DNA from: Himantopus leucocephalus
Lineage: Eukaryota > Chordata > Aves > Charadriiformes > Recurvirostridae
Reading direction: 5' to 3'
DNA: 64,000 bases
Assembly (NCBI GenBank): GCA_003993805.1
Contig: RSEF01000003.1
Location: forward strand, 57,423,857 to 57,487,856
A program made the translations under genes and the position numbers. Below, one piece after another: positions 1 to 64,000 of the stretch (position 1 is its first letter; each line of letters opens with the position of its first letter). The notes below the pieces were generated by a model. It did not search any database. It was not told the origin of the DNA and saw nothing but the letters and a program-made list of their open reading frames with translations.

Positions 1-207
1 CCCTCCCCAAGCCTGTAGCGCTGCACGGGGTTGCTGTGACCCAAGCGCAGGACCCGGCACTTGGCCCTCTTGAAGCCAGCTGCGGCACAGATAGTTGAAG
101 AGGCCCTTTCTGCTGGGCCAGAAGGCCGTCCCCCCCCGCAGTGCCCACCCGCCACCCCCGCCCCGCTCACCCCGCACGGAGCGGCCCTGCCCGCCCGGTG
201 CCTGCCC

Positions 208-240
208 GGGGGACGGGGACAGGGACGGGGACGGGGGGAC
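208..240 (+). other. Candidate G-quadruplex tract
   Basis: Five G-runs of three to six bases separated by AC or ACA spacers lie upstream of the LTV1 start. This satisfies the usual four-run, short-loop G4 pattern. Structure formation is inferred. Confidence 0.55.
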
Positions 241-642
241 TCCGCGGCCCTCACACACCCGCCCCGCCCCTAATGGGCGCCTCTGGCGGTGGGAGGAGGG
301 GGCGGAGCCCCGAGCCCTAAGCCACGCCTCTCTGCCAGCGAGCCCCGCCCCGCCCCGCCAGGGACAGCCCGGGCACTGCGCACGCGTGTTGCCCTTTGGC
401 CCGCTGCAAAGCGTTCTGCCTTTGAGGGCGGAACCATTCTTCACTAGTTTGGGGGGAGAAGTAGAAAATATGCCTCTGGAGGGTGGGAGGCAGTACCCTA
501 CTTGCGTTGACGGAGCCTCTCTTTTATTAAAATACTATTGAACTTTGAGAAGACTCTCGGGTTTTTTGTTGCTGGGGGAAAAAAAAACCTGTCCGGACTG
601 GCGACCTATAGCCTTCCCCCCCGTTGGTCCTTGGTCTATCCC

Positions 643-654
643 AAGATGGAGGCC
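643..654 (+). promoter_or_regulatory. YY1-like motif upstream of LTV1 start
   Basis: The sequence AAGATGGAGGCC resembles the YY1 consensus (AAnATGGCGGC) with one mismatch in the core. YY1 sites close to the transcription start are common in ribosome-related housekeeping genes. It lies about 130 bases before the LTV1 start codon. This is motif recognition only. Confidence 0.4.
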
Positions 655-779
655 ACAGGTCGTGGGTGCTGACGGCCGGCCCGCGTGAGAGCGAGCAGGG
701 TCGCCGGGGGTGCCGCTAGCGGCCGTAGCGGCTCCCTTTGCCGGCGGGCAGCGCGCGCTGCCCGGTCTGCCCCCGCGCC

Positions 780-3700
780 ATGGTGAGAAGGAGAAGGANC
801 CTGCCCCCGCGCCATGGTGAGGAGGGGAAGGGGGAGGGAGGGCGGGGGACCAGGGACCGAGCGGCGGCCAGCGGCTCGTGAACTGCCGTGTCCGTCCGTT
901 CTCCCCCAGCGCCTGGGTTGAAATGGGGCCGTTGCCGTAGCGCGGCTCGGAGGAGGGGAAACGGCGCGCGGAGCGCTTTGCTGGCTGGCCGGGCCGGGCC
1001 GGGCCGGGCCGGGAGCTTTGCCCTGCAGCCCCGGACCCGCGGCGGGGTGGGAGAAGCGGGGCCGAGGGGCGGCCTGCCTCCCCAGCGGGCTGGGCCGCCC
1101 GGGCGGGGGCCTGAGGCGGCGTCCCGAGGTGTGTGCCGCGGGGGCGGGGGGGGGCATCTTTCCTTCCCGCCGCGGCGTCCCTGAGGTGCCGGCACCTCGC
1201 TGGTACCGTCTGTCAGTCACCAGCGGGTTTGTTTGTAGCCTGCTCCCGAAAACTTCTTGTATTTCTTTTTATGGTTGCTCCAAGCATAAGATTTTTAAAG
1301 CGCATTTTGGGGTTTTTAACTTAAAATGGTGGCAGCTGATACGGTTTGAATTTTTATATGTATCATGCTGTATACTTGAAGTTACCGGGTAAACAAGATA
1401 GCTTAGATCGTTAGAGTAGTTTCCAAGTTGCATATATCTGCTATTAACACATTTTGGTAGGTAAGCAAAGCTGGAAGTTTTGATAAAAGTATTTCCCCAA
1501 GTCAGATGTGCTATTGTGTAGGAAAGGCTTTCACCCAGTTAATAACACTTCAGGTTTTTGTTGATCCAGAATGCAGATATACTTTTGATGTTAGAGCTAT
1601 GTCTGTGTAATGGTGCAGTCCATGGTTTTAATGGTTGATACTGAATTACTGGTGTAAGAACAGCTGTCTAAACAATTTTGAAGAAGCTAGGTGTGTCTAG
1701 ATGCATTTCCTTATATTCGTGTTCTGTGTTTCTTGGATGAAGTTTGTTTCAGATTTGACCCAGTGTTTAGAAAGTAGTTAATTAAAAATTCCTTCTAGGA
1801 TTACTTGTTAAGGTGTATATGCTATAATCAAATATTTATTGTACTGATGTATTGCCATTTTGCAGCTGAATACAGCTGCATGTGCTATTAGAACGTATGA
1901 AATGGTTATTGTGCAGGGGGTGAGATGAGTTAAGCTACCACTAGTCTCTTTTTGCTTTGTGTCTAAGTATATGTGTATAAGACATTGCCTTAAAAGGAAT
2001 ACAGTGGCACACTCCAGGAAAAAGATTCTTTTTAGGTGCATTTAATATTTCATTTTATGATTAACCAAATGTCCTTTTTCAGCCTCACAAGAAAAAGAAA
2101 CCCTTCATAGACAAGAAGAAAGCAGTAACGTTTCACTTAGTGCACAGAAGTCAGAGGGATCCACTTGCTGCTGATGATACTGCACCTCAGAGAGTTCTGC
2201 TGCCTACACAGAAGGTAAATACTTGCTTTTAACACTGAGATTCATTCAAATACGAAGTGCGGCAAGAGAGAAAAGTGGGTATGCAATTGTACAATTCAAA
2301 AGCATAGCCTGAGAGAAGGGAATTTTTAGTCCAGCTTATTAAAAAGAAGGGGGTGTTGTAGCGAATTTGGTAGTTGTGCGTTACTACATGATGGGTCGAA
2401 GGATAACTAAGTGGCATTAGGGATTTAAACCTATTAAAACAACAACAACAAAGATTGCCTGACCTACCCTGAAAAAAACAGCCTTTGTTAGTTATGCTGC
2501 TTATGGAAAAAGTTGTTTAAGGTCCTTCTCAGACAGCACCCGAACACTGAACCAGATAGTTACAGTGTTCTAATTGTCTGTGTGTTAGGGTAATGAGTGG
2601 AAAGAGGACTACAAGGACTTTAGAATTCAGGCATTCTTGATAGATGTTTTACTTTTTACTAATAAGTTTTAAATGGACTTAAGTAACTAAATGTATTTAT
2701 TTTTACAATTCAAAGGGGCATGAGGAGCAAAGGAGGGAAGAGCAGCGGAAGTATGGCGTCTTCTTTGATGATGACTATGACTATCTGCAGCATCTGAAAG
2801 AAGCCTCTGGTCCCTCTGAGCTTGTCCCTTCTGTGCGTGGGCAGCAAAGCAGAATTGTTGTCACGAGTGAGGGACACATAGAAGATGAAATTCAGCGAGT
2901 TCCGGTAAGTAGCATTTTTGCTCATAATAATCTTATGCTGGTCTTTGGAGTTTAGCATCCTGTAGACACATTAACCATATTCAACAAGTGTTATCATGAC
3001 TGTGATCTATATATATATACAGGGTCCTTTTGACCTATGGTCAGACTTTCCTACAAGTAAAAACAAAAGTTGACAAGCCAAAGTTTACTGATAAATGGTA
3101 TTTTGCTAGCAGCGTTAAAACACTTTGTGTACCCCTGACAAGCTTTTCTTGACAGAGATGGCTTACAAAGTTATTTGTTTGAACAAGTCGTGTTTTTCTG
3201 GAGTTGGCATTTGTTTTTATGATTTTTAGAACTTTTGAATGCTCTGGGAGTTACGAATGTACCAGGTTGTATTAGCAGTACACCATGCTTTTCAAGTGGG
3301 ATGTAACAGAGCCCAGAGGGAATAAAACCAGACTTCAATTGCTGGCATAACTTACGGGATTTCATGNTTCAATTGCTGGCATAACTTACGGAATTTCATG
3401 ATACTAGATCATGTTGGAATGGAAAATCAGTAGTAATTTGAAGCAATGAAGTATGCAGTTCCCAGTCAGTCACTTTTAANCAATTGCTGGCATAACTTAC
3501 GGGATTTCATGATACTAGATCATGTTGGAATGGAAAATCAGTAGTGATTTGAAGCAATGAAGTATGCAGTTCCCAGTCAGTCACTTTTAATTGAGGGAGT
3601 TTGGTTTAACCAAATACTGTAACTTTGGTTGAAACCAATGTTCTTAGTCAGAAATACCTTATGTAGAGATACTACGTAAGATTTAAAATTAATTTAGATG

Positions 3701-6700
3701 TGTATGTTAGTAATATTTAATAAGTCTTTTGATAAAGGAGTAGTTTCAAATGTGTGTTAGTCCAAAACAAAAAAAAATTACAAATTTCATTGTGCCTACT
3801 ATACAACCATTCTCTAAAAAGCTTCAGAGACACAAAAATGCTGTCTCTGTAACTGGAAAGTATTGACGTGAGAATTAACACTGCTAAGACTTTAGCTAGC
3901 TTTCATTGCATAACTTTGAAAATTTGCCACCAATAAAGTAGCACTTGTCTTAATAGTTAAGTAGCATTCACAGGGTTTCTTTTGGTCACATGATTATCTG
4001 CACATTTTTGTTAATGGGAGCTCAAATGAGCAACTGAGAAGTACATTGTGATACCGGGTTTTTGTTTCTTTTTCTAAGGCTCCATCTATTAAGTTGCCGT
4101 CCTCAGTATTTGCCACAGAATTTGAAGAAGATGTGGGCTTGTTAAATAAAGCTGCTCCTGTTTCAGGTATCATTAAATCTCTTACTTTTCTGTAACATGG
4201 GTTGCCATCTAGGCACTAGATGGTAATTATGGCTTTGATTACAGTGTCATACTAGTTTTGGTTGAGAACAGGCTCAATAGCAGACATAAAGAAAGATCTA
4301 TGAGAGACCTGTGCTTCAATTTGAGACCTATTTCTGTGATTCACTAATATTAGCTTCTTAGCTTTGCTGGGGATTTATTACTCCCATCTGTTTGAATCTA
4401 AGTCTGGAACTGGATTTTCTCACTCTTAAAATTTCTCTTCTTTTCAAATGCGGAGTGGTGTTTACTTTCTTTCATTAGTATTACTTCAGTGCTACAAGCT
4501 GTAAGTATGCTTTTGTTATGTATCCACTCTTGCACTGAACGTTCACTTACTATCACACAGCTATCTTAATATTTTACAACAGGAATTAATTGTGGTAGTT
4601 CTCTCTGTCCTGACAGAAGGATGTTAAAGAGAATTCTGTTAACTGCAGTAGAGAAAACACTTTCTGGCCTTTTGTAATGTAGGAAATTTTAGGGCGTGGG
4701 AGCTAGGGTTGGTTGAGATATAGTATTCTAACTTGAATATTTTTTCTTCTACAATATTCTAAGTAAAATATATTAAAATACATTCCCCAGAGGTCTTAAG
4801 CTTCCAAAAATGTTCTTTTCTGGATGAGGAAAATAACAAGAGGCTAATGACTTGCCCTGGCTTGTATCAAATCTACAAATATTATTGAGGAATTCTATGA
4901 TTCTTAGGTTTAATCTTTCCTTAGTGCAAATTAACGGTCTAGTTGGATTGGTTTTGATCCAGGAAAGCAGCTTCATAATGTCAGAGAAACTTATATATTT
5001 GTTGGTTTTGTTTTGTTTTTGTTTTTTTTTAAACTTTCTAGGACCACGGCTGGATTTTGACCCTGATATTGTTGCGGCTCTTGATGATGATTTTGACTTT
5101 GACAATCCAGAAAATATTCTGGAAGATGATTTTGTTCTACAAGCAAATGAACCACAGAAAGGGTACATAGAGCTTTGTAGAACTGTTTGTCATATGTAAA
5201 TAGATGCTATTTGTTATTTCATGTATTGTTGTAGGAAGCAAGAGTGGTTTCAGATTCCAAATTGCGTACTTAGGTGTTTTAAAGGAAAAAAGTATTACCT
5301 TGTGTTATGTGGGTGGTAGCTTACAAAACAAATTTTCATGTGTTATGCAAGAGATGGGTTTCATTTGTTGGTTTGAGCTAATGGATTATATGTATTTGTT
5401 TACATGTGCAATGTATGGAATAATGGGATTCTTGAACTATTTAAAACATTACCATCTATCATATTTACAATACATCAGTAATGATATTGAAGGCTAACGG
5501 GTGTTTCCAGAATCTTTACAAATGCTGTACATGATATCCCACTTCATACTGTTCCTTTAGGTTTTGGTATAATTCTCATCATTTTATGAAAAATGGGAAA
5601 TTTTGCTAGTTTTAATGCTCGAGAATGCAGCTAGTATTTTTTTTTTCCACTTTGACATGTATAGCTGAATGTAAACACAACCTCACTCTCAGTGCGCAGA
5701 TGTGTGATCCAACAGTTATCGGATATATCTTCAGCTTTCAGACCAAAGTATTATTATGCTGACTTTGGCAACACTGTTCCGGCTAAACTTGTTTTTCTTT
5801 TATTGGCTTGAAAATAATCACTTTTTATCTTTGCCTTTCCAGATTTAAATATATTATTGCCAAGTTGTTTCAGATAACCCAACACTGGACAGATCTGTGG
5901 AAAGGTCCGTGTATTATTCTAAAATTGTTTTATACTTGTGTTCAGGGGATCAGATGCTGAGGATGAAGATGAATGGGAAGATGTAGAAGAAGATAGTAAC
6001 GAAGAGGATAGTTCTAGTAATGATAAAGACTATGATTCAGAAGGTCCTTTATCAGATGATGGGGTTAATGGACAACCAAAAGAATTTCTTTTTATGCAAG
6101 AAGAAACCAGGAGTCGTTTCACAGAATATTCTATGACATCTTCGGTAATAAGAAGGAATGAGCAGTTAACCCTGTTGGATGACAGATTTGAGAAGGTGAG
6201 GCAGCTCAAGAACGTAACTGTTAAACATAAGGGTGTTAAATGCTTCTTTGTCTTTTGATTCATCTCCTGCATGCCTGTGCAAATTCTTACTGCCTTCAGT
6301 AGTCAGGGCATCAAACAGCTGTTCTTTGCACATATTCCGCATTTCATATTGTGTGCACTAAAAGCCTTGTGTTAAATAGTTTTAGTGCCTGGCCCAAACC
6401 ACAACAGATTGGTAGAGTGTTAATTGCAGATGCTTGAGATTTTGAACGGTAACCTTTTTCCTGAAAGCTTGTAAAGGAATATTAAGTGCCTACTTCAATT
6501 TTTTTTTTTTTTTTTTTTCAGTAATATTTAAATAAAAGGGAGAAACTTTTCTTGTAATAAAGGCCTAACACTGATATAGTTAAACAAAATAATTCCAGTC
6601 ACTATAACGAGCATTCATAGTTGGTGTTACACTTCTGTATGGGAGGCTCAGTTGAACATGGCAAATCACGTACAAGTACCCGGTAAAGACTCACTTATTT

Positions 6701-9700
6701 CACCCTTTCTCCCCACCGTGCCAAGTATACAGTCATGAAATTATGTCAGAGCGGTGGAAATACAGTGTAACTTTTATCCTGAGCAGTGACCGGCTTTTTA
6801 ATGTACACGTTGAAATAATGCATCAGAATAAGAAACATTTTCCAGAAGCTGATTTAAATATTATTAAAAGATAACTTTGTGACTCCCATGCTGAAAGAAT
6901 ACTGACAGTAAGGAGGAAATCCTACTGCAGTTGTGTTTGGCAGTTTTTCAGCAAATGAGAGGGGGGAGGAAAAAGGGACAAATAGAAGGAAATGTGTAGA
7001 TCTGCTTTAAGCTATCAAAAAGTTGCATGACAAATGCAATCTAAGTACAGATATCCACTTCTTTATTTTAGTTTTTTGAACAATTTGATGAAGATGAAAT
7101 CGGAGCCTTGGATAATGTGGAGTTAGAAGGCTATATTAACACAGACAATGCTCGGCTGCAGGAAGTCCTGAATGATTACTACAAAGAGAAAGCAAAGAAG
7201 TATGTATTCCCAGAAGTACTGCTTCACATAAGTAGTTATGTAATCCTGTGTTTATATTGAAAGTTTGGGTATGTTGTTTCCAGTTCACGTACTCAAAGAT
7301 TGCATCCCACAATAAAAGCAGCTACGTATGAGTATTATCCATTTTTTATGTCACTCAATGTCAATCTTAACTTCCGAGATGATAAAATTAAGTGGAGGCA
7401 TTTTGTTGGCTTATGTGACGTTATGCTCCTTTTCTATACTTGTATTGAATTTAGTGTAAGTAATATCTAGAGGCATTCTTCCTTTCCCTTCTTGGTGTAA
7501 CTTACCTTTCTCCTTACACCTTTTACTTTTGGTTTTTAACAAACTCTGTAGCCAAGTATATTCTGTCCTGTTGGTATGCAGCTGATTCCACTATATACCT
7601 AGTTACATGATAATGAACTCACAGGCGACTGTTGCATGGGTACCACTGTTTGGAGCATTGCAAAAATCCGTGCTTATAAAACAACCCTGTGTCAATGTAA
7701 GACTGCGTTTCCACAGTATATTCACTTTGTCTTGAAGCAGGTGATATTATCCCAAAGTTAAATGGCTAAATGTTCTCACATTAGTCTTGTGTTTCCTGAT
7801 TAAAAGATATGGTAATGTGTCCCTTGTGAAAGATGACTGGTCAGTAGCAGAGTATATAAGCACCTCTAGAGGTGCCTCACTTACAGACTAAAAAGTATAT
7901 CCTCTTCCCTTCTTGCTCTCCAGTCACAAATCTTGTGTGCCACATACTTTTGAAATGCAGAAATTCTTCTTTTTTTCGACTATGTCTCTTGTCCTAATGT
8001 TCTAGTTTATTTTGGGGATGCTTACTTAAGGAAACTTATTTTTTGCTGCAAGTTTCATTGGGAATATCTTTCTTTGGTTTGGGGTTTTACTGAGGGGAGT
8101 CTGGGTTTACATAATCACACGTTTTCAAGAAAAGGTAAACCTTTTTTTTTTTTTTCTGGACTTCTTCGAAGTTGTGTAAAATTGGATACTCTTGAACCCT
8201 GTGAAGATTTAGACTCTCCTGTGAATGAAGAAAGTGAGGAAGAAAAGGAAGAAATAGTAGCTGTAGTTATTGAGGAACCAAAAGAAAAGTGGGATTGTGA
8301 ATCCATTTTGAGTGAGTATTATAGAGTTTGCTTGTTTGTTCCTAGGATTTCAAAGTAAATGATAGGTGATCTCAGAACTTTGCTTGCAGTGCTTTAGGTA
8401 AAATGTTTTATGCTTCTGGAGCACAACAGCAGGAATTATTGCTAGATAAAACTACTGCTTTTGTGTGGATAAATTAATTCTTTTAAATTTGTATCTTCAA
8501 GGGCTAAGTGGTAGTACAATTCATAATAAATTTACCTAATTTCTATTTGCAAGCCTTTCTTCACTGTTGGTTTTTTTTTTCTTTCTTTGTGACCTAGGTA
8601 CATATTCAAACTTATATAATCACCCAACACTTATTAAGGAGCCATCAAAGGTAAAATCATTAAGCTTACTTTGACTACCAACCGGGCCTGGGAAAACTTG
8701 AGAAAAAAATGATTGTTTTCTCAATGGATATCTGTTTTTAAAAGAAGGAGGAAGCAGAAAAGAGGGTTGGGGAAGGTGTTAGCCTCTGGTATTACTACTT
8801 CACTGAAGAAGGGTTTGGATATATTTTTTTCTGTTAGAAAAAACGTTGAGTAAGTTCAAAATTTCTGTAATAGGCAGAAATGTAGAGGGCAAGGAATTTA
8901 CTTTCCTGTTATCTATGATACACTTTTGTGTAATCTGTGTCTCACAACCACATATTAGGGTGGGTTTTTTTCTTCAGAATAGGTTTCTATTTCCCTTCTA
9001 CAGTTTGAAACAATTTATTCTAGTTCTTTGGCCTTCCAGACATTCCCCATCATTAGAGCACAGCTTGATGTTCCAGATGTGTGAGATTTTGACAGGAAAC
9101 CTTTTTCTTGAAAGCTTGTAAGGGAATATTAAGTGACTGCTTAAGTTCTTTTTTTTTTTTCTGTAATATTTTAAAAAAAAGGGAGAAACTTTTCTTGTTC
9201 TGGGAGGCCAGATTCTGATCACGGGTGTGTTTGATTTCTTACTTTGGGATTGCTGTGCATTCTTCTGAGGGAAGAAAATAGTATGAGGAAACTTACATGT
9301 TTTACTGTTAAATCTGAATCTCATGCTTTCGTACTGATAAGGCAGTGTGGTGTGCACTTCTTGGCGAGAAAGCTACGGACCATTAATATGTATGCACTCT
9401 CTGTTTTAGCCCAAACCAATAAAAATTTCCCAGAAGACCGGAATTCCCCTACATATCTTGCCTCAGAAAGGTCTTACTGCTAAGCAGATTGAACGCATGC
9501 AAATGATCAATGGCAGTGACCTTCCAAGAGTGTCAACACAGCCCCGTTCCAAAGACGAGAGCAAAGAGGATCGGAAAGCTAGAAAACAGGCAATAAAAGA
9601 GGAGCGAAAGGTATGCATTGTTTTAAGTAAGACCCTGCAAAAACATTACCTGAATTCTGTCTTACAAACTTTTTTTAAAGCTCACTTGTTCTTGTATCTG

Positions 9701-10327
9701 GAAATTAATGGGAAAAACTTGCTGGTCTCAAAGGACTAATTATTGCTTCTTTAGAAAAAAAATCTACTGCAAAGAAAATTAACCTCATAATTTTGTCATC
9801 CTAATTTCCTGTATGGAAATTTTGGGTCTGTTATTGTGGCCGCTATTACATATGTAACTTCAGAAGGAACCCTCATGTTTCCTTATTATCTGGGGAAGCG
9901 AAGAAAACAGTTGTGATGTTTCAGATCACGCAAAGTGAAAAGTCTCTGAAAGAAATGTGGAAAAATCTAATTGGCCACAATGATATACTCGTTTTATTTA
10001 GGTACAGAAATTACCAGCGTATTAGAAGCTTCAGCTAATTAAATATTATAATCCTGGTGGTACATATATTAATTTGACTATTAATAATTAGTGTCACAAA
10101 TCATAATATTGTCCAGATTACTGCTGTTTTCATGATCTAGAACTGTTAATTAGAATGGTTTCTTTTTGCATGTTCTGCCTGTTTTGTAAACTTGTCATTC
10201 TTCGTGTGCACAGGAACGCAGGATGGAGAAGAAAGCCAATAAGCTGGCCTTCAAATTGGAGAAAACAAGGCAAGAAAAAGAGTTGCTCAATCTGAAACAA
10301 AATGTTCAAGGATTGAAGCTGTCTTGA
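780..10327 (+). CDS. LTV1: LTV1 ribosome biogenesis factor (40S assembly/export)
   Basis: LTV1 binds late pre-40S particles and is released after phosphorylation by casein kinase 1 (family knowledge). Coding exons: 780-782 (ATG only), 2083-2214, 2716-2904, 4079-4166, 5042-5162, 5946-6195, 7072-7199, 8172-8311, 8598-8650, 9410-9610 and 10214-10327. All junctions are GT/AG and phases agree, giving 472 residues; human LTV1 is about 475. Landmarks are a basic N-terminus (KKKKPFIDKKKAV, residues 4-16), DDDYDYLQHL, the conserved GPRLDFDPDIVAALDDDFDF block from residue 138, an acidic Ser-rich exon 6, SRFTEYSMTSSV, NDYYKEKA, EKWDCESI, and a Lys/Arg/Glu-rich helical C-terminus (ESKEDRKARKQAIKEERKE). 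Exon 1 supplies only the initiator Met immediately before the donor GTGAG. That exon edge is duplicated across a single n at 799, so a second identical ATG-GTGAG lies at 814-821. Confidence 0.96.
3334..3592. repeat. Assembly-type repeat: three overlapping copies split by n at 3367 and 3480
   Basis: The same sequence (beginning TTCAATTGCTGGCATAACTT) occurs at 3334-3366, 3368-3479 and 3481-3592, with single n characters between copies and only one or two mismatches. The second and third copies run on together to CACTTTTAA. This is the signature of unmerged overlapping contig ends. It lies in LTV1 intron 3 and does not touch coding sequence. Confidence 0.85.
6428..6555. repeat. Unclassified ~125-bp interspersed repeat, copy 1 (LTV1 intron 6)
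   Basis: This segment matches 9074-9198 in the same orientation. Shared blocks include TGAGATTTTGA, the CTGAAAGCTTGTAA region, GGAATATTAAGTG, a T-tract, TAATATTT and GGGAGAAACTTTTCTTGT. The copies differ by scattered substitutions and T-tract length, so they are old duplicates rather than an assembly artefact. The family was not recognised. Confidence 0.7.
9074..9198. repeat. Unclassified ~125-bp interspersed repeat, copy 2 (LTV1 intron 9)
   Basis: Second copy of the element at 6428-6555, with the same order of blocks around a central T-tract. It lies in the intron before LTV1 exon 10. No target-site duplication or terminal inverted repeat was identified by eye. Confidence 0.7.
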
Positions 10328-11000
10328 TGAAACTGAGGAACTTATTGTGGAAACATCTTTTAAATTTTCATTTGTATTGAGAAGAGAACTGCTAACTCAT
10401 AGCTTTGCCAGTCATGCACAAAGGGGGTTATTCAGATATTACTGTAACAAGAACCAGTAACTTGTCATTCTCTCTGAAATGAAGTTACACACAAAACCAT
10501 GTTTTAGCGATGTCTATTCTGCCATGAGTGACATGGCAACTGTTGCAAAGTTTCATTACAGTAGAAACACATTAAAATTAGAAAAAATATTTTTTGTACA
10601 AGCTATCTCTGGACAAGTTTTATATATATATTTGTTAAATGTATTCAACAAATCAGCAGAATCCTACAGATTTGATCGAATTAGATTCTTCTATTAAATT
10701 ATTTCTGTTTACAAAGGAATATATCCATTTATGTCTTCTCTCCGTTATACTGATGGTTAAATATAGGGTCTTGATATAGCCCAGTTTTGTAAGTCAGGGA
10801 GTTTTCACCCACTTCTCTTTTCTCTTTTCTTTTTTTCTTTTCTGAGTTGGTTATTTATTGTTTGGGTACTATTATAAAAGACGTAAAATAACCTTTTGTA
10901 AACAGAGGTGTCTGAAGAGCTGTTGTGTAGGTAGACATCACTGTTACCTAACCTGAGTTTTAAATTTCTTAGCAAATAAAATCTGTCGCAACAAGTGGTG
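10328..11000 (+). other. LTV1: LTV1 3' UTR with polyadenylation signal
   Basis: AT-rich non-coding sequence follows the LTV1 stop codon (10325-10327). A canonical AATAAA lies at 10975-10980 and an ATTAAA near 10694, giving a likely 3' UTR of about 370 or 650 bases. The choice of site cannot be settled from sequence. Confidence 0.6.
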
Positions 11001-13466
11001 CAGCTGCAGTAGTCAATGACCCTTACTGGTGCTGTTGAAATCAGTTTTGCTGAAAGTACTCAGTCTGAGTAGAATGCCAAGCAAAACAGCAGATGCTTAG
11101 AAAAATACTGTATGTTGCAGACAGCCATTGTCTTCATTTTCCTGAAATACTATTCTTCAGGTCTTGCATTCAGTTTGGTTTCATTGAAATACTAACTTAC
11201 AACCCACCGCAATTGTCACAAAGACTCTCTGAAGGTGAGCAGAGGGTCAGTATCTTTAGGCTTGGTGTGATCTTTAATTTCTGTACTGTGCATGTGAATT
11301 ATTCTGATAGTGACCAGTCCATATGTGTGAATGAAATGAATAGGATTTGTAGTCAGTCCTGAATCCTCCTGTATTCATAAGAAACCCTCAGCTTTAGGCC
11401 TTTAGGACTATAGACTGAGCAACCTTCTGCCTTTGGGTGAAAAGGTAACCATTTTACTGGTAAGGAACACAGTAACCAACGCATCAGTAGAGTGGCTTGA
11501 ATAATACCAAATTCAAAGCATCCTAAATATTCCTTAAATAGCTTGTGAATATGAGATAGAGACAAACTAACAGAAGGACTGATGAGGCCTTTTAATATAC
11601 AGAAAAAATTTAAAGTAGTTGTTTTTATTGGAAGAAGGCTTTTATATATTTTAATTGATGGAGTAACATTGTTCTTGAGAAGGGGAGTAAACAGGCGTTG
11701 AAGACTTCTTGGTCACTGCTCAGAAAACTGAAGTGTCAATACAGTTTTCATATCTAGATTAAGCCTTCATTTTCTAAAATTGTCTAAGAGTCTGTGTTAA
11801 CCGAAACAGTAAAAATCATCTCTAAGCTTAGAACAAGTTCCAGGGTTTTCATTTAGCTGATTTCTGTACTAGTTTTCCTATGTTTCACAGGCTTAAGCAG
11901 GGTCTGCCTGTGTCATAATAGTTCATTATGTAATTGCTGATGCATGGTAACTTGAATTGTGAGCTTTTGAGTAACGAAGACTGATCACCTACTACTCAGG
12001 ACTCCTGACAGCAACGCAGAAGAGGAAATTTGAGAAACCATTCTATTGAGATGAGTCAGATACCAGGAAAGGAGTTAAATGGAACAAGTGGGTAACAGAA
12101 GCTGTTCAGTGGTTTGGATGGAATGTGATTTTGGGATTTACTGGAAAATCTTTTACTAAAGACAGTGCACATGTTCTTTACTAGTCCTTAACGCAGCTGC
12201 TGTTGTACATGACTAAAGTAACTAATCCTCTGTGGCAAACTGACCTTTTTTTCTGACTTCTCCTTGCTGATTCAGTGATACTATGCTTTTACCTAAATTT
12301 CTTTTTTTTTTAAAAAACAAACAAACAGCTGTATCAGTCAAAACCTTGAGGGGATGAGACCAGAATAAAAGAGATGGGGGAGGCAGAGGAAGACACTTGA
12401 AAGGAAGAGTATAGTCCAGACTAAGCACAGACACACAGAAGGATGTTGCATGGGAGCAAAAGTGGAAAGACACTTAAACAGAGGCAATAGAATAAGTTAA
12501 AAAGGTTATAGAATTGCTTTGTTCCTCTACATTTGCAATCAGTGGAACACTGTAATAACCTTAACTCTGTGCCTTGGAGTGTGGTATAATCTGAAGGAAA
12601 AGGCAGAAACAAAAGCAGTTGCACATCTGCTGCTGCTCAGCAAGACAAGGATTTCTTTTGTTTCAGCAAGAGCAGGTAAGGAACACTTAAATGAGAAGTC
12701 TTTCCCTCTGTAGGTTACAAGTTTCATGAAAAAGGCTCTTTGTTATTGTTCAAGTTTTCCTAAAAGCTGTTTTTGTTTAATACAAGTATGTCCCTGCTCT
12801 GAAATGAGAATATGTGACTGCTATTTGAGTCAGAAAGGCTTAAAACTGCTTTCCATGTAACTTAAAAACATATTTTAAAAAAACTTACTGATTAAAAAAC
12901 AAAAAAATCCCCACAAATTTGACATCTAAAAAGTAAGATCATCTTGGAATGCTGTTTAAGCATGTCATGGAAACATTCTGTCTTAAGAATGAAGATTGTG
13001 TCACGCTTGAGAGTCCCACCTGCCACTTTCTGGAATAGCGATGGTTTACCCTGAGCGTGAGTATCGCTACCTCCTGACGACTTACAAACGAAATGGAATA
13101 AACCTGGGTGCAGATCACCTGCTCTGGCTTTCCAGCCCACCTTCAGAATTGAGGCAGCGATGAGCTTGAGAGTACTCCTCCATCATCTCCTGGCCCAACC
13201 ATGATGCCATTGTAAAAGGACATACCTGAGCAGTCATGTGGAAAACAAAATGCGGTCCATCGTAGTAAAGGAGAACTTGTGCTTCATAGAGACAAGATAA
13301 ATAAGGTAGTTCTGCAAAAGGGAGCCCTGGCACATGGCTGGAGACGTCCTCTTCTGACAGTGAAATACGGTTTCAGCAAGGACTCAGTCCAGGCGCCGGC
13401 TCTGCTATAGCTAAGCTGTCCTCTACTGTGTAACTGAGACTCTTGCGTGGTTTGAATTATACACAG
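11001..13466. other. Intergenic/intronic interval between LTV1 and first resolved ZC2HC1B exon
   Basis: No coding exon could be supported. The first ZC2HC1B exon (start codon plus about nine residues, ending in phase 1) should lie here or is unassembled, but no ATG with a suitable phase-1 donor was convincing. The frame beginning near 12052 (ATGAGTCAGATACC) ends at a phase-2 GGGTAAC donor and does not fit. Confidence 0.5.
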
Positions 13467-16400
13467 ATGCCCGACAGCAAGATCTGGCTCCTTGTACAAC
13501 CTGTGGAAGACATTTTGCACAAGATGTTCTGGTAAAACATAATTTTTTTTTTTTTTTTAAATAGGAATGNCAAGATGTTCTGGTAAAACATAATTTTTTT
13601 TTTTTTTTTAAATAGGAATGTCAATGCGTTTAGCTGAAAGGGGTGGTGAGCGCTGGGGAAGGAGGAGGTGGCTGCTGCTAGAGAAATGGGTTGAACACGT
13701 GTTTAAAAGAGCAAATGATCTAGTAACTGCTTTTGTTAGTGAACTTGATTAGAAAATTAATGAATGTGCACAGAAATACTGTGCCTTAATCTGCAATCTT
13801 GCACTATCTTGATTTACCCGCTTGTCCAAAACCAGATGTTTACTATCATCTGTTGCATTTAAAATAATGTATTATCTCTTGGCGAGACATAAATTACTAA
13901 CCTGAAGCTTCCTTTGTGTTCCAGGTTTCTAGGCAGAATTTGTTATTTCAGGCTTCCTGGGAAAAATAGACTAATAAACCATCTGATAAGTAGTCCCTTT
14001 GACAGCATAAATGCGGGCGCCAGGCTCTGTTCCAAAGCCTGCCGAAGTGAATGAAAAGATTCCCCCTGACCTCCCTGATCCCTGGATTACCAACTAAATG
14101 GGTGGCTGCACAGTTTGCCTGGCACAGCCCAACTGCGGGGTTTTGCTGCGAGGGGGGGGGGCTCTGCACACACCCCTCCCCTCCTCTGTTTTTTATTACT
14201 GATTTTTTTTTTTTATTTAGTCCGCATTACTGATCCTGTGGTGGATCAGATCAGCCCTGTGATAGAACTAAAAACTGACTTAGCAAAAAAAGAAACAACC
14301 AATAGACAAGAAAAATACACTGAAAGCTGAGTAACTACGAGCGCTGAGACAAAGGTGGAACTACCCCATGTTAGTAGTTCCACGTTTGGTATCTTAGATC
14401 AGATACATGAAGAACATGATGGTTTAACCTAGCAAAGTCTTTTGAGAAGACAGCTATCTCTGTTTTCAGGGAGGTGGGAAGTTTCTTGTCACTATGACTA
14501 GAGCGAGATACACGTCCCGTAATGCCTCTCTGTGCCCCGATGATGCAGGACTGGTGTGGCCTTTGGTGAGCAAGACAGGTATATCTGCTGCCCTCTCGGT
14601 CCTGCAGAGGAATCCTCCTCTCAAGGTTGCTGTCAAAAATGTCTAGAAAGAGAAAAGGACGCAAAACGCGAGTAGAAAAGTTCAAAGGGAAATGAGAACG
14701 TAGAAATGTGTGTTGTGGTAGGAGCTGCTTCTTGGCCCAGCTGAGCTGTAACCGAAACGCCGTGCTCAGGCAGCTGCTTAACGCCTACAGGAAGAGAGTG
14801 GATGGCACAGAGAAACTAATGAGAAGATCAAGAATAACTGAGAACAGGAAAGGGGGAGTAAGCAAAGGAAGATAGGAATGGGCTCTTTAATTCACTAGCT
14901 GCAGATGGGCTCACGTGGATGTGATCCACAGCACAAGAGAGAGGAGGCAGCTTGGCCCTCGCTTTCACAGTGTTCCTCACAAAGGGGACTGCCCATCCTG
15001 CTGCAGAAGAGTGAGATTGAGGCTAAAATCTGAGACGCTTCTGAATCTTAAAGCCTCCTTTGTTGTGAGGCGTGGGTCTTCCGCAAATTCAGCACTGGAT
15101 ATCTACCTACCTAAAACTTCCCTGGGCTTTCAGCTGCGGATGGTATCTGCTTTTCCTTCTGAGCCACCAGGTTATGTGTGCTGGTAACCAGCTGCTCCCA
15201 TTCAGCTCGCGCTGTGGCTGTTTCGGTGGTGCTGGTGGGATAAACGGTGCTGCTGTTTGCCAGGGGACCCCCCAGTCTTGGAATACTTACCTAAACTCAA
15301 AGAGCTAATAATGTAAATATCGTCCCCTTGAACAGGATCGGTCTGATCTCCCTCTTAACCAAGAAAGAAAAAACGGTGGTGCTGAGGTAGAAGTCCAACG
15401 GGACTGTCCCTGTTCACAGACCCAGCCTGTTCTTCTCTGCAAGTTGCTATTTGTGCTGGCTTCCAGCATGGCCCTGAGCAGAACACACTGGAAATGGCTT
15501 CTATGTCTTATTTGTGTCGAACTGAAGCTGTACTTGGACAGCTTTTTAAAGTTTTGCTAAACTCCGTCAGGGGTTAAAGTGAACCCGAAATAAATACTGC
15601 TTCAGCTCCCTGCTCCTCAATAGAAGTAGTTTTAAAGCCTGGGTAAGGAAGCACCATTAACAAAGCGTGACTTGAACCCATAAGTCACTGTTTTTCTTTG
15701 CATCCCAGCTGAGACATGATCCGATATGCAAGAAGGTCTTCAACAAGAAGCGCAAGCCCTTCAGCTCTTTGAAACAGAGACTGCAGGGAACAGAAATCAC
15801 CACTGTGAAGAAGCAGCCCCCGCAAAAAGTATGGTTAAAATTGAAGCCTGCGTGTTATCTCCATATGAAGTCTTTCATTCAGTAGTGCTGTTGTTTCCTC
15901 TGGGGACAAAGCCTGGATGTTGTGGATGAGCCTCACATATGTGCTTGACTGGGTGCCAAATTCTTTCCCCCCCCCTCCCTGTGCTGCTAGTGTTTGAGAG
16001 TGTTTCTCCCTTCAGAAGCCAAACCAGTAGGTGTCATGACTACTCTGGGCACATAAGTGTCTTTGCTCTTCTAGGATACGTTCATGTGTGTATTTTAAAG
16101 ACTATGCGAGTCTCTGACAGCTTCCTCTTCACTTAAATCTGAAAGAGAGCGTGATCCAAGACAGCTGGTGCATGAATACCCCACATCAAACCTGAGAGCT
16201 GCCAGTAGCCCCAAATCTGTGGAGCTACGGAGATTCGCTGCTATTGAACTCCTGGGTTTAAAAATGCACTTAAATTAAACTTATTTACAGAGCTGACGGG
16301 GAAGAAGTTTAAGCTCTTACTGGAACAACTTTTTTTCCTGCATTGCTGGGGAGGAGGGGAGTACCTGTGGACACGCATGTATGTAATTTTACTTAGAGAT

Positions 16401-19400
16401 GCCAAATCACTACTGATTTGGCATCCATGCAGACTGCCATTGTAAAATGTCATTTAAAATTAGTTGTAGAAAGAAACAGAAGTGCACAAAGGTTTAAAGC
16501 AAGAAGACTAATCTGACAAGTGGAGGAGAAGGGAAGGTGTTGGTCATAGTGTCTTTTCTATTCCCTCTTAAATGCCCTTTGGTCTGGCATGGCCAGAGTG
16601 TTTTGTTGGAGGGTTTTGTTCTTTTATCCATGTTCTGGTGCCGTCAGTAGATGGCAAAGGGCTAAATCAGCTTTCCTATGCCTTTCAAAAAAAGCATGCT
16701 TCTTTTGTTTGTAAAGTTTTTCCTTTCCCTCAGAAAGGAAGAACCATCACTCTAAGATTTTCCTCTGTCCCTTGCAAGGGAGAAATAGAGTTTGTGTCTT
16801 CATTTTTTTCCATTACAGAAACAGCCAGAGAAGAAATCTAACTGGAGGCAGCACCATGAGGATTTTATTAATACTATTCAATCAGCCAAGCAGGTCACAA
16901 AAGCTCTGAAGGAGGGCCGCCTTCTTCCACCTCCTCCCCCACCAAGCATCAATCCAGGTTTGTGGTCTACTTCATCTTGTTAATGTTTTTGTACCGATCT
17001 TTGGTAAAGCAGTCACCTCTTACTACCCACAGCTGGCCTTCAGTTTTGCACCCCCCAACACAACACAACGTGAACATTAGTTCCCTCTGTACTCTCTAAT
17101 TTTCAGCTGTATTTCTTGGCTTAAATCGAGTAGGAGTGCAACGCAGAGGTGGTGGGAAGGAAGGGAAAACCAACTGTACCTTCGAAGATTAAAGGCAGCA
17201 AGTTTGGAGGCTGATATTAGACAGGGAGGAGAGTCGGGACGCCTGTGTTCTAGCACAGGTTGTACCACGGTATAACAGAGGGTGAACTACATCCCCTCAC
17301 CATTCAAAACAACTGTAGGGCTCACAGGCTTCCCCCACTCCCATGTGGTGCCTTTCCACTGTCCCCTTCTCCTGTGTAGTTAGGGGATGTCATTTAGAAA
17401 AAGACCGGCCTGGTTTACGACTAATATCAAGTGTGGTCTCTGCACAGAGCTCACTGTGTTAGAAATGACCATCCAAAATATGCACGTACATACAGCCAGT
17501 AGTTCTCATGATACGTGATTTATGAAACATGGAAGCGACCTTGGAAAGGGTCTCAGTGGAGTCCCGCCTGTGTTAGGAAGGCGGAGGGAGGGAGGGAGGG
17601 GGAAAGGGGGGGCTCTCTGGGCTCACTTCCAAAGCAGGAATTCGTGACTGATAGCAAAACCAGCTGCCACGATTGCAGCCTTTCTCCTCTTCTAGATGAC
17701 AGTGATGTGTTATAAGCAGCAGGACACATCTTCCTTCCTTGATTGGGGTCAAGCTCCTCTCTGAATTTCCACTGCTGAATTCTTTAATGACTGTTATTTC
17801 TTGTTTGACTCTACTGACTCTGAGAGCAGACCCCTCCCTTTCCTTCTCCCTCTTGGAGGAAACCAACTTGTGCAAGAGCAGTGGTGGTTGTGGAGAAAGG
17901 AACTGGAGAACTGCTTTTTAGGAAAGACAAATCGCTGAGGGGCCTAGTGAGGATGTATATCCTGTACTACAGGACTGGAGGGAAAGCACGTAGGTTGTGG
18001 GGATGAGAGAGATATTCCCCTTCCCTCTCTTCCTCCTCCAAGCAGAGCTCAAAGATCCCCGTTCTACCCTGAAGCGCCAGGTCCCGCAGCCAGCCCCCCG
18101 CAGGCGGGCGTCTGCCCTGTCTCATCCTCTCCTCCTGCCTTCAGAACCATTTTGCCCACACTGTTGGTCTGGGGCTGGATTTTGGGGGCTGCTTGGGCCG
18201 CCTTTTCTGGGCTGTTACTGGGAGAAATGATTTGTAAAGATGCTATAGCTGTAATATATACAAACATACTTCGGCTGCTTTTGTAAAAGGCGCTGGGTGG
18301 GGAGGAAGGGTCTGAGGACAGCGAGGGCAGCGCGAGGGCTGAATGTGACTGCGCTGACCCCTGTCGTGGTTTAAGCCGAATTGGCTACTGGGGACATGGG
18401 GGACCCCAGATGGGACCAACAGATGNNNNNNNNNNNNNNNNNNNNNNNNNNNNNNNNNNNNNNNNNNNNNNNNNNNNNNNNNNNNNNNNNNNNNNNNNNN
18501 NNNNNNNNNNNNNNNNNNNNNNNNNAGGAAATGGGTTTTGCGAAAACAACTAACAATCTTAATGACCAATCTTTAAAAGTAGTCTTAAAATCAGTGGTTT
18601 AGGCTACTCGTGGAATTTCTAAGTATCACTTCTGCAGATATGTTAATTGTGAGGTTGGGGGTGGGAATAGGACAAAGATAATAAAATCTGATTTTATTAA
18701 TCCCCAGGGATTGATTTCTGAAAGCAATTACTGTTTGTTGGGTTAATACTGTAAGCATGTATTTTGGGATCCTAAGTGCTTTTCTAGAGAAGGTTTTTGT
18801 AGTTCTCCAGAGTTTGTACTTTGGGAGCTCATGGGACCTCACTATGGTCACCNTTTGTACTTTGGGAGCTCATGGGACCTCACTATGGTCACCTGCTGAT
18901 GGAGTCAGGTTTTGAACTACATCTTGAGTGCTCCAGTAAAGCAGGGCAGATCTTCCCCTGTAGCATATAAACTGTGACACAAGTTGTTCCTTTCTCATGA
19001 TCAGACTATATTCAGTGTCCACACTGCTCACGAAGATTTAATGAAGCTGCAGCACAGAGGCACATGAAGTTTTGTGAAGAACAAGCTGCCCACCGTGCCT
19101 TTGCTGCAAAGACCACCAGACAGGCTTTGGTAAGCAAACACAGTCACACTTGTCTTGTCCTGGAGGCAGATTTGCCAAACTGTAGTTTACGGTGAGTAAA
19201 GACCTATATGAATATAAAACTTAAGATTCCAGGGAAGTTGTTAAATTCTTAAGATACATGCTGAACTTCAGCTAGGAGTTCCCCAAAACTGGAGCCCTTT
19301 GCCTGATATCAAAAGGGACAGAATATGATAGTACGAAAAAGTTGGACAACAACTTCTTCAGACTCTTCTGCGATTGGATTCCAGGGTAACCGCTGCAGGG

Positions 19401-20899
19401 AAGCAGAAACCTGGCAGCTTTTGCAATATATGGGGAAAGCTCTTCCTGTTCATTAGGGCTGCCTGCTGTTTGCAGGTTTGCTGTTCCCTGCAAATATATA
19501 GCTGATTTACTCCCTGGTCGCTAGACACAAGGCCAAAGGGCTGAGCCCCTTTGGGGAATCAGAAAAGTGGAGGTAATTGGCAGTGTCTTGAAGTGAGCTC
19601 CTATTTTATTACAGAAAAAAACCTAATGTAAAGAGTTCCTTTAGGAGAGTTCTTTTTGTTGGGGTTTTTTTAAGATATTTGAAAATCTTTTTACTCTTTT
19701 ACCTATTTTGGGCAGGAAAAATGGCTTCCAAGTGGGAAGGGGTGCACCTTTTTCCTGTTCCTTCCTTGCACTGCTTCAACAGCGATTTGGAGAGTTGTCA
19801 CCAGGTTCTGTAAGCTCCTTACTAGAGTTGAGTGTGGCTTGTGCATCTTCTTTTACTAGGGCAAGCAACAAGTGACTCAGAGAAAACCCCCAATCTTAAC
19901 AACTGCTGTGTTATCACTTCAGAAGAGAGTCCAAGAAGGTGCCAATACAGACAAACCTAGGCCAGGTAAGGAGTTCACTTAGCCATATTTATGGGGTTTT
20001 TTATAACAAACTCTGATGTAGTTGAGGTGGGGGGTGGCATTTTTAAAGCAGACCCTAGACTTTGGAATCCATTTTTTTGATAGAATTATAAAGTTTGATT
20101 TTTTTTTTTTAATTGTGGTTTTGGCGTTTTGTGGTTTGGTTTGGGATTTTTTGTTTGTTTGGGTTTTTTTTTGGCAAGTCCAGGCCTTGACATGAAATCG
20201 TAAACTCATTTCTGTACAACACTTGTTAGAAATGAGAAGGGTCACGAATTTCCGAGTGGATGTTGTTGATACTGAATGGCTTTCCAAGTCATTATCCTGA
20301 TCCGTTGTGCTGAGTGTATACACAGAGGTTTTCATGTGTGTTCTCAGGAGGGGCTTCTTAGCCTTTTCAAATAGAGGTCTTCAAACAGAAGTGTATATAG
20401 AGATCTAAAATATGCAGCCTGGGTGTAAGGTTCCTTCTGTCCCATAAAGGACTCCGTAACCTTTAATCTTTGATGTTAAGATTTATTCCATCTTCTTTAT
20501 CTTTTCTTAAGTCCATTTAGATGAAGCATCAAGCTTTGTATGTTGTTCATTCCGTATGACTTTCTCCCTGTTGATTCAGCCTTAAAATTAACACCACCAC
20601 ATCCTTAAAACAGTTCCCTCTAAGCAGGTTACCATATAATATGTTTGCTAGCATCCATTGCTACCAGTAATCATGACCCATACTTTGTCTACGTTTAGAA
20701 GATGTTTTATCAAGTTATTTTAATGTTTATTTGTAGTTTTGTGTTGGATTTTATATTGAATTTACGTAGGTTATAATTTTTTATGGCAAATAAATCTTTT
20801 AAATCATGATCTGCAGAGAACTCTCCAGGAATACTGCAAAAAACCAGAAAACCTTTGGGTGTATCTCCTGGAAAAAAATCTTCAGGAGAGTTTGGGTAA
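13467..20899 (+). CDS. ZC2HC1B: ZC2HC1B, zinc finger C2HC-type protein (5' exon missing)
   Basis: Exons: 13467-13531, 15709-15828, 16819-16957, 19005-19129, 19860-19965 and 20817-20899 (stop TAA at 20897-20899). Phases agree throughout. The first exon opens with two bases of a split codon, so an upstream exon with the start is needed. The partial protein has 212 residues. Its first C2HC finger is C10-x2-C13-x11-H25-x3-C29; it is followed by KRKPFSSLKQRLQGT, SNWRQHHEDFINTIQSAKQ and a proline run (LLPPPPPPSINP). The second finger is C113-x2-C116-x11-H128-x3-C132 (YIQCPHCSRRFNE), then a Lys/Pro-rich tail. These blocks match the family closely. With about nine N-terminal residues it would reach roughly the 222-residue human length. 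The final codon overlaps a good donor (GG|GTAAG), so a spliced longer tail is possible. The molecular function of the family is poorly known. It lies directly downstream of LTV1, as in human. Confidence 0.92.
13520..13620. repeat. Assembly-type 50-bp duplication around n at 13570
   Basis: The segment CAAGATGTTCTGGTAAAACA plus a T-tract and AAATAGGAATG occurs at 13520-13569 and again at 13571-13620. It duplicates the last 12 bases and donor site of the first resolved ZC2HC1B exon. Identity of the copies and the single n point to an unmerged overlap at a homopolymer. Confidence 0.85.
18426..18525. other. 100-N scaffold gap
   Basis: Exactly 100 n, a placeholder gap of unknown size. It lies in the ZC2HC1B intron between exons 16819-16957 and 19005-19129. 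The joined exons are in phase (G|AC), so no coding exon need be missing here. Confidence 0.99.
18813..18893. repeat. Assembly-type 40-bp duplication around n at 18853
   Basis: TTTGTACTTTGGGAGCTCAT and its continuation to GGTCACC occur at 18813-18852 and, identically, at 18854-18893 with one n between. Intronic in ZC2HC1B; no effect on coding sequence. Confidence 0.85.
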
Positions 20900-22860
20900 G
20901 AAATATTTATTTATTTATTTATTATTTCAACAGAATAACATAAAAGGACCTCATTTGCTTTTATGTATATACGACGTGTTGTTACAGAGTTTGCAGTATG
21001 AACTTCTTTGTATTAATGAAAGCAATCAATTGCACTGAACATTTTTGCAGAACTCCTCATGTCCCCATTACAGGCTGCTGAGAAGATTCATTTTGGTGTT
21101 AAATGTTCTTTGATTTGGAGCAGCTCCATCTCGAGTAGGCAGTGACTGTGTTGTGCCGTAACAGGCATCTTGAGAGGATTTGCTGCTTGATAATGCAAAC
21201 CTCTCTAGCAGGTCTTGTTCTTTCGTGATGTGCTTCCGTTGTCCAAGTGAGGAAGCTGCCAGCATCCATTTCAGTCATGACTATGGCAGGATGATGGTGT
21301 GGAGGTTCTTCCTTCTCCTCAATGTTTACTTTCCCGGACCACGATGTTTGGAGTTTCTGCACTTCAGACCGTGCAATCAGAGTTGTTCCCATCTCAGGCC
21401 GTGCAGAGCCATGTCAGAGCAGCAAGGCAGCCTTCCAGCCCCTGCGTAAGGTGGTTGTAGTGCTGTTGTACAAGGAGATGGCTCAGATGATCAGCAGCTT
21501 GCACGCCTGCCAGATGCAAACCACTGCAGAAAATGAGACCCTGGCAGGGAATGTANCAGAGCAGCAAGGCAGCCTTCCAGCCCCTGCGTAAGGTGGTTGT
21601 AGTGCTGTTGTACAAGGAGATGGCTCAGATGATCAGCATCTTGCACCCCTGCCAGATGCAAACCACTGCAGAAAATGAGACCCCGGCAGGGAATGTGGCC
21701 AAGATGGATTCCCTGTAGCTGGCAAGATATTTTGCGCCTGGGAGATGAGCTTGTAAGAATGCTTGGAGTGTGGCATGACTGGTAATATGCACAAAACAGT
21801 CTGTTGCGAGACTCACTACAACATTTGAAATCTTTATGGGATCCTTCTATGTGGAGTTTTTGCTGTGCTTGATTGCTGCTGGTACGTGGCTAACCACCTT
21901 CAGCTTTGGGCAAGTCTCCAATGGGCAAGGTGGTGTTCAGTCCACGGTGCCATCATTAACTCTGTCTACCTCCTTGATTTTGCCAGCTACAGGAAAAACT
22001 GTTGATGGTACCCAGTGGTCTCATCTAGTGTCCTCCACTCCCTGGGTTACCTGTGACTATGTTAACAGTGCAGTGACTCTTATGGTTACCATGCAGGGTT
22101 TTGAAGACCACCAACAGGGATTTATTGATACCATCATTGTTCTCAAGGTTTAGCCACTGACCTCTGAAACTTGGGGCTTGACAGGCTTGGGGGGGAGACA
22201 CCTCTTTCCCTTGGGATACCGGTGAGTCCAGCTACCACTGGGGTTGTAGTTGCAGCCAGTTCACAGCGGCTTGGGACAGCCTGCGCCTCCAGCAGGTCCC
22301 CGAGACAGACATCCACATGAGCATCCAAAATACAGGAGAGTGTCCTGCATGTCCCAGGGAACTGTGGAAGCGACTGGCCTGGGTGAGCCTGTAGGTGTTG
22401 GCAACTGCTGCGTTTTCTGGAAACTTGAGCTTTGCCAGGTGCTTTACAGAGCACTTTGGGCAAGTGAGAGGTCAGCTTCAGTGCTACCCAAGCCTGCTTT
22501 TTAGCTGAGAAAGCAGACATGAAAAACTGGCTTTGAGTGGTGCAAATAAATGTTCTCATCCTTAAAGTGTCCGGAAATGGTTTCCAGGATATGCTGCTCC
22601 ATCACCTTCCCAGGGATCGAGGTTTAACCTTCTTGGGTAAAATGGAGTAAAATATAAAAGCTGTTTCTGTGCAAATAACAAGTATATGGCTTGTTGCTGC
22701 TTTCAGACCGCAAATGCGCAACAGAAGATAGAGTGGCTGGTCGGCAAGGATGTGTTAAGGTTTTCTTGTGAAGAATTATGGAAGACCTTAAGCAACACAA
22801 TTGTCCAGCACCTCTTCCACTCCAAGTGCTACCGCTATCACATTCAATAAAATAAGCAAA
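20900..22860 (+). other. Probable ZC2HC1B 3' region; no gene recognised
   Basis: After the candidate stop codon there is an ATTT microsatellite (about 20905-20925), then unique sequence. AATAAA signals lie at 22545-22550 and 22846-22851. A 140-bp segment (about 21415-21555) is repeated at 21557-21697 around a single n at 21556 and is probably an unmerged contig overlap. Open frames at 21836-22153 and on the minus strand at 22143-22559 have no recognisable domain. The stretch could hold a decayed processed copy of something, but I could not identify it. Confidence 0.4.
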
Positions 22861-25635
22861 CTGAAGTTCACTTTTTTTTTCCCCTCTAGCCTACAAAGCT
22901 TTTTATGCTGTCCTTTTAAAAGCTGTGAGATTATTCGTATATCAGTTGCCAAAATTTAATTATCTGATTGCCTAAAAGTAGATGGATGTGGTTCATTCAA
23001 TGGTTTCAAAAAAATGTAGGAAGGTCCAATATCGTGATTTTTTTTTTTCCCCTAATGTTTGGCTTTGATGTATTGAACAAGACAAATGAACATTTTGGAA
23101 TTTCACGTATATATTTAATAGAATCTTCCAGTAAACAATAAATGATAAATGTTAGTGAGTGATTGGTAAGTGGCTGTGTACTGCTGTGCATCAGCTTCAA
23201 AGCACTTCAAGTTCAGACTAACTAAACCCAAATCTCATTCTCACATTAGAAACTTCAATTGCTTTTAGAAATTGATTGATAAGACAGAAATGTTGTGGAG
23301 GCATATGTCTTCTTATTTTTTGGCCACCTGATCCATTACCAGCCTTGGATCACCTTGCATAAACTTTCAGTGTCGCGGTATGTTGGGTTGTTTGGGTTTT
23401 ATAAGCCCAACAGTTGCCCAATAACGCTTTCACTAATAATCCATAAGGAATTTTCTTGGCTATTAAATGTTTATAAAGTAAATGAAGGTGAAAAACAGTT
23501 GGACACAGCAATAATAAATACTGGACTTTACAGACTTTAATTAAACTCTACTTAGGCTCTGGTTACTAGTGATTAGATGTAGAAAGGATGACACTGAAGC
23601 AAGTATGACCCCTGTAGCTAAACAGTCTTAAAACAACAGGCATGAAATCAGCCCAAATACATTAAAGCAGTGCTGCTTGGCCTTTTTTTCAATCCAGGAA
23701 GAAGTGTGTGTGGAGGGAAACCCCATACCAGGCTATCTCGTGCGATGTTATCACAGTTGTTTTCTTTTACACCTGAATAAACGAACCCTCAAAAGTTGAA
23801 GCAAGTTTTACCATGTTTGGGGTGTCCTCCCCCCATTATTTCTGTGTGTAGAGCTGTTTGGTATCAATTCCACAGATAATTTCCCAGTGTCTTAGAGAAA
23901 ATGCCCAGTGTCTTAGAGAAAATGTAACTACAGGGACAGGAACAGCGTATTGAAGAAGATTACTTTAAAATTGGGCTAGCAGAAAATGAATCCATCATTA
24001 ATATATGGAACTTACCAACCTATTTCAGACTGGCTGTGAAAAACTCTTGGGAATTAGCCGTAACCCATTGGTTAAGAAAATGGGAGTCTCAACAGGACCA
24101 TTTGGTAAATATAACCGCAGGAAAAAGAAATGAACGTGGTTTCTGATAGGGGATGGGAACTGAGCATGAGAAATAGTTGAGGTTTTTTACATAGAGGAGG
24201 CAGTCTTTTGTTCCACGTAGTATAATTTTAGCTCCTTATTTCAGGTTTACATAGCTTCCTTTTCTTTATAAAATGAGTACAATTTTTTGTATGATAGCAA
24301 ATATGTAATAGATTTCTCTTATTTTTTATGGTATCATTTGATTATAGTAATTCTGTTGTTTAGTTGGCACGTATCACTCTGCTGCTACATCTTTCCAAGC
24401 AGAGATCAGAAAAAAGAGTACGTTTATTGCTACTATGATGTGAGGTAAAATATCCCTACATCCCCAGAGGGCCAGTGCTTGAACTGGGTCAGATTTCTTT
24501 TTTTCTGTCCCTTAGGTGCTATGCTATGGTTTATCCTACCTCCCCCTTGTCACCTCTCTGTCTTTGCAGCCTCCTCTCCCATTTGGAGGAGGAATGGGCT
24601 GTTCCAGAGAGGAGGGAGCGCTGGCTGCTGGTGGGGCTGCCTTCTTCCTCCACCGTACCCCCAGCGTGTGCTGGGCCACCCCTCCCCATACTGGTGCTGT
24701 CACAGCCCTGTATGAGTGAAAGACACCACCACCAGAGATGTCCCGCAGCTCTTGCTACCTTCTCCACCATCGCTGGCTGAAGTCATGCCTGTCAGCCCCA
24801 TCCTCTCGGACACCACAGGTAAGCCCAGGCGAGGACTCGCTGCCATCTCTCCACACCTCCCCTTTAGCAGTGCCTTGCCTGTGACCTGAACCCCACCAAA
24901 ACCAAACTACTGCTCTTTTAGAAATGCGATATTCAGGCCCACAACAAGCAGGTCTACTGAATCTGAAGAATTTGTTTGCCCAGGAACAAAGTATTAATGA
25001 TCCTCAGCTACTGATGGTCTCTCAAAAATGCTGGCAAAAGCTTCCCTACCAAAAGCTAGGAGAAAGTCCAGCCCTACACTACGTATTAGATGACCTAGGG
25101 GTATCCCCTGAGTTGTGAGAATTTTAAAACAAAACTACTTTTCTGCACATGTGAGCTTTTGAAATAATTTTTGTGATGGGACACCATCAGCTTCCTCTAC
25201 ATTTATGATGTCAAGAATCTGGAAAAAGAAATTTGAATGGACTGAAGGGTAAAAGCTGCAGTATTACACATTTAACGTGTGTTTTACTTGTAGACACCAT
25301 CATAGTGTGCTTTTTAAGTGCTTCAATATCAAAAGTGGTTCTTTTTACTTGAACGAGACTTGGTCTTTAACCCGTAGTTACGTACGATAAGCATCGCTTG
25401 CCAATCCATCTTTCCAGGTTTCAGAAGAGGCTGAGGTCAGGCAGCAGCACCCCTCTTGGCAGGTCAGAGCTCAGGCACCCTGCTACAGTCGAGCAGCTCA
25501 AACAACGCTGCGCACCCATCTAGCTCAGTGTTTGCATAACATTTTCTTCTTAACATCATGTTTTAATTCAAAGACATGTATTTCAGTAAAAATGTCTATT
25601 AACAGTATGTGATCAGGCAGTGCTACAAAATTTGN

Positions 25636-25676
<41 letters not shown>

Positions 25677-26100
25677 GTACATAAGCTTGGATTAAGCCAA
25701 GTGAATACAATTTGCATGAAGAAAGAAAACAATGCAGTAAGTGAATATACACACCCCTTTCCAAGTCTGGATATGAAAATATGAGCCTAGCTGTAGAATG
25801 TGCATATAAACAGTGTTTGCAACCTCTTCCCTATTCTGGAACTCGTAATTTAAATAACTCCTAACTGGGCATGACTGTGCAGTACCCTCTCTTCCTACTG
25901 CCACTGTCATTACAAGAATATTAAAATTCCTTCTGGTTTGCCTTATGCCAAAAAATTTCGTAACAAAAAATACCCCTCAACAGTGTATCTGAAGGACTTA
26001 TTCTTGCATGAACTACAATAATACAACCTTTCCTTAATCTAAGTACTGATAAACTTGTAAGAATATTCAGATCACTGTAGTTGTACAGTGTCATTGTAGT
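22861..26100. other. Intergenic sequence between convergent ZC2HC1B and PLAGL1
   Basis: No supported gene apart from the weak candidate at 24028-24133. It contains a 21-bp tandem pair (CCCAGTGTCTTAGAGAAAATG, about 23884-23925), a GC-richer patch at 24.5-24.85 kb with exon-like splice signals but no conserved frame, and a 37-T homopolymer at 25636-25672 immediately after an n at 25635. Confidence 0.45.
24028..24133 (+). other. Candidate unplaced coding exon with basic C-terminus
   Basis: The acceptor-like CCTATTTCAG is followed by a frame opening ACT GGC TGT and running 34 codons to a TGA, ending GPFGKYNRRKKK. A terminal Lys/Arg tail and pyrimidine-containing acceptor make it exon-like. If it belongs to ZC2HC1B it needs an intermediate exon, because the donor at 20895 is phase 2 and this frame starts in phase 0. 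It may equally be chance. No homology was recognised. Confidence 0.25.
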
Positions 26101-27399
26101 TCATTAACAGCAAAACAGCAATCATTTAAAAAATATTTTTTATTTGAAGGTGTCTGGAAATACTCCTGTGATTAATGGGGGATAAGAGAACATGCTCACT
26201 CAGGGTTTGAGAATTTACTCAGATTCAGGAAGTCTGTGTCTGTTTCAGCTGCAACAGGATCCATTAGTAATTGCATAATCCACTAAAACCGGGATTATTT
26301 TTTATAGGTTAGGCAAGAAAATAAATGGTGAAGAATTTAGGTGGGTTTTTTTTAATAATGTCACCTACTGGGAGATGTCATTTTTGCAATTTCTGCTAGT
26401 TGGGTGATACGACTGTCGTACCAACACACCACCAACTGGAAACGTACATGGACAATTCACCCCAGGAAACAAACAAAAGTCCCCTTGGTTCTGGTTTGGA
26501 AGAAACAAAGGCTGGAAGTCCAACGGCAGCCGTCCCAATGCTACTGAGCAAAACCCCTGTGATTGAAATGGCCTCAATTACACCCACTAATTTCAGGTGA
26601 CACTTGTGAGGCTGGTTCATAACCTGGTTTTGAACAGGGCCAAGTGTGAGCTCACCACCCCATCCTTCTGTGCATGGACCTGCTCCCCCGGAAGTCCCAC
26701 TTGGTCGCAGGCTCCCCTGGGCAGGCTGCCTGCCCAGGGTTGGCTTTCCGTGAAGGAATCCACATTTCAGATGGCTACAATTAATAGTAATTTCCCAGAC
26801 TAAACAAAGGCAATTTTTATCAGCAAAAGGTGAATAAAGGCCCCTTAGGTAGGAAGCATTATTTTTTATTGAATGTTAAATCAATCAATCTGCTGACCCA
26901 ACAGGATAAAATACGCTTAGATTTAAGCAAATGGTTAAGTGCTTTACTAGAGAAAGACCAGTGCTCACACCTTGCCAGATCCAGCTCTAAGTGAAAATTA
27001 GTTTTTGCTCTAACCTTTGAGACAATTCACTTCCCATTCTGAAAACTGCACATATACAAGACAGCGGTTCTCACACAGTCATGCAGAAGTGGGAGTTATT
27101 TCCAGCCCTAGTAAAAAATGCAGGAGATGCACACAGCTGAAGTGACCTTCTTCATTTAAAAAAAATGGAACAAGGAGGTAAGATTTACTCTTGGAATTAT
27201 TCTGATTTGAATTAAAGATTCATAAAGTTCAGTAATTAAGTGCTTAACAGAAATCTATGTGATGTTGAGAAACCGTTTGTTACATTTGCCATGTGCATAA
27301 ATTTGCTGTGATTTATGGCTCATTAAAATGATTTTTCTGTGATTTTCCCCTTCTTCCCATTCACCCTAATCCTATTTCTCCTACCGCAGCAGCCATAGT

Positions 27400-27733
27400 T
27401 TTATTGTGCCTGTTATGATGCTTTGCTATCATTGAAGATATTTATTCAGTTGTTTGCATGAAAGGTAAGAAACAAAAATATAGAGGGTGTTGAGGGAGAT
27501 ACATTAGTTCTACTATTGTCATATGCTAAAAAACTAATAGTATGAAAAATAGAGCTGCTTGTTTATTAACATCCTGAATTTAACTACCATGTTCATAACG
27601 TGCTGTGAAAACATTTGGGGCAGTTTTTCTTAGAAAGAAAACATAACCAAACCAAAACCACCCCATCCTAACAAATTTAAGTAAGAAGCACAGTCTTAAA
27701 AAAAGAAGAAAAGAACCCCAAACATGGTGATAG
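27400..27733 (-). other. PLAGL1: PLAGL1 3' UTR with candidate polyadenylation signals
   Basis: AT-rich non-coding sequence follows the PLAGL1 stop. Minus-strand AATAAA signals are present at 27562-27567, 27441-27446 and 27400-27405, about 170 to 330 bases after the stop. Further signals lie beyond, so the 3' UTR may be longer. Confidence 0.55.
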
Positions 27734-29881
27734 TTATTTGAAGGCATGGTGAAAATGAGGCAACGTTACAGAATTTGTAGTGGATGGAAAGGAGCGAGGA
27801 AGATGATGCAGCTGGTTTATGGCCATCCCACCAGTTGCTAGCTGAAGACCTTGCTGTTGGCCAAGGCCATTCAGCCTGTGTGATGGTTCCTCTGAACCAA
27901 ATGCCATTGTGATGTCCCCAGTAGTATTCTGGTTGTCACCTGGTGGGAGCTGCCAGAAACTCATCACGTGAGTGAGATCCATGAAAGGCAGGCTCGTAGT
28001 TTCAGCTGCTGCTTCTGTTTCCTTGTGCACTGGGTACTTGTTAGTATCCCCTACAGGCCCTGAGGAAGCTTCTTCCAGACTGATTTTGTGGAGAGATTGA
28101 GGTTCTGGTAACGGCAGGTCCTCAAGAAGATGCACATTGTAACCTTTAACATCCACTTTTATGGGTAGATTCTTGAGGGATCCTGCTGCAAATGAGGTAG
28201 AACTAAGGTCGTATTTATTAGGTTGATGAAGGTTCATGTTAGCAGGAATGGCTGTTGAGCATGGTGTGGGATGGACAGCTGGAAGGCTGTCTGCACAGCC
28301 CATCCTTTGCAAATGAGGAGAAGGTTCAAGGGGAAGAGCAGTTTGTAAGCTTGGCTGGGAATGAAGATGTGAACAGTTGTATTCCTCTGATTCTGGACTA
28401 CTCAAAATCCCATTCTGCACAGAGACCCTTTCAGGAAAAGGGGACAGTATGCCGGCATCTTCCTTCAGTCTGAATGGAAAAAGCTGGTCAAGGAGACCCA
28501 CTGAGTCACCGTTCTGCAACCTGCTCTTCAGCAGTTCTTGTGGATGAGTCTTCCTTGTATGGCGAGTCAAGTGGTCCTTCCGCCCAAACCTCTGGGCACA
28601 AAACTGGCATAGAAAGTCTTTGCAGCCTGTGTGAACTACCATGTGACGCCGCACATCTTTACGGGTGTAGAAGTGACGTTCACAGTGGTCACACTTATGC
28701 TTCTTTTCCTTGGTATTACCAGTTGGTTTCCCTGCATGGCTTTTGAGGTGTTCCAACAACACTTCAGTACCGCCAAACTCCTGGGCACATACCCTACAGG
28801 TAAGGTCCCCACTGGTGGCCGCATGAAGAGCCAAGTGTCTCTTATAGCCTAGCTTGGTGTTGTACTTCTTGCCACACTCTTCACACTTGAAGGCCATCTT
28901 GTTAGGGTCATGAGTCTGAAGGTGATTCTTTAGATGGTCTTTCCTGTGAAAGGTTTTTTCACAGTAGCCACACTGGTGAGATTTCTGTGGAGAATGAGTG
29001 GCTGAATGCCTAAGACAAAAAAGAGAAAGAAGTTACTTGTATTTACATTCACTCTAGTACACAGTACAGCTTCAAGACTTGAAAACACTGCCGCTTTTTA
29101 AGGAAGGCATTTTCACAAGTTCTCAGATTATTAGTAAAAGCCTAACTTTTTTTGGGGGGAAGGTGTTAATCATAAAGCATAAAATAGATTAAAACTGCTC
29201 ACCATAATCTTTTTGAGTAGCCACCGCAATTGAGGGAGACTAATTTTCTCCATTTCTACCAAAAGAGGAATAATAAAAACTGGAACTCAGGGATTAACTG
29301 TCACTAGGACACTCAAGAGGAAAAAAAGGTCCTTGCTTTTTTCCCCCCACACCCACCAGAAAAGGAGTGTCTTCAGAGCTGTACCTGAGCAGTTTATATT
29401 TGGAAATGAAGGCTTTTGTGCATCCGTGCTGTGAACACTTGTAGGGGCGCTCCCCTTTGTGCGCGTAAGTGTGGACTGTAAGCTTGTCAATTGAATCAAA
29501 TATCTTCCCACAGAGTCGGCACGGGTAACTGTCTGTCTTCTTCACTTCTTTTCCCTTCAATAGTGAAGACCGGCCATTTCTCCATTTAGGTATAAACCTC
29601 ACAAGAGCATCACAAGCGCTTCCTGAGCTGGCACAGCTAAGCTTTGCAGCAGAGGAACAGGAAATTGTCCCATAGCACTGGGCAATGCTTTTGCCTAATG
29701 TCGCTCCTCTCAGTTTCCCTTTGAGTTTGCTTTTTGCCTTTACAGGTCCCAATTTATTTGGTGGTCTGAACCTGGTGGTAAGGACTCGGTCTTTGTGGAC
29801 GCACTGGTGAGACTCTAGCAGAGTAAAAGTTGCAAAAGTGCTTCTACAGCTGGAACATATCCAAGGGTCTACAGGCTCTTT
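27734..29881 (-). CDS. PLAGL1: PLAGL1 (ZAC1) zinc-finger and C-terminal exons
   Basis: Exons 29881-29385 and 29009-27734 join in phase 2 (AG|G). They encode the seven C2H2 fingers of the DNA-binding transcription factor PLAGL1/ZAC. Landmarks are [10 protein letters not shown] (finger 1), [16 protein letters not shown] (finger 2, split by the intron exactly as in human at LLR|H), [62 protein letters not shown] and [20 protein letters not shown]. The tail ends LPHFHHAFK, like human LPHFHHAFR. The first of these exons is unusual: before finger 1 it carries an extra C2H2 finger (CSSCRSTF, C-x2-C-x12-H-x3-H) and about 90 residues of basic linker. It has no in-frame methionine, and it accepts from upstream PR/SET exons in phase 0. 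The first Met in this pair of exons is at 28897-28895, after finger 3. Mammalian PLAGL1 is an imprinted growth regulator; imprinting is not expected outside therian mammals. Confidence 0.97.
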
Positions 29882-31474
29882 CTGCAATGAGAACAGAAAC
29901 AGGTCTTTCTTAATAGCTGTTCTAAGGAAAGATCATATTCTTCTCACTGACCCTACATCTTCTCCTGGGCTTTCCCAAGACCTGTCACTGTCCCTAGTGA
30001 TATTTACTTCAATATACTACCATACAGCTATTCGGCTGGAAATGGATTCTCTCTAGGACTCTACAAACTAGAAGGAAAATACAATGGTTGGCTAAATACT
30101 GATTTCCATGTTTTTGCTGAGCATTTACTGTAACAGTCCTGAGTCCTTCACCTTTGTTTATCTGTGCTTACTGAATTTCAAAGTCTCTACATTTGTTCCT
30201 TTTATGGAATTAATCACAAAAGCAGTTTCAAATTGTACTTTATCCTTAGACTGACATAATTCATCTGCCACTGCAACCATACAAAAATTGCACGGGTTTC
30301 TGCACAGAAATGTAGTTTAGCCATACAGGATTTCCTTACGTTTTGGGCTGACTCCGTATTTTACCAGACGGTAATGGTTAATGCCTTAAGGAGAGACTTC
30401 CTCACTTAGCTTGACATTTGGCATTAGACTTTCTTAAACTCGGTAAGAAACACCTGAGGGTTGCAGATCTCAAGCCTATCCTGACTTAGAGGCATTAAAA
30501 TATAAAAGTTTTTTAGCAAGCAATGCATTATTGGAAGTATTATTTCTGTGGAAATCAGTACTCTACTGGATTTACCTGAATTCACTTTAAATATTGACAT
30601 TTTTAAAATTCCAATGAAAAACAATTACAAAAAAAACCCAGTCACTGATGAAATGTACTTCCAATTAATACACAACCCTGCACTTCCTTAGCTGTCTCTA
30701 AATTTTACTTCAGCTTCTCATAAACTGTCCTTACTTTCCCTTGCTCTTGGGCTAGCTTGCTCCGGCGAACATGGTGAGGGTATGTCCACTCTGTCTTTAT
30801 TTACAGACAGAGCCCTCCTCTACCTTATCTGTGTCTGATGCTGTGGCCCTCCCACCCATTCTTTCTGGGGTATACTCTAAAGCCCTCATATGCAAATGCA
30901 ACAATGGGGTTACTTCTCTTCCTGGAGCACCTCTCAATTCCTGGTTCTATCATATTCCCTGTTTAACATTTCCTTCTAGCGTAAGTATCAATCTTCACAG
31001 TCATGTTTTCGACATTTATGAACTTTTCCTATCAGTTTAAGGATTCCTGCTATCATATAGAGGGGAAGGTACTGGGATTAGAAGAGAAGGGTTACTGCAC
31101 AGGAAAGACTGAAATAATTAGTGCATTATCTGACCAACCAATCAGAGCCTGACAAAGAGGAACTAGAGAAGGAAGTCTGAGGCTGGACAGCTTGGTTATC
31201 TACAAATTAATGCCAATCTTAAGTGTTTCCAACACATCCCACTGGTGCCACCCACTTCTGGCTATATCTAATGGCTCCATTGGATTGAAAACACAGGAGA
31301 GGAAGAACAGCCTTTCTCTGAGTAGCTGTTCAGTTAAAAATGCTCTTGGGGTTGTGTTAGCCTACTACTCTACGGTCTCCTCTGGCATCACCAGAGTTAC
31401 ATAAACAGAGAAAGCATGTAAATTGTAATTTACTATGTCTGGTGATGGCTTGAATGCAGATTAGGGGTACTTAC
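29882..31474 (-). other. Intron of the PR/SET-PLAGL1 gene
   Basis: The interval runs from the donor GTAAGTACC (complement of 31466-31474) to the acceptor TTCTCATTGCAG (complement of 29882-29893). It holds several short open frames with no recognisable domain. Nothing else is seen. Confidence 0.7.
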
Positions 31475-34400
31475 TGCTACTGGAGGCAAAGGACAGACAT
31501 CAGATTCTTCTTTAATGAAGACTGCAGAAGCTTCCATAAATTTGGCATAATCGGCGGCATACCATACTTTCAATTCTGTGTGGGGTTCAATTGGCTGTGA
31601 ATGGAAGAAAATAGCACATGTTTACTTTTGCCAATTTTCCCTATACCAAATAATACTGAAGATTGGAGGGCGGTGTGTGTGCAATTTGTCTCCTTATCCA
31701 AGTTGCATTCTTTGAATCTGTTTAAATTGTTGGTAACACAGTTTGACAACTCAAGCACTTTTTGAGCATAACTATCCACTAGGCTTTGACACCTTCAGTG
31801 TTTCTGAAAGCAAAAATGTTTTGGGGGACAGTAGCAGGACGAGTGCCTCAGCCTTCATGACCTTTGCTCAGTGAGATCTATTTGTCTGTGATATCCAGAC
31901 ATCCAGCAGTCTTCCCAAGCAATATTCTATGACTATTCCTCCATGTTTCAGAAGCCCAATGAACGCAACACTTAGCTATAGAGTACAGGCAAAGGAAAAA
32001 TGCATTGTGAATGCATGACAGTTTGAATGCCTCCTGATGTGTTGCACTCACAGAGCATGGGTGCAGAGTTGATCAATACGTGGACTGCAAGTCAAACTTG
32101 CATGTTTCCATATGCTGGCTCTAATGTGGCAGGCTCGCTATGTATGTGCTTTATTGTACATCTGTCCTTTCACTGAAGCCTCCCCACACAGTTCTAAGGG
32201 AGCCCATAATCTGCAGTCTCCCATCCAGTCGTGCCTGCCCAAATCTTTCCTTGGACTGGACTATGACCTCCTCTGACAAATACTTTCAGTCAATAATACA
32301 GCAAATAGAGAGGAGTGATTACACTCACTGGTTAAAGATCCATTAGTTATTTAAAAGCAAAGGAGAAAACTAACGTTGGGGTCATGATTTATATGACTCC
32401 CTGGCCCTGTACATAATTCTCTTCATTCATAATAAAAAACAACATTGCTGCAACAAGAGTAGAGCCAATCTGCACCGTACTTGTAGTTTTATTTAAACTG
32501 AACTAAACTAAATGTGTGCCACTAGAACAAACAAACTAGCCTGGAAGGAGAACAGCTGAGTCTTATTCCACAAAATGTGACATCTTAAAATGCACTTATT
32601 TTTTAACATCAGTGTTGGATAAGCATGGTAGGTGAAAGACAACTTAGATTGTGAATGCTGACAGGTGACAGGTAATTGTGTGTGTAATGTTGAAAACTGA
32701 ACTTTTGAACTCCCAAGCACAAGCCTGCTTGCTAACTACAACCAGTATGGGTTGGCTGTACATTTTGGTAACACCTGGCCTAAAAAGAAATGGTATGTGC
32801 TGAATTCTCCACTCAGTAAAGGACATGAAGCAGAGCCACCTACTAGGAGGCCTATCATGCATTGTGCTCTTGCATATAGTCTATTTAGATGCAGAAAACC
32901 AAACCTGGGGAAGCTCCACAGAGACAACTGCCTGGGGATGCCCTGGGACCTTGGCCAGTGACACCTGAGACTGGTACCCACAAACAGCTGCACAGCATGA
33001 TACTGTCATGACCTTCTGCCTGACATTCCTGGACCAGCAGCAGTCTCCTCTGTGGGAAGCTGAGACCTAGTCGATGTGACTTTGGAGGGAGAGCAAAGTG
33101 CATCAGTGTGAAAAATAGTCAAGTAAGGTAAAAGCTCTAATCTCAGTAAAACTGACATTAAACACCAGTTTTCAAATCCACTACAAGTTGTCCTTTACAC
33201 TGTCTCACCTGTGACAATAAGAGAAAGCTATGGCAGCACCCATGTGAAACTCTCCTGTGATCAGACAGACAGCAGCCATGGATGATTTTTACTTCGTCAT
33301 AATTCTATACTTTTTTAAAGCACTGCAGTCATTAGGTCAGCAAGTATGCTAACCGTGCTATTAGTATGCCACTTACATGTATGCTTTCGTAGCTGCACTT
33401 TCATTTCACTGAAATCCCCTATCTTTGTAAAAACAGTGGGGAGAGGAGCCAATCCTTCTACTCCCAACTTAACAGACTTTATCTAAAATATCTTGAGACA
33501 GTATCTTCATAATCAGCCCTAAGGCAGCCTCATGCCGTGGCCAGCAGGGTGTGTCTAAGTGAAGCAAAAGGCTATCGCTTTCGCTGACCAGGACAAAACC
33601 TGCACGATGCCACAGTACTGTGAATGATTCTGGGAACTAGGAGAAATAAAACCAAAGTAATTCCCTATGACACACANNNNNNNNNNNNNNNNNNNNNNNN
33701 NNNNNNNNNNNNNNNNNNNNNNNNNNNNNNNNNNNNNNNNNNNNNNNNNNNNNNNNNNNNNNNNNNNNNNNNNNNNGTTGGATAACCCTTTCAGTGAAAA
33801 AATTTTTCCTAAAATCTAAATATTCTTTTTTTTTTTAATTTTTAATGTTGCTTACAATGACATACAAACATTAACTTAAGAATAAAAAAGAAAACCGACG
33901 GATGTTCAACATACAGACTTCAGTTTCCTAAGTGTACAAAAGAGTAAGTTCTGATTAAAACAAGCTTTGCCTGAGAAAGTGGCCAAAACAACAAAAAAAA
34001 GACTGTATGTTCCAGTGTCATTTATAAATACAGAGTACTTTGTTCTCCCTCCTCAGACCAAGACACAGCCCAGAATCTCTAACAAAATACTGCAATGTTG
34101 CCATGAAATGCTCAGTTTATAAGTTCTGCAGTTAAGTTTTCAGATTTAACGAGAGCTGAAAAAAGTACATAAAGATTATACCTAGCACCCTGCTCCTGAG
34201 CACCTGGTAATGTGCTCAGAATACAACGTGTGTCCAAAAATGTAATAAAGGAAAGGAATGTGTGTGTTCTTTCCAGGATGAAGTACTGTTGAATGTAACA
34301 GTACTAGATAATCTCACCATGTATCTATCTGGAACTGAAGAACTCTACAACATTCATGTTTAAACACTGCCATCATCAGTGATATTTCTGTTTCTCTCTG

Positions 34401-37400
34401 CTCAGTTTCTTCACTACCCACAACAGCAAGTACACACTGCCTTTTACTGGAAAACCCCATACACTGCTTGCTTTACTACGGATTAAGTGATATAAAAGGT
34501 GGTACGTAATAAAGATCCAGTTGGCAGAACGTAATCAATCTTTCATCTGTAAAGGGATTAGCCTTTCAGAACCTTTGCCTATAAATTTCCATTGGGATGA
34601 CGGGTGAAGCAATGTGGGTTTAACTACCTTAACAGTTGTGAAGTAGACTTCTCCACAGTGCTGATAAGCCACAAGAGTCTGTTCTTCTTGGTTCCGGGCT
34701 AGCCGGACAAACATCATCCAGTTTCCACAGTCTTCATTGGGAGTGTCCAGAAAGTACTTCCCTCCATCTTTCAATACCTGAAACAAAGTGGGAGGACAGG
34801 AGAAAGAACATGATAAAACCAAGTCCTGTAGAGAGGCACATTAGTTTTCTTTAACTTGGAATCATGGCTATCAGTTATTTACCCTGTCTTGATCATATAT
34901 GTCCTTTGAAACTGTGGTTGTTTTGAAATAGATCACTCTTAAAGAATACTGAGTGCAAAAGAAAGTGAAGAACGAATACCTGCTGAGGCACCCAGCTACT
35001 AAAATAACTGTAGGCCTTTGTATGTATTTCCAGTTTATAGTTCATAATTTTTAAGTTATATAAAGATAATATTATAAGAACTAAGTGCAGGCAGGTAGAA
35101 AGATAAGCTTTATGCCTTAATGTACTTCCTGAGTACTTGATAATCTCAAACTTTAGTGCTGTATTAACGCTACATTTTGCATGGAACAATTGTGTAACTT
35201 GTGTAATAAGTCCAGAGAGGTAACATACAATATAATGGCATTTTAACAGTCTTCTCTTTTTCCCCTTAACAATGCAAAAGTAAATACAAATGAACGATCG
35301 TGCCAGAAAGATCTTTCTTTTTGCTTTACTTCATTCTTCCTAGATACCTTTCCAAGAGAAAGCCTCTACGAGGCAAACACTCCCAACCTCATACAAGACA
35401 GTTGCTTTTCTGCAATATAGTCTCAAACACGGACAACTGAAGCTGCACAACAGATGTCAACGCAGCATGTATCTGTTCTACTAACCATGTAAGTGAGCAA
35501 TTAATTGGAAAAAGAAAAGTTGCATTTCCATTGCTTCTGGGAACTATTTTATCTAACTTCGTCCTGTTTCCAGTGAAAACAACTGCCTCTTGGACAAGTT
35601 TGGTGACATACTCAGAATGCTGCTAGGGAGAAGTCAAGGCACCTACTGCTGTCATGTACAAAACCTGGGACTCTAGTCTCTTCTTCTGAAGAAACGGTCC
35701 ATTCATCATCGAGAGCCGTGCTTATCACTGTATACTTTTAAGCAAACAGGGTTGACTGATAGAGGATAGGGTGTGGTTTACAATGGCTTGGTGAAGAGGA
35801 AGGAACTGGGTACTTAGCTCATCCATGTTTGCAAGCTTGTTAGAGAAGTATGTTTCTGCATTTGTAAGAATTAAAGTGTCTCATAAAAAGACGGAAGAAA
35901 TTTAGTTACGGAAAAGAACAAATCCTCTCTGGTGCCAATGAAAAATGCCATGAAAATCCCACAGAAGGACACTGTTACTTTCCTGGCAGACCATTCACAT
36001 GACTTCTATGAGCAAATGAAGTTCACAGCAATTACCGAAGCTATTACTTTTGCTCTCAAACAGAATTACAGAAGTATCTGTATCTATGCCTTCCTCCGCA
36101 ACACACAGTGTTTTCCAGTCTCAAGCTTCTGGAGAAAGCTCAAATGAAGACATAAAGCATGTCACGGGACAGCTGCTGCTGGTCCCTCTCCCCTTGTGGG
36201 TGAGAGGGCCTGATATGAAATGCAGGCTCTGGAAGAATGGTGACCTGTTGGGAAGTCCTGACGGAGGCTGTGGCTTCACCACAGACTCGCTGTATGATGG
36301 AGGGGTGTGCCCAGGCATCATCCCATGCAGCAAAATGCAAAGACCAGGGTGTAGAGGATTACGATCAACTATCATTCCCAAGGAATTCCTGTGGGAAAGG
36401 ATGTGCATGTGGATATGTCTCAGCTACGTTAGTCCTGAGAGGCCACTATTTGTGCTGGATAAAGTACAAACAATAGTATCACGGTCCAGATGAAACGATC
36501 AGTATCTGCACACGCAGCAAGGGATGGTACCAGCCCTAAATAACAATCTAACTAAACTGAGTCAGTGCACTGTGTGTCAAAGTTTATATATAATCACATC
36601 ATTAAGAAGCATTTCCCCATCCCCGCGCTGTTCCTCCCTACTAACCAGGTGCCTTAGTGCTTATTTCTGCCACTATTGCTAATTCAATGCACAAACTTAA
36701 CCCTCCCAGCGGCAAGAACAAATTCTTCTGTTTTATCTGGGAAGACAATACTATCGTTGGATGCTTTCAGTAGCCGTGCTCTGTGAAAAGTTTATCAAGA
36801 GCTGTTAGTCTGATAGGTAAATCACCCTGGAAGTGGTAAAACCAGAAAGCAGGAAAGTAAACTTGTAGAAAACACAATATACAGGAACATTATGGTACTT
36901 CAGGTTACACTGTGCTAATAATGTGATTTACATTCATACATACAGATGAGAAGTACAATTAATTAACTAGATTAGATGGCAAGCTGACTGGTTAAAATAG
37001 ATAAATACGTACGAACTGTTAAAGGCATATATGCACTTCATAGTAAGTCACTGGGTTTTTACCTGCAGGACTAGCCTGCTCTCATCATAGCGGGTCAGTT
37101 TTGTAGACAGTTGACCAACATAAGGACCAAACTGTGTTCTCTTCTGTATTACTTTCTTTGCAAAGACTCCGAGGACTGTGAATAAAAAAAGACCAGTATA
37201 ATATTAATATAGACACCACAAACTATTTCTTGTGTATTTACAGTTGTGAAAATGGAGATAAACACATAGTGCAGAACACATGAATTCTTCTTCTAGACAA
37301 ATAACCCAGGTAAATAATTCTAACGGGAAGAATCTAAAAAGGATGTAAATATGTACAGAGATTTTTTAAAAATGGGTATTACATTGAATTCAGAAGTGCC

Positions 37401-38221
37401 TAAAATCCGCGACACAACAGGCATCTCATCATTCTCTTTCTGAAATGCAATCTTGGTAGGACTAATTTTACACAGGTAGCTGTGGAAAATTCACACACTA
37501 AGGATGTAGTTCCCTTGTTCAAGCTTGGGCATTCAAACTGCCCTGCCCTCAGAAGGAAACAACAGTCTTTCTATAATATGAACTGAAGATGCTGCAAAAA
37601 GTAAATTAACACGCTCTTTTGTGTGTTCTTTTGAGTTTGCAGGGAGTGTGTGAGGGATCTTATTTACCACTTTGTTTCTGACCTCTTATTGAATACTCTT
37701 TTCTGTTTTGCATGCTTGGGGAAAAGAAAAAAATATGTAATAGGGCATGGCTGTTACTATTAGATACAAATTCAACATTCTTTAAATTTGTATTGACTGA
37801 ACAGAGCTAACTGATTGCTCAAAGCTAAATGTCACACCAGCTCTGGCTAATGTCCTGCCATCAGTCTATGCATTGAGGTTACTAGAAATCAGTCATAAAA
37901 ACCAGTAGCTGAATGTGAGCTTTATCTGTGCTCAGCTGAAAATAAAGTAGTCTTCATACTGTTAATACCCAATGATTATACCTTGAGTTATTCATGAAAA
38001 CAAGCTAGTGTTAGTACTTTTGTCTCCTCTTTCTCAAATGTGGGAAAAAGAACTAAAATACTTACTCTGCTGGTTTCCAGCTCGTAGCTCCAACACTCGC
38101 AAAGTGAGGTAATGAGGTAGGGTGAGACGGGCTCGGCTAGGAATAACCCTATCTTTAGCCCTGATGAGTGGTCCGTGGAGTTTGCATTCTCCTATAAGGC
38201 TTTTACCGCAGTCCTCACACC
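31475..38221 (-). CDS. PR/SET domain exons (PRDM10/15-like) upstream of and in phase with PLAGL1
   Basis: Four exons, 38221-38066, 37175-37063, 34777-34628 and 31594-31475, have clean AG/GT borders and consistent phases (1, 0, 0, then 0 into the PLAGL1 exon at 29881). They encode CEDCGKSLIGECKLHGP (a C-x2-C-x7-C-x2-H zinc knuckle), SRARLTLPHYLTL, GVFAKKVIQKRTQFGPYVG, LDTPNEDCGNWMMFVRLARN, LVAYQHCGEVYFTTVK and ELKVWYAADYAKFM. These are the hallmark blocks of the PR/SET domain of the PRDM10/PRDM15 group (compare the family motifs RTQFGP, NWMMxVRPA, AYQxGxxVYFTT, ELxVWYAA). PR/SET domains can be lysine methyltransferases or protein-interaction modules; activity here is unknown. Final residues SDVCPLPPVA precede the donor GTAAGT and continue into [12 protein letters not shown] of the next exon. 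I infer one gene with PLAGL1. It could also be a separate PRDM-like gene spliced to it only in some transcripts. Confidence 0.88.
33677..33776. other. 100-N scaffold gap
   Basis: A fixed-length gap of unknown true size. It lies in the intron between PR/SET exons 34777-34628 and 31594-31475. Because the flanking exons join in phase 0 and the protein blocks are contiguous with the family (VYFTTVK then PIEPHTELKVWY), no exon appears lost. Confidence 0.99.
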
Positions 38222-41200
38222 CTACAAACCCAGAAAAGGGAACCTGTTACTAAAAATGACATACTGCTCTCCAATTTAGTCTCTTCTAATTTTGTCACCT
38301 TGAGAACACATCTTGAATTACCAATGCTTTTCTTCACGCCATTGTTCTACATTAGGGAGTGAAAAGATTATCTGCAACCCAAAACTGAACTAGGTTTGAA
38401 ATAAGACCTCCAGTTTGTGCATCCTCTCCTGTGCAAATTGGTGGGTCCTGACCTCCAAAGATTTATACACATGCTCATTTGGAGGCGTCGCAAACCATGC
38501 CTTTGAAGACTAGGATGGCAGCAAAACTGGAGCTTGCAGCATGCACACCTAAAAATCAAGGTGCATATATTTATATAGAAATGAGAAGGGCAAAGTTGCT
38601 AGCAATAACCAAGGTAATTTGCAGAGATCCAAGGAGTCCAAGAAAGCTCACTATGAGCCTGTACAGAGCATTCTCAGTAGAAGACAAGACCCTCGGTGTA
38701 CCATGAATGAGTATGATGGGTCTTACAGTCACAACTCAGTTGACAATCATGGGCAGCCTTCTCATAGACTGTGCTGCCTGTGGAAGTAACCAAAAGGGGC
38801 ACGCTGCATCTCCCAGGCATCAGTTCACAACCATGATATCTGCAGGCTGAACACACGAAGCATCCAGAAGTCATTAATGAGAAATACATGTCTGCAAACT
38901 GACTTTCCCCCAGCACAGTGAGATATTTTTGGTTCAGTGTAGCTCAAATTGGTTGCCAGGGAAACTCATATGGAGCAGTAACACAACTGAGCAATGAGAC
39001 TCTCCAGCAGAAGGTCATCCAGGCACTGGTGTCACACAGGGCGATGGGAAAAATGGGACTGCTTGCACAAAACCTTTTTATAGACAGTAGAAACCAAACC
39101 AGTGAGTCAACAACACTTTACGACTGAGTTAAAAGGAAAAGCTGATATTGGTCATCCATGACTACCTAGTTTTGTTTTACTTCTGAAAACTCCGCTGAGG
39201 AAGTCTATTCAGTAAGCAACAATAAGGAGCAGAGGAGGGGAGCCAGAACAGCCAAGAGAGTCCAAGGTAGCCATGGGACGCTGTAGCAGAGACTGGGGCA
39301 GGAGAGGCGAGGCTTCACCACAGACAGGGGCTCATAGCCAAAGAGAGGTCAAGAGAAGTGTAAGGGCTCAGGGGAGGCATCTGAGATGGTCTTTTGAGAA
39401 AGGACAGTAGCACCATAAATGCCATGTTCAGGGTAGCTCAAAAAGGTTTCAGTTTGTAAACACAAGTAGGTGCTTGACTAAATTACACACCTCGAGAGTC
39501 TAGTGCAAAATCTCCCCAAATAAGCCTGCAGTGTTCCCACTGAGTTCTTTGGGCTTTCCATCAACTCTAAATGAGGAGGCAGACTTGTGTGTTGGTCAGG
39601 CTGCAGGCACTGCAGTAGTCCCTATTTTTCAATAATTTGGGGACCATGTAATAGCTTTTTTCAGCCATGGCTCCCAGACTATACACCTGCACTATGAATA
39701 GCTAAAATACATGATTTTTTTTTGCTAGTGCTACAGATAAAGAACATGCCACTCTACAGCCATCACTTAAAATGCACAAAAAATAAATAATACAGCTGCA
39801 AGGCAGATTTTTCTCGTTACACACTGTTTTATGTACCTGAAAGTCCTCTACAGCTAGGCTGCAAGAAAAAAAATATTGTATTGGTGACTTAACTTAATTG
39901 GCTTTTAAATAAATTGCCAACAATCTATGTCTTCTGAGGGCAACAAAATTATGAGGGCTTCCTGAGCTTACCTAGAATAATAGAGACTTTGTCTCAAGTT
40001 AAACAGCTCCTGCTTGGAGAGTCATTGTATGCAAACTGCCAAAAAACATTACCAAAAGCAAAATGGGGACAAAGAACCACAGTTAGAGGGAGGATGTATC
40101 TAATCGTAAAGTACACGACCTTATCAATCCATGCCATGCCTCTGTGATTCATCACTACCGAGCTCCTGAGCAAACCTTCCCACTGCCCCGGGGTAGTGCC
40201 CGACGTGGAGGCCCCAGGGTGGGCAGTTCACGGGAAGGCTGGAAAGGGAAAGAAGGGAAAAAGGGTCTCCCTTACATTGGCCTCCAAAATTGGCACTAGT
40301 GCCCCATTAGCTAACCTGCCTTGGTCTTCTAGATCCAAGACGTAAGGTCTGAAATGATTCACGTGGTGTGGGTGCTGGAGAGGCACTCCTCCAAAATCAG
40401 GGACCGCTTTGCATCCGAACAGGTGCTGAGCATGCCACCGAGCTTAGCGGCCCCAGAGACGGCTCCCCAGGTGGCACACCTTACTGGAATGATGAAGCCA
40501 TCAGCTAGCATTGATTGAAATTAGCTGCAGAGCTGGAAGTGGTTTTTAAGCAACCTGCTAGTACAGCTTGGAATTTTGACCTGGCATCACTGCGTGGCAC
40601 CTTGAAATATCCAGAGCTGCCCAAGGCTTGTTCTACGATTTTCTGTGCTTCATTACACGGGATATGAAGATAACGAGATGATTTAGTTATTTAACAGGCA
40701 TCCCGGAATTACATTCACTACACAGTATTTCTGACCCCACACCGGCATGTTAGTACTCTGACTCTTTATTTACTGCACAGTAAAAATTGCTAGGTGTGCC
40801 AGAAGCACAGGACTGGACCACTGTAAATATAATAACTTTATGGACTACCCTGGGGAACAGGGTAATTTCTTCCCTCCAAACTAAGAGTGCAAAACTGTCA
40901 AGTTTACATTCTTCCTCAGAGATAATTACAGACCAAGTCACGATCCTTCGTATTTCAATGCTAAATTAGAGATGCCATTGGTGAAGGAATGTATGCATTA
41001 TCGTAGCTGCAGCATGGCACCGGTTTGCAAAGCTCACACAGATTTTATGCCTCCTTTCAACTTGGCTGCTTAAGTAAAACGTAGTTTTTTCAACAATAGC
41101 CTCAGAACACACTCTAACCTGTTCTGAAGTATGGAGCATCCAGCTACAGAAACAACACACACTTTGTCATATTAGCACTAGGAATTAAATATACTTGGTT

Positions 41201-44200
41201 AGAAAAATCGCTTTCTGTGAAGATTTTTTTCTGCTTTTTGTTAGGCAATTTAGTACATCACTTGATGCTTTTACAGTTTCCCTGCTCCCCTAAATTCTAC
41301 TTGCACAAACAAAATTAATGGATTCAATGTCATGTTTACAAGAATACTTGATAATGTGCAAGCATTCAAGAAAAAGACTGCCTCCGTTCCTTCTCTTTGC
41401 TGTGACTTAGATGAGCAGGCAACAAAAAGAAATAAACAAGATTCACAGGAGTTACAAGCTGTTAAAAACCAGATCACATCATTTACTTTATCTTTAGAGC
41501 AGCAGTGCTATATTGTCCCCTAGAGGGTATTTCTTCATTCTTTCTCGATGTCTTTGCAATGGTTCTGAAAAAGTTCCAAATAATGCCTTTTTTATCTATC
41601 TGTAGATAAAACTACACAAGATAATAGATCTTGTAGCTGGTTAAGATTTTTTATTTTGCTGAACCCCAGCGCAGCAGTGGGGAGGCACGCATAAAGAAGA
41701 ACCCAGCACAGGTGCAGACTCCGACCGGGTTGCGGGTGCGCAGCCTCCACCTTACCACACGGACAAGGTGCTCATGCCCTGCAAACCGCCGCTGGACGGG
41801 CTAAGAGAAGGGTATATCTACTGTATGCCCCCAGCTTGGTACTTCTGCACCTGAATGCATCTGCTCCCACTTCTGCCCTGCCATTGGGAGGCATGGTGGG
41901 CAGCCTTGCTTCTTCCCTGCCCTTTGGGTCACTGAAAAAATGACACCCACTGCCTGCAGGACGCACTCCCACCTCATGGGCTGACCAAAACACCGGCAGC
42001 CATGATCCCAGGGAGGAGAATGGGCTGTGAGTGTGGCTCACCTGTACTGTCCTCACCATGCTGGTGCCTTCCCCAGTCCAGGTCTAGGTGACAGCTCTCC
42101 TTTGCTGCAGACTACACCCTGGCAGCCTTGGCGGCCAGCTTGCCTCATCCTCCAGATGGCTCTGCGGCCAGCCACGCTGCACGGGGACAAGCTCCCACGG
42201 CCAGCAGTAGCCAAGCTGGCGCAGCAGCTCAGGCAAGCTGGACTCGAGCACAGTTAACAAACTCGAGTTTCCAAAACAGCAGCACCGTCCAAGCGCCGTG
42301 CCACCCCCACAGGCACAAGCCCGGCCTCGGGGAGAGCTCATTAGCGTGGGCAAGGAGCCACAGGCTGCGGTTACACAAAGTCCGGCTGCAGAGATAACGG
42401 GAGCTATACATAGCCATACTAGGAACTGCAATCACTGTCGTGATAGCTCCAACATACCACCAGCTCCTTAACCAATCAGCGGCAGAACACCACTTTTTAA
42501 AAACCAGTTTGCTAAAAACTAGATGCCTATCAGGCAGTCCTTCCTGCTTTCTCCAACCTCTACTTTCAAGTAAGACTTTACACTATCTGAACACTCCAGT
42601 GGCCCACAAGACACCTGCGGTATGATTTACATGCCCCTGTGAAGGCAGAGGTAGATTACTCCTTTGAAAACGTCCCCTTTGAGCAAAGACGCCCTTGCGA
42701 GAAATGACCGTCCGGCTGAGCAGCGCTTGACATTTGCTGTGCTGTTTTGCAGCATTTAGAATTAGCTCCCGTGCGCAAAGGGAACAAAGATCAGTGTACA
42801 CAGCAGTCCAAATCCCAGCCTAATTACAATCATAAGATTTGCATAGCAAACAACAGTAATTTATCCCAGAGTAAAACTGTACTGCCCCGTTAGCCTTGCT
42901 CAGCTTTCACGTAGCGGAACGCTGCATACATACCTTGTGGACATTTACTGCCTAAGATACATTGCACGCGCAGTATTGCCAGTCTTGGTTCTTCTTACAC
43001 AAAGGTACATGAGGATTTCCTGCCCTGTGGTTTGCTCTGCAGCACTCCTTGCTGGAAAAGCTTGAAAACCTTGTTCTACAGTATAATTTATTTGGCAAAA
43101 ATTCAAAGTGCTCAATTAGCAAACAGTTAATCCCAAGTTATTTTCCCATTATTGTGGGCCACTGCCACACATTTCTTCTGTAAAAAACATTTATGAAAGA
43201 AGCCTTACATGTCCCAAGTTTGATGTGCAAAGTGCATTTACAAAAGAGCTGAAGCTCTTAACTGATTAATAATTAATCCTATTTACATTGTGGTAAAATA
43301 GAACTTGTTATAATTACCAGAATTCAAAATGATTTTATTCAAATCCCATTAACCTCTGATATTTTGTCATGCTAAATTTTCTACTCATTTTCACTTTTTA
43401 ACTGTAATAACTGATCCCTAGTCCAACACAAAAATAGGTGAACATTTCTTCAGTGTCTCCTTTTCACGTCTCTTCTATCGCATACAACAGAACCTTGTAT
43501 TAGCAGAGAGTTACAACTGCTCAGCTCTGCACAGAAAAAAAAAATAAATAATCAGGAAACCACTCTCCAGGATGACTTTACAATCTGAGGAAAGACTGAA
43601 AACTTGCACATTCATGCACCATACAGCCCATTATTTGGGAAGCAGGTTTTGTATTTTTCATAACCCCGCACCCAAAATAACACTCCCAAAAAAAACAATC
43701 GAGGGTGGGGGAGATTTACTCCCTAAGTGCTTGAGAGGGAAACTTTCAATAGATTCCAAGCAATGAATTCCCACGTCTTTGACACAGGGAGACCCTGAAG
43801 CCTCATAGTCTCTACCTGGTAGCACCATCGCAGACACTGTGGGACATGCTGCTGGGGGCACACTGGCTCCCTTTCCGAGGCCTTGTGCGGCCGACTACCA
43901 GCCCCGGGCTTGCAGGCAAGTGGACCAGAGCCACTGAGATGCTGGTGGAGGGGGAGGAGGAGGAGTCCTGGTCCTGCGCAGGGGTAAGCAGCACCCTGTG
44001 AGTGAATGCCTATGCCTTTTTGGGGGCCTCCTCTCCCCAGGGAGGAGAACAGTAGGTGGTTTGCAAACATCCCAGCAATCATTCTTAACATTTAACACAT
44101 TTATAGGAACATGACCTCATTCTACTAAAATGTAAAACTTAAAAACTGAGTTACTATATTTGGAGACAGAAACAGAGAAATAAAACAACAAACATGCATT

Positions 44201-45029
44201 ACTGCCACTCCATACGTTCAGTCAGACCGGCACGTTGAGCTGATTCCCTAAAACTGGGACTCGGCACTGCAGATGAGCCCAGCCTTTAGACATCCTGACC
44301 TAGACGCTGATCTGCAGTGACACTTTCCTTCACCTCACCTCCATCCTCCCTGTGCCCCTGCCTTCCTTCCCAAGAGGAAAGAAGATTCGGAGGGAGGGTA
44401 CATTCTCAGGTCTCCAGCAGTGGAAGATCATCCATCAAGACACTTGCCTTACAGCAGTACGATCCTGTCCAGCACAGCTGTTCTCATGGAAGGATGCCTC
44501 TAGAAGGGAGGCTCAACACTTATCTGACTATAAAGAAACCTTCTAAAGCAAAGCGCGCATGCATTTTCCTGGCAGACATGAGTTTAAGTATGTAAACTCT
44601 TCAGAATTCTGAAACTATTTGTTAGACAAACATATAAATGATAACGACGACTATGATTCATTACTAGTTCCTAACAGGGAGCAATCATGATGAGTCGAGC
44701 ATATCTGGGAACAGTAAGTTTTTCGCCTGGTGACCATGAAGTACTATGACAGCACAGCCAGAAGGAATTTAACCAGCCTTCCATAAAGAGTCATCCTCCC
44801 ATCAACCCCAACAAGGCTTTCTACCATGGTCCTTCATCTAGCAGATCTTAGCAGCAAAACAGTTAGGGAAGCCTCAAGGAGGGCAGACAGGCTGTGAAAT
44901 CTGACAATGTGACTGCACACAGCAGCTTCAGCAGGTTCCCATGAAAAGCCTGTGTAGCAGAGGACACCTGTGGTCTGCTGTATCTTACAAATTTCACAAC
45001 CTGGAGGAAAAAAGAAACCCACAACTTAC
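38222..45029 (-). other. Large intron upstream of the PR/SET exons; no other gene seen
   Basis: If the microexon is real this is one intron of 6.8 kb. A moderately GC-richer patch at 41.68-42.40 kb carries long open frames on both strands, but without conserved domains or splice structure. There is no LINE, tRNA or rRNA signal by eye. Confidence 0.5.
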
Positions 45030-45075
45030 CTTCATTGTTTGAACACCTGAAAGGGCAGTAACTTGTAGGACTTTC
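45030..45075 (-). CDS. Candidate 46-nt microexon upstream of the PR/SET exons
   Basis: On the minus strand a long pyrimidine tract and TTTGCAG acceptor precede 46 coding bases, followed by the strong donor GTAAGTTG. The frame reads ESPTSYCPFRCSNNE and ends with one base (G) that combines with the GG opening the exon at 38221 to give a Gly codon, leading into CEDCGKSL. The two extra cysteines add to the zinc-knuckle region. Phase, acceptor and donor all agree, but the exon is short and 6.8 kb from the next one. The start codon was not found and must be further upstream. Confidence 0.5.
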
Positions 45076-48000
45076 CTGCAAACTTAAATTAAAACAAACA
45101 AACAAAAAAACCACAACAAACCAAACAGCAGGGAAAGTGTGTAGGTGTGTTTATCAAGTTTAACTTCTCTCTGCAGTCTGAGCAATCTGTTTATCAAAGT
45201 TCTTGGTAGGTTCATTCATCTAAAAATGACTTGAGATCAAAGCATTGATTGATTGATTGAAAACTAATTAAAAAAATAATCTTTTTCTGGTTATTCTTGG
45301 GGCTAAAATGTACGTGTCAGATTTCTGGTACACCGCATGGGGCTTGGTTGCTATCAGAACCCATATACATAATGAGCACAGTTCAAGTGAAGTCACTTCC
45401 CATAGTTTACACGTAATAGCTTCTAATCAGTGCGAACAAAGAGACTTCTCGTATTGGTGAAAGCTGAATACATTTCAAACAATTAAATTGAAAAATGCAG
45501 TTGGATTTTTCAGGGTGGTTTTTTTTCCCCCCTTCACTCCCTCCCTCTCCCTCCACTGGCTTGGCATGAAGTCATATAAAATTAGATCCAGAGACAGGGA
45601 AGGAAGTTAACAGCAAATTCACAGAAACAACTGCTTTTTTTTTTTTTTTATAAGACACAGCCTCAGTCACCATAGCCAGCTCCTACGAAATGCCCAGCAA
45701 AAGCTTCCTGAGAGCCAAGCCTTCCTGTTGCACTCTGCCCATCTGCCCCCAGCAGCAGCTGGTCCTGGCGCAAGGCTTCGTCTCCTGGCTGAGACACTCC
45801 TCTTGCTTCAGGTCTTCACTAGCACTGTCCAAACTGCATTGTTCCAATACTGCAGACAGCAAAACTAAATCCCCCTGTCCACAGAAATACAGAGAGTCAT
45901 CAAGAGAGTCATATTCAAACTTCTCAGAAGCACCCTGTGGCTCCTGGGCCACATTTTGGATCCCCCTAACCAACAGCTCCCACAGCTTTAATTGGTCTCA
46001 AGCAGTTTTCTTTTGGGGAGATTTTTGGCAGGCCAGTCAATTTATTTTAGCATCAGACCTTTTTGTGGATAATGGTAATGCTACTGCTGCAATTTAACAG
46101 ACACCAGAATCTTCTATCTTTGTTCTAGCAAAAAAAACCCCAAGCACGTATGTCTTCCTAAATGTATATATGTATAAATACACATGCACGCAGCCACACA
46201 CACCATATCAAGTGCATTAATATAGCTGACAACTTTATCCATGCCAGGTCAACACCACAGTTTCAATTCTGATAAACGAACTGCAGCAATTCTAATGACT
46301 AATGCTTAGTATTAATTAGTTGAAATATTTCCAACCCTTGCAGCATTCCCTTAAAAGGGAACCTTAGATTGGGTCTCTCTCTCCTTCACTCAACTTGGTT
46401 GCTCCTGGCCACCAAGTCCGGATGTCATGTGGAATGGACTGGTGGAGAGCTCGGTGACAAAAGCCACCTCTCCTTAGGAAACCAGCCCAAATTGATTCTT
46501 GCTCTTCCACTTGTGACTCAACTTTCAACATGGACCTGCAGCAAAGACGCTAGTGGCTGGGATATATTTCCAGTTGCTTACTGGTAGAAAGAACCAGGCA
46601 GGTAGACACGCTTTGGAGAAGGAAATAGGAGTTTGCTGTTGGGTGTAATGAGGAAGCCTGGCATGACAGAGCAAAGAGATGCTGTACTCATCCTGTGGCT
46701 GGAGAACTTGAGGTCTTTAGAGGCAGTTATAACTAAGTGAAGCAAGCTACAGCTACTGGGAGTAAAAGCACAGTGCAAAAACCATGGGACCCACTTCTGC
46801 AGGTAGAATTCCACACACTCGGCTCTACTGATGTGCAAATAGTCACATTAGGAAAGAAGGAAGTCTGTGTTGAGAAGTGAATGCACGGACGCTTAGAGAC
46901 CTTGGAGGGCCAATCTTGAAAGAACACTCCCAATCCATATTACATTCAGTGGAAACCAAATCTGAATAAAACTGGAAAATCAGTTAACTTTCTCAGTGAA
47001 CCATCCAAACCTCCTACAGGTATTCCAATTCCCCGCAGAGAACAAAAAAAAAGTTAATTTTTTTTGACTAATGAATCCTAAAGCATATATTTAAAATACT
47101 GAATTGTAGGAGTCATCTTTTAAAAGCATTGTTTTTTGTAAATAGATGGTCGTTAATAGCTTAGCAGAATAGCTTTAGCTCTTACTATGCATCACCCTCA
47201 TAACAGAGGACACAGCCAGCAACTTCTGTTATTACTTGCCTAATTTCCAACACGAAAAGGACGCTTGATTCCCAGCTTCTCTGGGAACAAAATAGGTAAG
47301 AGACTCTTATCCTTAGCCTTTATGATCCTGTTAAATTATTGACCTCTTTTAAGGCATGAAGTGATTTCTTTAAAAAAAAACAAAAACCAAAAAACATAGA
47401 CTTTCGGAATCTATGCTGCTGAACAAAAATGTTTTTCTGTGAAAAAAATACTCACACGGGCAAGTGTCTATCTGTGTTTCCATCTACTTGTTCTCTTTTG
47501 CCTGAGACCTAGCATATACTTCTTTTTTCTACTCTAAAGACTTTCAATGGGAACCATAAGATAATTACCTAATGTCTTGACTGATACCGTACTAAAGAAA
47601 TTATGTCCACCTGAGCTTCTTTAACAGACTGCTTAAGAACGTTGGCAGCAACAGATTAGGCAGCAATATACTACATTTCCATTAAAATAATTACTCTCCT
47701 TAGGCATAAGGGCAGCCTTGAGTCTAGTTCTCTAAAACAGAGAATTACAAAGTATGTGACTATAGAGTATTATTGGAGAAAAATTGCAGATTTTTTCTGC
47801 AGATGAAGCACTCTAAACTCAGATTATAATGTATCTCCATAATGCCTTATTTATTCTCCTGCTGACAGTCATCTCCATTTGAGATTAAATAAAATCCAAA
47901 CACTTTTTTTACATTTGTTTCTGATTAGTTTGTAGTTTCTTTAAACTATTTCCTAAAGTCACAAAAATAAAAATAACAGTAGTCTGTATTACTAGAATCT

Positions 48001-49187
48001 AAGAAGCAACCTTGCAAAGAAAAACTGCAAAGAATTTGTTCCCGTTTTCATACTCTCCTAGCTCGAAGAACAAAACAAACAGATGGTAAAGGCATCACCT
48101 TAGGCGAAATGCACCGTTCCTCAGATATGTATTTGTATAACCCTGGTCATGTAACATGCACATTTATTTAGAGCTGTGTATGATCACATATCCCACTTTG
48201 TATTTGGTATCTCTTACTCTATTGATTGGAAATCAATTATTTTACACTCCTTTCACTTCAACACTGCCAATAGGTCACAACAGTATTCATATTTTATAAA
48301 GATCCTTGATGTTAGAAGAGGCAAAGGGACAGCTGTCCTGACAAAACATCCTCATGTACTTCCCCTACACACTTCTGTCTAAACACAGTCCAGTAAGTTA
48401 AACATAACACACTCTGCCTTGTCTTATTGCCCAAGTAACAGAGAACAAATGCCACCTTCTGTGTCACACATGAATCATCTACTTTCTTCTCCATTATACT
48501 AACTAAAAAAGATCTGATCAACTGAGCTTTCGATGACTGTAATTCTTTTCTATTTACACCGTTACAACTACCCAGAATCCCTTACCAGTCAACATTTTCC
48601 TAACACATCTAGACTATAGCATTAAAATTACCTATAAATATAACCCTCTTCCAATTTAAATGTTAACTTTAAATTAGCTTTAAATTTTAGTGTCTTCCAA
48701 TGTCTATCATGTATAAATACACTTAGACTCTTGACAAATTTCGATAACAATAATGACAACAGAACTCAAAAACATCATTACCAGCCTGCTTGAGCTCAAT
48801 GTTTTTACCTCTTTGTCAAAATCACAAATGCATTTGCTTTTTTGCCTTTTTCTCTGAAAATCTTGGCGATTTAAAAGGCAGACACCACAAACAACAATGC
48901 TAACACTCTGCAGTTAAGCAATGTATTTTCATTTTCAGGATCACGAAGTATTCTAACTAAGGCATGTTTGCATATGAAGCCCAAATGCTTCCAAGAAAAA
49001 CAGATAAGTTATCTACTGCAGAGAAGAGCAAAATGAGACAAAACTAGTATGATTACTAGCTCAAAGTCACTCAAAGCAAAAATGCCAGACTGAGGAACAC
49101 AAACTACTCTGATAAAATGTGAGTATTCCCAAGCACTTCCCCCAAAATAAAGGGATTACTCAAGAGTTTTCAAACAACTACACACAT

Positions 49188-49342
49188 GCACAGACACTTT
49201 GAAGCAGGTTCGCAACACAAAACCAGCAATTCCTACTTGCACAACAGCAATTATTCCGTTTGCACGCACAGACACTTTGAAGCAGGTTCGCAACACAAAC
49301 CCAGCAATTCCTGTTTGCAAGACAGTGATTATTCCTTTTGGA
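49188..49342. repeat. 78-bp tandem duplication, two copies
   Basis: Copies begin at 49188 and 49266 with GCACAGACACTTTGAAGCAG and share GGTTCGCAACACAAA, CCAGCAATTCCT and ATTATTCC. They differ at several positions, and no n separates them, so unlike the n-flanked cases this is a genuine local duplication. Confidence 0.85.
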
Positions 49343-51744
49343 GCTTGCCCTTACACTTAAACTGACAAAGGAAGAAATTACATTTCTTAACTTTTTTTCT
49401 TGCAGTTGGCCACACCTGAAAGTTGTAGCTACGTGAGCTCAGAAACTTTTTTCTTCAGTCACCACAGAAACTAATATAGAAACTCTGGCGATTTGTTCTG
49501 TTTTCAGTAGAAAATTTACATATGAATTACACACTAAATTCCTTTGGTCTGATAAACTGTTCTGGACTCACATGAAGAAAATATTCCTTCTTCAATATCA
49601 TCATCCTCTTGCTATCCTTAGCCATCTTTACAAAAAACCTGTACATCTAAAACCAGCAAATGCAGTGGTAACTCCATCTCTTGTCTTAAGTCCATGCATA
49701 GAAACAGAAGTTTGAAAGATATCCTTACATTTCAAGGACTTTTAGATTCCCAGATTTTCTGCCAGACAGGCCCGCTTGTTAGTCACTGCCTTGTGCCTAA
49801 GTATTAATGCAGGGATTTGTACCAGTCAAGAAATCATCGGATGCAATTCGGCTGATTCTCAAAGACATAAAGAACTGCATATAATAGCCTACATAAATGA
49901 CTGATGTTCAGGACTTGACTGCAAGACCCAAACATGAAATTACTTCATATTCATTAATCACCATTAGATAAAGAACAAATGAACATACACAGAGGCTAGA
50001 AACAGCACAAGAGTCACTTAGGTGTTTCCCATGACAGAATACAATTCAAACATTGTTTTTGCACTTGAGAACACAAGTGCAAACATTTCATAATCGTACT
50101 ATGTATGGGAAATCAAAACAATCCTTACCTTATTTAAAATGGCCTTTTTAGTAAAAAGTCAGGCTATGCTAGTACAAGGTGGCAGGAATCGTGCCATCAT
50201 CCTTCAGCAGACTTTTCCAAATGCCCCTGTGTTCAACTAAGTCTAGCTCTGCTCTGTTTTGTTTCCCCAGGAGGACCCATTCAGCACCATGTGCTCCTTT
50301 TCAGCTGTCAATAAACAGAAGCCGTGAATTCCCCAGCGCTTCACAAAGCTAGTTAGGCATAGCCATTCATTTCTTCAGGAAAACAGGGCATTGATTTCAG
50401 CAAATTCCCAGGGAGCAGCTACAACAAAGAGATCAAAGACCCACCTCCTTTCCTGCGCGCCTTTGGCCAGCCGGGCCAAGAAGAGCAGCGACAGGTTTCC
50501 CGAAGAGTGAGCTCCAGCCCCACCGACCACCGCATGCTCCATTCACGCTCGTCGCCTTCCTACGTTCCTGGGACAGCCCCCGGCGCTAACCGTGACAAAC
50601 CCCTACATTCAGGCAGCATAATATACTGCACGCTAGTTCAATCAAGGATAAAAAGAAAAACAAGCTCCAAGGGGAAGTCCGTTGCTTCCCCGACTGGCCG
50701 AGCCTCAGTAGCTGCCAGAGATTTTATAAACTTCTCTTTTTTTCCTTAGCTTCTCCATCTAAAACAGAGAAACACTTGCTACCTCAAATTAATCATGCTG
50801 AAACTTCACTGGGATATTGACTTTTTTAGTTTATTTCCACAGGCTTAAAGACTTAGCTGCTGGAGTTTGAGGTCTACCCACCACAGCCCTTGTACTGCGC
50901 AGCCATGACATTTTCTTTGTGCAATTTGCCCCAGACTGCAGCATTTTTTCCCCAGGAATCTAAGGGGTTTTGGTCTGGTTTGGTTAGATTTCTTTTCTTT
51001 TTATTTAAACATCTAATCTTCATTAATGTGACCTGGAACAAGATTTTTAATCCTAGAATTTGACCTTGTATTGAACCAAGCATTAGTGAAAGACAATGCT
51101 GTGGTCAAGCTTAGGGACTGGGTGGTTAGGCTACATGTCTACTACTAAATAGTAAGAGCCAGAGACTGTTCCCTGGTGCTGAGACCACCCAGCATCAGCT
51201 CCACGTGTCTAAATGCTCCTCACCTCCTTCCTTTTCCCCCCACAAACAGTTTGGTTACATCCAAATTCCTTACCCGGAACAGAGCCTGGTCGATGTTATC
51301 CCCAAAACACGCCTTGGTGTTGCCTGTTAGCATAGGCCAGTACTAAGCTCGAAGGCTGGCCCTGTACTATTTATTTATATAAAAACAGACATAAAGATCT
51401 AGAGTTACTTCACATCTGTACAGATATGCCATGTTATTCTTTATTGTTATCCTATGCGCTGACATTTTTCCAAGGCACTACCTAGCTGTCACGAAGCCCA
51501 CAAGCATGTGTACTCCCACCAGCTGGAACCTGGAAAGTCTCCAGAGCACTGGTACTGCCTCAACACTATTCACATGTCTCCGAGTGAGAAGAAAAATGTC
51601 TGTCCCTCTAGCATGACTGCGTATCGCAGGACCTGCCACAGCACAAGCGGTACAATACTGAGAAGACAAGGGACAGGTGGTAGGGATGACTGATCATTGC
51701 ACAGAAGATAGCTGAGGACACAAGGAAATACAGAACTGCAGAAT

Positions 51745-52140
51745 TACTTAAGTTGCAAGAGACCTGTGGAGACCAACTAGCCCAGCCTCCTGTTGAAAGC
51801 AGGGCCTTAGATTAGCGTTACCCAGGGCCCTGTCAAGCTGTATCTCGAATATTTCCAGCGTGGGCAATTCCACCACTTCACCGGGCAGCCTATTCCAATG
51901 TTTAATCGATCCCACAGTGAAAATACCCCTTATATCCACGGGCATCTCCCGTGAAGCAACTTGGGGCCATCACCTGTTGTCCTGTCACAGCACATCCTTG
52001 TGGAGACAAGTGCTTCCACCTTCTTCTCTGTAACCATCCTTTTTCTACTGGAATACCATGACTAGATTCCCCTGAGCCCTCTCTTCTCCAGGATGAACAC
52101 ACCCATCTCCCTCAACCTCTCCTCAGGTGACAACTTCTCT
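51745..52140 (-). mobile_element. CR1 LINE fragment (3' end)
   Basis: On the plus strand the sequence shows the reverse complement of a CR1 3' region: GACCAACTAGCCCAGCCTCC, CCCAGGGCCCTGTCAAG, CAATTCCACCACTTCACCGG, GGCAGCCTATTCCAATG, CTCTTCTCCAGGATGAACAC and CCTCAACCTCTCCTCAGG. CR1 is the dominant LINE of birds and reptiles. The copy is 5'-truncated and diverged, with no reverse-transcriptase frame. Family assignment is from recognised consensus phrases. Confidence 0.85.
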
Positions 52141-55100
52141 AACCAACTGATCATTAGGGAAAGCATGAGAGAGGTGCTGAGCTGAAGAGAGAAAAATTAA
52201 ACTGCCAGGGCATAAATTAGCTGAAACAGTCAAACTAGATTAAACATCTGAGTTGAGGAGTCTTAAGTGATTCTGACCAGGACCACTGCGCAGTCACCCT
52301 GCACTCTCTTTAACGTTTCACTCCTGACAGCCGTTTTGCCTGTTGTATACAATACAGTCAGACATATTACATTCCTCATCTTAAGAGTTCTACCTGTATC
52401 TAAATGGCACTTAAGCATGCCCAAAAATTGCCAGTTAGCAGATAAAGCTCAAAAAATGCACTTTCACAAATAACTTGAAATACGGACATCACCTCCACAG
52501 ATAGCTGCTATCTGCCAGTCTGCCACTAATGTTTTTATATTTATTAACAGATTACAGTTATTGACAAAAAAAAAAATACTTGTTTTCCTTGTTCCCGTGA
52601 GGAAGTATTGGACACTGAAAAAATGTGTTTCTGAAATTCCCCTCTCTTATACTGCACAGTGTGCAGTTGGGCAGCCCTCGGAGGCAATGATAAAAAATGG
52701 CAGCTGAGGCACTGGAGGGACTCCAAAAGAAAGCACGTAGGTCAGATCAATAAGCATAGAAAATGTGCTTAATGCTGCAGATAGCCTAGGCTGGAGCGAG
52801 AGCAAGTGAGTATCAGGGAGACTTGAGCGGCATTTTTTTTCGGTAGTTACAACAGCAAAGTATAGGAATATGCCACTTGTATATTCTCTGCTGTTGAAAA
52901 AGAAGGATGGATAATAGTGATGAGGAGTGAGATTTGGATGTGACTTGGATAATGATGCCTTGGAAACAAAGGAGTTAAATTCACAAAGTGATTAAAAAAC
53001 TGCAAGCACATCACTCAGTAGTCATCTGGGATGGTATTTGTACCAAAGATAGATAAAACATTTTAGATAGAATTCTAATTTTTTAAGTCTCAATGAACCA
53101 GTCTGTTCTTATACATGGGCCAGATTTTTACAATTTTACTCATATTAAGTCATGCCTTACCCCAAGAATAATCCCGTTGATTATAATGGTAATATTGTTC
53201 CACAGATGTCTCAGAAGAAACGCAAATGTAAAAGCAGACTTTATACTTAAGATAAAAGACATCAATCATGAGCACATCTGGGAATCTGATAAAAACATAC
53301 GGTACAAAAAAATCACTGTGGGATGACAGAAATGTACTTACATAGCAGGTCTGTGGACATGTTTACAGATCAGGCAAAGGAAACCTACATAAAATAAATG
53401 AAAAAAGAATGATCAGTTTTCTGAGCTAGCACTATTCGTGTTTAAACCTCATGCTCGTTATCATACGCATAGTTTTTTAGTTCTTTAGGAAATGAGGAAA
53501 ACATATCTAGGGAAATCGGACAAGGAGGGATTTCAATTTGTGGAAGAACAGAGTAAATATATCTATTTTTTATTCCTTAATAAATTGTTCCATTTCACAA
53601 ACAATGTGGACTGACAATATTAATGTAATACCTTTTAATTAAGAGCAATTCACTGTATCCCCCATCTTCATTAACATTTATTATTAAAACAGAATTTTCA
53701 GACGCCATATATTTTACCCCATTGCATGACATTTTTTGTTTAAGTCTGCTATTTCTGGTATTCATCTTAACAGTCCTCACCCTTGCAAAATCAAAGGGAA
53801 TATTAACTAGATAGATACAGGACAAGACATTTTATTTGCTCTCTTGAAAGACTCCTGGAGACTTCTAGCTTTGTGCTGAACTCTGTTCATCTTGTTCTCT
53901 TCCCATTCATCTGCCGGTTTTTGACCGAAATTTTACTATAAGCACATGGGACCACAGTCTGTCTCTTCTGTAGCTGTCTGAGCAGCCTCCAGCACAGTGG
54001 GATCCCAATGTGTGGATAAGGCTAGTTGGAGCAACAGAAGTAATAAGGCATGTAATAATAAGGGGGCATACAAATAACAGTACGAATCACATCAGCTTAT
54101 GCCATTTTGTTGCGTCCTGTACAAGTCTTGAAAATTTCAGGCGGTGTTCAAAGGTGTATGTATATGACTTCAGGTGAAAACTTGACTCTGATGAAGACAA
54201 CGGTATTTTGTCACTGACTGAAATGGGTCAAAGACAACATCTTCATTTTTAGAAACACAATGATCGTTAGGAAGATGCTTCCAAACTAATTGGAGTTGGT
54301 TGGGAAAACTGAGAGGAGTATGGAAGAAGGCAAAAAAGATGTCAGAAAAAACGGATGGCAAAGAATAATGAGAACTGAGAAGGAAACAGACTCAAGGGGC
54401 ATAAAGAAGTGGTAAGGTAAGGTGAATACAGAGCACGATGAGGCAGAGGAGTCAGTGGCCTGCTGATGAGAATCTGCCAAGGAAGAAGCTGTGACTCTGC
54501 CACGTTGTCCACAAGCAGGAAGAGGAAGCTGAGATCCAGCTCTCTGCTGAAACCTACAAGCACAATGTAGTGCCATTTTCAAGTTTGAGAAGACTAAGAT
54601 AACACTTCTAGTGATCCATTGTAAGCACCTAAGTTGCTGTCTTAGCTTGAGGACATGCCCTTTGTCCCCTCATACAAAAGCAGCCATGCTGAGCATTCCT
54701 CCCAGCATTTACTCAGCAATGATGTACATACAGATCATCATTACTGGGCAATGTAACAGCTATGCCAATTACATTAGCAAGTTAACAACCGATGAACTTA
54801 CATATCCTCATTTAAGTGCTCACAGACCCAATCTCAAGACTAAGACACAAAGATAGTACATCAGACTTGGTATCTTACCGTGCGTCTCATCACAACATAA
54901 GATAACCCCCAAGGATTTAAATTGTCAATCCTAGCATAAGAGACAGTATGTAAAGAAAATAAATTTTATAGATGCTCTGCACTCTGGAATTTGGAAGAGT
55001 TCCGATGTCGAAATATAAAGAGCAGTCTGGTCTTTCCGTCCCACATGCTTAAACATGTCTTTCAAGCCTATGCTGCCTTCACCAGACGGAAGTACAAGCT

Positions 55101-58100
55101 TTACATTTTAGAGTGATTTGCAGTGGTGGGTGGTGAGGGGTAGCTGACAGGTGTACTGTAGTCTTTATTGTAGAAAATTCATATTTTCAACATGAAACCA
55201 AACAGATTCCTCCCACCTTTGGGATGCACACATTCCCGAATACCGGTGGGATAAAACTGACAGGGAGCAGCTCATCAGAGACCTTCAGCAGGGAAGACAC
55301 TACAAGGAAAGACACTTCAACTGCCCATGCACAAGCATCCTGTGTCTTTTGAGGTGGACATTTGAAGCACCCACATGAAGCTGAGGGCTACAATATTGGT
55401 TAGAAAGGAAAAAGAGTGCCTCCTGGACCGGGAGCAAGAAGCCAGGCAGGGTTACCCAGGACATCTCAGACAGCACTAGATGCTTCTGTTTCAGCAAATT
55501 AACCAAGTCCTACAGTACTGCAGTTTGTCTGTTTTTATAAGAAGCCAGGGAGAGAACAGGCAGGCTGCTGGTACATCACTTCTGTCTGAGATCAAGGGGG
55601 CTGCAGATGAGGCACGAAACACAAATGCCAGGACATCAACTTCTCATCTGTAACCTCTGTCCTCTGCCAAAACAGCTGCCTCCGGTGAACATACAGCATA
55701 TAAACTGGCCTTTGTCTCTGACGGGGATGTGTAGATGTGAGAGAGAAGCAGTAAAGGGTCCCACACGCTAAAAGGACATCAGCATGTCCTCTTTCCAGGT
55801 GAAAACAGCCATGCTGAGAGCAAGCTTTCTAAGCAGCAAGTGTTCTGGCCTGATGTCTGTTGGCCAGAAAACACTTCCTTCCTGCAAAAAAACTACTCTG
55901 CAGTTTGACTCCATTCTGGCTGAGAGCGAGGCACTTGTCTGTGGTGCTAATTTCTAAGAATTTAGGCCTTGCAGAGGGAACAGTGGACTTTAATGGCATC
56001 CATATGTGACTGTACACACGCCAACCTTTGTCATCCCCAGAAACAGCAGGCTATGTGTTGTCACTGTCAAAGCAGTGCCATCAACTAATAAAGATTTCAT
56101 CCCCTCACTGAATTACTAGGCAAAATGATTTAATTTTGCTGGCATTCAATCTGCAGGGCAATTACCTGGTAAACCACCACAACACAACAAGCTCTCTCCC
56201 CTTTCATGTGGTGAAAATCAGTGTCATACTTTCATCCTCCCATATCTGGTCTGCAGCAATCTCCTGTCGTGAGAAAGTCCAGCCTCAGTCCATCCTCTCC
56301 CATCCCCCACAGGTCTGCCATCCACCCACGTTCCAGTGACACTGTGGTCCATGAACACCGCAGTTAAGGTTTGGTTGAATTGTTCTGTGGTGTCACTTTG
56401 GTGGTAGAGGAGGGCGCATGGAGAAGAAGCAGCACATACACTAGCTAGGACAGAAGACCATACCTCTTGACACAGAGACTGTAACAGGTCAGAACGACAG
56501 CAGAGGGAGTCAGATGAAGAGTAGCATGGTCCAGAGCAACCCATGAGACACCTCCACTGCAATTAAAAGGCTAACCTGCTGCTGGGGTGGGGACAGCTAT
56601 CAGCAGAATCATGAGGAGGTTCTCCATTCACTTATGACTTAGAAGCAGCTACAAAAACCACTGCAGAAAAGCGCTATTGCACAGGTTGGCTCTTCCCTCC
56701 CATCTCTTTTGCCTATGCTGAGAGGGCTGCCTTCTCCTGTGGTCTGGAGCCAGGAAGGAATTGGTCCGTGACACTGCCATCTACCTGCTGCCCCTCTTGG
56801 CATTAAAGGCAGTTACCCATACAGGCAGATCACCTTGTACAGAGCTCTACTCCAAACAGTCCTCCTAGGACGTGGTCAAAGGTACAAGACTCTGCTGCAG
56901 AAGATTTGCCCCAGAGAATGAGGGCACTAGGAAGAGGATAATCATAAATCACCAAAGTGTTTTTCTCCACAGGCCATCAAATCCCGGGAAACTTTCTCTT
57001 TTTTTCCCCTGTACGGTCCTCTGATGAAGGAGCATTGGCAGCAGCAACCACATAGTGCCCAAGTCCAGCCTTTGGGGAGGACACAGAAACTACAGACCAA
57101 GAGGGAACACCTCCGTGAGGGCATCCCAGTCACTGTAACAGGAGCCACTTGCAGAACAACAGAGCAGCAGGTGCACCAACACAAGGAACTGTTCCTCCTC
57201 TAAAAGTCAGTCAGGACGTTATCTCTGACGGGGTGAGGATAAGCACAGTAAGACGTATTTGCAGAGGCAAGGGAGTGCAAGCAGAACTACAAGTTCCTTC
57301 ATACGCCATGCCAGCTCTTCCCCAGTTACCCTCAACACGGACCCAGCAACTGCCTGTCCTCCTAGCTGCAGAAAACCACCACCATAAATCCCTCTCCTGT
57401 CCAAGGTCACCCCTCTGGTGCACGAGGACACCTCTTGCGCAGTGTATTGCCCCCCAACCAAGGGGGCTCTGACACATGCAGAGCCATGGCAGCCACTTAC
57501 CCTGTGCCAACCAGGCACAGTGCCTAGTGGTTTCTGGCCACATCGGTCACTTGTCAATCGAAACTTAGGTGGTTGGCCAGTGGCCATGCTGGCCTCAGTT
57601 TAACAGTCCCATTGGCCAATCTTCTGCGGTTTTACTCCTTGTAAACCACATTGACCTTTATATGAAGTGTTGCAGGTATACTCGCCAAATTTGCTGTGTT
57701 GTCCACATAGCCAAAAGAAACTGTTTGTTGCCGCTCTTAAATACTATTCTTTCTCATCAGTGAATGGGCAGAAGAGGAGGGGGAGCAGAGTTGGGGATGT
57801 TTCCCATACTTGAAAATTGCAGCCCTGAAAATTTGAGGCGAAGCCTTACGAGATTCTTACAGGCTTTCAGGTATCAGGAAATCAGCTTACGCATTTTGGT
57901 TGAATAGGACTTGATGGGTTAAGTGTAATAGATGGTTAACTGTCTACAAATAGCAAAACAGTGATCACAGGCACATTGTATGATGAGAAGTTCAATGCTT
58001 TGTGTTGGTAAAAAGTGGTTATGCACTGGTTAGAGTAAGCGAGGATGGGTTCTGCACTGTCTATGAAGGAGAAGGACATTTTGCAGAGTACATTTTGTAG

Positions 58101-60269
58101 GAGACAGGATTTTAGGCTTTGTTTTTCTTAGTTGTTCCACCATTGCCACAAATTTACAGCCTATGCATTTTGTGTTTCAGAAGTGACTGTAGTGGGCACA
58201 CTGCGGGCATGTCTGACTTGGGATGGGTACATATTATGGTGGTGGGATTGCCCTGGGACATTGTGGGTTCATAGTGGGAAACGCAAATGCCTGTTACCCC
58301 TTCTGTTCTGATGCAGAAGACATTGGAGTAATGAAATCAGCCAGCCAATTTCCACTTATGGTCCATGAGGAGGACCTACATGAGCATCAGGGTCACTGCT
58401 GCACCAGAGGAAAGGTAACTCACACAAGGAAATGGATAGCAAGGGAAACCAGCCCACACAGGACCTCTGGGGCTGCTCACGATGCACACGAGACATCAAC
58501 GAAGGCTGCCAACAACAGCCTTGATAACTACCTTGCTTACCAGTGGTTCACACTGAGAGGCAGTGAGAGGCGTAGCAAAGGCTCCACTTTCTACTCCTCC
58601 CTGTGCCTGGAAAATACTATTATGATACCTGGTGAAAGTTTCTGAATGCAGTTCTCACCCAAAGTCCTGTATCCACTGCAGGTCACTGCTGTATCCACTG
58701 CAGGTCACTGCAGATTTCTAGGAGGATGACACAATTTTACCAACCAGCACTCGCTTCACTGGCCCTGAAGCTCATCTTCACCAGTGACAAACTCCAGGGC
58801 AAGTGAGGCCAGGAAACTGCTCTGTGAGGGACCTTTGCAATGTCTGCAACATACGACTACAACTAGCTGTTCAAGCCAGCTGTCCTGCATTAACACCACA
58901 GCATTCTCACATGGGTTCATGTGATAGAGCTCTTCCATTGACCTGATTCTCTTCCAGAAGAGGTATATTGACCTTCCCTGGCATCATGCTCCAGAAAGCC
59001 AGAGGAAAAGCAGGCACCAAGGTGAGAAGAGACCCAAGCGGCAGCAACAGGAAAAGCTTTCATGCTGCCACACTGACACGGTGGGTGATACCCTTAAGGT
59101 TGCACTATGATGCCATCTGTAGATGACAAGAGAACATGCTGTCTGCAAAACAGACCTATGCCATGCAGAGACAAAGACCTGGATCACAGCTTTTGAATTA
59201 TGAATGCACTGTGAGCAGAAACATGGCTGTTCTGAACCAGTCATCATCTGCCCTCCCACAAGCCCTTAGCGGTTATTACAGAAGTCCTTACATTGCTTTC
59301 CACACAAAAACAATGTCAAAACCCAGTGACAATTGTCAGCACAGGCATACTCTTTCTAATGATCTGACATTATACAGCTCAAAAATGCACCTCGGTTTCA
59401 TGTTGCACGCCAAAGAGATGCATTAGTTAACCAGTCACCGGAAGACTCTTCTTCTGATGCCGTGAAGTTATCTGTCCACTTTCCTCGTGCAGCTGAAAAG
59501 GGGATGCCACTATACTTCATATACTTGGAAGAAGGTCCAGGACAACCTGTTTATAGATTCACAACAGCCCCACGTAGATGGCATTGTTATCTAAGTACCT
59601 TTTATCACATTTTAACTGAGTAAAGGTAAAATGCAAGTAAAAGCATTTTTTCAAGACATCTACAGTAAGTAATACAGCCGCAAATGTCTTTAAAATACAC
59701 AAGCAAAGATGTGACAGGAAAACCACACTTAACCTACTTACACTGAGACTAAATCAGGAAGGACTCTCTTCCCCCGTTACAGGAATCCGTTGTCAGGGTT
59801 TAACTTTCAGCATACCTTATGCCTCAGGTCGCATCCATCAAAAGAAAATAAACCTTCAGGAGACAACGCATCTATTACACAGCATTAGCATTCCACTGCT
59901 GTCCCTGCTTGTTCTCTTTTGGCTACTGCTAGTGCTCGTGCTGGGCTCAATGCATTTCTGCTGACATAGTTTCTCTTCTCCCGAATTCATTAACAGGAAG
60001 GAAAATCATAATGACATAGAAATGATTTAAGTATTAACAAAGTACTAACAAAGCAAAATGAATATGCAGCGCCAAAATCTCCACTCAGAGAAACCTATGT
60101 AGATTTTCTGAAGTTTGTGTTTGTCCCACATGTGCATCCACAATCAGGATTTGGTACATGTTAAGTACAACTCATCAAATGTCCAACAGTGGAATACTGT
60201 GTGTTTTGTAACTACCACGTGTAGAGTCCCTCACTGAGGAAAACATGAAATTATAAATCACTTTATAAT

Positions 60270-60566
60270 TTATCATGTAAAACAGCACATACTTGTACTT
60301 TTACAAAATTATGTATTTTTTCAAACCATTGAATTATTTTATAATTATAAAACAGAATAACTCTTTTGCCATCATAATATTTTTCTTTATGTACGGGATT
60401 CTACACCTTTCCCTNGATTTATCACGTAAAACAGCACATACTTGTACTTTTACAAAATTACGTATTTTTTTCAAACCATGGAATTATTTTATAATTATAA
60501 AACAGAATAACTCTTTTGCCATCATAATATTTTTCTTTATGTACAGGATTCTACACCTTTCCCTTG
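60270..60566. repeat. Assembly-type ~145-bp duplication around n at 60415
   Basis: The stretch with AAAACAGCACATACTTGTAC, TTTTATAATTATAAAACAG and GATTCTACACCTTTCCCT occurs once before and once after the single n at 60415, with a few substitutions and one T-tract length change. Likely unmerged contig ends or two haplotypes placed in series. Confidence 0.8.
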
Positions 60567-60798
60567 ATTAAGCAAAGAACTTGAGCAGTACAACACACAT
60601 ACACTTGTGTCCCTGATCCAGAAATCTGGCTCACTGATATTGCAGGAGTTCTTCAAATGTAAGTCTTATTTGTGAATGTAAAAAATAATGAAAACCCAAG
60701 ATTATATATGGAGCATCTCTTTCTTTTACAGAGGACTATGCAGATGTAAAAGAACAGTGCACAAAATCGTAAGGCAGACTGTGGGTAGACAAAGTGAC

Positions 60799-61084
60799 AT
60801 ACTCAACAATATGTTTTCTCTAAAGGGTTTTCTAAGAATATTTTGTATACCTTCATGATAATTGTTTTGAAGTGTGTATATACACACATACATACTATAC
60901 AAATATATAAAGTACTGCTGCTAAAGGAAACTTTATANAGTGACATACTCAACAATGTTTTCTCTAAAGGGTTTTCTAAGAATATTTTGTATACCTTTAT
61001 GATAATTGTTTTGAAGTGTGTATATACACACACACACACACACTATACAAATATATAAAGTACTGCTGCTAAAGGAAACTTTAT
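60799..61084. repeat. Assembly-type ~140-bp duplication around n at 60938, with CA microsatellite
   Basis: GTGACATACTCAACAAT through AAAGGAAACTTTATA is present on both sides of the n at 60938. The copies differ mainly in the length of a CA run (short in the first; about 61026-61042 in the second), which is what two microsatellite alleles or a failed merge would give. Confidence 0.8.
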
Positions 61085-62912
61085 AACTATATACACATCT
61101 CTACAGATCAAATGCCTTGGTATAAGCAATCAAGAGCACTGTCAGTTTTCAAGTGACTTCAAGAGGTCAGGCAAAAAGACATCCTATTGACATCCTATTT
61201 TTGGATCAGTTGGCTGTTATTTTGCCAAAGCTATAGCGAGTGTTAAATTTGGATACATTAAAAAGTCCTGCCTTTCCATTCCCTGCACCAATCAATATTC
61301 TAACCTGGTTACAATCACCTCAACATGTAGCACCATCAAATATCATCCACATACGCACTGAATCTATTTTCAGTTTAAAGCAAAAAACCAATTTTCATTA
61401 AAAACAAATCCATTTTATATCCTGTGTCCTGATACCAGAAACAAAGACCAACAAATCCCACTCCTTGTTTCTAAGCAAGTTTTTCCTGTTCTAAAATATG
61501 GCACTGTCTCTTATCGTAATTTTCCTAGCCTTCTATCACTTGATGTTGGTCTATTTTGGTCAGCAAAAGACCTATGGCAGACAATGCATCAAGTACAAGT
61601 TTTTGCCCACCTCCAGTGCCCTGACAACAGAAGAAATGCTATTAAAGAGTATTTTTAAAAAGCGATAGTAACAAAAGGGAAACAAATCCCGAGGGAATGA
61701 TACCAAATGGCATCTTATGCCAGCCTGCCTTACTGAGGGCTGCTCTTGTTGTTTGGCTTTGCAAAGCACTCAGCATTTTGATTGCGATCCAGCAAAGCAT
61801 TTCTGCATTTCCCATGTCTTTCCACCACTGACTTGCAGGGAACTATTTGTACACGTGAAGACAAACCTACACTTCATATTTTGCTGGGTCAGGGTCAAGG
61901 CACCAATCATCTTTCTGGATCCTTATTTTGTTAGGAGAATTGGTTAAAATAAGTTTTTTAAAAATGTATCTTAAAAGGGTGAGTTTTAAAAAGCCTCAAG
62001 ACCCAGGAACATTCCTAAAATAATTCGCATTCCACAGCAAAACCATTTCCATTTCAATGAGCCTGTGTAGAGGACTCTGGTCTACTTTGAAACTCAGGAC
62101 TGAACGGGCACAAAACAAACACCGAACCCACTTGTACCACTACGCCTGAAAAAGCACTTTTTCCTGTTCTCCCTCAATACCTTGACTAAACTCTTTTCAC
62201 AGCTTCAGGCCTGCATCCCAACACTCATTTCAGGAAGGGCACTGCCACTTCTCTCCAATGGACAGGCTGGTGGCAGGGAGTTTTCCTTTCCTTTCCCTGC
62301 ATCCTCCCCAGGCAGCCTACCACAGAGTCAACAAGTCTCCTGCAGCTTCAAAAATGCTTTTACAAAAACCTTGGTGTTAACACTCTCTCCTTTCATAAGC
62401 TCACTACAAATAAAACTCATTAGCAGCCGCCAGCTTTCCAAAGGCAGGTGAGCAAAACCCACAGTGGAGACAGAGGGACTGGCGAGTTCCTGCACCATGC
62501 AGCAGCCAGTCCCGTGACCAGAGAGGGGGATACCCATTTAGCCAGTACTTCAGCAACATCAGTAAATTTCAAGAAATCATAACAACAGATTTGTCATCTG
62601 GAAGTCAACACCTTACCTCCCCCATCTTGCTTAGATTATGGTAATCTAGGACCTCCCAGCCTCAGATGCTCACAAACTTTGCACATACCTACATCATCAT
62701 CCAGACGCATCCTAAAGCACTACTGCAGTAATATAATGCAGTGTGTAATGTTGCTGCTATATTATGTAAATATTAATACTCAAATTATTTGGTCATATTT
62801 CACTTTCAGAGTCTTGCTCTCACTCTTCAGCAGCTCTAAATTTCAGTGCTGTGAAATGACAATTTTATTCAGAAACTAGAAAAACTGCAAAAGTTTTACC
62901 TGAAAAAGGATT

Positions 62913-63216
62913 TCAGGTTGAGAACATTGGTATTTTTACACATATTTGAGATGTAACGTATGATCTTAACAGTGATTTCAACAGGTTTAGCAGCTTTGTC
63001 TCTTTAGCTGCTTCATAAAAGCTGGATCTCTCTATACATAAATTATGTATCAAAGCATACTTAATGGTTTTCCATAATATGTCCCACTGTTTGGTAACAG
63101 CATCTTGGCTACTACAAATATTTTCTTTATCCACTCCTAAAGGCCTCAGACGTGGAGAATTGCTTGAGCCATCTGAAGGAAGCAATGATAACCCCAATAA
63201 ATCCTCAAAACTCAAA
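62913..63216 (-). CDS. Possible terminal exon of an unidentified minus-strand gene
   Basis: An acceptor-like TTTGCTTGTGCTTTAG (minus strand) opens a frame of 100 codons beginning LSFEDLLGLSLLPSDGSS, with RLRPLGVDKENICSSQDAV, KQWDILWKTIKYALIHNLCI and ERSSFYEAAKETKLLNLLKS, then a TGA. A minus-strand AATAAA lies at 62864-62869, about 45 bases past the stop, as expected for a last exon. The composition looks like real protein (acidic and Ser-rich first half, amphipathic helical second half), and the frame upstream of the acceptor looks intronic. I do not recognise the family. Other exons would lie beyond 64000. Confidence 0.45.
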
Positions 63217-64000
63217 CTAAAGCACAAGCAAAGAGTTTTCACTAAGAACTTAACACTTAAGGTAGAGACACAACAGTAGCTGATTTGTTTAATTAAAGGC
63301 CGCAAGCCTTGTACTGGATAACAGCTGCCTGTCACATCCCTCAATTTGTTTGCTGCAACAGCAGCTGGATTCGCCAACAGCAAACTCGGCAGCAAAACCA
63401 CCCAGGTCCTTTCACTCCTGTTCACACAAGTGGACCGGCTGGAGTGAAATACCACATGAAAAATGCAATCTACCACTTCATACGGTACAGATGCAAGGGG
63501 CAATTATTAAAACTACTGAAAAGGAGACCTTACATTAAATCATCAGGGACTAATTCTGTTGGAATTAAACAGTAACTTGAGGAGTGATTTCTTACTGCCT
63601 TTCTTAAAGGCTACTTTAGTTTTAGGGGTTATATTTTATTAGCAGTGCTTAGAATGCCTATGCTGCATAACTCTAAAAATACCCAAATCCTCCAAATACT
63701 GCATATATGCTTGATTAATGAAAGCTACACATGTTCCCAAATACTACTTAGCTGTTTCCTTAATTTTTCCTTTGATTATGAAGCCATATGATCATTCCAA
63801 AAATCCGCAAATCATGGCTAACAAGTTATCGTTGAATAAATGTAGATATAGATGCAGATTCAACACAATGGATCATCATCCATATTCAGCACAGTAACCT
63901 GTTTCTCAGATAAAAGACAGAGAAAAAGTTGCTCCCCACTGTCAACTAAAGATCAATTGAATCTCTTGTTCTCCCGTACTGACAGCTTGTAACACAGAGT
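63217..64000. other. Window end; nothing recognised
   Basis: AT-rich sequence without a recognisable exon. If the 62913-63216 exon is real, this is its upstream intron. Confidence 0.4.

Follow-up and report, generated by a model that had tools for sequence, protein, structure and literature searches.

The window analysed here, a stretch of 64,000 nucleotides from contig RSEF01000003.1 of Himantopus leucocephalus, carries on its minus strand a predicted PLAGL1 gene in which the exons for a zinc knuckle and a PR/SET domain share one reading frame with the exons for the PLAG zinc fingers. The features are as follows:

53342 to 53384, minus strand: start-codon exon, with the ATG at 53360, the peptide MSTDLLW and the donor GTAAGT after 53342
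Immediately before 53384, minus strand: candidate acceptor TTTATGTAG, which implies a short 5'UTR
38066 to 38221, minus strand: PR exon 1, N-terminal zinc knuckle (C-x2-C-x7-C-x2-H) and first part of the PR/SET domain; phase 1 in, 1 out
37063 to 37175, minus strand: PR exon 2 (LGVFAKKVIQKRTQFGPYVGQL...), leaving in phase 0, with the Tyr equivalent to PRDM9 Y276
34628 to 34777, minus strand: PR exon 3 (NWMMFVR...EEQTLVAYQ...VYFTTVK), phase 0/0, with Phe at the PRDM9 Y341 position
31475 to 31594, minus strand: PR exon 4 (ELKVWYAADYAKFM) and linker, phase 0/0, with the Tyr equivalent to PRDM9 Y357
29385 to 29881, minus strand: finger 0, linker and PLAG fingers 1-2 (PLAG finger profile 1-49, E 1.8e-20)
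27734 to 29009, minus strand: last exon, PLAG fingers 3-7, tail LPHFHHAFK and stop (PLAG finger profile 45-201, E 2.7e-96)
4837 to 5199, plus strand: open frame that includes one exon of the flanking gene LTV1, a synteny marker (Pfam LTV PF04180, E 2.2e-8)

All four PR exons have AG/GT borders and end in phases 1, 0, 0 and 0, and the frame continues from them through 29881-29385 into 29009-27734 without a stop, just as the initial annotation had read it. That annotation placed the gene within 27734-45075, which is right for the PR and finger exons; the start codon lies outside, in 53360-53342. The coding part of the start exon (ATGTCCACAGACCTGCTAT, followed by GTAAGT) was located by a script pattern match which permitted up to two mismatches and returned a single site with none. 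It joins exon 38221 in the required phase 1, and its MSTDLLW N-terminus is identical to that of the ostrich, alligator and green turtle PLAGL1 proteins. An ATG at 45035, with a donor six bases on, was rejected as start because its phase into exon 38221 is wrong. The predicted coding sequence comprises 776 aa. Exon 29881-29385, previously assigned to PLAG fingers 1-2, does contain both, and upstream of them an extra zinc-finger-like motif (WICSSC...ESHQCVH), here called finger 0.

Profile searches bear out the earlier proposal that the four exons together specify a full PR/SET domain and its zinc knuckle. When 2224 stop-free segments of the window (at least 20 aa, six frames) were scanned at a cut-off of E<=1, only the four PR exons matched the PR profile, in the correct order: exon 1 at positions 7-59 (E 1.1e-25), exon 2 at 59-98 (E 1.1e-14), exon 3 at 95-153 (E 1.9e-25) and exon 4 at 143-170 (E 2.5e-9), E-values which are flattered because the window's own PR domain is one of the eight profile rows. 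Independently of this profile, Pfam finds PRDM2_PR (7e-38) and SET (1.5e-7) in the window protein, and C2H2 fingers follow downstream of the PR domain as in PRDM-family proteins. Among PDB sequences the PR domain matches PRDM10 best (3ihx; 8.8e-25 by sequence, 1.7e-37 by profile). The zinc knuckle WCEDCGKSLIGECKLH is of the kind which precedes the PR domain in PRDM9 and PRDM11, and it aligns weakly to the PDB chains of PRDM11 (E 0.0045) and PRDM9 (E 0.08-0.14). AlphaFold model 1 has a pLDDT of 27-55 over most of the PR region; with a second alignment, in which PRDM15 makes up 16 of the 38 rows, one of five models of a turtle protein was good (mean 65.0) and the other four had means of 50-51.5.

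The seven-finger array carries the PLAG signatures (394.6 bits, profile positions 1-201), and the C-terminal tail fits the family ending LP(R/H)FH(Q/H)AF. With the PLAG family (PLAG1, PLAGL1/ZAC1, PLAGL2) the window gene shares seven C2H2 fingers in the same order, a 16-letter protein stretch, the 10-letter and 11-letter stretches, the tail LPxFHxAF and the nearby LTV1. It differs in its PR domain, which is absent from all vertebrate PLAG1, PLAGL2 and mammalian PLAGL1 rows tested, as well as from the tested salamander PLAGL1 proteins; the mammalian PLAGL1 rows read, moreover, start no earlier than PLAG finger 1 and have no finger 0. In the finger tree the window falls inside the tetrapod PLAGL1 group (support 98/95), and in human, too, LTV1 is the neighbour of PLAGL1. 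By tree position and LTV1 synteny the window gene is the PLAGL1 orthologue. A motif scan of the window for the neighbour gene SF3B5 gave no match. Among predicted isoforms, PR exon 4 is missing in those of takahe (P0003) and a snapping turtle (P0009), and an ostrich isoform (P0007) leaves the finger exon early and skips fingers 1-2; a possible internal donor GT is found in the window at 29771-29770, where the ostrich isoform exits.

Similar predicted proteins, mostly auto-named PLAGL1 or PLAG1-like, occur in birds, alligator, turtles, sharks, lamprey (with a partial PR domain), amphioxus, acorn worm and echinoderms. The combination of PR domain and PLAG fingers (PR-PLAG) is also found in a brachiopod, an annelid, a nemertean, molluscs and a katydid, where database names vary: PLAG fingers are carried by the Lingula 'PRDM10', the Lineus 'PRDM15-like', the Haliotis 'PRDM9-like' and the Mizuhopecten 'PLAG1'. 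In finger profile and PR tree, the proteins of Platynereis, Batillaria, Capitella, Aplysia, Bulinus, Littorina and Ixodes behave like PRDM10. The knuckle motif is present in 27 of the 32 PR-PLAG rows. The 120 of 702 matches listed include no PR-PLAG from squamates, ray-finned fish, coelacanth, lungfish, frogs or mammals, which is weak evidence of absence. The same 120 listed matches do contain lizard PRDM15 and ray-finned fish PRDM10, and PRDM15 of frogs, snakes, coelacanth and lungfish is among the matches listed in another search. Outside gnathostomes the PR domain is less conserved than the fingers, with identities to the window of 67 vs 76% in amphioxus, 57 vs 69% in a sea star and 40 vs 56% in the katydid.

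PRDM9, which is not known to have PLAG fingers, possesses all three active-site tyrosines, whereas the window has Y, F and Y at the positions of Y276, Y341 and Y357. The roles of these residues are described in PMC9861158 and PMC4749557. Across the 32 PR-PLAG rows the Y276 position is occupied by Y (14), F (11), L (5), H (1) or V (1), the Y341 position by F (29, the window included) or Y (3), and the Y357 position by Y in 31, being absent in one isoform. Lysine methyltransferase activity of the PR domain, by which the protein would write histone marks at PLAG sites, is unlikely. In favour of such an activity the window keeps Tyr at the Y276 and Y357 positions, the former being Tyr in 14 of 15 gnathostome rows, whereas PRDM15 keeps Y357 alone of the three (our row tally; also PMC9861158); against it stand the Phe at the Y341 position in nearly all PR-PLAG rows and the fact that several PRDM members appear catalytically inactive (PMC4749557). 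The initial annotation had suggested a possible chromatin-modifying module; because Phe replaces one of the three PRDM9 tyrosines, partner binding seems likelier than full methyltransferase activity. PRDM14 with Mtgr1 works in a comparable way, since there a PR/SET domain with no shown catalysis provides a docking surface beside DNA-binding fingers (PMC4749557). The parallel would be one of mode of action, PRDM14 not being known as a close relative.

In preparing the PR tree, a rule was applied that takes out the variable middle of each PR domain and also removes the long inserts of bivalves; 12 rows without a complete PR match were unused and two others were restored by a hand rule. From the finger tree 15 rows without a full seven-finger match were dropped, including five of ten PRDM10 and all seven PRDM15 rows. 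An unnamed 478-aa match (P0264) was excluded from both trees and from the 32-row counts. The PR domain had been described as PRDM10/15-type. It is indeed related to both, but groups with neither: a position of the window PR inside the PRDM10 clade is rejected (AU p 0.000558), as is one inside the PRDM15 clade (AU p 0.000305), and holding PRDM10 together with PR-PLAG is marginally rejected (p 0.043). PRDM10 resembles the window protein in its knuckle, its PR domain and a finger soon after, and five of its ten rows (molluscs, an annelid) give weak alignments along the entire seven-finger profile (66-87 bits), but its finger array is different and longer. PRDM15 likewise has a PR domain with Phe at the Y341 position; unlike the window, none of its seven rows shows the knuckle pattern or a Tyr at the Y276 position, and it has many other fingers. 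PLAG thus looks like a PRDM branch separate from PRDM10 and PRDM15.

Support for the deep branches is weak. The PR tree does not resolve the protostome PR-PLAGs or recover all PR-PLAGs as one clade, and it is at odds with animal phylogeny in joining crinoids with the acorn worm (95/71) and the alligator with turtles (89/39). In the finger tree the vertebrate fork has a support of 82/71. PR-less relatives are nested within PR-bearing ones. Both trees fit vertical descent, which would be from one bilaterian gene. The missing single clade could also mean that the fusion arose several times, with lineages capturing the PR domain of PRDM10 or PRDM15 independently. We regard this as very improbable, as grouping of the window PR with either donor is rejected (AU p 0.0003 for PRDM15, 0.0006 for PRDM10), forcing all 31 PR-PLAG rows into one clade costs 4.5 log units and is not rejected (AU p 0.10), and the order of knuckle, PR domain, finger 0 and seven fingers is the same in nemertean and alligator.

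Slightly less credible still is a separate PRDM-like gene upstream of PLAGL1 which gene predictors merge with it. The fusion in the window is a prediction, and a promoter located 3' of the PR exons might be in use in birds as well; however, the PR exons end with a phase-0 donor from which the frame continues into the finger exon, and gene models with the same architecture are predicted for birds, alligator, turtles and sharks, for amphioxus, acorn worm and echinoderms, and for lophotrochozoans and an insect. A merging error is very unlikely because it would have to recur over that taxonomic range. Least probable of all is that the PR exons are a transcribed but functionless relic in birds, for although the fingers work alone in PR-less PLAG1, PLAGL2 and mammalian PLAGL1 and some predicted isoforms skip part of the PR domain, splice sites and frame are intact, and identity between window and alligator amounts to 94% in the PR domain, as against 91% in the fingers, 66% in linker plus finger 0 and 65% in the tail.

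Bird PLAGL1 is thus very probably, judging from its sequence, the ancestral form of the gene: one gene for a 776-aa PRDM-type protein, which would consist of zinc knuckle, PR/SET domain, finger 0, seven PLAG fingers and tail. The comparative data support the earlier proposal of a PRDM-type PLAGL1 which links the PLAG and PRDM families. Where that proposal left open whether the lineage has or retained such a protein, 'retained' is the fitting word because the fusion is spread across bilaterians, and it is the proteins without a PR domain that look derived. The PR-PLAG architecture would date from the bilaterian ancestor. As PLAG1, PLAGL2 and the PLAGL1 of mammals and salamanders are without PR domain, at least three losses are implied, presumably in the common stem of PLAG1 and PLAGL2 and in the PLAGL1 genes of mammals and of salamanders.

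In the mechanism we propose, the PLAG fingers would recognise GC-rich target sites, and the PR domain, which is probably not a full methyltransferase, would dock a chromatin or corepressor partner, much as the PR domain of Prdm14 docks Mtgr1. The long form could then act on its targets in a manner closed to the mammalian short form. That bird PLAGL1, a growth-regulating gene, keeps an ancient PR/SET domain which is missing from its mammalian counterpart points to the cancer-related PLAG proteins being pared-down members of the wider PRDM kinship. A further-reaching reading, which we put forward tentatively and would not call probable, is that the PLAG family as a whole belongs to the PRDM superfamily, as a branch which has shed its PR domain three times or more, and that this domain held back or redirected the PLAG fingers. 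The oncoproteins PLAG1 and PLAGL2, together with PLAGL1, the imprinted growth regulator of mammals, would then be permanent 'PR-minus' forms of an old PR-bearing regulator kept in birds, turtles, alligators and sharks.

The usual view keeps PLAG1 (a tumour and growth gene) and PLAGL1/ZAC1 (an imprinted growth suppressor) apart from the PRDM family, as zinc-finger families in their own right. Should PLAG be a branch of PRDM, it is the mammalian proteins that depart from the rule, and findings made with the mammalian short form may not carry over to birds. The gene models are already in databases. A description of a PR domain in PLAGL1, of which the initial annotation knew none, was not found in the open-access literature searched, as far as its texts were available, and a 2016 animal Prdm survey may already contain invertebrate genes under a Prdm name; no such domain is mentioned in the available parts of PMC4991769, PMC2082429, PMC10451705, PMC3507640, PMC8941758, PMC9746021, PMC9861158 and PMC4749557. 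In a study of chicken retina, mouse Zac1 of 673 aa was overexpressed (PMC4991769), and in a word search of its main text both 'PR domain' and 'domain' are absent. Since one transcription factor has natural orthologues of both kinds, PR-plus and PR-minus, the contribution of the PR domain is open to a direct test.

PR-PLAG proteins, which combine a PR/SET domain with PLAG zinc fingers, appear to be a PRDM subfamily that until now has been filed as PLAG. The PLAGL1 gene of the 64-kb window, the case studied here, has seven coding exons with AG/GT internal borders, encoding 776 aa without a frame break. The initial annotation proposed four minus-strand PR exons spliced in frame to the PLAGL1 finger exons; it included six of the seven coding exons and missed only the start exon. 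This exon was located by a search for MSTDLLW, the N-terminus of the alligator and ostrich proteins. An ATG at 45035, close to the end of the annotated span (45075), was rejected as start because its donor, 6 bases on, has the wrong phase into the exon at 38221.

Features of the window
4837-5199, plus strand: LTV1, Pfam LTV match
53360-53342, minus strand: PLAGL1 coding exon 1 (start), N-terminus MSTDLLW
38221-38066, minus strand: PLAGL1 coding exon 2, AG/GT borders, open frame, zinc knuckle N-terminal to the PR domain
37175-37063, minus strand: PLAGL1 coding exon 3, AG/GT borders, open frame
34777-34628, minus strand: PLAGL1 coding exon 4, AG/GT borders, open frame
31594-31475, minus strand: PLAGL1 coding exon 5, AG/GT borders, open frame, end of the PR domain
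29881-29385, minus strand: PLAGL1 coding exon 6, AG/GT borders, open frame, finger 0 (an extra zinc-finger-like motif upstream of PLAG fingers 1-2)
29009-27734, minus strand: PLAGL1 coding exon 7 (last), open frame
3370-3590: two-copy tandem duplication
21411-21696: two-copy tandem duplication
49188-49340: two-copy tandem duplication
60268-60569: two-copy tandem duplication

The four tandem duplications (78-150 bases, 89-98% matches) are either real or assembly artefacts. The only CpG-island-like stretch of the window (GC > 0.5, CpG o/e > 0.55, 500-base steps) lies at 1-1500. With these cut-offs none was found near the PLAGL1 start exon in the whole window, and therefore the promoter may lie beyond it. 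Alternative first exons spliced to the same knuckle exon are predicted in takahe (protein P0003) and box turtle (P0124). The sea urchin Diadema (P0037) has an additional segment directly before the knuckle CEDC, where these first exons join, which suggests that the phase-1 intron before CEDC is conserved.

The six frames of the window were divided into 2224 stop-free segments and searched with profiles. Exactly four segments match the PR-domain profile, in exon order and with successive parts of the domain (E 1e-25 to 2.5e-9); this profile is partly made from what it detects, because one of its eight rows is the PR domain of the window. Independently of it, Pfam finds PRDM2_PR (7e-38) and SET (1.5e-7) in the window protein, and the PR domain matches PDB chains of PRDM10 (8.8e-25) and PRDM4 (1.9e-24). 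The last two exons match a PLAG finger profile from which the window was left out; one other segment reaches E<=1 with it, by chance (0.73). The PR exon matches are not due to chance.

Predicted PR-PLAG proteins are already in the databases, mostly named PLAGL1 or PLAG1-like and with PR/SET among their annotated domains, which means that automated annotation had already recorded the raw observation. A paper on a PR domain in PLAG was not found among the open-access papers searched, a coverage that does not extend to the 2016 animal Prdm gene survey. Word searches did not find 'PLAG' in the available parts of the 2007 PRDM survey (PMC2082429) and of a bivalve survey (PMC10451705).

A search with the joined PR and finger protein gave 530 matches, and 26 of the 120 listed carry a PR/SET Pfam domain. 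Among these are birds (two clusters of 609 and 400 sequences, plus an ostrich isoform), alligator, turtles and sharks, and of the invertebrate deuterostomes amphioxus, acorn worm, sea stars, sea urchin, crinoids and sea cucumber; the listed lamprey has the PR domain in part only. Searching with the amphioxus PR domain (120 of 702 matches listed) adds Lingula, Owenia, Lineus, Mizuhopecten, Solemya, Haliotis and Tegillarca, and with that of Lingula (all 65 matches listed) an insect, the katydid Anabrus simplex. No squamate-named protein is among the 120 listed of the 530 joined-protein matches (a few rows are without name), and squamate PRDM15 proteins are among the listed matches of the amphioxus search; squamate PLAGL1 may be lost or shortened. 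In the bivalve proteins P0127, P0130 and P0134 a long insert divides the PR domain after QFGP, ahead of the NWMM half.

With a seven-finger profile built solely from seven vertebrate PLAGs whose predicted proteins lack the PR domain (PR-less), eight protostome PR-PLAG proteins score 180-253 bits, whereas the best stretch in 17 PRDM10 and PRDM15 proteins reaches at most 86.5 bits (whole-protein sums up to 134.9). Five of ten PRDM10 proteins, those of molluscs and an annelid, align weakly across the whole profile (66-87 bits), hinting that the PRDM10 and PLAG finger arrays share ancestry. The katydid protein has 54% of the finger region in common with skate PLAG1, along with two short motifs in the tail. 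The nemertean protein and that of alligator align colinearly in a single match over 593 columns.

In the PR tree (52 rows) the deuterostome PR-PLAGs form a single group (91/85), in which one branch successively joins sauropsids, sharks and amphioxus, and the other unites acorn worm and echinoderms. PRDM10 (96/89) and PRDM15 (100/99) are separate groups, and protostome PR-PLAGs form no resolved grouping at the base. In details the tree differs from animal phylogeny, since crinoids fall beside acorn worm (95/71) and alligator beside turtles (89/39). Forced placement of the window PR domain inside PRDM15 (p 0.0003) or PRDM10 (p 0.0006) is rejected. Constraining all 31 PR-PLAGs together is not rejected (p 0.10), and a constraint that unites PRDM10 and PR-PLAG meets with marginal rejection (p 0.043).

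With PRDM10 as root, the 58-row finger tree unites PR-less PLAG1 and PLAGL2 (95/94). A group beside them (83/76) contains PR-bearing lamprey, shark and sauropsid proteins together with PR-less mammalian and salamander PLAGL1. Here the PR state, scored as absent when absent from the predicted protein, changes three times, or four if a PR-less white shark model is accepted at face value. Since PR occurs in PRDM10 as well as in protostomes, echinoderms and amphioxus, losses are the best reading of these changes. PLAGL1 of the newt Pleurodeles waltl (P0022) starts at a methionine within the former last PR exon and retains finger 0 without PR, possibly a half-lost state, as if caught partway.

Identity between the window protein and that of alligator is 94% in the PR domain, 91% in the fingers, 66% in linker and finger 0, and 65% in the tail; the corresponding values are 80%, 76-78%, 26-31% and 30% for two sharks, and 67%, 76%, 29% and 24% for amphioxus. 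Because PR and fingers are alike against alligator and sharks, the gnathostome PR domain is, judged from this protein-level comparison, conserved to much the same degree as the DNA-binding fingers. In more distant animals the PR domain is the less similar of the two, with 57 against 69% in sea star, 49 against 52% in the nemertean and 40 against 56% in the katydid.

PLAG fingers bind GC-rich sites and the PLAG tail activates. Beyond the architecture, conservation and tree positions observed for PR-PLAGL1, we infer a role by analogy with Prdm14, whose PR domain brings Mtgr1: the fingers would lead the protein to GC-rich target sites, and there the PR domain might recruit a chromatin or corepressor complex.

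PRDM genes commonly give rise both to products with a complete PR domain and to products in which it is incomplete or missing. Exon 5 of PLAGL1 (phase 0/0) is missing from predicted isoforms of takahe (P0003) and the snapping turtle Macrochelys (P0009), and the PR fold of the resulting proteins would be broken. The ostrich isoform P0007 uses an internal donor in the finger-0 exon and drops PLAG fingers 1-2; a possible splice donor at 29770-29773 of the window (GT at 29771) matches its exit point. Given this skipped exon and internal donor, PLAGL1 may likewise yield products of both kinds, with the PR domain complete or not.
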